In this document: one piece after another, positions 1-52,651 of the stretch
Position numbering within the stretch: the stretch's first letter is position 1
Layout: every line of letters begins with the position of its first letter
Source of the DNA: Oscillospiraceae bacterium
GTDB lineage: Bacteria; Bacillota; Clostridia; Oscillospirales; Ruminococcaceae
Direction of reading: 5' to 3'
Assembly: GCA_017848115.1 (NCBI GenBank)
Contig: JAGAKZ010000084.1
Location: 1-52,651, forward strand
DNA length: 52,651 bases
Position numbers and translations under genes: made by a program
The notes under the pieces: generated by a model
Databases searched by the model: none
Seen by the model: the letters and a program-made list of their open reading frames with translations, nothing else
What the model was told of the DNA's origin: nothing

Positions 1-66
1 TTTGGCATGATAAAAATAAAAACCGTAGGACATACGGGGTTAGCTCGCTTATGCTTAGTACGTTAG
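1..66 (+). CDS. tnpB: C-terminal end of a TnpB-type (IS605 OrfB) protein, 5'-truncated by the window
   Basis: Frame 1 is open from the first base and stops at TAG 64-66. It gives the last 21 residues of a protein, including TVGHTGLARLCL. A T-V/A-G-H-T/A-G tail is the kind of C-terminus I associate with IS605-family TnpB/OrfB, the RNA-guided nuclease of IS200/IS605 transposons. The call rests mainly on what follows: a GC-rich subterminal hairpin about 45 bases after the stop, as in right ends of these elements. The catalytic RuvC and zinc-ribbon parts lie outside the window, so I cannot say whether the gene is intact. Confidence 0.5.
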   Translation, partial: FGMIKIKTVGHTGLARLCLVR

Positions 67-135
67 TACTATCGAACGAGAACCGAAACTTATCTATAGA
101 GATGGGAAGCCCCCACCTCTACAGGTGGGGGAGGA
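1..135 (+). ncRNA. Possible omega-RNA (reRNA) scaffold overlapping the tnpB 3' end
   Basis: TnpB proteins use a guide RNA transcribed from the 3' end of the element, with the flanking host DNA serving as guide. The sequence here has the expected order: tnpB C-terminal codons, a structured stretch including CTCGC-type and CGAACGAGAACCG blocks, then the GC-rich hairpin near the element end. If this is right, the guide would start near 141. The position of the RNA is inferred from the family; there is no direct sequence proof. Confidence 0.3.
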
Positions 136-140
136 TGTCA

Positions 141-381
141 CATGGCGATATGAGCCGGGAAGTTCAGTGGAAGTGTAATTATGAAAATTCATTAATTCAA
201 CCGGTTCGTGAAGTTATTGATATTTATATGAATGAATATGCATCAGGTGAAAGATAAATAATAATTTGAACATAGTTCATAAAAGTTTTTATAAAACACA
301 ATTTTTTTGTAGCTTTTCTATAACATAAAAAGTATTATTAGTGTAAGCGCAATTTTTACGTCTTGAAACGGAGGATTTATT
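141..381. other. Non-coding stretch between IS end and serpin gene
   Basis: A short open frame (51-257) spans the IS end and this flank. It has no ribosome site and begins inside the IS, so I treat it as chance. AT-rich sequence from 258 to 370 probably holds the serpin promoter. I see no clear -35/-10 pair. The serpin ribosome site (GGAGG, 370-374) ends the region. Confidence 0.4.
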
Positions 382-2259
382 ATGAACTTGAAAAAGAAAA
401 TTTCATTGTTTTCTGCACTGCTCCTTGCGGTAGCTCCTGTAGGAAATTATGGACAGGTAAATGCATGGTACGACGATATAACTGAGTCAAATGATGACTA
501 TACTGCAGTTGTTGAATTTAACGGAGATTATATCGTTGAAGGGGATAACTACCAGCCGGTTTATTCGTTGTCAGATTATTATCGGAAAAATGAAGCTAAA
601 AATGTCATTCTTCCAAGTAAAGTGAAGGATACAGTCATCAATCAGGTATCATGTTGCGACTGCAATGGAATAGAAAACATCGTTATTCCCGATACTGTTT
701 CAAGTGTATGTGGTTATTTTGACAGCACAGAAGAACTCAAAAGTATTTCTTTTTCGGAAAATATAAGAGATATCAGACTGGATATCATAGACGCACCTTC
801 TTTGATTGTAAGAGGATATTATGGAACATATGCTGAAAAATTTGCAAGCGATAATAAGTATGATTTTTGTGCTATCGGCGATGTTGATTCAGATGATAAT
901 GTAAATGTTTCGGATTTACTCAAAATGTTAAAACATCTTTACGGTATAGAAGAAATGACCGAACGTGAACTTATGGGCGCTGACTGTAATCTTGATTTTT
1001 CAGTTAATATCGCAGATATGGTAATGCTCAAGAACAATATTCTTGATCCTAAGCTTACATCAAGAGGAGCGTCAATGGCAGGCGCTGTTGCTGCACCAAA
1101 ACTTGAAGACGAACCAAATATTTCGGCTGAAAAATCAGATGCATATAACGGTTTTGTCTCTGAATTTACATCTGAAGTTATGTCTTATGATGATGGAGTA
1201 AGTGAAAACGTAAATCCTGTATATTCTCCTATGAGTGTTTATATGGCACTTTCTATGGTAGCTGAATGTGCAGACGATACAACACAGAAAGAACTTCTTG
1301 ATTTGCTTAATGTTGCAGATACAGATGAACTTGCCGATATAAACAATAAATTTTTCAGATCTACAAATTTTGATAACTTTGATGAGTACTGCAAGATATC
1401 AAATTCTGTATGGCTAAACAACAGATTTATTTTTGAAGTACCGTTACTTGAAAGACTCGCTGAAAAATATTATGCAGTGTCATTTGAAAAAGATTTTAAA
1501 GATGAAACTGTTCCGGCTCAGATCTCTGACTGGATATATAAAAATACATCAGGAAAACTTAACCCTGTTGTAAAGGTAACAGATGAAGATATAGCTCATC
1601 TTATAAACACTATTACATATAAAAATCAGTGGATGGATGAATTTGATGACCCTACACCCGATATTTTCTATACTGCTGACGGTGAACAAGTAGAACATGA
1701 TTTTCTGCACTACAAATCATTCTATAGTGTAGATATCGGTTTCGGAGATAATTATATGACATATGCAAGAAGAATGTATAATGGTTACAATATGAACTTT
1801 GTACTCCCCGATGAAGGTGTTACAGTTGAAGAACTTCTTGAAGATGACAATCTCAGTGCTATAGTAAATGATAAGGCTGAACATGCCCAAAGAAAGATAA
1901 TCTTCTCATCACCTGTTTTTGAAGTAAATTCAAAATATGAACTTTCAGATATCGTAAAAAGTATGGGCGTAACAGAAGCTTTCCAGAATAACGGAAACTT
2001 TGAAAATCTTATCAACAACGAGAAAAATGGTATTCCTGGTGCAAAGATTTCAAATATTACACATGAAACTAAACTCCTGATGAATGAAGAAGGTTGTGAA
2101 GCTGCTGCTTATACCATAGTGTCTATAGGTGCCGGTAGTGCACCTCCGCCTGAATGTGAAACAGTAGAGTTTAATCTTAACAGACCATTTATTTACTATA
2201 TCTCAGACAGTGCCGGAACTCCGTTGTTCTTAGGTGTTATCAACAATCCTGCAAAGTAA
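382..2259 (+). CDS. Secreted serpin with an internal dockerin module
   Basis: A 625-residue secreted protease inhibitor. Residues 1-28 are a signal peptide. Residues 30-160 contain a short leucine-rich, BspA-like stretch. Residues about 166-225 are a dockerin with two calcium-loop repeats (GDVDSDDNVNVSDLLKMLK and DCNLDFSVNIADMVMLK), which docks proteins onto cohesins of a cellulosome-like scaffold. From about 250 to the end is a serpin domain. The reactive-centre loop hinge near residue 570 reads NEEGCEAAAYT, close to the inhibitory consensus E-E-G-T-E-A-A-A-A-T, so it should be an active suicide inhibitor. The loop then runs through IVSIGAGSAPPP before the conserved FNLNRPF strand. P1 is uncertain; small residues there suggest an elastase- or subtilisin-like target. 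Dockerin serpins are known in Clostridium thermocellum and ruminococci. The dockerin sits between the LRR part and the serpin rather than at an end. It starts at ATG after GGAGGATTTATT and ends in its own terminator. Confidence 0.93.
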   Translation: MNLKKKISLFSALLLAVAPVGNYGQVNAWYDDITESNDDYTAVVEFNGDYIVEGDNYQPVYSLSDYYRKNEAKNVILPSKVKDTVINQVSCCDCNGIENIVIPDTVSSVCGYFDSTEELKSISFSENIRDIRLDIIDAPSLIVRGYYGTYAEKFASDNKYDFCAIGDVDSDDNVNVSDLLKMLKHLYGIEEMTERELMGADCNLDFSVNIADMVMLKNNILDPKLTSRGASMAGAVAAPKLEDEPNISAEKSDAYNGFVSEFTSEVMSYDDGVSENVNPVYSPMSVYMALSMVAECADDTTQKELLDLLNVADTDELADINNKFFRSTNFDNFDEYCKISNSVWLNNRFIFEVPLLERLAEKYYAVSFEKDFKDETVPAQISDWIYKNTSGKLNPVVKVTDEDIAHLINTITYKNQWMDEFDDPTPDIFYTADGEQVEHDFLHYKSFYSVDIGFGDNYMTYARRMYNGYNMNFVLPDEGVTVEELLEDDNLSAIVNDKAEHAQRKIIFSSPVFEVNSKYELSDIVKSMGVTEAFQNNGNFENLINNEKNGIPGAKISNITHETKLLMNEEGCEAAAYTIVSIGAGSAPPPECETVEFNLNRPFIYYISDSAGTPLFLGVINNPAK

Positions 2260-2280
2260 AAAGAAAATTTTATAACACTA

Positions 2281-2326
2281 AAACCGTTCATTATACAGCA
2301 TTTTTTTATGAACGGTTTTATTTTTT
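2281..2326 (+). terminator. Rho-independent terminator after the serpin gene
   Basis: Perfect 10-bp inverted repeat AAACCGTTCA (2281-2290) and TGAACGGTTT (2309-2318), followed by ATTTTTT. Confidence 0.85.
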
Positions 2327-2340
2327 GGATTATTGGAATA

Positions 2341-2369
2341 TTGACATATTTGTTATTTGAGTATATAAT
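2341..2369 (+). promoter_or_regulatory. Sigma-A promoter of the TetR-type gene
   Basis: TTGACA at 2341-2346 and TATAAT at 2364-2369 with a 17-bp spacer: both boxes are perfect consensus. Confidence 0.8.
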
Positions 2370-2441
2370 TAATATATTGTTATGTTAAAAGTAATTGTTA
2401 AAAAATAATAAATTGTAATTAATAAATGGGGGATGTTTGCA

Positions 2442-3104
2442 ATGGCAAATAATACAAAACTTGAAATCTTACAATGTGCGACTGAACTTTTTTTGGAAAA
2501 AGGATATACTTCAGCATATGTTACAGCAATAGCAAATAAACTGGATATAAGTACAGGTAATCTTACATTTCATTATCCTACAAAAGAGCATCTTCTTGCA
2601 GGACTTGTAAGAGAACTCTGTAAGTTTCAGTGTCAGGTTGAAGAAAATGAAACAAACAATGATGATGAAACTCCGATAATTGCGTATCTTCTCGAACTTA
2701 CTATGTTTGCGTCGGTATGTATGAAAAATCCTAATATATCGGATCTGATGATTTCAGCATATACACATTCTATGTCAATAGAAATTATTCGTAAAAATGA
2801 CACACGCAGAGCTATGAAGGTATTCGGAAAGTATTGTCCGCAGTGGACTGAAGTCGATTTTATAATGGCTGAAAATATTGCGTTCGGAATAGAGTATTCA
2901 ATGTTTTTAACAGAAAATACAGAAATAGTTACATTTGAACAGAGAGTATCAAGCTGTATTGACGCGATTATGAAAATATATGAAGTCCCGAAGGATGTGC
3001 GTGAAAAAATCATAAATCATATACTTTCCACTGACTATAAAAATGAAGGGGATATGGTTTTTGACAGATTTTGTGGATATCTGAAAAATGCTTTTGTAAA
3101 ATAA
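2442..3104 (+). CDS. TetR/AcrR-family transcriptional regulator
   Basis: About 220 residues. The first 60 form the TetR DNA-binding domain: a helix (LEILQCATELFLEKGYTSAY), then the helix-turn-helix VTAIANKLDISTGNLTFHYPTKEHLL. The rest is a helical ligand-binding and dimer domain unlike any I recognise. TetR proteins usually repress their own or a neighbouring operon and release DNA on ligand binding. The start is chosen at ATG 2442, nine bases after GGGGG (2428-2432); the in-frame ATG at 2433 abuts that ribosome site. It is transcribed alone from a consensus promoter between two terminators, so its target is not evident; the downstream nucleotidase or itself are the nearest options. Confidence 0.85.
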   Translation: MANNTKLEILQCATELFLEKGYTSAYVTAIANKLDISTGNLTFHYPTKEHLLAGLVRELCKFQCQVEENETNNDDETPIIAYLLELTMFASVCMKNPNISDLMISAYTHSMSIEIIRKNDTRRAMKVFGKYCPQWTEVDFIMAENIAFGIEYSMFLTENTEIVTFEQRVSSCIDAIMKIYEVPKDVREKIINHILSTDYKNEGDMVFDRFCGYLKNAFVK

Positions 3105-3110
3105 ATAATG

Positions 3111-3157
3111 ACGCTTTTAAGTTACGGTATGTCACCGGTTCTTGAAAGCGTTTTTTA
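3111..3157 (+). terminator. Terminator after the TetR-type gene
   Basis: ACGCTTTTAAG (3111-3121) pairs with CTTGAAAGCGT (3141-3151), with a G-U pair, followed by a T run. Confidence 0.8.
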
Positions 3158-3248
3158 TTTATGTTAAAAAAATTTAAAAAACATATGATAAGTATAACTC
3201 AATGTGCATAAGCCCTGTAATTACTTATGATAAATTTTTTTAATACTA

Positions 3249-3277
3249 TTGACAATGAAAAAAAGAAAGATTATAAT
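3249..3277 (+). promoter_or_regulatory. Sigma-A promoter of the nucleotidase gene
   Basis: TTGACA 3249-3254, 17-bp spacer, TATAAT 3272-3277. The predicted start of transcription (about 3284) lies almost on the in-frame ATG at 3287, which argues that translation starts at 3332 instead. Confidence 0.8.
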
Positions 3278-3331
3278 AAATAGTATATGATAGGAATACT
3301 ACTAAAAAAAATCAGAAAAAGGGGTTTGAGT

Positions 3332-5221
3332 ATGAAATTAAAAAAACTGGCTACAGCTTTATTTTCAACGCTGTTTACGCTTTCTTCGGTTACTGTTGTT
3401 TCAGCACAGGAAACAGTCGGAGATGCGTCCGAAAATGATGGTAAGGGTATCGTGATTCTGCATACAAATGATGCACATTGTGGTATTGACGCAGATGAAG
3501 ATACATTTGGCTATGCTGACCTTGCGGCATACCGGGCAAAACTTGAGAGTGAAGGATATAAAACTCTTTTAGTTGATGCAGGTGACTACACTCAGGGTGA
3601 TGTTATTGGTACGGTAAGCAGTGGTGAATATCTTATCGATATAATGAATGAACTTGACTATGATGTTGCAGTTCCCGGAAACCATGAGTATGATTACGGT
3701 ATGGATCGTTTCTTTGAACTTGCAGAGCTTTCGGAGTTTGAAGTTATTTCTTCAAATTTTGTTTCTCTTCCTTCAAAGGAACCTGTCCTTTCAGAATCAG
3801 TTATCAGAGAAGTGGACGGAGTAAAAATTGCTTTTGTTGGAATTACAACTCCTGCAACTATTACAAGTTCAACACCAAAATATTTTCAGAATGATAAGGG
3901 CGAGTATATATATGGATTTTGTCCTGGAGATAATGGCCAGGAGCTGTATGACACCGTTCAGAAAACTGTTGATAAGGTAAAAAGTGAAGGTGCTGATTAT
4001 GTTATTGCTCTCGGTCATCTTGGTATAGGCGAGGGTAACGCTTGGACATCAGATCTGGTTATAGCAAATACAACAGGTATAGATATGTTTATTGACGGAC
4101 ATTCTCATAGTGTTATCGAAGGTGAGAAATATTCTGATAAAAACAATGAATCGGTTCTTCTGTCATCAACAGGAACAAAATTAAGTAATTTTGGTGCTGT
4201 AACAATTGATGATAATGGAATTTCTGCAGAACTTATTTCTAAGGATGAATATGTATATACCGAAAATTCAAATCCTTCAGAAACAGCAAGTTACAATAGA
4301 GTAGCTGATATGATAGCTGAAGTTAAGAAAGAATATGATGAATCTGTAAATAAGGTTGTCGGAAAGACAGAGGTTGACCTTATAGCTGTTGATCCGGAAA
4401 ATCCGGGAGTAAGACTTGTGCGCATGCAGGAAACAAATCTCGGTGACTATTGTGCAGATGCCTACAGAGCTATCACCGGTGCTGATATAGGTATTACAAA
4501 TGGCGGTGGTGTGAGAGCAAATATAAACAAGGGCGATATCACATATGGTATGTTTATCACTGTTCACCCGTACTGTAACGAAATATGTATGACCGAAGCA
4601 ACAGGACAGGATATCCTTAATGCTCTGGAATTTGGTGCAATGGAACACCCTGATGCATCGGGCGGTTTCCTCCAGGTATCAGGACTTACATATGAAATTC
4701 ACAGCTATCTTCCGTCTACTGTAAAAATAAATGAAAACGAAGAATTTATAAGTGTTGACGGTGAGTATCGTGTAAAGAATGTTATGGTAAACGGCGTTCC
4801 GCTTGACCTGAATAAAACCTATACTCTTGCAACCAATAACTATATCATCAAAAATGGCGGAGACGGTTATAATATGTTCCTCGACAACAAGCTTCTTCTT
4901 GACAGTATAAGCCTTGATAATGCTGCACTCATCACATATCTGAATGATAATCTCGGTGGCGTTATCGGTCAGGAATATGCAGAAAGTCAGGGCAGAATAA
5001 AAATATACACACAGAAACCTGCTGAGGAAAATGAAGTTACTACAACTACTGCGACAACAACCACAGAAACGACAACTAAAGCTACGACAACAACAAAAGC
5101 AGCAACAACTACTAAAGTACAAAGCTCTCCGGCAACAGGTGACACCGGATTAACAGGTATCGTTGTTTGTGTTATGGCTGTAACAGGAATAGCAATGGTG
5201 TGTTCACGCAAAAGAAAGTAA
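3332..5221 (+). CDS. Cell-wall-anchored 5'-nucleotidase / UshA-type metallophosphoesterase
   Basis: About 630 residues. It has a signal peptide ending near VVSAQ. The N-terminal calcineurin-like metallophosphatase domain (about 35-290) has every metal-binding block: ILHTNDAHCGI, DAGDYTQGD, PGNHEYDYG, ALGHLGIG, DGHSHS. The 5'-nucleotidase C-terminal domain (about 330-530) has NLGDYCADAYRA and ITNGGGVRANI, which bind the nucleoside. A threonine-rich wall-spanning linker (about 565-592) follows, then SPATGD, a hydrophobic helix and RKRK, i.e. a sortase signal with SPATG in place of LPXTG. The expected role is extracellular hydrolysis of nucleotides to nucleosides and phosphate for scavenging. 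ATG 3332 is chosen because AAAGGGG sits just upstream and the signal peptide then has a normal KLKK start. It is monocistronic. Confidence 0.92.
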   Translation: MKLKKLATALFSTLFTLSSVTVVSAQETVGDASENDGKGIVILHTNDAHCGIDADEDTFGYADLAAYRAKLESEGYKTLLVDAGDYTQGDVIGTVSSGEYLIDIMNELDYDVAVPGNHEYDYGMDRFFELAELSEFEVISSNFVSLPSKEPVLSESVIREVDGVKIAFVGITTPATITSSTPKYFQNDKGEYIYGFCPGDNGQELYDTVQKTVDKVKSEGADYVIALGHLGIGEGNAWTSDLVIANTTGIDMFIDGHSHSVIEGEKYSDKNNESVLLSSTGTKLSNFGAVTIDDNGISAELISKDEYVYTENSNPSETASYNRVADMIAEVKKEYDESVNKVVGKTEVDLIAVDPENPGVRLVRMQETNLGDYCADAYRAITGADIGITNGGGVRANINKGDITYGMFITVHPYCNEICMTEATGQDILNALEFGAMEHPDASGGFLQVSGLTYEIHSYLPSTVKINENEEFISVDGEYRVKNVMVNGVPLDLNKTYTLATNNYIIKNGGDGYNMFLDNKLLLDSISLDNAALITYLNDNLGGVIGQEYAESQGRIKIYTQKPAEENEVTTTTATTTTETTTKATTTTKAATTTKVQSSPATGDTGLTGIVVCVMAVTGIAMVCSRKRK

Positions 5222-5250
5222 TATATAAGTTTATTTTTAAAAAGGATATG

Positions 5251-5303
5251 GCATTTTTCAATTAGAAGTATTTGACTTGTGATTGAGAGATGCTGTATTT
5301 TTT
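5251..5303 (+). terminator. Terminator after the nucleotidase gene
   Basis: GCATTTTTCAAT (5251-5262) pairs with ATTGAGAGATGC (5282-5293) with G-U pairs, then TGTATTTTTTA. Confidence 0.65.
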
Positions 5304-5360
5304 ATCTTGAAAGTTTGTAAAAGAGGTTACTTGTAATTTTATTTGATTATTTATTGATTT

Positions 5361-5390
5361 TTAACAGCTTTTATGGTACAATTGTATAAT
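5361..5390 (+). promoter_or_regulatory. Promoter of the binding protein / GGDEF-EAL / glgX operon
   Basis: TTAACA 5361-5366, 18-bp spacer, TATAAT 5385-5390. There is no further clear promoter or terminator until after 12144. Confidence 0.6.
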
Positions 5391-5435
5391 AGATGTTATG
5401 AAATAATAGGATTATAAAGTTTTGGGGTGAAAAAA

Positions 5436-6893
5436 ATGAAAAAGTACAGAAAAATCGTGTCTTTATGTCTTTTGATTCCGTTGGTTTTAAGTAGTTGCAA
5501 TAATAAAGATAAAAATGACAGTAAAAATGATAATAAAAATGAACCTGTCACAGTGACACTGTGGCATTATTATAATGGTGTTCAGCTTACTACTTTTGAC
5601 CGATATGTAAAAGAATTTAATGAAACTGTTGGATTACAGGAAGGAATAGTTGTTGAAGCTTTTTCAAAAAATACTGTTTCAAATCTTGCAGAGAGTGTAA
5701 TTATGGCGGTAAACGATGAGCCTGGTGCAGATAATCCGCCGGATATATTTGCAACATATTCAGAAACGGCGTATATTTTGGATCAAAAAGGAGTTCTGGC
5801 TGATCTTGGTCAATATTTTACAGAGGCTGAACTTGATGAATATGTTGATGGGTATATTAGTGAGGGAATGTTCGGAGATGATGGGGAACTAAAGATATTT
5901 CCAACTGCTAAGAGCACAGAACTTATGATGTTAAATGCTACGGAATGGGAAAAATTTTCAAGAAGTTGCAATCTGACGGTTGATGACATGAAAACATGGG
6001 AGGGACTTTGTGAAGTTGCCCGGATTTATTATGATTATACGGATGCTCTGACTCCTGAGGTAAAAAATGATGGTAAAGCCTTCTTTGGCAGAGACTCTGT
6101 TGCAAATTATATGGTAGTAGGAGCAGCACAGCTTGGAAATGAGTTTATAACTGTTGATTCTGAGGGAACTACTCTTAAGATAGACAAAGGAACGATAAGA
6201 AGATTATGGGATTGTTATTATGTTCCATATGTAAGCGGATATTTTACTGCACAGGGACGTTACAGAAGTGATGATATAAAGACAGGAGAAATAGTGGCAA
6301 TGGTTTGTTCAACGACAGGAGCTGCATATTTCCCAAGTGAAGTTACTATAAACGATGATTATACATATCCTGTAGAAAATCTTATACTTCCTGTACCAAA
6401 TTTTATGGGAACAAGTTCATATCTGGTTCAGCAGGGTGCAGGTATGTCTGTTATCAAGTCTGATGAGAGGACTCAGCAAGCAAGTGCGATATTTTTAAAA
6501 TGGTTTACTGAAGAAGAGCGAAATATAGAGTTTTCTCTCGATTCCGGGTATATGCCGGTCAAAAAGTCCGCAAACGATTTTGAAAAGATACTGAGTAAAT
6601 GTTCAGAAGACGAACAGAGTACACTTATGCGTTCAGTAAGAACAGCTGTAGAAGGAATTAATTCAGCTGTATTGTATTCAGCTGAACCATTTGATAACTC
6701 AGCGACTCTGAGAAGTTGTCTTGAAAGTTATATTCAGGAAACTGCCGAGGAAACATTTGAAATTGTAAAAAATGAAACAGAGTCAGGTGCTTCGAGAGAA
6801 GAGGTGCTTGCTGTTTATACCGGCGATGAGGCTTTTGATGAGTGGTTTGAAATTTTTAAAGAAAAGATTGAAAAAGCTGTATATGGTAAATAA
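5436..6893 (+). CDS. Extracellular solute-binding lipoprotein (family 1, sugar type)
   Basis: About 485 residues. The lipoprotein signal has lipobox LSSC (Cys about 20), followed by an Asn/Lys-rich linker and a type 1 periplasmic-binding fold: VTLWHYYNGVQLTTFDRYVKEFNE, DNPPDIFATY, and the late block QQASAIFLKWFTEEE typical of carbohydrate ABC receptors such as MalE and UgpB. It should hold a sugar or similar ligand outside the membrane. No permease or ATPase gene is adjacent. The next gene, 33 bases on, is a membrane sensor with GGDEF and EAL domains, so the protein may serve as a ligand-presenting receptor rather than a transporter part (inference). ATG 5436 is preferred: GGGGTG sits six bases upstream, whereas the in-frame GTG at 5427 lies inside that ribosome site. 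Confidence 0.88.
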   Translation: MKKYRKIVSLCLLIPLVLSSCNNKDKNDSKNDNKNEPVTVTLWHYYNGVQLTTFDRYVKEFNETVGLQEGIVVEAFSKNTVSNLAESVIMAVNDEPGADNPPDIFATYSETAYILDQKGVLADLGQYFTEAELDEYVDGYISEGMFGDDGELKIFPTAKSTELMMLNATEWEKFSRSCNLTVDDMKTWEGLCEVARIYYDYTDALTPEVKNDGKAFFGRDSVANYMVVGAAQLGNEFITVDSEGTTLKIDKGTIRRLWDCYYVPYVSGYFTAQGRYRSDDIKTGEIVAMVCSTTGAAYFPSEVTINDDYTYPVENLILPVPNFMGTSSYLVQQGAGMSVIKSDERTQQASAIFLKWFTEEERNIEFSLDSGYMPVKKSANDFEKILSKCSEDEQSTLMRSVRTAVEGINSAVLYSAEPFDNSATLRSCLESYIQETAEETFEIVKNETESGASREEVLAVYTGDEAFDEWFEIFKEKIEKAVYGK

Positions 6894-6926
6894 GAAAAAT
6901 AAAAATATTTCGGGGAGAAAAAGTTT

Positions 6927-9900
6927 ATGAGCAGGAAAGGTGTTTCGGATGAAAATAATCGGAAGCAAAGAAAGAGCAAACCGTTTTCATCAATACTTTT
7001 CATTCCTATGTTGATACTTACTTTGTTTCAGATAATAATATTTTTTCTGGTTTTGCTTTTTGGTGATGAATTTTCATCCATAAAGAGATACTCGTATGAT
7101 ATTTTAAATGAAAAGACAACCAATAAAAAAAATCTTGTTGAAAACTTATTGAATGAAAAGAAAACAAGAGTACATGAAACAGGAAGTGAAATTAATAAAA
7201 TAGTTGAAGATATTCTTGAAGAAAATAATAAAAATATAGAAGATATAAAAAATGACAAATCGTTGGTTTCGGATATTTTATCTAAGTCAGCTGAGAGCAT
7301 GGTTTATCTTCTTAGAACTAATCAGGTAAATGATGCATTTATTATTCTTGATACTGCAGAGCTGTACAATACCGACAACTCTTCAGAAGTTGGCGGTTTC
7401 TATATCCGTGATGCTGATATATCAGCTGATGGTGTCAAGAATAATGACGACTTATTTTTAGAGTGTGGAAATTCGTCTATAGCGAGGAAACTTGACATAT
7501 CACTTGATTTTGAATGGTCGGCGCATGTAAATGTCGGAGAAAATGACAACAGTGATTTTGGTTTTTATCACAATACACTTAAAATTGCACGTGAAAATCC
7601 TCAGTTGTCATTCAGATATTTCGGAAACTGGAGTGGTTTTTCAAATATCTCACCATTGGCGCTTCCAAGTATGAAGTATACTATACCACTTATTTCAGAT
7701 GATGGTGTAGTTTATGGTGTAATGGGAATAGGACTTCTGGAAAAAAGTATTTTAAATGAAATACAAAACGGAGATCCCGGTTACAATAAAAGTTGTTATA
7801 TGCTTGCAGTCAATTATGGCGAAAATGATAACAGTTATTCTGTTCTTACACATACAGGAGTTTTTTTTGATTCGCTAAATGAAGATGTTTTCAGTTTTAA
7901 TTCAGCAAGTAAGCTTTATAGTGGAGTGTACAGGTTTAAAGAAAAAAAGGATGTAATGTACAGTCTTCAGAAAATGAAACTTTATTCGCCGACAGAAATG
8001 TTTTCAAATCAGAAATGGGCTGTAATTTCTGCTGTCAGTGCTACTGAAGTTATGAGTGTACACGACAGACTTATACTTATGTTTTTCCTTTCATCAGTTA
8101 TATCAATGGTTATATGTATCATAGTGGCGTTGATCCTGAACAAACGTATTTCTATGCCTGTTCATAAGATGACAGGTACACTCGGAAAATATAATGCAGA
8201 TGATGAAACTCTTGCGTTTGAATCATCAAACATAAAAGAATTTGACGAACTCGCCGAATCAATTGTAGATCTTCAGGTAAAAGTTCGAAATAACTCTTCA
8301 AGAGTTTCAAAAATAATAAATATGGCTGATGTGGGAATAGGCGTTTTTATGTATGACATGTCCGATCAGGATGTATTTGTAGGTGAAAGTCTTACTAAGA
8401 TATTTCGTTTTAAAAATGAATTTGACAACGATATTCTTATACCGATGGATTTGTTTATGAAGTATCTTAATAAATATGATGCAGATAATAAATTGCTTTC
8501 AAGTCCTGTATTTGATCCGGATATAAAAGAAAGCGTATCTGATAATGTCGAGATAGTATTTCATGATGATCATACCAAAAGTACAAGATGGCTCAAGTTC
8601 AGTCTTACGAGAGATAATAACAATGTTGTAGGTCTTGTACAGGATACAACAAATCTTGTTGTTGAAAAGAAAAAGATAGAGTATGAGCGTGACTATGATG
8701 TTACCACAGGCCTTTTTAACAGAAGGGCGTTTTATGACAGAATAGAGGAACTTTTCTCAGAACCAGGTAAACTTGGCGTAGCAGCTTTTGTAATGTGGGA
8801 CCTTGATAATCTGAAATATGTAAATGATACATATGGTCATGATTTTGGTGACGACTATATAAAAACGGCGGCAAATGTTTTTAAGATGTTCAGAGATTAT
8901 AATGGTGTAACAGCACGTCTTTCGGGTGATGAATTTATAATTTTTATTTATGGATTTGAGAGTAAAGACGAAATTCGTGAAATAATAAGTAATGTAGAAA
9001 AGAAATTGAATGCAAGTAGTTGTCTGCTTGCAGACGGCACAAAATATCGAATAAGGGCAAGCGGCGGTATTTCATGGTATCCGGATGATTCACCACTTTA
9101 TGAAATGCTTATAAAATATGCCGACTTTGCTATGTATGAGATAAAACACTCAACAAAGGGAAGAGTATCGGAGTTTGATATAAACACTTACAGTAAAGAC
9201 TCTATACTTGTTACAGGTGTTGAGGAGATGAACAGAATAATTGATGAAAAGAAGATACGTTACGCTTTTCAGTCAATTATCAGCGTAAGTACCGGAAAAG
9301 TTTATGGTTATGAAGCACTTATGCGTCCACAGTCTGATATGTTCAGATCGCCGCTCGAATTTATACGTATTGCCAGAACCGGTGCAAAGCTTTATGACAT
9401 AGAAAGACTCACATGGATACTTGCTTTAAAGCAGTTTGGTGAGCTTATGGAAAAAGAAATTATAACCGGAAAAGAAAAAATATTCATAAATTCACTTCTT
9501 AACTGTCAGATAAAAGATGATGATATTGAGATTATCGAATCTGAAAATAAAGGCTATCTTTCAAATATTGTTCTTGAGTTTCTTGAAAGTGAACGCTCAA
9601 ATGATGAGTTTACAAACGGAAAGCAGGAATTAATAAGAAAATGGCACGCTATGACGGCAGTTGATGATTTCGGTAGTGGATATAACAGTGAATATGCACT
9701 TATAACTTACAATCCTGATATAGTAAAGATTGACAGGGCGATAGTGTGTTGCTGTGACAGTGATGTGAGTAGAAAAAATATAATTTCAAATCTGGTTATG
9801 CTTGCAAAGGATAAAAATGTTTTGGTTCTTGCAGAAGGTGTTGAAACATATAATGAAATGAAAACCGTTATAGAATGCGGTGTTGATTTGATTCAAGGAT

Positions 9901-9992
9901 TTTATATCGACAGGCCTATGTTTGAACCGTTGCCGATAAACAGTATTTTATCAGAAGAAATAACTAATATTTATAAATCTGTTAATAAATAA
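6927..9992 (+). CDS. Membrane c-di-GMP signalling protein: sensor-HAMP-PAS-GGDEF-EAL
   Basis: 1021 residues. Membrane helix at about 20-43, a long extracellular sensor region about 45-378 (Cache-like by position and size), second helix about 380-404, HAMP-like segment, PAS-like region about 460-580, GGDEF domain about 588-755, EAL domain about 758-1010. The GGDEF site reads SGDEF (about 665), a variant found in active and inactive cyclases; DVTTGLFNRRAF and DLDNLKYVND are intact. I see no RxxD inhibitory site in the usual place. The EAL domain keeps GYEALMRPQ, FINSLLNCQ, the conserved Glu in VLEFLE, DDFGSG, VKID, AEGVET and QGF, so phosphodiesterase activity is likely. Net output (making or breaking c-di-GMP) cannot be read from sequence. 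It lies between an orphan solute receptor and glgX with short gaps, which suggests carbohydrate-responsive signalling. Confidence 0.9.
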   Translation: MSRKGVSDENNRKQRKSKPFSSILFIPMLILTLFQIIIFFLVLLFGDEFSSIKRYSYDILNEKTTNKKNLVENLLNEKKTRVHETGSEINKIVEDILEENNKNIEDIKNDKSLVSDILSKSAESMVYLLRTNQVNDAFIILDTAELYNTDNSSEVGGFYIRDADISADGVKNNDDLFLECGNSSIARKLDISLDFEWSAHVNVGENDNSDFGFYHNTLKIARENPQLSFRYFGNWSGFSNISPLALPSMKYTIPLISDDGVVYGVMGIGLLEKSILNEIQNGDPGYNKSCYMLAVNYGENDNSYSVLTHTGVFFDSLNEDVFSFNSASKLYSGVYRFKEKKDVMYSLQKMKLYSPTEMFSNQKWAVISAVSATEVMSVHDRLILMFFLSSVISMVICIIVALILNKRISMPVHKMTGTLGKYNADDETLAFESSNIKEFDELAESIVDLQVKVRNNSSRVSKIINMADVGIGVFMYDMSDQDVFVGESLTKIFRFKNEFDNDILIPMDLFMKYLNKYDADNKLLSSPVFDPDIKESVSDNVEIVFHDDHTKSTRWLKFSLTRDNNNVVGLVQDTTNLVVEKKKIEYERDYDVTTGLFNRRAFYDRIEELFSEPGKLGVAAFVMWDLDNLKYVNDTYGHDFGDDYIKTAANVFKMFRDYNGVTARLSGDEFIIFIYGFESKDEIREIISNVEKKLNASSCLLADGTKYRIRASGGISWYPDDSPLYEMLIKYADFAMYEIKHSTKGRVSEFDINTYSKDSILVTGVEEMNRIIDEKKIRYAFQSIISVSTGKVYGYEALMRPQSDMFRSPLEFIRIARTGAKLYDIERLTWILALKQFGELMEKEIITGKEKIFINSLLNCQIKDDDIEIIESENKGYLSNIVLEFLESERSNDEFTNGKQELIRKWHAMTAVDDFGSGYNSEYALITYNPDIVKIDRAIVCCCDSDVSRKNIISNLVMLAKDKNVLVLAEGVETYNEMKTVIECGVDLIQGFYIDRPMFEPLPINSILSEEITNIYKSVNK

Positions 9993-10017
9993 AAAATGAT
10001 ATAGAGGGGTTTAGTTT

Positions 10018-12144
10018 ATGAAAAATCTTATTGCAAAAATCAAAGAGCCATTAGTTCCTATTGATGAAATATCAGGGTTTAAGGTAAGACCCGGTTTTTA
10101 TCTTATAAATGGAGCAACAGCAATTAAGAACGGAGTAAATTTTACTATTCACTCCTACAATGCTACTTCGTGTGAGCTTGTGCTTTTTCACAGAAAGAAG
10201 CCTGAGCCGTTTGCAGTAATAAAATTTCCTGAATCATATCGAATAGGAAACACTTTTTCAATGATAGTTTTTGACCTTGATATAAGTGACATCGAGTATG
10301 CATATCGAATGGACGGACCGTATGATAAAAAGAGCGGACTTATTTTTAACAAAGACGCTTATCTTCTCGATCCGTATGCAAGAGCTGTTGCCGATCAGAG
10401 TAAATGGGGAAGCAAAGATGTTCAGAAGAAGAATATGTACAGGGCACGTGTTGTTGATGATACTTTTGTATGGGGAAAGTATCAGAGAAATAAAGTTCCT
10501 TTTCAGGATCTTATCATTTATGAACTTCACGTAAGAGGATTTACCAAAGATGAATCATCAATGGTAAAAAATAAGCGCAAAGGCACATTTGCAGGCGTAA
10601 TGGATATGATACCATATCTTAAAGAACTTGGTGTAAATGCAGTGGAACTGATGCCTATTTTTGAGTTTGATGAAATGGAAGATATACGTGTTGTTGACGG
10701 AACAACGCTTTATAATTACTGGGGTTACAATACAGTTTGTTTCTTTGCACCAAACACATCATATTCATCTATCCAGGAACACAACAATGAAGGTAATGAG
10801 CTTAAAACTCTTATAAAAACTCTTAACGAAAACGGTATAGAAGTAATTCTTGACGTTGTATTCAATCATACTGCCGAAGGTGATGAAAAAGGACCGTTTT
10901 TCTCGTTCAAGGGTATAGACAACAATATTTATTATCTTCTTACTCCAGATGGCAGATATTATAATTTCAGCGGATGTGGAAATTCACTTAACTGTAATCA
11001 CCCGATAGTTCATCAGTTTATACTCGACTGTCTCAGACACTGGGTAATAGATTATCGTGTAGGCGGATTCAGATTTGACCTTGCAACTATTATGGGAAGA
11101 AATGAAGACGGCTCACCTATGAGTAATCCTCCTATACTCGAAAGTCTTGCTTTTGACCCTATTTTAGGAAAAGTAAAACTCATAGCAGAAGCATGGGACG
11201 CAGGCGGTCTTTATCAGGTAGGAAGTTTTCCGTCATGGAGAAGATGGGCAGAGTGGAACGGAAAATATCGTGATGACCTTCGTTGTTTCCTTAAAGGAGA
11301 TGGCGGAATGGCACAAAGTGCGGTAAACCGAATCACAGGATCGCACGACCTCTACAATCCTGAAAAGAGAGGCGAAAATGCATCAGTAAACTTTATAAAC
11401 TGTCATGATGGATTTACTCTTTATGACCTTTATGCATACAACTACAAGCACAATGAAAAGAACGGCTGGAACAACACTGACGGTGACAATGGAAATAACA
11501 GTTGGAACTGCGGACATGAAGGTGAAACAGACGATCCGGAAGTATTAAAACTTAGAAATCGTCTGAGAAAAAATGCATTTGCAGTCCTTATGTGCAGCAG
11601 AGGCGCTGCAATGTTCCCGGCAGGTGATGAATTCTGCAATACTCAGTTCGGAAATAACAATGCATACTGTCAGGACAATATAACATCGTGGCTTGACTGG
11701 AACAGACTCAAAAAGTACAAAGAAATGTTTGAGTTCTGCAAGTTCATGATTGCATTCAGAAAAAAGCATGATGTTATAAGAAGAAAAACAGATATATGCA
11801 CCTGTGGCTTTCCGGATATAAGTATTCATAACGGAACACCTTGGAATACAGAGTTCAGATATGATACAAGACTTACAGGAGTAATGTTTGCAGGAAGAAC
11901 AGCCGATGATAAAAATGATGATATAGTTTTCATTGCAATAAATACATTCTGGGAAAATCAGAATATGCAACTTCCCGAATTACCTCATTATCTTATGTGG
12001 AACGTAGAAATGAACACTTACGAATCCCATAGTAAAGGTACGGATTACAATAAATTAACAGAAAGATACGGAAATACTATTGTTATGAAACCACGAAGTG
12101 TTGTTGTTCTTTCTGCGGTAAAAAGCGATACTGCAGGTAAGTAG
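10018..12144 (+). CDS. glgX: Glycogen debranching enzyme (GlgX / isoamylase type, GH13)
   Basis: 708 residues. An N-terminal CBM48-like beta domain (about 20-150) precedes a GH13 catalytic barrel. Motifs in order: IIYELHVRGFTKDESS, VILDVVFNHTAEGD (region I), GFRFDLATI (region II, nucleophile Asp near 353), IAEAWDAGG (region III, acid/base Glu near 391), NCHDGFTLYDLYAYN (region IV), then the debranching-type KHNEKNGWNNTDG-N-SWNCG-EG stretch. The enzyme cleaves alpha-1,6 branch points of glycogen or starch-derived dextrins. There is no signal peptide, so it is cytoplasmic. It is last in the operon with the binding protein and the GGDEF-EAL protein; the start follows GAGGGG. Confidence 0.93.
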   Translation: MKNLIAKIKEPLVPIDEISGFKVRPGFYLINGATAIKNGVNFTIHSYNATSCELVLFHRKKPEPFAVIKFPESYRIGNTFSMIVFDLDISDIEYAYRMDGPYDKKSGLIFNKDAYLLDPYARAVADQSKWGSKDVQKKNMYRARVVDDTFVWGKYQRNKVPFQDLIIYELHVRGFTKDESSMVKNKRKGTFAGVMDMIPYLKELGVNAVELMPIFEFDEMEDIRVVDGTTLYNYWGYNTVCFFAPNTSYSSIQEHNNEGNELKTLIKTLNENGIEVILDVVFNHTAEGDEKGPFFSFKGIDNNIYYLLTPDGRYYNFSGCGNSLNCNHPIVHQFILDCLRHWVIDYRVGGFRFDLATIMGRNEDGSPMSNPPILESLAFDPILGKVKLIAEAWDAGGLYQVGSFPSWRRWAEWNGKYRDDLRCFLKGDGGMAQSAVNRITGSHDLYNPEKRGENASVNFINCHDGFTLYDLYAYNYKHNEKNGWNNTDGDNGNNSWNCGHEGETDDPEVLKLRNRLRKNAFAVLMCSRGAAMFPAGDEFCNTQFGNNNAYCQDNITSWLDWNRLKKYKEMFEFCKFMIAFRKKHDVIRRKTDICTCGFPDISIHNGTPWNTEFRYDTRLTGVMFAGRTADDKNDDIVFIAINTFWENQNMQLPELPHYLMWNVEMNTYESHSKGTDYNKLTERYGNTIVMKPRSVVVLSAVKSDTAGK

Positions 12145-12157
12145 TATTTGCATAAAA

Positions 12158-12201
12158 ACAAACGGTTCACATGAAACGAAAGGTGAACCGTTTGTTTTTT
12201 T
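12158..12201 (+). terminator. Terminator after glgX
   Basis: Perfect 11-bp stem AAACGGTTCAC (12160-12170) and GTGAACCGTTT (12183-12193), then GTTTTTTT. Confidence 0.9.
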
Positions 12202-12318
12202 ATATTAAATTAAGAAAATATTTGATTTTGTTAAACTAAAATACAGCTGCTGAAAAAAATTTTTGGTTAAATCATTTCGTTACCAAAAAATAATATTTTA
12301 TTTTTATAATTTTTTCCC

Positions 12319-12348
12319 TTGACAAAACATAACTCTCTTTGATATACT
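12319..12348 (+). promoter_or_regulatory. Promoter of the symporter gene, with an inverted repeat at its start site
   Basis: TTGACA 12319-12324, 18-bp spacer, TATACT 12343-12348. Just downstream, GTCG-CTG-CTTTAA (12356-12368) faces TTAAAGCGAC (12373-12382), an imperfect palindrome at the expected transcription start. It could be an operator or a 5' stem. Confidence 0.6.
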
Positions 12349-12414
12349 TATATAGGTCGCTGCTTTAATAGTTTAAAGCGACAACAATTTAAATTAATAC
12401 AATGGAGGCCGGTT

Positions 12415-13974
12415 ATGGTTATAAAGCTAATACTTGTGTTGTATATTCTTATGATGCTGGGCATAGGCGTATCAACATACAAAAATGGCTCATCGGTTGA
12501 TGGCTTTGTTCTTGGCGGAAGAAATGTAGGTTCATGGCTTACAGCATTTGCATTTGGCACATCTTATTTTTCTGCGGTTGTATTTGTAGGCTATGCAGGA
12601 CAGTTTGGTTGGAATTATGGTTTTTCTGCCACATGGATAGGTATAGGAAATGCGGTTTTAGGTAGTGCATTGGCGTGGATGGTTCTTGGTAAAAGGACAA
12701 GAACTATGACAACACATCTAAATGCTTCGACCATGCCGGAGTTTTTTGAAAAACGTTACAATTCAAAGAAACTAAAAACAATATCAGCAGTAATTATTTT
12801 TATATTCCTTATTCCGTATACAGCATCTGTATACAACGGTTTATCAAGACTTTTTGCTATGGCATTTGATATAGACTATGCAGTCTGTATTATAGCTATG
12901 GCAGTTCTTACAGCTGTATATGTAATTATCGGCGGTTATGCAGCAACTGCAATAAATGACTTTGTACAAGGTATAATAATGCTTGGCGGTATAGCAGCTG
13001 TAGTTATTTTTGCACTTAATGAAAAAGGTGGTTTTTCTTCAGCTCTCAAACAGCTTGGAGAAATAGAAGCAACAGGCGTTCCTGCAAATTCATTAAACAG
13101 CATTTTCGGACCTGACCCGATAAATCTTGCAGGTGTTGTTATTCTTACATCTCTTGGTACATGGGGACTTCCTCAGATGGTACATAAATTTTATGCGATA
13201 AAGAGTGAAGACGCAATCAAAAAAGGTACAATTATTTCAACACTCTTTGCTGTAGTTGTTGCAGGTGGTTCATATTTCCTTGGCGGTCTCGGAAGAATAT
13301 ATTGTACAGCAGACAGCAGTGACGGTTCAGGCAGAGTATTTATAGAAAAGCTTGCAAACGGAAAACTTGATTTTGATGCTATTATGCCAAATCTTCTTGA
13401 TACATGTTTGCCTGATATTATGATCGGTCTTGTTGTTGTTCTGGTTCTTTCAGCATCAATGTCAACACTTTCATCACTTGTACTTACATCAAGTTCAACA
13501 GTAACAATAGATATCGTAAGACCTCTTACAAAAGGAAAGATGAGCGAAAAGAAAGAAGTACTTGTTATGAGAATTTTTATAGCTGTATTCCTTATCATTT
13601 CAGTTGTATTGGCACTTAATAAAAACGCATACATTTCAACACTCATGTCTATTTCATGGGGCGCTCTTGCGGGTTCATTCCTTGCTCCTTTTATGTATGG
13701 TCTTTTCAGCAAGAAAGTTACAAAACAGGCTGTTATGGCAAGCTTTATTTCAGGTGTCGGAATAACAGTTGTACATATGATTATTTTCAGTCTCGGATTT
13801 TTCCCTGAAGCAACAAAGGCTGCCGCTTCACTTAAACTTAATATGGCTTCTCCTATAAATGCAGGTGCGATTACTATGTTGTTTGACCTTATAATCGTTC
13901 CGGTTGTAAGTGCAGTTACAAAGAATAAAGATCAGGCAGAGCTTGAAAAAGCATTTGACTGTTATAAAAAATAA
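12415..13974 (+). CDS. Sodium:solute symporter (SSS family)
   Basis: 519 residues of alternating hydrophobic helices (about 13). It has the SSS pattern: a first helix ILMMLGIGVST, then SVDGFVLGGRNVGSWLTAFAFGTSYFSAVVFVG, the conserved GGR and Ala/Ser-rich second helix of PutP/vSGLT-like carriers, and SASMSTLSSLVLTSSSTVTIDI in helix 8 with the sodium-site serines. The substrate is not predictable; sugars, proline, pantothenate and sialic acid are all carried by this family. It is transcribed alone after GGAGG. Confidence 0.88.
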   Translation: MVIKLILVLYILMMLGIGVSTYKNGSSVDGFVLGGRNVGSWLTAFAFGTSYFSAVVFVGYAGQFGWNYGFSATWIGIGNAVLGSALAWMVLGKRTRTMTTHLNASTMPEFFEKRYNSKKLKTISAVIIFIFLIPYTASVYNGLSRLFAMAFDIDYAVCIIAMAVLTAVYVIIGGYAATAINDFVQGIIMLGGIAAVVIFALNEKGGFSSALKQLGEIEATGVPANSLNSIFGPDPINLAGVVILTSLGTWGLPQMVHKFYAIKSEDAIKKGTIISTLFAVVVAGGSYFLGGLGRIYCTADSSDGSGRVFIEKLANGKLDFDAIMPNLLDTCLPDIMIGLVVVLVLSASMSTLSSLVLTSSSTVTIDIVRPLTKGKMSEKKEVLVMRIFIAVFLIISVVLALNKNAYISTLMSISWGALAGSFLAPFMYGLFSKKVTKQAVMASFISGVGITVVHMIIFSLGFFPEATKAAASLKLNMASPINAGAITMLFDLIIVPVVSAVTKNKDQAELEKAFDCYKK

Positions 13975-14086
13975 ATTAAAAAATTTTTGTAACGAGTGGC
14001 GTTGTTGAAAAAATAAATACCTGATAAAATTAGTGACATAAAAGAGATTAAATAAATTTATGGCTATTATCAGGAGGATATTTATT

Positions 14087-14332
14087 ATGAAAACATTAAT
14101 GCATGAAAAAATGGGAGATGTATCGTATAGTCTTTTTTCCGAAGAAAATAAATATGGAGACAGGACAATAACTACATATGGTATATCTGTCAAATCGTCG
14201 GAGTATTCCGAAGAGGTAAGGGACATAACAACAGTAGGTGAAAAAGCTGAAGAAATTTATGAAACACTTATCAGAAATGCAGTAATGCCGGTACATACCA
14301 CTTGTGTGATAACAGATCTTATATTATGTTGA
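14087..14332 (+). CDS. Small conserved protein, possibly DUF6514
   Basis: 81 residues, soluble and acidic. It contains YGISVKSSEYSEEVRDITTVGEKAEEIYETLI and an ending VMPVHTTCVITDLIL. The layout (variable beta hairpin, a D-I-T/S turn, a helix, then P-V/I-H...V-I-x-D) resembles small clostridial proteins grouped as DUF6514; their function is unknown. The start is placed at ATG 14087, nine bases after AGGAGG; the in-frame ATG at 14060 has no ribosome site. It is convergent with the HD gene and shares its terminator. Confidence 0.7.
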   Translation: MKTLMHEKMGDVSYSLFSEENKYGDRTITTYGISVKSSEYSEEVRDITTVGEKAEEIYETLIRNAVMPVHTTCVITDLILC

Positions 14333-14344
14333 TAAAAATATTGA

Positions 14345-14383
14345 AAAAATTCACGTTTGTTTTTACAAGCGTGAATTTTTTTT
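14345..14383. terminator. Bidirectional terminator between the small gene and the HD gene
   Basis: AAAAATTCACGTTTGT (14345-14360) and ACAAGCGTGAATTTTT (14365-14380) form a 16-bp stem with one G-U. T runs lie on both strands. The loop contains the stop codon of the minus-strand HD gene. Confidence 0.85.
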
Positions 14384-14848
14384 GAACATATCAAAGATGT
14401 CGGTCAGTGTGCAGTATTTATCAACCAGCATAGTTACAATTCCTTCAGGTGATTGTGGAAGGCTTATCGTTGCAGGCCACATATGATGCAGTATTATATC
14501 TTGTTCAGTCTGATTTATTTCAAACATTGATACAGCGTTTTGCAGTGCTGTTTTCGGATGTTGTCTGAAATGATTTTTTCCGTATAGTTTTTTGTTGTAT
14601 GTTTTGGTTTCATAAAAAAATAAATCATGAAGAAGTCCTGCTCTTGCAGCTGAACGAGCGTCTAGTTTAAGAAATGTGCATATGCGGTAGTTGAGGTATG
14701 AAACTTTAAGAGAGTGTCTTAGTCGTGTTGTTTTTTTATGATGTGAAAAATTTTCAAGACTGAGTATTTTGTCGTTTATGAGTTCATATATACATTCAAT
14801 GTATTTTCTGTCATTAAGTATTTTATCTATTTTCAAATTATTCACCAC
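14363..14848 (-). CDS. HD-domain phosphohydrolase
   Basis: 161 residues. The HD metal site is complete and in order: RHSLKVSYL (first His), AGLLHDLFFYE (His-Asp pair), KNHFRQHPKTAL, ILHHMWP, and VDKYCTLTD with the last Asp. HD proteins of this size hydrolyse phosphate esters of nucleotides or metabolites; the substrate is unknown. It begins at GTG with a weak ribosome site and diverges from the amino-acid transporter gene. Confidence 0.82.
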   Translation of the reverse strand: MVNNLKIDKILNDRKYIECIYELINDKILSLENFSHHKKTTRLRHSLKVSYLNYRICTFLKLDARSAARAGLLHDLFFYETKTYNKKLYGKNHFRQHPKTALQNAVSMFEINQTEQDIILHHMWPATISLPQSPEGIVTMLVDKYCTLTDIFDMFKKNSRL

Positions 14849-14939
14849 TTTCTAAGATAATATTTATTATACAATATTTTTGTGTTTTACGTCAAAAGTA
14901 AATGTTTTTAATTTTATTTACATTATAAGGAATATCAGG

Positions 14940-14968
14940 TTGATTTAAATTTGTCTGTATGTTATAAT
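14940..14968 (+). promoter_or_regulatory. Promoter of the amino-acid transporter operon
   Basis: TTGATT 14940-14945, 17-bp spacer, TATAAT 14963-14968, 41 bases before the ATG. Confidence 0.7.
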
Positions 14969-15009
14969 CAAAAAAGTGCAAAAAAATAAACATCGAAAGG
15001 AATTTTCAG

Positions 15010-16539
15010 ATGAGGAGTTTTAACTTTAAAATTAAAAAATTCAGATTCGCACTGGTACTACTTATGATGTCAATCGTTGCTGTTGCATCTGTATCATGCG
15101 ATATGAAAAAATCGGAAACAGGATTGTCTAAGATCCATACTATTGATGATCTTGAAGGTGCAACGATTGGTGTGCAGTTGGGAACGACCGGAGATATTTT
15201 CGTTTCGGATTATGAAGAAAAAGGTTCGGTTGTTGAACGTTTTACAAAGGCGGCCGATGCGGTACAAGCTCTTAAGCTTGGCAAAATAGACTGTATAGTT
15301 ATTGACCGGGCCCCTGCAAATGCTTTTGTCGGAAACAATCCGGAACTTTCAATACTTGAAGAAGATTTTGCGGTTGAGGAATATGCAATATGTATTTCCA
15401 AAGAAAAAACAGAACTCAAAAATCAAATCAATGAAAGTATATCTGTTTTAAAAGAAAATGGTACACTTGAAAGTATAATCAGCAACTATATCGGTGATGA
15501 TACCAAAGGTAAATTTCCATATGTTTCGCCCGAAAATGTTGACAGAAGCAATGGTACTCTCAGAGTAGCCACAAACGCTACTTTTGAACCATATGAATAT
15601 ATGGAAGGCGGAGAAATAGTAGGTATAGATATTGATATAGCACGTGCAATATGTGATATACTTGGTATGAATCTGAAAATCGAAGATATCGAATTTGACA
15701 GTATAATAAGTGCGGTTCAGTCCGGAAAATCGGATATAGGTTTGTCAGGAATGACAGTTACCCAAGATAGACTTAAAAGTATTGATTTTACACAGTCATA
15801 TACGACTGCTACTCAGGTAGTTATTGTGAACACCGGAAGCAGCAATGAAAAACTCAGTTTTAAAGATAAGTTCCATAATAATTTTATTGTTGACAGCAGA
15901 TGGAAAAATATAACCAATGGTTTGCTTGTAACGTTACAGATAAGTTTTTTTGCTGTGCTTATCGGAGTTGTGCTTGGATTTGTAATAGCAATAATGAGAA
16001 GTACCTGCGATAAAACAGGAAAATATAAAATTTTAAATCTCATATTAAAAGCATACCTTACTATAATTCGTGGTACGCCTACGATGGTCCAGTTGCTTAT
16101 TATTTATTATGTAATATTTGCATCTACTGATATAAATAAAGTTCTTGTTGCAGTTATTGCATTTGGACTTAATTCATCTGCTTATATTGCAGAAATAGTC
16201 AGAGGCGGTATAATGGCTGTTGATGAAGGTCAGTTTGAGGCAGGAAGAAGTCTTGGTTTTAATTACAATCAGACTATGTGGTATTTTATTTTGCCACAGG
16301 CATTCAGGACGGTTCTTCCTTCACTTTGTAACGAATTTATAGTTCTTATAAAAGAAACATCAATATCCGGATATATCGGAATAATGGATCTTACAAGAGG
16401 CGGCGACTATATACGCAGTCGTACATATGAAGCGTTTATGCCACTCGTTGCAGTTGCGCTTGTGTATCTTATACTTGTTGTTGTTCTGACATGGCTTGTA
16501 TCAAAACTTGAAAAGAGGCTGAAAAATGATGGAAAATAA
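15010..16539 (+). CDS. Amino-acid ABC transporter: permuted substrate-binding domain fused to the permease
   Basis: 509 residues. A signal with a lipobox-like SVSC lies near residue 30. Residues about 40-165 read as the second lobe and C-terminus of a family 3 binding protein ([48 protein letters not shown]). Residues about 182-275 read as the first lobe ([59 protein letters not shown]). The usual order is the reverse, so the domain appears circularly permuted. From about 295 is a HisM/GlnP-type permease with the EAA loop ([24 protein letters not shown]) and a [12 protein letters not shown] segment. The predicted role is uptake of a polar amino acid with the ATPase encoded next, which overlaps by 14 bases. 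Confidence 0.9.
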
Positions 16540-17269
16540 AGACGTTATAATTCAGGTAAAAGGGCTAAAGAAAACATTTGGAGATCTGGAAGTATTAAAA
16601 AATATTACCACAGATATAAAACGTGGTGAAGTTGTAGTAATCCTGGGACCTTCGGGATGCGGAAAGTCTACTTTTTTACGTTGTCTTAATCTCCTTGAAA
16701 CTCCGACAGAAGGTAGTATAGTTTTTGATGACGTTGACCTGACCGATCCGACAACCAATATAAATGAACAAAGAGAGAAAATGATGATGGTATTTCAGCA
16801 TTTCAATCTCTTTCCTCATCTTACTATTCTTGAAAATCTTACTATTGCACCAAGAAAATTAAAAAAAGTTTCAAATGAACAGGCGGATAAAAAAGCTCTT
16901 GAACTTCTTTCAAGAGTCGGACTTCAGGATAAAGCTAAATGTTATCCAAATCAACTTTCCGGTGGTCAGAAACAGCGTGTTGCAATATGCAGAGCTTTGG
17001 CAATGGAACCGGAAGTAATTCTTTTTGATGAACCAACATCGGCACTTGATCCGGAAATGGTAGGAGAGGTACTGGAAGTTATGAAACAGCTTGCAGGAAG
17101 CGGAATAACTATGATATGTGTTACTCATGAAATGGGATTTGCAAGAGAAGTTGCGTCCAGAGTAATGTTTTTTGATAACGGAGTGATTGCTGAAGACGAT
17201 ACACCTGAAGAGGTATTTTCAAATCCTAAACATCAAAGATTAAAAGAATTTTTGTCCAAAATAGTGTAG
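16526..17269 (+). CDS. glnQ: Polar amino-acid ABC transporter ATP-binding protein
   Basis: 247 residues, the normal length for GlnQ/HisP. Walker A GPSGCGKS (about 39-46), Q-loop [13 protein letters not shown], signature LSGGQKQRV, Walker [14 protein letters not shown]-switch VTHEM. It powers the permease encoded immediately upstream. Either ATG 16526 or 16529 may be used; AGAGG lies just before both. GlnQ is used as a family label; the amino acid carried is not known. Confidence 0.95.
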
Positions 17270-17288
17270 TGTTGAAAATATAAAAATA

Positions 17289-17317
17289 TTGACATAAAAT
17301 AAATTTTATAGTAGAAT
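17289..17317 (+). promoter_or_regulatory. Promoter in front of the truncated cohesin-like gene
   Basis: TTGACA 17289-17294, 17-bp spacer, TAGAAT 17312-17317. A short frame starts at ATG 17335 (MMSVDILENKKRKL) but runs out of frame with the coding region that follows and stops after 29 codons. Confidence 0.65.
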
Positions 17318-17341
17318 GTAATTATAATTTTTTTATGATGA

Positions 17342-18145
17342 GTGTTGATATTTTGGAAAACAAGAAAAGAAAACTCAGTCGACAATACCGGAATATCAGC
17401 AGGCGGCGATATGATAAAACTTGATTTTTCTGTTGTGAATGATGGTACATCCGCACTTGAAGTTGACGTAAATGAATTTTCAAATGTTTTGATGTCAGGT
17501 GAAGTTGAAAAGATTTCCACCAAAACTGTTGGTGGTTCAGTAACGGTAAGTCGATCTCAAAAGGCAGAAATATCTATAACAGATGCCATTACAAATGTTT
17601 CTCAGAAGACAGATGTATTTATAAGTATACCGGTAGGAACAGGCGTAACCAATGGTGTGATGACTGTCGAATATGATACAAAACTTGCAAAATTTGATTC
17701 ATCTGAAGCTTGTGATGCTTTTGAAAACACATTAGTACAGGTATATGAGGCTGAGCCGGGAAAAATAAAGATCGCATTTATAAATTCACAAGGTATTATG
17801 GCAGGCGGAAACGCCCTGAAACTTAGCTTTACAGGCGTTGCTTCAGGAGAAACAACACTTACGCTTTCTGTAAGCGAATTTTCAAATATTTCTTTATCAG
17901 GTGATGTTACAAAGATTCCTGTAAAAATAACAAACGGAAAATTTGTTGTAAAAGCTGAAGAAGTCGATTATGACGTTGACGGAAACGGCGTTGTAAACGC
18001 ACTTGATCTTGTGTATGCAAAGAGAAGTATTTTACACAGTGAATCTGTAACACAGGATGTTTACAGACGTACTGATATAAATAAAGACGGAAAAGTAAAT
18101 GTCTTTGATCTCATAAGATTAAAGCAGATTATGATTGAAGAATGA
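17342..18145 (+). pseudogene. N-terminally truncated cohesin-like / dockerin protein
   Basis: The open frame encodes about 267 residues without a signal peptide. Residues about 15-70 match only the second half of the domain that follows (compare ISAGGDMIKLDFSVV with IMAGGNALKLSFTGV). Residues about 75-205 form one complete beta-sandwich domain resembling cohesin or cohesin-like modules (ISIPVGTGVTNGVMTVEYDT, IKIAFINSQG, LKLSFTG). The C-terminus (about 212-267) is a dockerin with two calcium loops (DVDGNGVVNALDLVYAKR, DINKDGKVNVFDLIRLKQ). Two such modules plus a dockerin would be an adaptor that bridges scaffold components, normally secreted. Here only GTG 17342 can start the frame and no ribosome site precedes it. 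I infer a deletion that removed the head of the gene and fused the promoter-proximal remnant out of frame. A functional cytoplasmic product cannot be excluded. Confidence 0.65.
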
Positions 18146-18164
18146 TAAAAGTAATATCGTAAAT

Positions 18165-18203
18165 AAAAAATCCACGGGTTTTCGGACTTTGTGGATTTTT
18201 TTT
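18165..18203 (+). terminator. Terminator after the cohesin-like gene
   Basis: AAATCCAC (18168-18175) pairs with GTGGATTT (18191-18198), followed by TTTTT. Confidence 0.8.
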
Positions 18204-18266
18204 ATGCATAAAAATATTTAATTATCAAGTAAAAATAAATTTTTATTGTTTTTCGATAAAAAAGTA

Positions 18267-18295
18267 TTGACTTTTAATAATTGATTTGCTATAAT
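18267..18295 (+). promoter_or_regulatory. Promoter of the DUF2975/Xre cluster
   Basis: TTGACT 18267-18272, 17-bp spacer, TATAAT 18290-18295. Confidence 0.75.
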
Positions 18296-18342
18296 AAAAT
18301 CACAGGATAAATAATTTTTTTAACAGAAAGGACGTAATATTT

Positions 18343-18786
18343 ATGTGGAGTAAGCAAAGTTCTGTTTTATTATCAAAAGGGTTAATAATTCTGGGGTTCA
18401 TAATGACAGCGATAATTATTCCTTTTGTACCATCATGTGCGAAGTTTTTTGATACAATATCAGACGAAAAACCAGTGTGGATGTTTTTGACGGTTATTAT
18501 ATATATCACACTTGTTTTTGTAGTGATTCTTCTTACCATGCTTTTTAAACTTCTGCATAACATATCAAAAGAAATTGTATTTGTTGATAAAAATACAAAT
18601 CTTTTAAGAGGAATTTCGTGGTGCTGTTTTCTTATCGCTTTTATCTATCTTGTATTTGGTATAGCTATTCAGGCATCATTCCTTGTTGCATTCATTGCAG
18701 GATTTATGGGGTTGATACTCAGAATTCTCAAAAACGTATTTGCCGAGGCGGTGAGTATAAGGGAAGAAAATGACTATACTATATAG
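18343..18786 (+). CDS. DUF2975-type membrane protein
   Basis: 147 residues with four predicted membrane helices. It contains the DUF2975 pattern: an N-terminal KQSSVLLSKGLIILGF, a middle VDKNTNLLRGISWCCFLIA (the F/V-x-x-x-N-x-x-x-L-R segment) and a C-terminal VFAEAVSIREENDYTI. Function is unknown. Such proteins are typically followed by a small Xre-type regulator, as here (22 bases on). Together they may form a membrane-regulator pair controlling this cluster. Confidence 0.85.
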   Translation: MWSKQSSVLLSKGLIILGFIMTAIIIPFVPSCAKFFDTISDEKPVWMFLTVIIYITLVFVVILLTMLFKLLHNISKEIVFVDKNTNLLRGISWCCFLIAFIYLVFGIAIQASFLVAFIAGFMGLILRILKNVFAEAVSIREENDYTI

Positions 18787-18808
18787 AGAACAGAAGGAGT
18801 GATTATAT

Positions 18809-19015
18809 ATGCCTATTGTTGTAAATCTTGATGTAATGATGGCAAAAAGAAAAATTTCGTCAGGTGAGCTGGCAGAGAAGATAGATATAACGCCGGCTAA
18901 TCTTTCAATACTCAAAACAGGCAAAGCGAAAGCAATAAGGTTTTCGACGCTCGAAAAAATATGCGAAATACTTGAATGTCAGCCGGGCGATATACTTGAA
19001 TATACAGAGGAGTGA
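18809..19015 (+). CDS. Small Xre/YozG-type helix-turn-helix regulator
   Basis: 68 residues, almost all of it an HTH: VNLDVMMAKRKISSGELAEKIDIT, PANLSILKTGKAKAIRFSTLEKICEILECQPGDILEY. This is the HTH_26 form (YozG/Cro-like) commonly partnered with DUF2975 proteins. It probably autoregulates the cluster from the promoter at 18267. The start follows GAAGGAG. Confidence 0.92.
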   Translation: MPIVVNLDVMMAKRKISSGELAEKIDITPANLSILKTGKAKAIRFSTLEKICEILECQPGDILEYTEE

Positions 19016-19021
19016 TGTGTA

Positions 19022-20545
19022 GTGGAGATTACAGATGGTATTTATACGGGTTATGAACCGGATGAAAACAAAGTTTATACAACACGTGAGAAAATAACAG
19101 CATTTGCAAGTCTTGGGGCAGGAGCTTTTTTTACAGAAGTTATAGTGAGGTCTTCAAGTGGTGCGGTTGGTTATTCAATATGGTTTTTACTTTTGATGGC
19201 TCTTTACCTTTTTTTCAGAAGAAAAGAAATAAAATTAAAAAATAAGTTTTCTGTATTGCAACTTGCGCTTATTATTGTATTTACAGTCAATCTTAATTTT
19301 ATATCATCAGAAATAGCTTATCTTGTTGACCTTGCATTTTTACATACTATGATATCATATTTTATTTACAATACATCTCAGGGAAATACAACTATAAGTG
19401 ATTATTGTTTTCTGGATATATTGTTTTCGGTATTCAAAGCGCCGTTCAAAAATTTTTCAAGATGTATTAAAACGATGGTAGCGGCTTCATTTTCAGTTAA
19501 AAAAACAGGAAATATAAAATATATATTTCTGGGACTTATTATGGCTGTACCAAGTGTTGTAATAGTTTTGCCGCTCCTTTTGAACAGCGACAATAACATG
19601 AAAATATTCTTTGAAGATTTTTTTAATAAAATGTATTCTGATATAGATATGCGAGCTTTTATTTCAAGATTTTTATTTTCAATGATTATAGGTAGTTTTG
19701 TTTTCAGTGTTTTTTATACAAATAAATATGAAGATGCACCAAACAGAGATGAGCAGAAATATCAGATAGACCGTATGGAAAAATTTGAACCGCTTGTTAT
19801 GTGTGTGATGGTGATACCGATATGTATTTTGTATGCTATATTTTTTGTGTCACAATTAAGTTATTTTATATCTGCATTTTTTGGAACACTCCCTGAACAG
19901 TTCAGTTATTCAGAGTATGCAAGACAAGGTTTTTTTGAACTGTGTGAAATAGCTGTTATAAATCTTCTTGTTATTGTCTTTATAAACTTTTTTGTAAAAA
20001 AACCTGAAGACACTATTCCTCTTAAGCTGAAAATATGTATAATTGTTTTATCCGGTTTTACTGAAATACTTATAGCAACAGCGGTGAGCAAGATGGTAAT
20101 GTATATAAGTGAATACGGATTTACACGTATGAGAGTATGTACGACATGGTTTATGATGCTTCTTGCAGGTTGTTTTGCACTTATTATAACCAAACAGATT
20201 CATCCAAAACTAAGTCTTGTAAAATCTATAGTAATTCTTTCAGTTGCGTCTGTAAGTATTCTTTCTTTTGGCAGACCTGATGCACATATAGCAAAATGGA
20301 ATATACAGCTTTATGAAATTGGAGTGACTGAGGAACTTGATATAGATACACTGTCACGTTTATCCTATGAAGCTGTTCCGTATATAGACAAGTTTGCACA
20401 GAGCGGTGACAGATTAAGTGACCAAGCAAGTGAAATGCTTATGCGTAAAGCAAAAAATCTGAAAATTAGTCAGCATAACTGGACTAAATACACATATCCC
20501 GTTGCAAAAGCCGAAAAAATATTTGAAAAATATCTTCCTGATTAA
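19022..20545 (+). CDS. Polytopic membrane protein, DUF4173/DUF4153-like
   Basis: 507 residues with about ten membrane helices and a soluble tail of about 90 residues. The segment FEPLVMCVMVIPICILYAIF followed by FSYSEYARQGFFELCEIAVINLLVIVF resembles the YxEYxRxGFFxL block of DUF4173/DUF4153 proteins. Function is unknown. It starts at GTG 19022, eight bases after AGGAG that overlaps the stop of the regulator gene, so the three genes are one transcript. The cluster ends in a terminator. Confidence 0.75.
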   Translation: MEITDGIYTGYEPDENKVYTTREKITAFASLGAGAFFTEVIVRSSSGAVGYSIWFLLLMALYLFFRRKEIKLKNKFSVLQLALIIVFTVNLNFISSEIAYLVDLAFLHTMISYFIYNTSQGNTTISDYCFLDILFSVFKAPFKNFSRCIKTMVAASFSVKKTGNIKYIFLGLIMAVPSVVIVLPLLLNSDNNMKIFFEDFFNKMYSDIDMRAFISRFLFSMIIGSFVFSVFYTNKYEDAPNRDEQKYQIDRMEKFEPLVMCVMVIPICILYAIFFVSQLSYFISAFFGTLPEQFSYSEYARQGFFELCEIAVINLLVIVFINFFVKKPEDTIPLKLKICIIVLSGFTEILIATAVSKMVMYISEYGFTRMRVCTTWFMMLLAGCFALIITKQIHPKLSLVKSIVILSVASVSILSFGRPDAHIAKWNIQLYEIGVTEELDIDTLSRLSYEAVPYIDKFAQSGDRLSDQASEMLMRKAKNLKISQHNWTKYTYPVAKAEKIFEKYLPD

Positions 20546-20554
20546 AAATTAAAT

Positions 20555-20590
20555 GGAAATCGAAATAAATACTCGATTTCCGTTTTTTTT
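20555..20590 (+). terminator. Terminator of the DUF2975/Xre/membrane-protein cluster
   Basis: Perfect 9-bp stem GGAAATCGA (20555-20563) and TCGATTTCC (20573-20581), then G and eight T. Confidence 0.9.
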
Positions 20591-20643
20591 GCTTTAAAGT
20601 AATAATTGCTATTTTGTGCTCCGAATAAAAAATATTAAAAAAG

Positions 20644-20672
20644 ATGACAAACCCAAAAATATATGATATAAT
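20644..20672 (+). promoter_or_regulatory. Promoter of the pflA operon
   Basis: ATGACA 20644-20649, 17-bp spacer, TATAAT 20667-20672. Predicted transcription start is near 20679, which excludes the in-frame GTG at that position as translation start. Confidence 0.65.
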
Positions 20673-20717
20673 AAAAAAGTGTTTGCACAGATACTAATCT
20701 TAAGAGAGGAAGCGAAT

Positions 20718-21464
20718 TTGATTTTGAGTACAAAGGGAATAGTTCATTCACTCGAAAGTTTCGGAGCCGCTGATGGACCGGGAGTAAGATTTGTAGTTTT
20801 TTTAAAAGGCTGCAATCTAAGATGCAAGTATTGTCACAATCCTGATTCATGGGGTGAGACAGGAGGAGAAGAAACTGATGCCGGTCAGCTTATAAAAAAG
20901 ATACTCAGATACAAAAGTTATTGGGGTGAAGAGGGCGGTATCACAGTGAGTGGCGGAGAACCGCTTATTCAGATAGATTTTGTAACCGAACTTTTTAAAC
21001 TTGCAAAGGCTGAAGGAATACATACAGCTATAGATACATCAGGGGAGCCGTTTACTGTTGAAGAACCATTTATTTCGAAATTTAATGAGCTTATGAAATA
21101 TACAGACCTTGTTTTACTTGATATAAAAGAAATAAATGATGAACGTCATAAAGAACTTACAGGTAAGACAAATAAAAATATACTTTCACTTGCACAGTAT
21201 CTTTCACAAATAAAAAAGCCTGTATGGATAAGACACGTTCTTGTGCCTGAAAATACAGATTATGATGAAGATCTTGATGCTCTTGGTGAATTTATATCAA
21301 CTCTCTCAAATGTAAAAAAAGTAGAAGTGCTTCCGTATCATACGCTTGGAGTTTTTAAATGGGAAAAACTTGGCATAAAATATAGACTTGAAGGAATTTC
21401 TTCACCGTCTTCCGAACGTATGACAAATGCACAGAAACGTCTTGGGTGTAATAAATATTCCTGA
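20718..21464 (+). CDS. pflA: Pyruvate formate-lyase-activating enzyme
   Basis: About 248 residues, normal for PflA. Radical SAM enzyme that installs the glycyl radical on pyruvate formate-lyase. The cluster motif CNLRCKYCHNPDSW (CxxxCxxC), the opening KGIVHSLESFGAADGPGVRFVVFLKGC, and the SAM-binding ITVSGGEPLIQ and IDTSGEP are all present. The start is TTG 20718, seven bases after AGAGAGGA. No pflB lies in the window; the next gene, 22 bases on, is a dehydratase-family protein. Specificity for another glycyl-radical enzyme is possible, but the sequence looks like canonical PflA. Confidence 0.9.
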   Translation: MILSTKGIVHSLESFGAADGPGVRFVVFLKGCNLRCKYCHNPDSWGETGGEETDAGQLIKKILRYKSYWGEEGGITVSGGEPLIQIDFVTELFKLAKAEGIHTAIDTSGEPFTVEEPFISKFNELMKYTDLVLLDIKEINDERHKELTGKTNKNILSLAQYLSQIKKPVWIRHVLVPENTDYDEDLDALGEFISTLSNVKKVEVLPYHTLGVFKWEKLGIKYRLEGISSPSSERMTNAQKRLGCNKYS

Positions 21465-21486
21465 TTTTTTAAGGAGGAAATAAAAA

Positions 21487-22737
21487 ATGAATGCAAAGCC
21501 TGATTTTATAGATTTTACTGAAGAAATGCGTAAAGAGTATAAAATACTTATCCCAAACGCACTTCCTATTCATTTTGAACTGATGCGTGAAGTGTTTGTA
21601 ATGTATGGATATAATATGGAGTTGCTTAATTATGAAGGTCATGATGTAATAGAAACAGGACTTAAGTATGTTCATAATGATACATGCTATCCGGGAATAG
21701 TTGTTATAGGACAGCTAATGTATGCGCTTCTTTCAGGTGATTATGACATACATAAAACTGCTCTTATGCTTTATCAGACAGGTGGAGGATGTCGTGCGTC
21801 AAATTACGTTCATCTTCTCAGAAGAGCGTTAAAACAGGCAGGACTCGGATTTGTTCCTGTTATTTCAATAAATTTCGGCGGAATAGAAAAATACAGCGGC
21901 TTTAAAGTTACCGCTCCAATGTTTGTAAAGGGGCTTATGTCATGGCTCTATGGCGATTTTCTTATGCTTCTTTACAATCAGACAAAGCCGTATGAGAAAA
22001 AAGAAAATTGCACAGACAAACTTCTTGCAAAATGGAACTCGGAAATAATCCGTCAGTTTAAAGCAAACAAGGGACTTACAAATCCGGCTATAAAGAAAAA
22101 TTTTCGTGCTATTGCGAGTGATTTCAGTAAAATTCCTGTACATAAAAAGAATAAAGTAAGAGTAGGAATAGTAGGAGAGTTGTATGTAAAATATGCACGT
22201 TTCGGAAATAATCATCTGCAGGAATTTTTGTGGGCACACGGTTGTGAAGTATTTATTCCCGGAATACTGGGTTTTGCAATGTACAGTCTTAGCATAGGTA
22301 TGGAAGACAAGAAACTTTACGGTGAAAAAGCAGGAGCTGTAATGTTTAGTAAAATATCTGTAAAATATATAGAGTCACTTGAAAAAATAATGCTTGATGT
22401 TCTTAAAGATTACAAATGCTTTAAAGCGCCAATGCCTTTTGGTGAAATCAAAAAATTAGGCAAGAAAGTTATAAGTACAGGAGTAAAAATGGGTGAAGGC
22501 TGGCTGTTACCTGCTGAAATGATGGAACTTGTCAGCAGTGGTGTAAATAATGTTATCTGTTGTCAGCCATTTGGCTGTATGCCAAATCATATAGTCGGAA
22601 AAGGCGTTATAAGAAGTGTAAGAGAAAATTATCCTGATGCAAATATATGCACTATAGATTATGACGCAGGCGCAACAAAAGTAAATCAGGAAAACAGAAT
22701 AAAGCTTATGCTCTCAGTAGCAAATGAAAAACAGTAA
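21487..22737 (+). CDS. 2-hydroxyacyl-CoA dehydratase-family protein (DUF2229-like)
   Basis: 416 residues, soluble. It matches the D-component/DUF2229 region of 2-hydroxyacyl-CoA dehydratases and their large activase fusions: VHNDTCYPGIVVIGQ, LYQTGGGCRASNYV, VGIVGELYVKYARFGNN, VICCQPFGCMPNHIVGKG. The cysteines in DTCYP, GGGCR and CCQPFGC could hold an iron-sulfur cluster. The activase (BadF/HgdC) part usually fused or adjacent is absent here. True dehydration of a hydroxyacyl-CoA is therefore not assured, and the function is unknown. It is second in an operon with pflA, with a strong AAGGAGG start. Confidence 0.7.
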   Translation: MNAKPDFIDFTEEMRKEYKILIPNALPIHFELMREVFVMYGYNMELLNYEGHDVIETGLKYVHNDTCYPGIVVIGQLMYALLSGDYDIHKTALMLYQTGGGCRASNYVHLLRRALKQAGLGFVPVISINFGGIEKYSGFKVTAPMFVKGLMSWLYGDFLMLLYNQTKPYEKKENCTDKLLAKWNSEIIRQFKANKGLTNPAIKKNFRAIASDFSKIPVHKKNKVRVGIVGELYVKYARFGNNHLQEFLWAHGCEVFIPGILGFAMYSLSIGMEDKKLYGEKAGAVMFSKISVKYIESLEKIMLDVLKDYKCFKAPMPFGEIKKLGKKVISTGVKMGEGWLLPAEMMELVSSGVNNVICCQPFGCMPNHIVGKGVIRSVRENYPDANICTIDYDAGATKVNQENRIKLMLSVANEKQ

Positions 22738-22784
22738 TGATTTTCAAATAATACTTTTTCTTTTTATGAATGGACTGATGTATT

Positions 22785-23093
22785 ATGATATGCAGTTTGA
22801 ATGAAATAAAAAAGAAGGAAGTTATAGATGTTGATACAGGAGAAAAGTTGGGTTTTATCGACGATATAGAAGTTGATACCGTTACATCATCTGTACGTAC
22901 TCTTACTATATACGGAAGGAAAAGTATATTCAGTCTGTATCCGAAAGAACCTGATATAATCATAAAATGCAACGAAATAAAATTGATAGGAACCGATACT
23001 ATACTGGTGTCATTTCCGAAAAACAGTCATAAAAGCAATGATGAAGATGTAGTAAAAAGCAAGAAAATAGTGTATAAAAATTTATTTTCTTAA
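22785..23093 (+). CDS. YlmC/YmxH-type PRC-barrel protein
   Basis: 102 residues with a PRC-barrel: SLNEIKKKEVIDVDTGEKLGFIDDIEVD, then RKSIFSLYPKEPDIIIKCNEIKLIGTDTILV. This family (YlmC/YmxH) is conserved in spore-forming Firmicutes, where ylmC lies near sigG in Bacillus; no clear biochemical role is known. Here sigG is 3 kb away on the other strand. The start has only a weak ribosome site. Confidence 0.82.
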   Translation: MICSLNEIKKKEVIDVDTGEKLGFIDDIEVDTVTSSVRTLTIYGRKSIFSLYPKEPDIIIKCNEIKLIGTDTILVSFPKNSHKSNDEDVVKSKKIVYKNLFS

Positions 23094-23141
23094 ATATTAC
23101 TTCGGAATATTTGCTTTTGTATATTAAGGAGGTTTAAAATT

Positions 23142-24041
23142 ATGTATTGCAGAAATTGTGGAACACCATATTCCGGAGGTGTTGTATGTGAAAGATGCGG
23201 AACAAGATATACCGATGAAGAGCTTAATGAATATGCGTCTATGGCAGGCAAAGCCAAATCATCAAAAAGTCCTGTAGTAATCATTTTGATTATTGTAGCT
23301 GTAATGGGAATAATTGGCATTCTTGGAGTATTGGCAGCCATATTTGTTCCTGCATTTATCGGATATCAGGTTAGAAGCAGAGAGGCTCAGGAGATGGTAG
23401 CATCAAGACAGGAAGCCAATAGTGCATATTATGAAGAAAACGCATCATATGATGAAGAAAGAGCTTCTTACAGTGAAGGATATGCTTGCGAAGATGATGC
23501 AGAAGAATCGGTTCGTGGCGTTGACAAAAATGAGTATATGAAAGAAAATGGTGTATATCAGAGCGGTACATATGAATGTGGCGTTGATATCCCCGAAGGC
23601 GAATACATAGTTGTTTCATCAGGTGGCGGTTACGGAGATTTTTATTTTGGAGTATATACTCAGAGTGATTGTTCAGATGAGTCAGAACTTTATGGTAACT
23701 GGTATCAGGGAAATATGTATGTTAAATTAAGTGAAGGACAGTTTGTTCATTTTGCTCATGCAACAATGTACGATCCGGAAGTTAATGATGTTAAAGTAGG
23801 CGAAACATCATATGGTGCTATGTATAAAGTCGGAAAAGATATAGAACCGGGAAGATATCTTATAAAATCTACAGAAGAAGGATATGGCTGTGAGTATACT
23901 ATCTATTCATCACTTGACGCTGTAATCCCTGTAGTGAGAGACAGTAATTACTGTGATTTTTATGATTCGGATAGTGTTTTAGTAGAACTTTCTGAAGGTG
24001 AATATATCAGTCTTTCATTTGGTAAACTGGAAAAAGAATAA
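23142..24041 (+). CDS. Zinc-ribbon membrane protein with two extracellular beta repeats
   Basis: 299 residues. A zinc ribbon at the very N-terminus (CRNCGTPYSGGVVCERCG, two CxxC pairs) is followed by one membrane helix (about 45-70), an acidic Tyr/Glu-rich spacer, and two related beta modules: GVYQSGTYECGVDIPEGEYIV (about 137) and YGAMYKVGKDIEPGRYLI (about 228). The orientation is ribbon inside, beta modules outside. The G-x-Y-x-V-G-x-D-I-P/E-x-G-x-Y pattern is common in Firmicute surface proteins of unknown role. It is transcribed with or after ylmC and ends in a terminator. Confidence 0.7.
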   Translation: MYCRNCGTPYSGGVVCERCGTRYTDEELNEYASMAGKAKSSKSPVVIILIIVAVMGIIGILGVLAAIFVPAFIGYQVRSREAQEMVASRQEANSAYYEENASYDEERASYSEGYACEDDAEESVRGVDKNEYMKENGVYQSGTYECGVDIPEGEYIVVSSGGGYGDFYFGVYTQSDCSDESELYGNWYQGNMYVKLSEGQFVHFAHATMYDPEVNDVKVGETSYGAMYKVGKDIEPGRYLIKSTEEGYGCEYTIYSSLDAVIPVVRDSNYCDFYDSDSVLVELSEGEYISLSFGKLEKE

Positions 24042-24051
24042 GTTTATATAA

Positions 24052-24096
24052 AAAAATAGTGTTTGAAATTAAAAATTTTCAGGCACTATTTTTTTA
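24052..24096 (+). terminator. Terminator before the rpsB promoter
   Basis: AAAAATAGTG (24052-24061) pairs with CACTATTTTT (24084-24093), with inner TGAAA/TTTCA pairing, followed by T residues. Confidence 0.75.
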
Positions 24097-24197
24097 TTGT
24101 AACTGTTAAAAAAACAATAGTTAAAATATAGAGAAAATAACTAAAAAAACATTCTTGTGTTTATAAAAATTTGTTTTATAAATTTTTCTTTAGTTTA

Positions 24198-24226
24198 TTG
24201 AAAAAGTAATCAGAATATGATATAAT
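24198..24226 (+). promoter_or_regulatory. rpsB-tsf promoter
   Basis: TTGAAA 24198-24203, 17-bp spacer, TATAAT 24221-24226. The predicted start near 24233 gives a leader of about 117 bases. Confidence 0.8.
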
Positions 24227-24242
24227 ATTAAGGCAATTCGCA

Positions 24243-24309
24243 CGTTGGTGATTTTGCAGATTGGTGCCTTTCTTGTTTCGGGAAGGTTATCTGCAAGCTA
24301 AGACCAGCG
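24243..24309 (+). promoter_or_regulatory. Structured 5' leader of rpsB, probable S2 autoregulatory element
   Basis: Three nested stems can be drawn. CGTTGGT (24243-24249) pairs with ACCAGCG (24303-24309), one G-U. TTGCAGAT (24254-24261) pairs perfectly with ATCTGCAA (24289-24296). CCTTTC (24267-24272) pairs with GGAAGG (24281-24286), one G-U. No T run or alternative terminator follows; the ribosome site of rpsB is about 28 bases downstream. Ribosomal protein operons commonly carry leaders bound by their own product; that S2 binds here is inference. Confidence 0.6.
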
Positions 24310-24349
24310 GAGGGAATAATAAAAAACCAATTTATAGGAGGAACTACAA

Positions 24350-25087
24350 ATGTCAGTAGTATCAATGAAACAGCTTCTTGAAGCTGGCGTACATTTCGGT
24401 CACCAGACAAGAAGATGGAACCCAAAAATGGCACCTTATATCTTTACAGAAAGAAACGGTATCTATATTATCGATCTTCAGAAGACTGTAAAGAAGCTCG
24501 AAGAAGCTTATATGTTTATCCGTGATATATCAGCTCAGGGCGAATCAGTATTATTCGTAGGTACAAAGAAGCAGGCTGGCGATTCTGTTAAGGAAGAAGC
24601 TATCCGTGCAGGCGCTCACTACGTAAATGCTCGTTGGCTCGGCGGTATGATGACAAACTTCGAAACAATCAAGAACAGAATCAAGCGTCTTGAACAGTTG
24701 AGAAAGATGGAAGAAGACGGCACATTCGCACTTCTCCCTAAGAAGGAAGTAAGCAAGCTTACACTCGAAATCGAAAAGCTTGAAAAATTCCTTGGCGGTA
24801 TCAAGACAATGAAGAAGCTCCCAGGCGCTTTGTTCATCGTTGACCCAAGAAAAGAAAAGATTGCAGTTGCAGAAGCTAAGAAACTCAATATTCCGATTGT
24901 TGCTATCGTAGATACAAACTGTGATCCGGACGAAGTAGACTATGTTATCCCTGGTAACGATGACGCTATCAGAGCTGTTAAGCTTATCGCTGGCGCAATG
25001 GCTAATGCTATCATCGAAGGCAGACAGGGCGAACAGGAAAATGCTGAAGAAGCTGCTGTTGAAGAACAGGAAGAAGCAGCAGAATAA
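24350..25087 (+). CDS. rpsB: 30S ribosomal protein S2
   Basis: 245 residues with textbook S2 sequence: [59 protein letters not shown], followed by an acidic tail. It binds late to the 30S head-platform junction and is needed for S1 and mRNA placement. Codon use is clearly biased (AAG, CTC, GCT) compared with neighbours, as expected for a highly expressed gene. It starts after TAGGAGG and is followed by tsf. Confidence 0.98.
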
Positions 25088-25100
25088 TCTCATAAAACAA

Positions 25101-25153
25101 AAACCCGAATTGCATAGTATCTTTCTATTAAGATTACCTAAAATTCGGGTTTC
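25101..25153 (+). other. Intercistronic hairpin between rpsB and tsf
   Basis: Perfect 11-bp stem AAACCCGAATT (25101-25111) and AATTCGGGTTT (25142-25152) enclosing 30 bases. It is followed by CTTAATATT, a poor T run, so partial termination or an mRNA-stability structure is more likely than full termination. Confidence 0.65.
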
Positions 25154-25193
25154 TTAATATTAATTGTTGATATAATTACAGGAGGTAATAACG

Positions 25194-26111
25194 ATGGGTA
25201 AAGCATCAGTTTCAGAAATTAAAGATCTCATGAAAGCAACAGGCGTTGGCATGATGGATTGTAAAAAGGCTCTTGAAGAAAACGATGGCGATATGGATAA
25301 GGCTATTGAATTCCTCAGAGAAAAAGGTCTTGCTACACAGGCTAAGAAGAGCAGCAGAGCAGCAGCTGAAGGTGTCGTAACAGCAGTTGTTGAAGGTAAC
25401 GTAGGTGTTCTTCTTGAAGTAAATACAGAAACAGATTTTGCTGCTAACACAGATGACGTAAGAAACTTCGTTGATGCTGTAGCAAAGACAATCGTTGAAA
25501 AGAATCCTGCTGACGTTGAAGCTCTTACAAATACAGCTATCAGCGGTGGTACAGGCACAGTAGGCGAAGCTCTTACAGAACTCGCTGGTATGAAGATCAG
25601 AGAAAACATCGTTATCAGACGTTTCCTCAGATTTGAAGGTGCTATGGCTTCATACATCCACAACGGCGGAAGTATCGGCGTTATGGTTAAGATGGATACA
25701 GATCTTTCAAACGATCAGGTTGCTGCAATTGGTAAGGACGTAGCAATGCAGTCAGCAGCTCTCAGCGCATCATACCTCTGCCGTGAACAGGTTCCAGCAG
25801 AAGTAGTTGCTAAGGAAAGAGAAATCATGATGGCTCAGATGTCAGAAGATCCTAAGATGGCTAACAAGCCTGATCAGGTTAAGTCCAAGATCGTTGACGG
25901 TAAGGTTGAAAAGTTCTACAAAGAAAACTGTCTCCTCGAACAGGCTTTTGTTAAGGATGATAAGCTTTCAGTTCAGGAATACGTTGACGCAGAAGCTAAG
26001 AAGCTCGGCGGTTCTATCAAGGTTGTAGAAGTTGTACGTTACGAACGTGGTGAAGGTATCGAAAAGAAGGAAGATGACTTCGCTGCTGAAGTAGCAAGCA
26101 TGATGAAATAA
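25194..26111 (+). CDS. tsf: Translation elongation factor Ts
   Basis: 305 residues. The nucleotide exchange factor for EF-Tu: N-terminal UBA-like domain (VSEIKDLMKATGVGMMDCKKALEENDGDMDKAIEFLREKG), the TDFAANT core motif, and the dimer-domain VAMQSAA region. Codon bias matches rpsB. It starts at ATG after AGGAGG and ends before a bidirectional terminator shared with sigG. Confidence 0.98.
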   Translation: MGKASVSEIKDLMKATGVGMMDCKKALEENDGDMDKAIEFLREKGLATQAKKSSRAAAEGVVTAVVEGNVGVLLEVNTETDFAANTDDVRNFVDAVAKTIVEKNPADVEALTNTAISGGTGTVGEALTELAGMKIRENIVIRRFLRFEGAMASYIHNGGSIGVMVKMDTDLSNDQVAAIGKDVAMQSAALSASYLCREQVPAEVVAKEREIMMAQMSEDPKMANKPDQVKSKIVDGKVEKFYKENCLLEQAFVKDDKLSVQEYVDAEAKKLGGSIKVVEVVRYERGEGIEKKEDDFAAEVASMMK

Positions 26112-26131
26112 TCTTTGTAAATAAATATATT

Positions 26132-26175
26132 AAAAGCTGTGCGTTTTGCAAACTAAAACGCGCAGCTTTTAACTT
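26132..26175. terminator. Bidirectional terminator between tsf and sigG
   Basis: AAAAGCTGTGCGTTTT (26132-26147) pairs with AAAACGCGCAGCTTTT (26155-26170) with one G-U. Confidence 0.85.
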
Positions 26176-26176
26176 T

Positions 26177-26947
26177 TTATTCGCCTTTTATCTGGGATAA
26201 AGCACCTTTTTCAAGTCTTGAAACCTGTGCCTGTGATATACCGATCTCATTTGCTACTTCTACCTGTGTTTTTCCCTGAAAAAATCTCATATACAGGATT
26301 TTCTTTTCACGTTCGTTAAGAGATTTTATTGCTTCCCGAAGATAGATCTCATCAAGCCAGTTTTCCACACTGTTTTTATCGCTTATCTGATCAAGTACAT
26401 AGAGAGTATCTCCTGAATCAGAATAAACAGGTTCATAGATAGAAACAGGATCGCTTATGCTTTCGAGTGCCATTACTACCTCGCTTCTTGGTGCATCAAT
26501 ATATTTTGCGATTTCTTCTACAGTTGGTTCACGCTGGTTTTGTACAGTAAGAAATTCTTTTGCCTGAATTGATTTGTAGGCAAGGTCTTTTAAAGAACGG
26601 CTTACCTTTACTGCACTGTAGTCACGCAGAAAACGTCTCAGTTCTCCGGAAATCATAGGTACACAGTAAGTTGAAAATTTTACTTCTTTAGTAAGATCAA
26701 AGTTGTTAATGGCTTTTATCAGTCCTACAACACCTATCTGGAAAAGGTCATCTATATCTTCGCCTCTGTTGGCAAATTTCTGTATTACACTAAGCACAAG
26801 ACGCAGATTTCCGTTTATCAGCTTATCTCTTGCTTCTTTACTGCCTGTTTCCTTTATCTCTTTAAGAAGAGCCATTTTTTCACTTTCTTTTAATACTGTC
26901 AGTTTTGATGTGTTTATACCTGATATAATAACTTTATTGTATGCCAT
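26177..26947 (-). CDS. sigG: Sporulation sigma factor SigG
   Basis: 256 residues, the full family length. It opens with the SigG hallmark YNKVIISGINTSKL, which also carries the anti-sigma contact region. Region 2 is intact (NGNLRLVLSVIQKFANRGEDIDDLFQIGVVGLIKAINNFDL, VKFSTYCVPMISGELRRFLRD), as is region 4 (LNEREKKILYMRFFQGKTQVEVANEIGISQAQVSRLEKGAL). SigG directs late forespore transcription in endospore formers. In Bacillus it follows spoIIGA-sigE; here it stands alone between tsf and an esterase. Its completeness suggests the organism sporulates or did so recently. It starts after AAAGGA. Confidence 0.95.
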   Translation of the reverse strand: MAYNKVIISGINTSKLTVLKESEKMALLKEIKETGSKEARDKLINGNLRLVLSVIQKFANRGEDIDDLFQIGVVGLIKAINNFDLTKEVKFSTYCVPMISGELRRFLRDYSAVKVSRSLKDLAYKSIQAKEFLTVQNQREPTVEEIAKYIDAPRSEVVMALESISDPVSIYEPVYSDSGDTLYVLDQISDKNSVENWLDEIYLREAIKSLNEREKKILYMRFFQGKTQVEVANEIGISQAQVSRLEKGALSQIKGE

Positions 26948-27029
26948 ACTCTCATCCTTTCATTAAAAAAGAATTTTTATGTAATAAGTATTGGCAGATA
27001 AGTAACGTAAAATTCATAAAAAATAAAGA

Positions 27030-27075
27030 AAAGATTACCACTTTGTTTTATTTTCAAAGTAGTAATCTTTTTTAT
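27030..27075 (-). terminator. Terminator after the esterase gene
   Basis: AAAGATTACCACTTTG (27030-27045) and CAAAGTAGTAATCTTT (27055-27070) form a 16-bp stem with one mismatch. T runs lie on both sides; on the minus strand it ends the esterase transcript. Confidence 0.8.
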
Positions 27076-27899
27076 TATTTATTCGGTTCTTTTATCCAGT
27101 TTACAGCTTTGATAAACCATTCGGAACATTTTTCATTATGTTCTTGTAAAGTATATGAAGTTGTTTCATCGCATAGCGATAATCCATGACCTCCGAAAGG
27201 ATAAATGTGAGCTTCAAAGTTGATTTTATTTTTGCTGAGTGCTTTTGCAAAAAACAATGTGTTCTCCACAGGAACTACGTCGTCATCAGCGCAGTGCCAT
27301 ATAAATGTTCTTGGCGTATCTTTGCTGACGTGATTTTCAAGAGAAAACATATCTGAAAAACAGCCTTCATCATCGGAAATATTTATAATTGAACCTTCAT
27401 GGGTATATTCGCCGGATGTGATAACAGGATAACAGAGTATCATAGAATTTGGTTTATGCTCATCTGTGAGACTGAGAGTGTTTTTAACCAGGTCACTGTT
27501 CCAGTGTACTCCAAGGCTTGCTGTAAGGTGTCCTCCCGCTGAAAATCCGCATATAGAAATGTTTTCAGGGTCTATATCCCACTCGAAAGCGTTTTCCCTT
27601 ACAAAAGCAACAGCTTTTGAAAGCTCAAGAAGTGCAATAGGAAACGGCACTTTACCCACACTGTAGTCAAGAACAAATGCTTGTATTCCATGTGCGGCAA
27701 AACGTACTGCAACGGGTTCTGCTTCTTTTTCTGCAACTTTGTAATATCCTCCGCCGGGAGATATAATGACAGCCGGACTTTTTCTTCTTCCTGTTTCATT
27801 GAATATATCAAGTGTGTAAGAAGTCAGTGTTGCTGTGTACACAGTTTCTGTATTGTTTTTAGTGTATGGAACTTTTATTTGATATTTTACTATTTTCAT
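27075..27899 (-). CDS. Alpha/beta-hydrolase, acetyl-esterase type (BD-FAE-like)
   Basis: About 274 residues, no signal peptide. Motifs: the oxyanion block ISPGGGYYKVAEKEAEPVA, nucleophile elbow CGFSAGGHL, acid CADDDVVPVENTLFF and base His in FGGHGLSLCDE. This pattern is that of small cytoplasmic carbohydrate or acetylxylan esterases (BD-FAE group), often used to deacetylate imported oligosaccharides. The exact substrate is unknown. The start is placed at ATG 27899 with AAAGGAT eight bases upstream; it overlaps the end of the upstream membrane-protein gene by 41 bases, so the two are co-transcribed and may be translationally coupled. Confidence 0.88.
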   Translation of the reverse strand: MKIVKYQIKVPYTKNNTETVYTATLTSYTLDIFNETGRRKSPAVIISPGGGYYKVAEKEAEPVAVRFAAHGIQAFVLDYSVGKVPFPIALLELSKAVAFVRENAFEWDIDPENISICGFSAGGHLTASLGVHWNSDLVKNTLSLTDEHKPNSMILCYPVITSGEYTHEGSIINISDDEGCFSDMFSLENHVSKDTPRTFIWHCADDDVVPVENTLFFAKALSKNKINFEAHIYPFGGHGLSLCDETTSYTLQEHNEKCSEWFIKAVNWIKEPNK

Positions 27900-28728
27900 T
27901 TTTATTATCCTTTTGTATTTGAATAGGTAAATTAAGATTTTCGTATTTTTCATCAATGAGTTCTTTTTCAGATCGGTAAGATATAGTCTTTTTGATTTTT
28001 TCAAATGTACTATAGTATTTTGAAGGTTTCATGGTGGGAAATGCTTTTACAATACGTGAATTTCTGATCTGTTCAGAAAGACGCTCATATTTTGAATTGA
28101 GTGAAAGTACTTCATCGGAAATATTTTCGCCAAGAGCGATTGATTTGTCATGAAGTATTTTTCCGATAGTATCGACTTGTTTTAGGCGGCGATTGAAGTT
28201 CCTTACATCTGCAAGTGTAGCGCCAAGGTCAATAAGTATGAAGAATACGATAAATGCCGCTATAACATTTCCGGCAGTGTGTGGTATGTAGTGGATAGCT
28301 TTTAGTATAACCGGGTGAACGACACGTATTACAAGTACTGAACCTACTCCCCACAGCAGTGCTATTCGCAGGCATATGAATCCTTTGTAGTTAAATTTTT
28401 CGTGAGAATAATCCCACCATTTTGTATGAAATATCTTTTGCATCAAAATTCCTACAAGGAGTTCAAAACTTGTGCATATAAGGGAAGAGGAAATATATAA
28501 GATAAAGAAGTTATCCTGTATAGGTTCTAGTATATGTGTTATTATAGTAACGCCAAATCCGTATATAGGGCAAAAAGGACCGTTTAAAAATCCTCTGTTT
28601 TCAAATCCTCCTGTTTCAAGAGTTCTTACAACAACTTCAAGAAACCAGCCGAAAACTGACCACCAGCAAAAGTAGTAGAACAGTTCAAACAGTGTGTCAT
28701 TTAAAATATTGATATATATATTTTGCAT
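27859..28728 (-). CDS. CmpB-type integral membrane protein (PF06541-like 'putative ABC permease')
   Basis: About 289 residues. Five to six membrane helices lie in the first 180 residues with the conserved pattern YYFCWWSVFGWFLEVVVR, FENRGFLNGPFCPIYGFG, and KWWDYSHEKFNYKGFICLRIALLWG. This matches the ABC_trans_CmpB family, whose link to ABC transport is only by name. A charged cytoplasmic tail of about 110 residues follows. The start ATG 28728 follows GGGGGGG; a longer in-frame start at 28764 has no ribosome site. Confidence 0.85.
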   Translation of the reverse strand: MQNIYINILNDTLFELFYYFCWWSVFGWFLEVVVRTLETGGFENRGFLNGPFCPIYGFGVTIITHILEPIQDNFFILYISSSLICTSFELLVGILMQKIFHTKWWDYSHEKFNYKGFICLRIALLWGVGSVLVIRVVHPVILKAIHYIPHTAGNVIAAFIVFFILIDLGATLADVRNFNRRLKQVDTIGKILHDKSIALGENISDEVLSLNSKYERLSEQIRNSRIVKAFPTMKPSKYYSTFEKIKKTISYRSEKELIDEKYENLNLPIQIQKDNKNENSKISNKSSIH

Positions 28729-28831
28729 AAAACCCCCCCATTTTGTTTTTTTGTAATTAGTCATTTGCGTGAAAGCATAAAAATGGCTATATGAAATATT
28801 ATACTCAAAAAAATTTTTTATGTCAATATTA

Positions 28832-28860
28832 TTGCATAAATCCGAAATAAAAGATATAAT
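28832..28860 (+). promoter_or_regulatory. trmB promoter
   Basis: TTGCAT 28832-28837, 17-bp spacer, TATAAT 28855-28860. Confidence 0.6.
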
Positions 28861-28897
28861 ATATATGATAATAATTGAATGAAAGGCTTGATAATAT

Positions 28898-29554
28898 TTG
28901 AGAATCAGAAGAAAACCATGGGCCAGACCTGAACTTGAGGCATGTGATTTTTGTGTAAAAGACCTTGAAGCTATAAGAGGTAAGTGGAATGACAGTTTTG
29001 TTAATAAAAATCCGCTTCATCTTGAACTTGGCTGCGGAAAAGGTGGGTTTATAGCCCAGATTTCAGCTTTGAATCAGAATATAAATTATGTTGCTATTGA
29101 TATAAAAAGTGAAATGTCGGCATATGCAAGAAGAAAAATAGTTGCTTCTTTTGAAGAAAAAGGTATCGAAAAAATCGAAAATGTAAAATTGCTCGTTCAC
29201 AATATAGAAAATATACACGAGGTTTTCAGTGAAGAAGACCGTGTAGAAAGAATATATATCAACTTCTGCAATCCATGGCCTCGTGGTAAACATAAAAAAA
29301 GAAGACTTACATACCCTAAAAAGCTTGCAGAATACAGAAAGTTTCTTTGTGACACAGGTGAAATATGGTTTAAGACAGATGATGACGAGTTATTTGAAGA
29401 ATCAATAGAGTATTTCAATGAGTCAGGTTACAGCATAGAATATATAACAAGAGATCTTCACAACAGCGGTTTTGAGTATAATATCGAAACAGAGCATGAG
29501 AAGATGTTTTCTGATATGGGTATAAAGATCAAGTTTCTTATTGCAAAAAAATAG
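28898..29554 (+). CDS. trmB: tRNA (guanine-N7)-methyltransferase
   Basis: 218 residues. SAM-dependent enzyme that makes m7G46 in tRNA. Family start [17 protein letters not shown] motif [27 protein letters not shown], and the TrmB signature [20 protein letters not shown] are present. The start is TTG 28898 after GAAAGG; the conserved N-terminus fixes this choice. Confidence 0.96.
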
Positions 29555-29561
29555 GTAAAAT

Positions 29562-29600
29562 AAAATTCACCCTCACAATCAATGAGGGTGAATATTATTT
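29562..29600. terminator. Bidirectional terminator between trmB and rpmB
   Basis: Perfect 11-bp stem ATTCACCCTCA (29565-29575) and TGAGGGTGAAT (29583-29593), with A/T tracts on both sides. Confidence 0.85.
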
Positions 29601-29619
29601 GTTCTTAAAGAAACAGAAA

Positions 29620-29808
29620 TTAGACAGCACGTGTCACCTTGTTTGAACGAAGACATCTTGAGCATACGTGTATATGACAAGGAGTACCGTTTACGATAGC
29701 CTTAACACGTTTTACGTTTGGCTTCCAAGTTCTGTTTGTACGTCTGTGTGAGTGAGAAACTTTGATACCAAAAGTTACGCCCTTACCGCAGATTTCACAT
29801 TTTGCCAT
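29620..29808 (-). CDS. rpmB: 50S ribosomal protein L28
   Basis: 62 residues. MAKCEICGKGVTFG and SHSHRRTNRTWKPNVKRV are diagnostic, with CSRCLRSNKV near the end. The two CxxC pairs show this is the zinc-binding form of L28, so it would be sensitive to zinc limitation in organisms with a zinc-free paralogue; none is visible here. It starts after AAGGAGGTGCG. Confidence 0.97.
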   Translation of the reverse strand: MAKCEICGKGVTFGIKVSHSHRRTNRTWKPNVKRVKAIVNGTPCHIHVCSRCLRSNKVTRAV

Positions 29809-30014
29809 TTCGCGCACCTCCTTTTTTAAAAATAAGATAATGCATAAACAAGCATCAGCGTTGCTGAAAACCCAATACATTCAGACATTCCGGATAAACG
29901 TATAGAGTTTTCAGGAACGCTTTAAATATTTTATCATATTTCAGCGGAAAAAGCAAGTGTTTTGAGAACTTTTTTATTTTAATTTTTCATTTTTGAAAAA
30001 TGTTCTAAAACTAC

Positions 30015-30043
30015 TTGCATTTTTTATGAAATTACAGTAAAAT
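30015..30043 (+). promoter_or_regulatory. Promoter of the M50-like/scpA/scpB operon
   Basis: TTGCAT 30015-30020, 17-bp spacer, TAAAAT 30038-30043. Confidence 0.5.
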
Positions 30044-30085
30044 AATAAGTGATATGCAAAAATAAAAAGAACGGAGATTTTTATT

Positions 30086-30715
30086 ATGTTCGAAAATATT
30101 AAGACGGATTTGTTTCTTCTTGTTGCAAAGGCTTTTGTAATTTTTACAGCACTTCCTGTTCATGGATTTGCAAGTGCGTGGGTAGCATGCAAATGCGGTG
30201 ATGATACACCAAAGCAATATGGGAAACTTACACTTAATCCTTTTGTACATCTTGACTTGATGGGATGTATCTGTATGGTTCTTGTGGGATTTGGATGGGG
30301 AAAGCCTGTTGAAGTAAATTCGAGAAATTTTAAAAATCCAAAGCTTGGAAAGATACTGTTTTCTTTGGCAAGTCCGGTTTCAAGTTTATTATTGGCACTT
30401 ATATGGATCATAATAGGAAGAATATTATTGATCTTTACCCAATCGTTAGCTGTGCATTTTATAGTTGATTACAGTGCGCTTCTTAACATTGGTCTGGCAG
30501 TATTTATGCTGACTTTTATGATATTGTCAAAGCTGGTAGTTATGATTGTAAAAAATCTTTCGCCTCAGACGCAGTATAAGTTTTTTTCAAATCCCTATAT
30601 GTTTTATATGATACTTCTTCTGATTGTATGGGTAACTCCTTTTTCAGGCGTAATTTCAGCTGTTGCTTCAGGTGTTTACAGTTTCTTTCATAGTATAGTG
30701 TATTTTATCGGTTAG
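30086..30715 (+). CDS. M50 (site-2 protease-like) membrane protein lacking the HExxH motif
   Basis: 209 residues with four to five membrane helices. The family framework is clear: a first helix ending in PVHGFASAWVACKCGDDTPKQYG, then KLTLNPFVHLDLMGCICMVLVGFGWGKPVEVNSRNFKNPKLGKILFSLASPVSSLLLA. In active clostridial homologues the first motif is HEFAHA. Here residues 26-30 read HGFAS, so the catalytic Glu and the second zinc-binding His are both replaced, although the NPxxHxD segment remains. I infer a pseudoprotease or retained membrane scaffold. It precedes scpA by four bases, as site-2 protease genes often do in Firmicutes. Confidence 0.85.
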   Translation: MFENIKTDLFLLVAKAFVIFTALPVHGFASAWVACKCGDDTPKQYGKLTLNPFVHLDLMGCICMVLVGFGWGKPVEVNSRNFKNPKLGKILFSLASPVSSLLLALIWIIIGRILLIFTQSLAVHFIVDYSALLNIGLAVFMLTFMILSKLVVMIVKNLSPQTQYKFFSNPYMFYMILLLIVWVTPFSGVISAVASGVYSFFHSIVYFIG

Positions 30716-30719
30716 TCTT

Positions 30720-31457
30720 ATGGGTGTTGAAAAAAAAGAGCGCATATCATTTAAACTTGAAGTTTTTGAAGGTCCTCTGGATCTTCTTCTTCATCTTATA
30801 TCCAAACACAAACTTGATATAAACGACATCGAGATCTCAAAAGTGCTTGAACAGTATCTTGATTATCTTGATACATGTGCCGAGCATGATCTTGAACTTG
30901 CAGGCGAGTTTCTTGAAATGGCAGCAAGACTTATATATATAAAGACGCTTTCTCTTCTCCCGGCACCGGAAGAAGCCCTGGAAGAGAAAAAAGAACTTCA
31001 GGGAGCACTTATAGAATATTCTCTTTGTAAAAAAGCAGCGAAAAAACTTGGAAATTTATTTTGTGGAAATGATATATTTGTAAGAAAACAGGCGAAAATA
31101 AAATCAGAGGCTGTTTATAACCGTACCCATGAAGCTGGTGTATTGCTTGAGGCACTTGATAAAATGAATCTCAAACGTATGCAGAGCATACAGGCAGAGC
31201 CTGATTCAAGATTTCAGGTAATAATAAAACATAAGATGTATTCGGTTACCACAAAGGTTATATATATACTAAAACAACTATATAAAACAGGTACTGCGGA
31301 TATGGACGGGCTGTATGAAAATGTTACGGACCGCTCCGAAAGAGTTGCCACGTTTCTTGCTGTTCTTGAACTTACAAAGTCAGGAAGGATATATATAAGT
31401 GATGATAATAAGACCATATCATTTATAGGCAAACGCAGAGAAAGGACACTCAGTTAA
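30720..31457 (+). CDS. scpA: Segregation and condensation protein A (kleisin)
   Basis: 245 residues. The kleisin subunit that closes the SMC ring in chromosome segregation. The N-terminal block FKLEVFEGPLDLLLHLISKHKLDINDIEISKVLEQYL and the FLEMAARLIYIKTLSLLP helix are characteristic; the C-terminal winged helix is at about 190-245. Its gene is separated from scpB by one base, the usual arrangement. Confidence 0.96.
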   Translation: MGVEKKERISFKLEVFEGPLDLLLHLISKHKLDINDIEISKVLEQYLDYLDTCAEHDLELAGEFLEMAARLIYIKTLSLLPAPEEALEEKKELQGALIEYSLCKKAAKKLGNLFCGNDIFVRKQAKIKSEAVYNRTHEAGVLLEALDKMNLKRMQSIQAEPDSRFQVIIKHKMYSVTTKVIYILKQLYKTGTADMDGLYENVTDRSERVATFLAVLELTKSGRIYISDDNKTISFIGKRRERTLS

Positions 31458-31458
31458 A

Positions 31459-32019
31459 ATGGGTTTTTCAGAAAATATTTCGGCAGTCGAAGCGATAATG
31501 TTTGCTTATGGTGAGCCGATACCGATTGATTTGCTTTCTTTATCAAGTGGTATAGAAAAAGAAGCAATACCTAAAATAATACAGCTTTTAAACGACAGGT
31601 ATGATGAGTGTAAATCCTCGTTGTATGTTCTTAAACTTGATGATTCATATCAGATCACTACACGCAAAGAATATTCTTCATATATCAAAAAAGCTTTTGA
31701 AACAGGCAGAAACAGCACATTATCCGCTGCTGCAATGGAAACACTTGCGATAGTGGCATATAATCAGCCTGTAACAAAGGGATTTGTTGAAACAGTAAGA
31801 GGGATTGACAGTTCTGCAGTTATGAACAAACTTACTGAAAAAGGACTTATAGAAGAAGCGGAACGCCTCGAAATTCCCGGTCGTCCGATAGCTTACAGAA
31901 CAACTAAAACATTTTTAAGATGTTTTGGCCTGTCATCTTTGGATGATTTACCTCCTGTAAAGGAAAAACCTGATGGACCTGATCTGTTCACTGAAAAAGA
32001 GCAGGAGCCCGAAAGCTGA
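31459..32019 (+). CDS. scpB: Segregation and condensation protein B
   Basis: 186 residues forming two winged helices: AVEAIMFAYGEPIPIDLLS at the start and LSAAAMETLAIVAYNQPVTKGFVETVRGIDS in the second, then RPIAYRTTKTFLRCFGLSSLDDLP. It binds ScpA and regulates the SMC-ScpAB complex. It is co-transcribed with scpA. Confidence 0.96.
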   Translation: MGFSENISAVEAIMFAYGEPIPIDLLSLSSGIEKEAIPKIIQLLNDRYDECKSSLYVLKLDDSYQITTRKEYSSYIKKAFETGRNSTLSAAAMETLAIVAYNQPVTKGFVETVRGIDSSAVMNKLTEKGLIEEAERLEIPGRPIAYRTTKTFLRCFGLSSLDDLPPVKEKPDGPDLFTEKEQEPES

Positions 32020-32079
32020 TGATAAGGGTTTTATAAGGTTGCAAAGAGATAAAAATAAATCATCGATCGGGGTGATAGT

Positions 32080-33258
32080 ATGATTGTTTTGCTTATCATT
32101 TTACTTATAATTGCACTGCTTGTAAATCAGTATGCGGCTTTTGAAGTAAAATATATCGGTGGCAAACTGGAGTATAATGTAAAATATTCTTTTTTAAAAC
32201 TGTACTCAAATACATCTGAAAGAAAAAAGAAGAAAAAAGAAAAGAAAGTCAAACCTGAAAAAATCTCTGCTAAAAAAGAAAAAAAACATGATAAAAAGGA
32301 AAAAGAAAATATTGCTGATGTCAGTGATATTGAAGATAATGAAGCCGACAAAGCAGAGGATAATAAAGAAAAACCAGGAAAAAAACAAAGAAAGCCTAAG
32401 CGCAGTCTTGATGATATACTTGAACAGGTTGAAGCAATACTTGATTTTGTGCGTGCCTCTCAGAAACACATATTCAATCTTGTAGGAAATATACGTTTTT
32501 CAAAGATAAATATAGATTTTCTGATTGCAGATACAGATGCTTGTGATTGCGCGATAAGATACGGCGCAGTGAGTGCAGGAATTTATAATATAATAGGCTT
32601 TTTATCAGCATATTTTAAAACTACTGTTGATAACCTGAATATAGGGTTAAAATATAACAATAATAAAAGTGTATATGATTTCAGTTTTCAGCTGAGATTA
32701 AAACTTGGTACAGCAATAACTTCTGCTCTTGGTATTTTGTTTGCGTATTTTCGAAAGGGTAGAGTGAAGAAAAAATCAAAGGAAAAAAATCCGGAAAAAT
32801 TATCAGAGGAGTGTATGAAAATGAGCAAAGATCATGCAGTAAACGGACTTATGGGTACAACAATCGAGAAGATAAGAGAAATGATAGACGTAAACACTAT
32901 CATAGGAAATCCTATCACTACTCCTGAAGGTGCTACAATAATACCTGTTTCAAAGGTATCATTTGGTTTTGCATCAGGTGGTTCTGATATCCCGTCCAAG
33001 TCACAGAAAGAACTTTTTGGTGGTGGTGCAGGTGCTGGTGTATCAGTTCAGCCACTCGCATTTATATGTGTATCACCAAACGGAGATACAAAACTTTTAC
33101 AGATGTCTGTAAATGCCAAGAAAGAAAACGCAATAATCAATACTATCCCCGAACTTATTGATAAGATTTCTGATATGGTATCTTCAAAAGGAAAAGGGAC
33201 AGGAAAAAAAGAAGTAAAAGAAACTGTAACAGAACAGACTGTTGTAGTTGAAGAATAA
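32080..33258 (+). CDS. DUF2953 (YtfI-type) protein fused to a GerW/YtfJ sporulation protein
   Basis: 392 residues. Residues 1-22 are a membrane helix, 45-110 a very Lys/Glu-rich stretch, and 110-235 the DUF2953 part (FSKINIDFLIADTDACDCAIRYGAVSAGIYNIIG). From Met 248 the sequence is a complete GerW/YtfJ domain (VNGLMGTTIEKIREMIDVNTIIGNPITTPEGATIIPVSKVSFGFASGGSD). In Bacillus ytfI and ytfJ are separate adjacent genes, and GerW is needed for dipicolinate-dependent germination. Here one frame runs through both. A ribosome site AGAGGAG (32805-32811) sits nine bases before ATG 32821, so free GerW of about 145 residues may also be made by internal initiation. Confidence 0.88.
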   Translation: MIVLLIILLIIALLVNQYAAFEVKYIGGKLEYNVKYSFLKLYSNTSERKKKKKEKKVKPEKISAKKEKKHDKKEKENIADVSDIEDNEADKAEDNKEKPGKKQRKPKRSLDDILEQVEAILDFVRASQKHIFNLVGNIRFSKINIDFLIADTDACDCAIRYGAVSAGIYNIIGFLSAYFKTTVDNLNIGLKYNNNKSVYDFSFQLRLKLGTAITSALGILFAYFRKGRVKKKSKEKNPEKLSEECMKMSKDHAVNGLMGTTIEKIREMIDVNTIIGNPITTPEGATIIPVSKVSFGFASGGSDIPSKSQKELFGGGAGAGVSVQPLAFICVSPNGDTKLLQMSVNAKKENAIINTIPELIDKISDMVSSKGKGTGKKEVKETVTEQTVVVEE

Positions 33259-33374
33259 TTTTTTTAAGCATCACTCTTTGATTTTAAAACTGTAACTTAT
33301 GAGAGTTTTAGGTTATCGGTTTGATTTGGATTTAAAAGTTTGGTGATATAAAAATAATAAGGAGGAAAATATTT

Positions 33375-36038
33375 ATGAAAAAGTTTGCAAAAAAAATTAC
33401 GTGTCAGGTGTTAAGTATATCATTGCTTTTGTCTTCAGCATCATGGGGAGATACGAAGCTCTGGGCTGATGAAAATTATTCTGTACGTGATATGTGGGGT
33501 TATTGTGAAACAGCCAACTATGTTACATCAGAACATTTCTGTATTTTTTATGGTGATAACGATACCACAGGTCATGTAAATGATGAATTTCTTCAGAGAA
33601 ATCTGAGTGACCTTGAAAATTTGTGGGATTATTATATGAATGAGCTTGAAATGATTTCACCAAATACTGATATGTACGGTAAAAGTGACAAACTCTATAA
33701 GACAAATATCTATCTTACACATACAGGTCTTGAAGCTTATCCTGAAGGCTGGGCATTTATGAGTTCGGAAGAAGGTTACGGAATAGAAATAATAAGCCCT
33801 GCTGCAATGCTTGATGATCTCACAATAGCTCATGAGTTCGGACACGTTGTTACCCTGCATCAGAAAGCATGGGTAGATCAGGATATAACGGGAGCATGGT
33901 GGGAATGCGTAGCAAACTGGTTCAGAGAAATGTATCTGCAAAGCGATAATTATAAAGGCTCGGTACAGACTTGCGGTTTTGAGCCGTATATGAGAAATCT
34001 GAGTCTTACCCTGCCTCATGGCAGAAACTATTATGAAGTATGGCCGTTTCTTGTGTATATGTCGGAAAATCCCGATAACCTTGAAGGGCTTGGAAAAGAC
34101 AGTGTAAAACGTATCATGTCAGAAGCGCTTCCGGGAGAATATCCTTTTGATACTATGACACGAATTTTTGGCACTGATGCACAGACTATACTCGGAAACT
34201 ACGCAAAGAGAGTACCTACTTTTGATTTTGGAAATCAGGATGCTTATTATGGTGAAGTAAAGAAAAAACTTAAATCATCACCATATTTTTATAATCTTAT
34301 CTATACAATACCCGAAAAATCTCCTGATGGTTGGTATAACGTTCCTATGGAAGATGCACCTATGCAGTCCGGGATGAATATAGTACCGCTTTTGGTAACA
34401 GACAAAAATATATCTGTTTCTTTAAAAGGGATTTCAGATGATAAAAATGCCGGGTGGCGTGCCTGTATAGTAACTGTTGACACTGCGGGAAATGAACGAT
34501 ACTCTGAACTTTTTGGTGCAGATGATACTATGACAGTTTCTTCTGAAAATATTGAAACAGCATATCTTACAGTAACAGCTACCCCCAAAAAGTTTTATCC
34601 TGTAAATGCTTTTCATAAAGAATCTGATTCATCATACAAATATGGCACAGAACGTTGCAGATATCCGTATGCTGTCAAAATAACAGGAGCTGATATAAAT
34701 TATTTTAATGGATACAGCAAAAATGTAAAAGGACATATACATAAAAATGGTGGCGGATTTGTTGCTGATACTGCAAAGGTAGATGATACTGTATATGTAG
34801 GCGAAAATGCAATGGTTCTTGGAAATGCAGTTCTTTCCGGAAATGTACGTGTTGAAGATTATGCAGTTGTAGCAAATGATGTAAAAGCCAGTGACAATGT
34901 TATCATAAGCGGTCATGCTATAGTGGACGGCGGAGGAATGATTTATGATAACGGCTGGAAATATGGTTCTGTTGTATTGAGTGAAAATGCCGTTATAAGT
35001 GACAGTGCCGTAGTTACAAATTCCTGTACGGTATCCGGAAGTGCTCATGTTGTTCAGAAAGCATATCTTGCAGACGCTGTTAATGTATCTGAAAATGCAA
35101 TAGTAAAAGGTATGGCGTATCTTTACGGAAAAGGAAATTATTCGGGTCAGGTTATTGTAGACGGTGATTATGCAAACGAAGAAAAACTTGATAAGGGAAC
35201 CGCATTTGGATGGCTTGATAAATCAGGAGATAAATATACAGATGGTATGATAGCAGGATATGATTTTGCTGAAAATACAAATGTATGGGCAAATGATGAA
35301 TATGCAGCAACAAATGCTCTTATATATGGCGCCAGGTGGCAGGAAGAACGCACATCTGCAAATGGTGTACTTTCTTTTGACGGATTTGATGATTTTCTAC
35401 TGATTGATGATTCGGTAGTCAGAAACGAAAATCTGCAGATAAGTTTTTCAACTCTCTGGAATGGCGGGGTAAATAATCAAGCATTGTTTTTCTTTGGTGA
35501 TGAAAATGCAAGTATGTCATTTACTCCTTCAAATATAGAAGGAAAAGCAGAGTTTACTATAAAAAACAAAGAAAAAAGTTACAGCCTTACAAGCAACATT
35601 TCACTTGATACAGGAAAATGGAGCAAAGTAACGGTAAAGTTGTTGGATAAAAAAGGAACGCTTATTATAAACGGAAAAGAAGTTGATTTTGAAAGTATAG
35701 ATATTACTCCGACTGATGTTCTGAGTGAATCAAAAGAAGATTTTTGTTTTGTAGGAAAGGGCGATTCCAAAAATGCGTATAGCGGTGCAGTCGATTACTT
35801 TAATTTTTACTTCCATGATACAAATGAGCCGTCATTGATTTACAGCGGTGAAGAGAAAGTAAGTCTTAAAGGTGATGTAAATGCAGATAAAAAAATAAAC
35901 ATAAGTGATTTGGTCATGCTAAAAAAATATATGTTATGCGGTGATACACTTACAGCAGGTGATATGGCTGATATAAATGAAGACAAAAAAATTTCGGTAA
36001 TTGATTTTGTGATGCTTAAAAATATGCTTACAGAGTAG
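33375..36038 (+). CDS. Secreted multidomain zinc metalloprotease with C-terminal dockerin
   Basis: 887 residues. Signal peptide to about 30. Catalytic region about 40-330 with HEFGH at 153-157 and a downstream WWECVANWFREMY that may give the third zinc ligand; this resembles DUF6055-type gluzincin-like proteins. A beta domain follows. Residues about 462-600 are hexapeptide-like beta-helix repeats (VYVGENAMVLGNAVLSGNVR, VVLSENAVISDSAVVTNSCT). Residues about 622-815 are a LamG/concanavalin-type sandwich (LSFDGFDDFLLIDDSVV). Residues 831-887 are a dockerin (GDVNADKKINISDLVMLKKY, DINEDKKISVIDFVMLKNM). I infer a scaffold-bound extracellular protease or glycoprotein-degrading enzyme. It has a strong AAGGAGG start; no terminator is obvious before dacF. 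Confidence 0.85.
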   Translation: MKKFAKKITCQVLSISLLLSSASWGDTKLWADENYSVRDMWGYCETANYVTSEHFCIFYGDNDTTGHVNDEFLQRNLSDLENLWDYYMNELEMISPNTDMYGKSDKLYKTNIYLTHTGLEAYPEGWAFMSSEEGYGIEIISPAAMLDDLTIAHEFGHVVTLHQKAWVDQDITGAWWECVANWFREMYLQSDNYKGSVQTCGFEPYMRNLSLTLPHGRNYYEVWPFLVYMSENPDNLEGLGKDSVKRIMSEALPGEYPFDTMTRIFGTDAQTILGNYAKRVPTFDFGNQDAYYGEVKKKLKSSPYFYNLIYTIPEKSPDGWYNVPMEDAPMQSGMNIVPLLVTDKNISVSLKGISDDKNAGWRACIVTVDTAGNERYSELFGADDTMTVSSENIETAYLTVTATPKKFYPVNAFHKESDSSYKYGTERCRYPYAVKITGADINYFNGYSKNVKGHIHKNGGGFVADTAKVDDTVYVGENAMVLGNAVLSGNVRVEDYAVVANDVKASDNVIISGHAIVDGGGMIYDNGWKYGSVVLSENAVISDSAVVTNSCTVSGSAHVVQKAYLADAVNVSENAIVKGMAYLYGKGNYSGQVIVDGDYANEEKLDKGTAFGWLDKSGDKYTDGMIAGYDFAENTNVWANDEYAATNALIYGARWQEERTSANGVLSFDGFDDFLLIDDSVVRNENLQISFSTLWNGGVNNQALFFFGDENASMSFTPSNIEGKAEFTIKNKEKSYSLTSNISLDTGKWSKVTVKLLDKKGTLIINGKEVDFESIDITPTDVLSESKEDFCFVGKGDSKNAYSGAVDYFNFYFHDTNEPSLIYSGEEKVSLKGDVNADKKINISDLVMLKKYMLCGDTLTAGDMADINEDKKISVIDFVMLKNMLTE

Positions 36039-36103
36039 TGACATACTCCGTAAAATACATACATATAAATAAAAATATGATTGTATATTACGGAGGCGAT
36101 GCT

Positions 36104-37249
36104 TTGAAGTTTAAAAAAATTACAGTTATATTTTGCAGTTTGTTTTTTGCGTTATCAACAGGTGAAGCGAAAAAATGTTCAGCACTTGATAAGCCTGAAG
36201 TATCTGCAAAGGCAGCTGTACTTATTGAGGCGGCTACAGGAGAAATTATTTATGAAAAAACAGCCCATACCAAACTACCTATGGCAAGTACCACAAAAAT
36301 AATGACAACACTGCTTTGTCTGGAGAGTGGAAATCTTGATGAGGAGTTTGTGGTGGACAGTGAAGCTATCAGGACAGAAGGTTCATCTATGGGCTTACAG
36401 GAGGGAGATATAGTTTCAAAAAGAGACCTCTGTATAGGAATGCTGTTACCATCGGGAAATGATGCCGCAAATGCAACAGCCGTACATATCGGTGGTTCAG
36501 TCGAAGGTTTTGCAGAGTTGATGAACAAGAGAGCCGAGCAGATAGGAATGACAAGAACGTGTTTTGTTACACCTTCTGGACTTGATGCTCAAGGGCATGG
36601 TTCGTCTGCATATGATATGGCGCTTCTTGCGCGTGAAGCATTAAAAAACAAGGACTTTGCACAGATATGCTCACAGGAAACCATAAAGCTTTCTTTTGGA
36701 AATCCTCCATATGACAGGTGGCTTAAAAACACAAATAAACTGCTCTCTATGTATGATGGGGTGACAGGTGTAAAAACCGGTTTTACAGATGAAGCAGGAA
36801 GATGTCTGGTGTCATCATGTACGCAGAACAATGTATCTCTGATATGCGTTACACTAAATGCTCCGTCAGACTGGGAAGACCACAGAAAACTTTATGACTA
36901 TGGATTTTCACAGCTTAAAGCGGAAAAAATAATTCCTGAAAGTTTTGTTGTAAAAGTGGTTGGCGGAATTGCAGATGAAATAGGTCTTGTTTCTTATACA
37001 GACACATTTATCGGAGTAAAAGACGGAGATTTTCCGGAGCTTACTGCGGAAGCCTGTATAGAAAATTTTCTGTATGCACCTGTAGAGGAAGGGACATATG
37101 CAGGTTATGTTGAATATTTTTACAAGGACAGACTTGTTGCAAGAAACGATTTGTATACATCAGGGTATACAGAGATTTACAAAGGCAAAGAAGAAAAGGA
37201 AGAGAGTACGATATCTAGAATAATAGATTTTCTCAAAAATATTTTTTAA
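36104..37249 (+). CDS. dacF: D-alanyl-D-alanine carboxypeptidase (DacF-like, S11)
   Basis: About 381 residues. Penicillin-binding serine peptidase with all three active-site motifs: STTK in MASTTKIMTTLLCLE (about 65), SGN in LPSGNDAANATAV, and KTG in VKTGFTDEAGRC. Signal peptide at the N-terminus and a C-terminal amphipathic membrane anchor (ISRIIDFLKNIF). It trims the terminal D-Ala of peptidoglycan peptides; DacF homologues act in cortex formation in sporulating bacteria. TTG 36104 is chosen because GGAGG lies seven bases upstream; the frame is open further back to an ATG at 36038 that has no ribosome site. Confidence 0.92.
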   Translation: MKFKKITVIFCSLFFALSTGEAKKCSALDKPEVSAKAAVLIEAATGEIIYEKTAHTKLPMASTTKIMTTLLCLESGNLDEEFVVDSEAIRTEGSSMGLQEGDIVSKRDLCIGMLLPSGNDAANATAVHIGGSVEGFAELMNKRAEQIGMTRTCFVTPSGLDAQGHGSSAYDMALLAREALKNKDFAQICSQETIKLSFGNPPYDRWLKNTNKLLSMYDGVTGVKTGFTDEAGRCLVSSCTQNNVSLICVTLNAPSDWEDHRKLYDYGFSQLKAEKIIPESFVVKVVGGIADEIGLVSYTDTFIGVKDGDFPELTAEACIENFLYAPVEEGTYAGYVEYFYKDRLVARNDLYTSGYTEIYKGKEEKEESTISRIIDFLKNIF

Positions 37250-37265
37250 AAACAAGAGGCAAAAA

Positions 37266-38786
37266 ATGAAAATAGTTACAACAGCTCAGAAACGTGAAAT
37301 GGAAAGACTCGCAGATGCGTCAGGTGTACCGTACTGGAATCTTATGAAAAAAGCAGGAATGGCGCTCGGCAGAAATTTAGAAAAAATAATGGACTTTGAT
37401 AAACAAAAAAAAGTAGTTTTTATTGCAGGAAAGGGCAATAATGGCGGAGACTGCTATATCGCAGCCGATTATCTTGACAGTTGCGGTTATGATGTAACAG
37501 TGGCTCTTATTTGCGGTGAGCCTTCAACAGAGATATCCAAAAAAGCGTTTTCTTTGCTTTCGGGTGTGTATTGTGTAAGTGATGCAACTGAATCTGCAAA
37601 TGAAATAATACAGGCTGATATAGTGGTAGACGGTGTGTTTGGTACAGGATTCAAGGGAGAACTTGATGAAAGTGTATCGTATTTTTTAAATCTTAACACA
37701 AGTGCGATAAGAGTAGCGGTAGATATTCCGAGTGGCGGAAACGGTACAGATGCAAGTGTAAGCAATGGTTGCTTCAAGGCAGATTACACTATAACTTTTG
37801 GTTTTGAAAAGTGCGGTATGACACAGTATCCGCTTAAAGAATACTGCGGAAAGATCACAGTTGCCGATGTCGGACTTCCTCTTTCCTGTTGTGAGACATC
37901 ACCTGAGATGTTTACTGTAGAGGACAAATATATTGAAAATACATTGATGCCAAGAAAAAATAATTCACACAAAGGAACATATGGTACACTTCTTTGTGTT
38001 ACAGGCAGTGCAGTGATGCCGGGTGCTTCTCTTATGTCTGCGATGTCAGCACTCAGAAGTGGTTGCGGTATGGTAAAACTTTGCTGTATACGAGAAAATA
38101 TTGCATCTTTTGCAGTGAAAATACCTGAAGCAGTTTTTGTACCTGCAGAAGTAACCGATAAAGGTTTTTATAGTTCTGATAACGAAAATACGATACTTTC
38201 TCATGTGTCAAGCTGTAAGGCTTTACTCATGGGTTGTGGCATAGGAACAGCAGAAGAAACCAGAAAACTTACAAAAAGTCTTTTGGAAAATGCAACTGTT
38301 CCGATAATCCTTGATGCTGATGGAATAAACAACATATGCGACAACACAGATATTATAAAAGAAGTAAAAAATAAAATAATACTTACACCGCACCCCGCTG
38401 AGATGGCAAGACTTCTGCACTGTACTACAGAAGAAGTACAAAATGACAGATTCAAAGCGTGTGAAAAGTTTATATCAATGTATCCTGATGCTGTACTGGT
38501 TCTTAAAGGAGCAGGTACTATAATAGCTTCAAAAGAAAAAATTGCAGTAAGTGAAAACGGAAATCCGGGAATGAGCTGTGGAGGCAGTGGCGATGTTCTG
38601 AGCGGTATAATTGCTTCATTTGTAACTCAGGGTATCTCACCATATGATTCAGCGGTTCTTGGTGTTGCTGTACATAATAAAGCAGGTGATATAGCATCTC
38701 AAAAATATTCTATGCATTCTATGCTTCCGACAGATATTATAGAGTGTCTGGGAGATGTTTTCAAAGTATATGAGAGGAAGGTGTAA
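37266..38786 (+). CDS. nnrDE: Bifunctional NAD(P)H-hydrate epimerase / ADP-dependent dehydratase
   Basis: 506 residues. N-terminal epimerase domain (about 1-215: MERLADASGVPYWNLMKKAG, AGKGNNGGDCYIAADYL, VVDGVFGTGFKGEL) and C-terminal dehydratase domain (about 225-506: HKGTYGTLLCVTGSAVMPGA, ILTPHPAEMARL, GNPGMSCGGSGDVLSGIIASF). It repairs hydrated NADH and NADPH; the two domains cover both epimers. It follows dacF by 16 bases and is probably co-transcribed. Confidence 0.95.
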   Translation: MKIVTTAQKREMERLADASGVPYWNLMKKAGMALGRNLEKIMDFDKQKKVVFIAGKGNNGGDCYIAADYLDSCGYDVTVALICGEPSTEISKKAFSLLSGVYCVSDATESANEIIQADIVVDGVFGTGFKGELDESVSYFLNLNTSAIRVAVDIPSGGNGTDASVSNGCFKADYTITFGFEKCGMTQYPLKEYCGKITVADVGLPLSCCETSPEMFTVEDKYIENTLMPRKNNSHKGTYGTLLCVTGSAVMPGASLMSAMSALRSGCGMVKLCCIRENIASFAVKIPEAVFVPAEVTDKGFYSSDNENTILSHVSSCKALLMGCGIGTAEETRKLTKSLLENATVPIILDADGINNICDNTDIIKEVKNKIILTPHPAEMARLLHCTTEEVQNDRFKACEKFISMYPDAVLVLKGAGTIIASKEKIAVSENGNPGMSCGGSGDVLSGIIASFVTQGISPYDSAVLGVAVHNKAGDIASQKYSMHSMLPTDIIECLGDVFKVYERKV

Positions 38787-38904
38787 AAATTTTTCTGGAG
38801 TAATTAAACAGCAAATATGATATCCTGATTTTTAGGAAAAAAGAGCGGACGTCTAAAATACAAGGAATAATAAAACTTTGAAAAAACTTTTTTAAGGAGT
38901 ATTT

Positions 38905-39507
38905 ATGAAACGTTTTATTGTTGCTTTATTGACATTGATGTTGGTTTTTACGGGAGTATCATGCGGACAGAAAAAAACTGTAAAGTCTGCAAAGTCCGGA
39001 CTCGACTCATCGTTTACCTGTGATATGATTCTTATGTATGATGATTCTGAGTTTTGTGCAACCGTAAACAGAGTCGATATAAAGTCATGGGATATTGAAT
39101 TTTCATCGCCTGAAACACTGGCAGGAGTAAAATTATCTTTTGTAAACGATGATGTTACTGCTTCTTACAAGGGACTTGATTTTACTGTTCCCAAAAAAGC
39201 TTTGCCTGTAAAGTCGATTCTTTCAAACTTTATCATGGTAGTTGATGAGATTTCTTCTCAGGAAAAACTTGAATGTGCCGAAAAAGACGGTGAACTTGTT
39301 GTGGAAGGTAAAACAGATACCGGAGAATACAAACTTGCAATAGATGAAAAGAACGGTATGATAACCAGCTTTGAAATGAAAAATGCCGATACCGTAATAG
39401 AGTTTGAAAATGTAGTTATACATTCGTCTCCTGTTCATGAACTTCCGCAGACAACAACCGGAGTATCTGAAACAGAAATTTCTCAGTCAGATACGGTTTT
39501 GGAGTAA
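38905..39507 (+). CDS. Small lipoprotein, LolA/LppX-like fold possible
   Basis: 200 residues. Lipoprotein signal with lipobox GVSC (Cys about 22), then about 145 residues of alternating beta strands (FTCDMILMYDDSEFCATVNRV, WDIEFSSPETLAGVKLSFV, DGELVVEGKTDTGEYKLAID), then a Thr/Ser-rich tail. The strand pattern and the turn before a final ITSFEMKNADTVIEFENV resemble lipoproteins with a LolA/LppX-type half-barrel; this is structural inference only. It lies just upstream of the pilus operon but is separated from it by a terminator. Confidence 0.72.
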   Translation: MKRFIVALLTLMLVFTGVSCGQKKTVKSAKSGLDSSFTCDMILMYDDSEFCATVNRVDIKSWDIEFSSPETLAGVKLSFVNDDVTASYKGLDFTVPKKALPVKSILSNFIMVVDEISSQEKLECAEKDGELVVEGKTDTGEYKLAIDEKNGMITSFEMKNADTVIEFENVVIHSSPVHELPQTTTGVSETEISQSDTVLE

Positions 39508-39528
39508 AAAACATAATAAATATTATCT

Positions 39529-39568
39529 CAAACTGTTTTGTTTTAGTACAAAACAGTTTTATTTTTTG
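39529..39568 (+). terminator. Terminator isolating the pilus operon from upstream genes
   Basis: Perfect 11-bp stem AAACTGTTTTG (39530-39540) and CAAAACAGTTT (39549-39559), then TATTTTTTG. Confidence 0.85.
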
Positions 39569-39629
39569 CTCGAAATAGTTAATATATAAAAAAGTTTATT
39601 AATTTTGTGTATTTTTTTATGCAAAATAC

Positions 39630-39658
39630 TTGACATATGAGGAATCGTTTGCTATAAT
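39630..39658 (+). promoter_or_regulatory. Consensus promoter of the type IV pilus operon
   Basis: TTGACA 39630-39635, exactly 17 bases, TATAAT 39653-39658. The leader of about 70 bases has a weak GAGAT/ATCTC hairpin (39667-39688) and an AT-only palindrome (AAATTTTTTAAAAAATTT, 39691-39708). It is too short to hold a c-di-GMP riboswitch. Confidence 0.85.
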
Positions 39659-39734
39659 ATGAATATGAGATAGGGATTGCTTAATCTCGTAAATTTTTTA
39701 AAAAATTTTTTTAATTAAGAAAGGTGGAGGTTTT

Positions 39735-40268
39735 ATGAAAAAGTTTATGGAAAATTCAATTAAGCGTGTGATGGGGAACAAAAAGAATGCTGACAAGAAG
39801 AAACTTAAAGGTTTCACGCTCGTTGAAATCATAGTTGTTCTCGTTATTCTCGCAATACTTGCAGCTGCTATGATACCAGCACTTACGGGGTACATAGATA
39901 AGGCTAATCAGAAGACAGCAATTTCTGAAGCAAGAAACGTTGTTACAGCGGCTCAGACACTGGCAAGTGAGAAGTATGCATTAGGTGGCAAATCGTCGAT
40001 AGGTACATGGGAAACCGCTGAAAATAATAAAGCAAATACTGTTTCCACTAAAGATGGAAAAATTGACATGTCTAATGTGAGGTATGCTGGAGTTTTGGAA
40101 CTTGCTGATATAGTAGTAGAGACAGAGGGCAGTAAGTTAATTGGAGGCTATATAGAGTCATTGGATGTATCTGATAATGGTAAGATAGCTACTATGACAT
40201 ATGTAACTACTAAGGGATATGAAGTTGTATATGAAAATGGTAAGTTTACAACTCCTGATGAGAAATAG
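39735..40268 (+). CDS. Type IV pilin, copy 1
   Basis: 177 residues. A long, basic leader of 26 residues ends in the class III cleavage site KLKG^FTLVEI (Gly 26, Phe +1, Glu +5), followed by the hydrophobic helix VVLVILAILAAAMIPALTGYI that packs the pilus core. The head domain is about 110 residues. The first 60 mature residues are nearly identical to those of the next gene. As first gene of the operon with the best ribosome site (GGTGGAGG) and before an attenuating hairpin, it is a likely major pilin. Confidence 0.95.
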   Translation: MKKFMENSIKRVMGNKKNADKKKLKGFTLVEIIVVLVILAILAAAMIPALTGYIDKANQKTAISEARNVVTAAQTLASEKYALGGKSSIGTWETAENNKANTVSTKDGKIDMSNVRYAGVLELADIVVETEGSKLIGGYIESLDVSDNGKIATMTYVTTKGYEVVYENGKFTTPDEK

Positions 40269-40303
40269 GAATACAGTTAGTTGTTCTGAAAGAAGGATGA
40301 TTT

Positions 40304-40783
40304 ATGAAAAAGATAATTAGGAGAGATGTTCAAGTTTCTCTTAAACGAAAGTCATTTAGAGGTTTTACCCTTGTTGAAATCATAGTTGTCCTTGTTATCT
40401 TAGCAGTACTTGCAACAGCGATGATTCCTGCACTTACAGGATATATCGATAAGGCTAAAGAAAAGACAGCTATAGCAGAAGCAAGAAATATAGTAACGGC
40501 GGCTCAAACATTGGCGTCTGAGAAGTATGCTCTTAATATGTTGGATGAGTGGAAGTCTGATACTAACAAAGCTAAAAGAAATGAATCAATATATAAATTA
40601 GCTGACATAGAATATGACAGTACAAAGTTAAACAGACTTGACCTTGAAGTGGATTCTAAGGGAAAGATAGAATGGTTGGTTTGTCCGATTAATTCGGATA
40701 CAAATGTATCATATATCAATGGTGAGTTTAAAGTAACACTGGTTTCTGACACTGATGGAGACGATTTTGTGTTTGACCTTTGA
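40304..40783 (+). CDS. Type IV pilin, copy 2
   Basis: 159 residues. A leader of 20 residues ends in SFRG^FTLVEI, then VVLVILAVLATAMIPALTGYIDKA. The mature N-terminus through QTLASEKYAL matches copy 1 almost exactly, while the C-terminal head is unrelated in sequence and carries an acidic end (DTDGDDFVFDL). The pattern suggests gene duplication with diversification of the exposed head. Confidence 0.95.
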   Translation: MKKIIRRDVQVSLKRKSFRGFTLVEIIVVLVILAVLATAMIPALTGYIDKAKEKTAIAEARNIVTAAQTLASEKYALNMLDEWKSDTNKAKRNESIYKLADIEYDSTKLNRLDLEVDSKGKIEWLVCPINSDTNVSYINGEFKVTLVSDTDGDDFVFDL

Positions 40784-40813
40784 TGAAATTAAAAACAAAA
40801 TATCAAAAAATCG

Positions 40814-40862
40814 AAAGCATTCGGCACTTGACATATGAGTGCTGAATGCTTTAAAATTTTTA
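40814..40862 (+). terminator. Strong intra-operon hairpin after the pilins (attenuator)
   Basis: AAAGCATTCGGCACT (40814-40828) pairs with AGTGCTGAATGCTTT (40838-40852): 15 bp, one G-U, loop TGACATATG, then AAAATTTTTA. It probably lowers transcription into the machinery genes relative to the pilins. Transcription of pilC onward then depends on readthrough or a weak internal promoter I cannot define. Confidence 0.7.
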
Positions 40863-40897
40863 TATAATAAAAATTTATGAAAAAGGAGTTGGGGCAT

Positions 40898-42163
40898 GTG
40901 GCAGTATATCAATACACAGCTTCAAATATCAGCGGAAAGATAAAAAAGGGGCAGATGACTATAAATAATCCTGAATTGCTCAAAGAAGCCTTAAAGGCCA
41001 AAAATCTTTACCTGATAGAATATGAAGAAAAAATAAACAAATCAATAGGAAAAAAACTTAACGGCAGAGAACTTTCGGAGTTTTGCCGTGAGTTAAGTGC
41101 ATTGCTCGGTTCAGGTGTATCTGTAGTACGATCGTTTAATATAATCTGCAAAAGACAGAACACTCCAAAACTAAAGGCAATATATACCGACATTTCGGTA
41201 CAGATAAAAAGAGGTGTTACTCTTTCAGACGCTATGGCAATGCAGGGAAATACATTTCCCGAAATGCTTATAAATATGATAAAAGCCGGAGAAGCAAGCG
41301 GTAAAATAGATCAGACTTTTGAAAAGATGTCAGTACATTATGAAAAAGAATATCGTATGAACAACACAATAAAAAGTGCAATGGCATATCCTAAGATGCT
41401 CGGCGGACTCATAGTAGTTGTTGTCATAGCACTTTTCACATTTATCATGCCAACGTTTTTTGAACTTTTTGAAGGTATGGAACTTCCTTTGCTTACCCGT
41501 ATAGTAATGAAGATAAGTACAACCTTTACCGAAAACTTTTTTACTATAGCAATAGTAGCGGCAGCTATAGTCATAACGTTTTATACAATAATGCAGTTAT
41601 ATAAAGTCAGAAGAGCAGTTGACAAGATAAAAATAAAAATACCAAAAGTCGGACCTCTTATGAAAATAGTATATACATCACAGTTTGCACGTACACTTGC
41701 TTCATTGTACGCAAGCGGAATGAATATAGTCGAATCTTTACAGATATCCAAAAATACTATACCCAATATCTATATAAGAGAGCAGTTTGAAACAGCAATA
41801 AGAAAAGTACGTGCCGGAAATACACTTTCTGAAGTACTTGCAGATGTTGACGGTTTTGACCTTAAGCTTTCGCAGACTGTAGAAGTAGGTGAAGAAACAG
41901 GACGACTTGAAGCCATGCTTGTTTCTACAGCCGATTCTTACGAATATGAGTCACAGAAAGCTATAAGTAAAATCATTTCAATAATCCAGCCTGTTATGAT
42001 AGTTTTTATTGCAGGCATAGTTCTTCTTATAGTTGGTGCGGTAATGCTTCCTATATTTTCTATGTACGGAAATATTGAAGGCTCTGCGGAACCGGAAACT
42101 GAGATCGCATATGTTGAATTTATAGACACAAATGCCGATAAATATAGTGAGGAGATGATCTGA
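40898..42163 (+). CDS. pilC: Pilus inner-membrane platform protein PilC
   Basis: About 421 residues. It belongs to the GspF/PilC family: opening VYQYTASNISGKIKKGQM, two homologous cytoplasmic halves (ELSALLGSGVSVVRSFNII and FARTLASLYASGMNIVESLQI), three membrane helices, and the typical MIKAGEASGKIDQTFEKMS and VEVGEETGRLEAML blocks. It couples the ATPase to pilin extraction. GTG 40898 is preferred: AAGGAG lies ten bases upstream and the family start motif follows immediately. The in-frame ATG at 40877 has no ribosome site. Confidence 0.94.
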   Translation: MAVYQYTASNISGKIKKGQMTINNPELLKEALKAKNLYLIEYEEKINKSIGKKLNGRELSEFCRELSALLGSGVSVVRSFNIICKRQNTPKLKAIYTDISVQIKRGVTLSDAMAMQGNTFPEMLINMIKAGEASGKIDQTFEKMSVHYEKEYRMNNTIKSAMAYPKMLGGLIVVVVIALFTFIMPTFFELFEGMELPLLTRIVMKISTTFTENFFTIAIVAAAIVITFYTIMQLYKVRRAVDKIKIKIPKVGPLMKIVYTSQFARTLASLYASGMNIVESLQISKNTIPNIYIREQFETAIRKVRAGNTLSEVLADVDGFDLKLSQTVEVGEETGRLEAMLVSTADSYEYESQKAISKIISIIQPVMIVFIAGIVLLIVGAVMLPIFSMYGNIEGSAEPETEIAYVEFIDTNADKYSEEMI

Positions 42164-43041
42164 TGACTACGACATTATTTGTATCAAATGAGACTATTCA
42201 GGTAGTATCCGGTACTGCAAAAGGAAAAAAACTTATTATAAACGATATAATTACAGAACCGGTAAAAGAAGGTACGATCATCAACGGCGTTATTACAGAT
42301 TCTTCACAGCTTAAAAATGATATTGATCAGATATTTAAAAACAATAAGAAGCTCGGAAAGAAAATAAATGTTATCGTTGATGGTTCTTCTATAAACACAA
42401 AAATACTTGAAGTACCACTTCTTAACGAAGCAAAGCTTATGCCTTTTATAGAAACAAACTATCCGGAGGTTGAAAACCTTGACAAGATGCTTTTGGATTA
42501 TATGGTGCTTGAAGGAAAGAATGAGGCTGGGGGCGCCACAGTGCTGTCTGTACTTACAGAAAAAGATTTTGTAAATGAATATTCCGAACTGATAACATCT
42601 TTGGGGATAAAGATAGATAGTATAGATATTTCTCTTAGCAGCCTTATAAAACTTGTTAAATTTGGAATAAAAGCACTTGGTGAAACATTTATAGTAGGCG
42701 TTCTCGATAAAAATATTCTTGCACTTGTTTTGTTTGTAAGAGGAAAATTCAGATTTTCAAGACGTATACGTATAGTTTCGGAAATAGGTTCCGAAGAAAT
42801 TTTGCCTGAGATGGTAAAAATTCTTTCAAATATGATTCAGTTTAACAAATCTGAAAAAACAAATGCTGATATTTCCGATATCTATATAGGCGGTTTTCTT
42901 CCGGCAGACAACGAGATCTATAAACAGCTTACGGATTCACTTGATGTAAATGTCGTTTCTTTTCCGGAACTTGAAAATATACGCATACCGGACGGAAGAC
43001 GACAGGGGGATTTTATATACACTATGGGAAGTATCCTGTAA
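42163..43041 (+). CDS. pilM: PilM-like pilus assembly protein
   Basis: 292 residues, soluble. Divergent actin-like protein: beta-rich start (TTLFVSNETIQVVSG), KINVIVDGSSINTKILEVPLLNEAKLMPFIETNYP as in PilM, and a late IYIGGFLPADNEIYKQL glycine turn. In other species PilM binds the cytoplasmic tail of PilN and links PilB to PilNO. The family is assigned from weak motifs plus position; its start overlaps the pilC stop (ATGA). Confidence 0.8.
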   Translation: MTTTLFVSNETIQVVSGTAKGKKLIINDIITEPVKEGTIINGVITDSSQLKNDIDQIFKNNKKLGKKINVIVDGSSINTKILEVPLLNEAKLMPFIETNYPEVENLDKMLLDYMVLEGKNEAGGATVLSVLTEKDFVNEYSELITSLGIKIDSIDISLSSLIKLVKFGIKALGETFIVGVLDKNILALVLFVRGKFRFSRRIRIVSEIGSEEILPEMVKILSNMIQFNKSEKTNADISDIYIGGFLPADNEIYKQLTDSLDVNVVSFPELENIRIPDGRRQGDFIYTMGSIL

Positions 43042-43084
43042 GGTATACAGCTTAAGATATTTAAGAGATTTGGGGTGATGTGAT

Positions 43085-43693
43085 TTGAATAGGATAAAAA
43101 ATAAAAATATAAACCTGTATGAACGACTGAAACAATCAGAGGAAAAGGGAAAAAGCAAAAAGAAAAGCATGAAGTTCAAGATAATAGTATTTGGTGCATC
43201 GGTACTCGGAGCATCAGTTGCAGGTTTTCTTGGTGTAACACTTTATGCAAATTCCGTACAGGAAAAATATGATGAAATAAATGCAATGGTAAACGATCCT
43301 GTTCTTGTACTCACGATTGAAGAAGACAACATATTTTTATCGAACAATGCAGCACTTGAACAGATAAAGGTAAAATATGATGAAACAACGTTACTTATGC
43401 AAAGCTCAAGTAAAATAAAGGAAAACCTTACTCCCGGGCTTATAAATGATATTCTTTCCTGTCAGACAGCAGATGTCAGGGTTTATCAGATAAGTTTTGA
43501 CGGAGATAATATGAATATATCGTGTGTTACAACTTTTGCTGACAGTTCAGCACAATTTGTATCGGCGCTTGAAAGAAGAAATATATTCGGAAGTATAGAT
43601 TATGACGGTTTTGCAGGTCAGGGCGATCAGTACACGTTTAGCGTTATAGCTCCGTTTTTAGAAAAGGAAGAGGTGATATCTGATGGACAATAG
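43085..43693 (+). CDS. pilN: PilN-like pilus alignment protein
   Basis: 202 residues. The cytoplasmic start contains NKNINLYERLKQ, equivalent to the conserved I-N-L-L/Y motif that binds PilM. A single membrane helix (about 33-55) is followed by a periplasmic-type domain with a coiled helix and alpha/beta fold. The start is TTG 43085 after GGGGTGATG. Its end overlaps the next gene by 11 bases, which suggests translational coupling. Confidence 0.85.
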   Translation: MNRIKNKNINLYERLKQSEEKGKSKKKSMKFKIIVFGASVLGASVAGFLGVTLYANSVQEKYDEINAMVNDPVLVLTIEEDNIFLSNNAALEQIKVKYDETTLLMQSSSKIKENLTPGLINDILSCQTADVRVYQISFDGDNMNISCVTTFADSSAQFVSALERRNIFGSIDYDGFAGQGDQYTFSVIAPFLEKEEVISDGQ

Positions 43694-44396
43694 TAAAACT
43701 TCTCCCAGACAAATAGCTATGCTGGTAATACTTATAGGCGTGCTCGTGGTAGTAGTAGCTGTTCAGTATTTTATCCGTCCGACTCTTACTGAGGCTTCAG
43801 AGTTGAAAGCTCAGACAGAAGTACTTGAAGAAAAGTACTTAAGTATGCAGGAACAGTCGCTTATGCATATGGTTGACGGTGCTATTTATGAAGAGTATCG
43901 TACCGAACTTGAAGAACAGGGAAAGCAGATGTTACCTTACATGAAAAGTAATGAACTTGATGAGATAGTAACTGATATGGTGCTTTCGAGCGGACTTGAA
44001 ATTGGTTCTTTGCGAATAGGTGATATACGTGACTATAAAGTAAGACTTCTTTATGAAGAAAAATCAGATAACACATCCGAAGAGGAGTCGTCAAATGGAG
44101 ATTTTGAAGATTCTGGATTTCCGGACATGAACCTGTATCCGGGTGCAGAGTTGATAATGGAAGATGAGATGTTTTATCTTCAATATAAAACAGGTCATTA
44201 TTCATGCGTTCTTGATTATCAGCTTAAAGGAAATTATGATCAGATCAGAACTTTAACTGATAAGATCATAGCTGATAAATCAATGGGTATAGAAAATATA
44301 TATTTTACAAACTCAGGTGATGTTTCGGCAGATGGAGAGTATGACCTTAATATAAGCATTGTAGTTTATATGTTTGACAAACTTCCCGATTTCTGA
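43683..44396 (+). CDS. pilO: PilO-like pilus alignment protein
   Basis: 237 residues. Short cytoplasmic start, membrane helix AMLVILIGVLVVVVAVQYFI (about 10-30), coiled coil (TEASELKAQTEVLEEKYLSMQ), then an alpha/beta domain with a Ser/Glu-rich insertion. It is the usual partner of PilN. Assignment is by topology and operon position. Confidence 0.85.
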   Translation: MDNSKTSPRQIAMLVILIGVLVVVVAVQYFIRPTLTEASELKAQTEVLEEKYLSMQEQSLMHMVDGAIYEEYRTELEEQGKQMLPYMKSNELDEIVTDMVLSSGLEIGSLRIGDIRDYKVRLLYEEKSDNTSEEESSNGDFEDSGFPDMNLYPGAELIMEDEMFYLQYKTGHYSCVLDYQLKGNYDQIRTLTDKIIADKSMGIENIYFTNSGDVSADGEYDLNISIVVYMFDKLPDF

Positions 44397-44412
44397 TTGC
44401 GGAGGTGGTCAT

Positions 44413-44826
44413 ATGAAGGGTAAAAAGCTCAAAGGTTCCGCACTGTTATGGGCTATATGTACATTATTGATTTTTATGGTTATAGTAACCGGAATAGTTT
44501 CTTTAAATCAGCAGTATGTAAATGAAGAAATAAACTCTTATTCGGAAAAAAAGGCAGAATACATCGCGAGATCCGGCATTGACATAGTTGTAAATGAAAT
44601 AGAAAACGGAAAGCTTGATGAGCACCTGAAAAAAGCGTCAGAATTTAATATTATTCTTGAGATGGAGGAAGGCGTATCATGTGATATCACTGTACAAAAA
44701 AGTGATAAGTTCATAACCCTTGTTTCAAAAGCTCAGAATGGTATAAGTGAAGATGTTGTATGTGCCAGATTAGTGTTGAGACGTGTAAAAAATAAATGGG
44801 AGTTTCTTGGGTATTTTGTTTATTGA
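44413..44826 (+). CDS. PilX-like pilus assembly protein
   Basis: 137 residues. KGSALLWAICTLLIFMVIVTGIVSL followed by NSYSEKKAEYIARSGIDIVVNEI is the pattern of PilX/GspK N-termini: a hydrophobic helix lacking a normal prepilin Glu+5, then an A/S-G-x-x helix. It may be a non-cleaved or atypically cleaved minor pilin. ATG 44413 is chosen with GGAGG seven bases upstream; the longer frame from 44374 overlaps pilO without a ribosome site. Confidence 0.75.
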   Translation: MKGKKLKGSALLWAICTLLIFMVIVTGIVSLNQQYVNEEINSYSEKKAEYIARSGIDIVVNEIENGKLDEHLKKASEFNIILEMEEGVSCDITVQKSDKFITLVSKAQNGISEDVVCARLVLRRVKNKWEFLGYFVY

Positions 44827-44835
44827 GGTGATGAT

Positions 44836-45237
44836 ATGAAGAAAAAACTTTCCGGTATGACGCTTGTTGAAGTTGTTACAGCAGTTGCCATCATATTTCT
44901 TGTTTCGGCAGCAGCTTACGCGGGGATATGTACAGCAGGAAAATTTATGGTGAGAGGTGCTGATATACGTGCAGAAGCCGAAAAATCAGCAGAATCGCTT
45001 GATCAGAAGATAAAGACAGGAGTTTATGATACTACTGAGACAACAGCTGTTACATATGTAGTTGTAAGTATGATTGAGAGTGAAACAGAGATTATGGGTT
45101 CTGCTTTGGTTGATATTTATAAAGTCAAATCAGGCACAGAAGTATATTCATATGCATATTATCAGCCGTGTGTAACAGAGATAACAACTACAGAAACAAC
45201 AGCTGAAACAAAAATTTCTGAAGCAACAGAAGAATAA
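44836..45237 (+). CDS. Minor pseudopilin with SGMTLVE signal
   Basis: 133 residues. Leader of seven residues ending in KKLSG^MTLVEVV (Met at +1, which is common in minor pilins), then the hydrophobic helix TAVAIIFLVSAAAYAGICTAG. The small head has a Thr/Glu-rich tail (ITTTETTAETKISEATEE). Probably a priming or tip minor pilin. The ribosome site GAGGTGATG overlaps the preceding stop. Confidence 0.88.
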   Translation: MKKKLSGMTLVEVVTAVAIIFLVSAAAYAGICTAGKFMVRGADIRAEAEKSAESLDQKIKTGVYDTTETTAVTYVVVSMIESETEIMGSALVDIYKVKSGTEVYSYAYYQPCVTEITTTETTAETKISEATEE

Positions 45238-45250
45238 GGAGGTAGATCCG

Positions 45251-45805
45251 ATGAAAAAAAGATTAAAGGGATTTACTCTTACAGAAGTAATGGTTTCACT
45301 TGTTATACTGACTATAGTGGTAACTATTTCTTCTACCATGATTATTTCTTCGTTGAATCTTCTTCTGAAAAATGCATTTATACGTGATGCACAAAATAAC
45401 GGAAATGAAATATATCAGTTGCTTGAAGATAAATTAAGATATGCACAACAGTTTAAAGTTATTATTCAAGATGATGAAGATTCTCCTATATCAGCAAGTT
45501 ACACAGAAACAATTGAAATTGATGGAGAGGGAATGAAGATCAATTCTAAAAGTATTTATGATAAAAAACAACTAAAAAATGCAGATTGTTGTATACGCTT
45601 GATGCAAAAAGATACACTTAGAGATATACAACTTACAGTAGAGTTAAAACGTGATAATGAACTGATTTATAGTAAATCGGGAAATGTAACTCTTGAAAAT
45701 GCAGATGTTGAAGGAAAAAATAAGATGGGCGAATATGTTAGCAATCTTGAAACGGAGAAACTAATAGAAGGAAATATAAAAATATCAATAGGATATTACG
45801 GTTGA
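45251..45805 (+). CDS. Minor pseudopilin (PilW/GspJ-like)
   Basis: 184 residues. Leader of seven residues ending in RLKG^FTLTEVM, helix VSLVILTIVVTISSTMIISSL, then a head of about 150 residues. The length and the helix continuing into a QNNGNEIYQLLEDKLRYA segment fit a GspJ/PilW-type minor pilin. It starts after GGAGGTAGATCCG. Confidence 0.88.
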   Translation: MKKRLKGFTLTEVMVSLVILTIVVTISSTMIISSLNLLLKNAFIRDAQNNGNEIYQLLEDKLRYAQQFKVIIQDDEDSPISASYTETIEIDGEGMKINSKSIYDKKQLKNADCCIRLMQKDTLRDIQLTVELKRDNELIYSKSGNVTLENADVEGKNKMGEYVSNLETEKLIEGNIKISIGYYG

Positions 45806-45824
45806 TATAAAATTTGTTAAATGA

Positions 45825-45850
45825 CTGCAGGGCTTGAATAAGTCCTGCAG
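45825..45850 (+). other. Intercistronic hairpin before pilB
   Basis: CTGCAGGGCTT (45825-45835) pairs with AAGTCCTGCAG (45840-45850): 11 bp, one G-U, tetraloop GAAT. There is no T run, so it is more likely an RNA-stability or processing element than a terminator. Confidence 0.6.
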
Positions 45851-45912
45851 CAGACAAAAAAATTAAAAGGAAATATATCGACTTAAATTAAATGTTATGG
45901 GAGGAAAACAAA

Positions 45913-47589
45913 TTGAAGAACATACCTATAGGTGAGGTTCTGAAGGAATATGGGTACATAACCGAAGAACAGATTCAGGAAGCTTTACAATATCAGAAAA
46001 CTGAAGCAGGAAAAGGAAAACGACTTGGTATACTCGTCCAGGAACTGAACTTTGTAACAGAATTACAGGTTCTTGAGTGTCTGGGAAAAAAGCTTGATCT
46101 TCCTCTTGTAAATATGGCAGATGTCAAGGTAGATCTTGATGCGGTAGAAAAAGTACCGAAACAGCTTGCTGTTAAGTATAATGTATTTCCGTTCGGACAG
46201 AAAAACGGAAGACTACAGCTTGCGATGTCAGACCCTCTTAACTTTTATGCACAGGAGGATATAAGACAGATAGTTGATATGCCTCTTGATATTATGCTTG
46301 CCGAAAAGGCGGTCATAACAAAGGAAATAGATCATAACTATGCGGAAGTCGGTGCTAAGATAGCGGCACGTCAGGCTAATATATCTGTTCAGGATGCGGC
46401 ACTGCCGGAAATCGAGATAGAAGACGGTGACGATGATGTTCCTGTAATTAAACTGGTAAATTCCTTGCTTGCACGTGGTTACAGTGCAAATGCAAGTGAT
46501 ATACACATAGAACCTTTTGAAGGACATACGCAGGTACGAATGAGAATTGACGGTATGATAGTTGACTTTGTAACTTTGGCAAAATCACTTCATATGTCAC
46601 TTGTAGCCCGTATAAAAATCATGGGTAATATGGACATAGCGGAAAAAAGAATACCTCAGGACGGTAACTTCAGAACGATAGTTGAAGGTTTTGATATCAG
46701 TATACGTGTATCGGTTATTCCGACCATATACGGCGAAAAAGTTGTTATGAGATATCTTACCTCTGATACGACTATAGATAAAGCCGGACACTTTGGTATG
46801 GAAGAGTTTGCTTATAAAAAATTAAGCAAGATGCTTGAAGCACCAAACGGCATTATTTATATAACAGGGCCTACAGGTTCAGGTAAGACTACAACCTTGT
46901 ACATGGTACTTGAACATCTTGCAAAAAGACAGGTTAATATTTCAACGATAGAAGACCCGGTTGAAAGAGGATTACCGAAAATAAATCAGATGTCAGTAAA
47001 CGTTGCGGCAGGACTTACATTTGGAGTAGGGCTCAGGGCACTTCTCAGACAGGACCCTGATATAATAATGCTCGGTGAGACCCGTGACGCAGAAACAGCA
47101 GAAATCTCGGTAAGAGCGGCAATAACAGGACATCTTGTTGTTTCCACACTTCATACCAATGATGCTATATCATCAATAGTCAGACTTGAAGACATGGGAC
47201 TTGCGCCTTATCTTGTAGCAAGTTCGCTTGTTGGAATAGTGGCTCAGCGACTTGTAAGAAAAGTTTGCGGAAACTGTTCGTATGAAGTTGAACCTACACC
47301 TGAAGAAATAGCGATAATCGGTCCTGATATACCGGTTATAAAAAAAGGCAAAGGATGCCACATATGCAACAACACAGGTTACAAAGGCAGAGTTTCTATA
47401 CATGAAATGGTTCTTATTGATAAAAAATTAAAAAGAATGATCACAAGCGGAGCAAGCAATGATGAAATGTTTGATTATGCTGTAAATGAGCAGGGGATGA
47501 AAACGCTCAGACAGTGTGCGATTGATCTTGTACGTCGTGGTATAACGACGCCGGCAGAAGTAATAAAAGTTTCTTACGATACCGATTAA
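45913..47589 (+). CDS. pilB: Pilus assembly ATPase PilB
   Basis: About 558 residues. An N-terminal GspE/MshEN domain (IGEVLKEYGYITEEQIQEALQYQK) precedes the ATPase core. Walker A is GPTGSGKTTT (about 318), the Asp box and Walker B lie in LRQDPDIIMLGETRDAETAE, the His box is ITGHLVVSTLHTNDA, and a CGNC...CHIC zinc tetracysteine follows. It drives pilus extension. MshEN domains can bind c-di-GMP in other bacteria; whether this one does is not established. TTG 45913 follows GGGAGG by eight bases and gives the family start; ATG 45892 lies before the ribosome site. Confidence 0.95.
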   Translation: MKNIPIGEVLKEYGYITEEQIQEALQYQKTEAGKGKRLGILVQELNFVTELQVLECLGKKLDLPLVNMADVKVDLDAVEKVPKQLAVKYNVFPFGQKNGRLQLAMSDPLNFYAQEDIRQIVDMPLDIMLAEKAVITKEIDHNYAEVGAKIAARQANISVQDAALPEIEIEDGDDDVPVIKLVNSLLARGYSANASDIHIEPFEGHTQVRMRIDGMIVDFVTLAKSLHMSLVARIKIMGNMDIAEKRIPQDGNFRTIVEGFDISIRVSVIPTIYGEKVVMRYLTSDTTIDKAGHFGMEEFAYKKLSKMLEAPNGIIYITGPTGSGKTTTLYMVLEHLAKRQVNISTIEDPVERGLPKINQMSVNVAAGLTFGVGLRALLRQDPDIIMLGETRDAETAEISVRAAITGHLVVSTLHTNDAISSIVRLEDMGLAPYLVASSLVGIVAQRLVRKVCGNCSYEVEPTPEEIAIIGPDIPVIKKGKGCHICNNTGYKGRVSIHEMVLIDKKLKRMITSGASNDEMFDYAVNEQGMKTLRQCAIDLVRRGITTPAEVIKVSYDTD

Positions 47590-47615
47590 AAAATTTTATG
47601 AAGGGGCGGAGTGTT

Positions 47616-50600
47616 ATGAAAAAGTATAAAGGATTTACACTTACAGAGGTAGTGTGTGTACTTGTAGTTGGAGGTATTGTTGCTGCGGCTGCGGTTCCGG
47701 GGATAAATGGTTATATAAAGCACTCCAAGGCTGCTTCATGCAAAGCCAATACTGACGAACTTAAAGTTGATCTTAAATATGCTGTAAATTCAAAGAGATT
47801 TGCAAACTGCGAGGAGATCAACAATAAGATTAAAAAAGTAATAGAGGAATATAGTCATTCCGAGTTGGTTCCTATTGAACTTACATCTGAAAATGAAAGA
47901 ATAGAAACGAACAATATAGAAGGGTTAAAATCTCATCTGGCATATAGTGTGTCAATGTGTCCTAACGACAATGAATTCTATGTTGAATGGGTTATTACAC
48001 AGGATGAAAACGGCGAATATCATATTGATTTTATATGTGAATGTGACTGTAATGACAATGAAGCAAATACTGCAGAAGAATTGTTGTCGCTTGATGCTAA
48101 TATTATAAACATATCACTGGAAACAGATGAAGGTATATATATTAGTGCGGCTGATACCATTGAAGATGATCTTAATATCAAAATGGACCACTTCATGAGC
48201 GGAATACAAGGTATAGTCAGACCACCTGTTGATGATACAAATAATGATTCTTCTCAGGGTGATACTTCTGTTTCTGACGAAGAAAAACTTGATAACTGGC
48301 TGGAAGAAACAAACAAAACGGATGATGGAACTCTTGTGGGTTTTACTCTTGACAAGGATAATAATGTAGAGTGGATATGTTATTATAAAGATTATGATGG
48401 TTTGAGATATTTTATAACTACAAGAGAAGGCGGAGAACCTGTTATAGAATATATTGATATACAGGAAAATTCAGAAGCTGCAAATTATGTTCCACCTGCT
48501 GAAGGTTCACTTGGTTCAACTGTTTATAAGAGTGAATGGACAAAGGGCGAACAGACACGCAGCATGAAGATAACAAAATATGTCGGAAATGTTGTGGACG
48601 GACAGATATCAGAAGATAAGGAAGTAAAATGGACACAGCGAGATAAAGACTGGTATATTGAAAGCTGGCAAGAATATCCTATAGTTGAGCCGGATAAGAG
48701 TTTTATCTGTTCAAAACGTAAACCTGTAAAAGCAGAGTTGAGTTATGATGATGTTAGTCATAAGTATAATATGGTTATACACTATGATGATGAATCAAGT
48801 ATAGCTATAGATATGATAACAGCAAATCATATTGATATAGTAAATTCAGATAGCAGTGAAAGTCGTAGAGTATGGTATCTTTTGAACGGATATATAATAT
48901 CTGATAACAAGATGGAAGATAAAGATAATTGGACGTACGCTTTTGATGACGGTAGTCTTAAAATACTTGAAGATGTTGTAGATAATGCAGGAAAAAATCT
49001 TGAAAATTTTGAAAACCTCAAGATCAATGAACTGTATTTCTTGTATCAGGAAACATACAAATTTTATGAGAACGATGGTAGTTTTAAATACGAACCTATA
49101 ACTGTGGATTCTAAATTAAAACGTACTCTTGTTGATTCAAATATTCTTTTGGAGAAAGACGGATTTTATCCACAGGGTATATTTGATATTACAATTCACA
49201 ATGGTAATGAATCTGCTCCGACAATAATTGAAGACAATGTAAAAGCACTTATTCCGTTTTATGATGATGCTTTTAAATCAGGATATTATTTTACAGAATC
49301 ATCTGATTCTGATTCATCTGATTTGCCTGATTCATCAGAAACTAAGAAAGAGAAATATGATGCAACCGAAGTGAAGAAGATTGCGGACAGGGGAACTGCT
49401 GATTTTGAAGTATGGTATGTAGAATCAGAATCATCACAACCTGTATCATTAGGTTCTGTTGAAAGAGTATTTGATGCAGGAAGAATTGTGTATGAAAATG
49501 GCGAGTTTGTACCAAAAGGTGATTTTCATACTGTTATCACTAAGAAAAATAACAATGAAACTGAAACGATTACAAATAAACCTGAAGAATGTGAGCTGAG
49601 TTATTACGATGCGATTCTTGATGAAGGTTACTATTTCATGAGCCTTGATGAAAACGACGATTATAAATATAATGCTAAAGAAATAAGTGAACTTGTAAAA
49701 GAAGGTCAGGTAAACTTTAAAGCATACTATGAAATCGATGAAGATGTTTTCGAAATAGGTGTTGTTAATTCAAAGATTGACTCTGACATAGTGTATATTG
49801 AAGAAAGTAAAGAATATTGTGTAAAGTCAACAGTTGTTATAAATCAGGGCAATAGCAATGAGAACATCAGTATTGAAAAAGAAGTGGAATATTTCAATGA
49901 TACAACCGGAGTAGGTTATTACTTTGAATTTACAGATGATAAGGGCAAAAAAATAACTTCACAGGAGATAAACGAAAGATTTGAAGGATATACCGGAAAA
50001 GTTGAAGTATATCATCAGTACGATGCGGATAAAGAACCTATTTATTGTGGTACAATAGAACGTGTTCTCGACAATGCGGAACTTGTGTATGGTAAAGATG
50101 GTAAGTTTGCACCTATGGGTGATTTCCATACTGAAATCCATAACTATGATGATGATAAATTGTCGACAACATATAAAAGTGTGTCTCAGAGAGATGTCCT
50201 TAAATATTATTATGATAATAATGAAGCAAAAGAAGGATATTACTTTAAAAATACACTGAATAATCAGTTGTACACTGCAGATAAGTTAAACGATATAGCA
50301 CACAGTGAACCTGTTGATTTTGAGATGTATTATGTCAAATCGGATAAGGACGAAGTAATAGGTACTATTACTTCTGATGTTACATCAACATTGGTGGAAA
50401 CTGATGTTAAAAATGAGTTTGCTGTAAATTCAAAAATAACAGTAAATTATGAAAATAAAGATAACAGCGAAAACAAGGGTAATTATACTTTTGATTATGA
50501 TGTAAACTACTATGATGAAACATCGGGTATAGGTTACTATTATACATTTGACGGCAGTGACGATATTATACAGCCGGAAGAGCTTAAAGCAAGATTTGAG

Positions 50601-52651
50601 TTGTATACAGACAAGGTTAATGTTTATCACAGGTATAGCGAACACAAAGCTCCTATCGAAGTTGGTATGATAAAGCGTGAACTTACTGATAAAAGTACAG
50701 AACTTGTATATGATGCAAATAAGAGATTATTTGTACCTATGGGTTCGTTCTATACATCTATTGAAAATTATGCACCTGAAGGAAAAGATATTCAGATGTG
50801 TGGTGGACAGCCTGAAAAGCGTGAACTTCAGTATTTTAACGAAGGTTCAGATGAAGGTTACTATTTTGTAGATGCTCAGGATAATAAATATAATGCAGAA
50901 GATGCAAGCAGACTTATTCATAGCAGATCAGCGAAGTTTGAAGTATGCTATAAGGATGCGAATATAAATACCAAGGTAGGAAGCACGCAATCGATTATTG
51001 CTTCGGAAATAGTAAGAGGCAAAGACAATACATATCCTGTAGTTTCTAAAATTACAATAGACTATACAAGCTATGGCAAAGAAAGTAGCTTTGTTGATGA
51101 AGGAAAGAAGTTTGTTATAGACAATACACCTGTATATTATGACAGCACAGCAGACAATTACTATTACTACAAGTGGTCTGATATGAATGGTGATATCATC
51201 ACTATAGACAATTTTGAATACAAATTTGCAAATTACACCGGAAAAGTAGATGTATATCATCAGTATGCAAAAGATGAAGAACCACTTACAGTAGGTACAG
51301 TAGAAAGAGTATTTGAAAACGGAACTATCAGGTATACAGACGGACAGTTTGTACCGGTGGGTAATTTCCATACAGATATTCAAAATGCTGAATCTAATGT
51401 AAATACCGGAGCAAATGAAGAGTGTGTACTCAAATACTACAACGAAACAATCGGTGAAGGTTATTACTTTATAAATTCTGATAACAGTGGTGATACAAAG
51501 AAATATACTGCGGAAGAAGTAAGCAAACTCGCAAAAAATAAGCCTGTAAGATTCAACGCATACTATGCGGTAGCAGGAAAAGAGGAATCAGTTTCTATTG
51601 GTGCAGTAGTTTCAACAGCAAGAGCAAGTGTAGCATATGATAATACAACTGATAAGTATACAGTAACAGCGATATTCACAATAAAATATCCAAATGGAGA
51701 AGATGTAGTATCTAAGGTAGTTGAAGAATACAATGAAACAAACAAAGAAGGCTACTACTTTGAATTTACAGGCGAAAAAGGAACAAAATCAACTCAGGAA
51801 CAGCTTAATAACAGATTTGAAGGCTTCACAGGCAAGGCAGAAATCTACTATCAGTGTGGAGACGGAAAGACTGTTGTTAAAGCCGGAGAAGTTGAAAGAA
51901 TACTTGAAAGTACAGAACTTACATATGAAAATGAAGTATTTGTACCAAAGGGAACATTCCACACAGAAGTAAGAAGCCTTGATGGAAGTCAGTCACTTGA
52001 AACTATTTACACAAGCGAAGGTAAAGAATGTGTACTTTCTTACTACGATAAAGCACTTGATGAAGGTTACTACTTTGAAGATGCAAGCGGTAATAAGTAT
52101 ACAGCCGAAACTGCAACAGCACTTATCAAGAGTGAGCCATCAAGCTTTGGTGTACATTACAAAGACGGCGAAAATATCAAAGATATAGGAAATGTAGAAT
52201 CCTCAATTTCTTCAGCAATAGAAAGAGGAGAAAACCATACATATCCTGTAACATCAACAATCACAGTAAAATACGGTGAAAACAGCTTTACTGTAGATAA
52301 CACACCGGTATACTATGACGGAACATCTAAGAATTACTACTATTACAAGTGGTCAGATTCAAATGGTGATATGATCACAGTAGGCGAATTTGCAGAGAGA
52401 TTTGCAAATTACACCGGAAAAGTAGATGTATATCATCAGTATGCAGAAGGTAAAGAACCACTCGCAGTAGGTACAGTAGAAAGAGTATTTGAAAACGGAA
52501 CTATCAAGTATACAGACGGACAGTTCGTACCGGTGGGCAATTTCCGTACAGATATTCAGAATGCTGAACTTGAGGTAAATACCGGAACAAGTGAAGAGTG
52601 TGTACTCAAATATTACAACGAAACAATCGGCGAAGGTTATTACTTTACAAA
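47616..52651 (+). CDS. Giant pilin-headed tandem-repeat surface protein (open at window end)
   Basis: At least 1678 codons; the frame is open to the last base. It starts at ATG 47616 after GGGGCGGAG, 26 bases after pilB. Residues 1-6 are a minimal leader with site KKYKG^FTLTEVV (Gly 6, Phe +1, Glu +5), then helix CVLVVGGIVAAAAVPGINGYIK. Residues to about 200 form a pilin-like region; an acidic Pro/Ser/Asp linker lies near 203-230. From about 555 the protein is tandem repeats. The xEGYYF landmark falls at residues 670, 873, 1080, 1281, 1483 and 1673, a period of about 200. Each unit also has a second GYY(Y/F) strand, Y-TGKV-VYHQY, G-VERVF, FVP-G-FHT and ECVLxYY. I do not recognise the repeat family. 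Position in the operon and the prepilin signal argue it is assembled on or displayed by the pilus; an adhesin role is inference. Confidence 0.9.
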   Translation, partial: MKKYKGFTLTEVVCVLVVGGIVAAAAVPGINGYIKHSKAASCKANTDELKVDLKYAVNSKRFANCEEINNKIKKVIEEYSHSELVPIELTSENERIETNNIEGLKSHLAYSVSMCPNDNEFYVEWVITQDENGEYHIDFICECDCNDNEANTAEELLSLDANIINISLETDEGIYISAADTIEDDLNIKMDHFMSGIQGIVRPPVDDTNNDSSQGDTSVSDEEKLDNWLEETNKTDDGTLVGFTLDKDNNVEWICYYKDYDGLRYFITTREGGEPVIEYIDIQENSEAANYVPPAEGSLGSTVYKSEWTKGEQTRSMKITKYVGNVVDGQISEDKEVKWTQRDKDWYIESWQEYPIVEPDKSFICSKRKPVKAELSYDDVSHKYNMVIHYDDESSIAIDMITANHIDIVNSDSSESRRVWYLLNGYIISDNKMEDKDNWTYAFDDGSLKILEDVVDNAGKNLENFENLKINELYFLYQETYKFYENDGSFKYEPITVDSKLKRTLVDSNILLEKDGFYPQGIFDITIHNGNESAPTIIEDNVKALIPFYDDAFKSGYYFTESSDSDSSDLPDSSETKKEKYDATEVKKIADRGTADFEVWYVESESSQPVSLGSVERVFDAGRIVYENGEFVPKGDFHTVITKKNNNETETITNKPEECELSYYDAILDEGYYFMSLDENDDYKYNAKEISELVKEGQVNFKAYYEIDEDVFEIGVVNSKIDSDIVYIEESKEYCVKSTVVINQGNSNENISIEKEVEYFNDTTGVGYYFEFTDDKGKKITSQEINERFEGYTGKVEVYHQYDADKEPIYCGTIERVLDNAELVYGKDGKFAPMGDFHTEIHNYDDDKLSTTYKSVSQRDVLKYYYDNNEAKEGYYFKNTLNNQLYTADKLNDIAHSEPVDFEMYYVKSDKDEVIGTITSDVTSTLVETDVKNEFAVNSKITVNYENKDNSENKGNYTFDYDVNYYDETSGIGYYYTFDGSDDIIQPEELKARFELYTDKVNVYHRYSEHKAPIEVGMIKRELTDKSTELVYDANKRLFVPMGSFYTSIENYAPEGKDIQMCGGQPEKRELQYFNEGSDEGYYFVDAQDNKYNAEDASRLIHSRSAKFEVCYKDANINTKVGSTQSIIASEIVRGKDNTYPVVSKITIDYTSYGKESSFVDEGKKFVIDNTPVYYDSTADNYYYYKWSDMNGDIITIDNFEYKFANYTGKVDVYHQYAKDEEPLTVGTVERVFENGTIRYTDGQFVPVGNFHTDIQNAESNVNTGANEECVLKYYNETIGEGYYFINSDNSGDTKKYTAEEVSKLAKNKPVRFNAYYAVAGKEESVSIGAVVSTARASVAYDNTTDKYTVTAIFTIKYPNGEDVVSKVVEEYNETNKEGYYFEFTGEKGTKSTQEQLNNRFEGFTGKAEIYYQCGDGKTVVKAGEVERILESTELTYENEVFVPKGTFHTEVRSLDGSQSLETIYTSEGKECVLSYYDKALDEGYYFEDASGNKYTAETATALIKSEPSSFGVHYKDGENIKDIGNVESSISSAIERGENHTYPVTSTITVKYGENSFTVDNTPVYYDGTSKNYYYYKWSDSNGDMITVGEFAERFANYTGKVDVYHQYAEGKEPLAVGTVERVFENGTIKYTDGQFVPVGNFRTDIQNAELEVNTGTSEECVLKYYNETIGEGYYFT
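49278..52651 (+). repeat. Tandem protein-coding repeats of about 600 bp, with a 1176-bp higher-order duplication
   Basis: Landmark GAAGG(T/A)TA(C/T)TA(C/T)TT codons occur at 50232, 50853, 51456, 52062 and 52632, with earlier, more diverged copies at 49623 and 49281. Distant copies are similar only at protein level. The block starting near 51170 recurs near 52346 with long identical runs; AATTACACCG is at 51231 and 52407, exactly 1176 bases apart. This indicates a recent duplication of two units at the distal end. Confidence 0.85.

Follow-up and report, generated by a model that had tools for sequence, protein, structure and literature searches.

Type IV prepilins are inserted into the membrane by Sec, cut by a prepilin peptidase and polymerised via their N-terminal helix, and docking into a filament is generally considered to require a Glu at +5. 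PilC/PilY1 uses an ordinary secretion signal, and BspA-type LRR proteins are not known to use a prepilin signal for export or anchoring; the entry IPR026906 presumably stands for this BspA-type LRR. Pilins with large extra modules have already been described as "modular pilins", and section 9 of that account lists the combination of a pilin with IPR026906 among the 15 commonest architectures, with no clear function given (PMC8179133). The most extreme case of added domains named in the part of this source available to us has 860 residues, and its supplement may list larger ones. PilB and PilC of S. sanguinis are modular adhesive pilins for which a tip position has been obtained by modelling (PMC8179133, PMC9934059), and the first of these papers, in its available part, leaves a position along the shaft possible for modular pilins.

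The stretch of DNA analysed here, called the window below, is contig C71 of genome G000 (Oscillospiraceae bacterium, GCA_017848115.1, JAGAKZ010000084.1, 52,651 nt), from an assembly that is 81% complete and consists of 108 contigs. It carries a pilus operon in which two pilins are followed by pilC, pilM, genes in the pilN and pilO positions, three minor pilins, pilB and finally a giant prepilin gene (Table 1). The giant gene occupies a single open frame of 1,684 codons that runs from 47598 to the window end; the preferred start at 47616 lies 26 bases past the pilB stop (47589) and has a Shine-Dalgarno-like ggggcggag just upstream. The original prediction of a one-frame giant at this distance from pilB is borne out, and the true gene is much longer than the part in the window. 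The first of the three minor pilins, which gives no match to Pfam N_methyl, carries a G-S-A-x-L-W motif that recurs in all seven other loci of the genus, and it is without Glu5 in 8/8 loci. Among the genes compared between G000 and the sister genome G003, pilA1 and pilA2 (39735-40783) are the fastest-changing, with 64% and 52% protein identity, while the pilB protein is identical. A horizontal origin of the giant gene is unsupported by its G+C content (34.3%, against 35.2% upstream).

Table 1. Pilus operon and parts of the giant gene in the window.
Feature	Position	Strand	Basis
pilA1 (name used here), pilin, 177 aa	39735..40268	+	N_methyl E 2.2e-08
pilA2 (name used here), pilin, 159 aa	40304..40783	+	N_methyl E 3.9e-08
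pilC, platform protein	40877..42163	+	PF00482 T2SSF E 3.6e-55
pilM	42163..43041	+	PF11104 E 1.3e-10
pilN-like, by position alone	43085..43693	+	no family match over cut-off in Pfam/NCBIfam
pilO-like, by position alone	43683..44396	+	no family match over cut-off in Pfam/NCBIfam
K-like minor pilin, candidate tip-complex cap (putative role)	44413..44826	+	G/SALLW, no Glu at +5
minor pilin, I-like by position	44836..45237	+	N_methyl E 7.8e-05
minor pilin, J-like by position	45251..45805	+	N_methyl E 9.2e-08
pilB, extension ATPase	45892..47589	+	T2SSE E 1.6e-119, MshEN E 1.4e-16
giant modular prepilin gene, reaches contig end	47616..52651	+	open frame; probable continuation G000:C49:1-5796 from repeats and synteny
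leader MKKYKG, predicted prepilin-peptidase cleavage Gly/Phe	47616..47633	+	sequence, Pfam, NCBIfam
pilin helix and conserved head, common to genus homologues	47634..49127	+	alignable to about residue 510
stalk, 12 domains of ~100 residues (last partial), A/B alternating	49254..52651	+	profile matches, residues 553-1684

The N-terminus of the giant protein carries a class III signal (short leader, Gly/Ala, hydrophobic helix, Glu at +5) that scores over cut-off both with Pfam N_methyl (residues 7-32, E 1e-06) and with NCBIfam TIGR02532 (25.6 bits against a cut-off of 16.3), in agreement with the six-residue leader and Gly-1/Phe+1/Glu+5 that had been read from the letters. After removal of this leader the mature sequence is predicted to open with FTLTE. 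It had also been asked whether homologues keep a site of the cleavable type, and the motif [GA]FTLxE with Glu at +5 is indeed present in 9/9 heads. In the nine-row head alignment four cysteines are invariant (window-row positions 42, 115, 143 and 145). A profile of the head matches alpha-1 of polymerised pilins, for example PilE1 8pfb (E 1.3e-08), which we take to be the S. sanguinis protein, and the structure model shows helices and then four strands, at a confidence too low to demonstrate a pilin fold past the helix or to support a comparison of folds (pLDDT 52.5). Beyond the helix the head is, judging from its sequence, large and diverged from pilins.

The head is followed by the stalk, for which the original prediction gave a tandem repeat of about 200 residues; the repeats are real, and the unit turned out to consist of two alternating, related domains of about 100 residues, A and B. 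A profile made from the units in the window picks up 12 domains there, 13 on contig C49 of the same genome (of which the first is partial) and 35 in G003, giving a total of 25 full or partial domains for G000. In the model of an A+B pair (pLDDT 87.2, pTM 0.76) there are two beta-rich domains, each with a strand-helix-strand followed by long strands. For the stalk repeat, Pfam gave no family over cut-off and the PDB no sequence below E 0.2. Pfam lines for Tcp10_C, Ogr_Delta, DUF5797 and a spider toxin in the G003 protein were rejected as chance matches, as they fall within the repeats and no single stretch passes; the whole-protein score of Ogr_Delta is 26.7 against a cut-off of 26.3. Domains two apart in G003 are mostly 27-47% identical and those four apart up to 99%, and since the latter are so alike, the block of four domains (about 391 residues by spacing) is, by this measure, the most recently amplified unit. 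The A+B profile, applied to 198 relatives at E <= 1e-3, finds the repeat in G000 and G003 only. A rebuilt single-domain profile detects copies close behind the head, one in G007 (E 4e-08) and a pair each in G004 and G006 (E 3e-06 to 1e-04), and nothing above chance in G001, G005 and G009. Because of these weak copies, the stalk domain seems from sequence to predate its expansion.

The frame stops at the window end because the contig breaks within the repeats. Contig C49 starts inside the same kind of repeat (89% DNA identity over the first 1.4 kb) and holds a frame of 1,931 open codons. In G003 the whole homologue lies on one contig directly after pilB; it has 4,694 residues, about half a megadalton at about 110 Da per residue, and its head is 80.9% identical to that of G000. 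The 6.3 kb that lead from the last 96 bases of the window frame into C49 are 99.4% identical to their G003 counterpart. On account of the shared repeats and the synteny with G003, C49 very probably carries on the giant gene of C71 for another 1,931 residues. The two contigs were treated separately. Neither C49 nor G003 contains the frameshift or stop past the window that had been named as a possible objection.

The C-terminal end consists of BspA-type LRR_5 repeats, a kind of domain with no particular tie to pilus biology, with E 1.9e-67 on C49 and 6.3e-66 in G003; for the window's own gene this assignment depends on C49 being its continuation. N_methyl and LRR_5 occur together in 7/7 of the long homologues scanned (those of G003, G007, G004, G005 and G006 and two of G001), and such a tail suggests a role in adhesion. 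The beta-propeller of PilC/PilY1 (IPR008707) has no Pfam match at E up to 1 in the part of the gene inside the window, and none at E up to 0.01 on C49 or in the homologue of G003.

Within the genus, pilB of this operon type is found in nine of 11 genomes (78-100% identity, E <= 1e-100). In all eight genomes whose contig continues, a prepilin-headed gene comes after pilB, directly in seven of them and with one 367-aa frame in between in G006; in G010 pilB lies at the contig edge, and the locus is left out of these eight. The follower is a giant in 7/8 loci, with lengths of 4,694 (G003), 1,909 (G007), 2,718 (G004), 2,568 (G005) and 2,794 residues (G006), and with two prepilin-headed giants after pilB in G001, of 3,186 and then 1,950 residues. 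These last two are tandem genes (G001:C1, L042, 279-8427 and 8729-18286); after the second, and overlapping it in a different reading frame, comes an LRR_5 stretch of 774 residues, as though a frameshift had broken the gene. Neither pilB of this type nor a giant gene was found in G002 (85% complete) or G008 (98% complete). In G009 the homologue (L044, 7800-9592) has 354 residues and comprises the conserved head alone, and no trace of stalk or LRR was detected in the 3.7 kb searched, which include its end and the sequence downstream. This could be a short version of the gene, the outcome of a deletion or an error of assembly, so that either the giant tail is dispensable or that locus is broken. 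The dN/dS values of the giant's parts, G000 versus G003, are 0.19-0.33, and the gene is, by this comparison, under purifying selection. Since the frame is conserved in G003 and under such selection, a chance frame is excluded. Trees of pilB and of the head have their main split in common and place G007 differently, and the head branches are much longer.

Giant prepilins are also found beyond the genus. The family sample (148 genomes) has at least four N_methyl frames of at least 1,000 residues, of which at least two (G071, G054) lie outside the genus. A search of the order sample (394 genomes) with the head alignment gave at least nine frames of more than 1,500 residues outside the genus, in at least eight genomes including G054, with little similarity to the alignment beyond the pilin helix. 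In the phylum sample (398 genomes) the N_methyl search shows no frame of at least 1,000 residues among the best-scoring matches listed, and the six pattern matches in viral contigs include no relative. We compared ten giant frames from nine genomes outside the genus. Other pilus genes or prepilins occur in the sequence stretch taken around the frame or within about 3 kb of it for seven of them (G232 C14, G298, G200, G161, G054, G335 and G405; the G298 frame reaches the contig end). No pilus gene was recognised within about 3 kb of the other three (G232 C12, G321 and G071), and a prepilin lies about 6.7 kb from G232 C12. LRR_5 is absent from the nine frames scanned with Pfam (G054 was left out), and the bodies show little over cut-off other than GLUG (G405, G321) and M26_N (G232 C12); N_methyl falls just below cut-off in G321. 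When the first 100 residues are trimmed off, all of these frames except G054 and G071, eight in number, are mutually related, so the notion that these bodies are mutually unrelated was rejected, and none of the ten matches the bodies of the genus giants at E <= 1e-5. The eight form a second giant prepilin family (L058-L065; 1,529-3,405 residues, seven genomes), related along parts of their bodies. On these sequence comparisons, giant prepilins recur in the order with at least two kinds of body.

Other features of these proteins were seen on the way. At L060 (8595-17174) and L064 (2880-13097) the giants of other families have a hydrophobic stretch and a basic tail at the C-terminus, such that both ends could lie in a membrane, and in L060 a Cys-rich acidic stretch lies ahead of the hydrophobic one. 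Other members of the family also show a middle size class of prepilin-headed proteins with 638, 756 and 865 residues (L068 3626-5542, L069 5084-7354 and L070 6289-8886); all three adjoin large frames of 782-948 residues, and those of L069 and L070 adjoin pilB-/pilC-like genes.

Further matches to pilus genes lie elsewhere in G000. There are two prepilin-peptidase matches on two other contigs, and a second type IV pilus locus on C20 (about 7079-13040) has pilB-like, pilT-like, prepilin-peptidase and small prepilin matches. The ATPase adjoining the second pilB there is called PilT-like from its position and size, and because of it pilus retraction may be possible in this bacterium. C41 carries one more ATPase together with a short peptidase, which may be tad-like. 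No secretin match was found in G000 (81% complete), and for this reason an outer-membrane gate probably sets no limit on head size. The question raised in the original prediction, how assembly could let such a large head through, is therefore less of a puzzle than it seemed.

We consider it reasonably probable that the product of this gene is a giant modular type IV pilin whose long stalk carries an adhesive LRR tip out beyond the pilus tip, much as PilY1 does in diderms. The protein is giant, pilin-headed, coupled to the operon and adhesin-like in its tail, as first proposed for a pilus-borne adhesin; its incorporation into the pilus is our inference, and its position in the filament is suggested by analogy. 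The chain would cross the membrane by Sec unfolded and fold outside, with the pilin helix holding it in the membrane, and the prepilin peptidase would cut after the Gly of the leader. PilB, PilC and PilM would then add the giant via its helix, alongside the K-, I- and J-like minor pilins with which the filament begins; the K-like pilin without Glu5 may cap the filament, and the giant would join below this cap. The head would cross the membrane before folding and emerge through the wall afterwards, probably with no outer-membrane gate to pass. Stalk and LRR end would project past the pilus tip as an adhesive fibre and bind a surface, a polymer or a partner cell, and the copy number of the repeat (1-2 in three species, 25 in G000, 35 in G003) may tune the length of the stalk.

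The alternative that survives best, although we think it unlikely, is a surface adhesin that has borrowed the prepilin signal for membrane anchoring or secretion only and never enters a filament. The large head, diverged from pilins past the helix, would suit such a protein, as would the three of ten giant frames elsewhere in the order that have no recognised pilus gene nearby, but the coupling to the pilus operon in all eight readable loci of the genus and the Glu at +5 kept in every one of the nine heads speak against it. A giant pilin could also sit along the shaft, as a brush or as a cross-linker of pili into a mat or biofilm, instead of forming a fibre at the tip. Glu5 allows any position, and no secretin was found that would block placement in the shaft; however, the modular pilins of S. 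sanguinis, as modelled, fit the tip only (PMC9934059, in its available part), and we regard the shaft as improbable for the giant. It is more doubtful still that the protein is a tether, with its head in the pilus and its tail on polymers of the surface or on the cell wall, so that the pilus would be fastened to the cell that makes it: a hydrophobic stretch and basic tail end two giants of other families (G232 C12 and G321), but nothing of the kind was noticed among eight C-termini of the genus, and the sortase motif [LIVF]Px[TS][GASN] is absent from the last 120 residues of all eight, so that sortase anchoring through an LPXTG-like motif is ruled out for them. Finally, a misassembled repeat array or decaying pseudogene, which the contig break inside the repeats of an incomplete and fragmented assembly might suggest, is hardly credible given the whole frame without stops on one contig of G003, the giants without a long array in five other species and the purifying selection noted above.

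There is also a wider picture, which we offer tentatively and would not yet call probable: giant pilins may be a recurring monoderm class of tip fibre that replaces PilY1, with LRR-tipped stalks in this genus and other bodies elsewhere in the order. As a rule of thumb, a domain spans about 3-4 nm, and at that spacing a stalk of up to 35 domains would extend perhaps more than 100 nm. The other members would have bodies of 1,500-3,400 residues, in one further family (eight of the ten frames) and two frames without a detected relative among those compared. Were this true, single proteins as large as about half a megadalton would be mounted by the pilus machine.

The claim of an "undescribed system" is too strong, as modular pilins have been published, and a known family for pilin-headed adhesins exists in part, in the described pilin plus IPR026906 architecture (PMC8179133, in the part available to us); "extreme, undescribed variant" of modular pilins fits. 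What is new is the size and the expandable stalk, modular pilins being known, apparently including the LRR family. Among the titles and abstract openings listed by literature searches, none dealt with giant or LRR-tailed pilins. PilFind has a length limit of under 350 residues (PMC3244431, available part), and a limit of this type would by design filter out giant prepilin genes. If the giants are assembled, a monoderm pilus machine mounts proteins with about ten- to thirty-fold the size of a pilin, and these bacteria would have a PilY1-like tip and offer a test of how pilus and cargo cross peptidoglycan, an open question named in a review (PMC6916266, available part). The stalk, variable in copy number, provides a natural series for studying reach versus adhesion.

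Among known systems, PilB and PilC of S. sanguinis share with the giant a monoderm type IV pilus, a class III signal with Glu5 and a binding module on a pilin, as far as the available parts of PMC8179133 and PMC9934059 describe them. They have 454 residues (PilB) and 52.8 kDa (PilC) with one vWA or lectin module each, whereas the genus giants have 1,909-4,694 residues, a head of about 500 residues and an LRR tail, with an expandable stalk in two species. The pilin plus IPR026906 proteins of PMC8179133 have the same N-terminal motif and, if our understanding of IPR026906 is right, the same LRR family, a comparison at the level of the listed architecture. BspA-type LRR surface proteins have LRR_5 in common with the giant. 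The type IV pilus cluster of R. flavefaciens 007 and, in R. albus, the GP25/CbpC pilins stand for Ruminococcus type IV pili with a link to cellulose; the R. flavefaciens cluster (pilT, pilD, small pilins) resembles the C20 locus and not the operon of the window, and no giant pilin is seen in the available part of the source (PMC3672088). PilC/PilY1 is, like the giant, a very large adhesive protein proposed to sit at the pilus tip, but unlike it is a non-pilin with an IPR008707 propeller, and it is absent in monoderms (PMC9934059 for the absence, in its available part).
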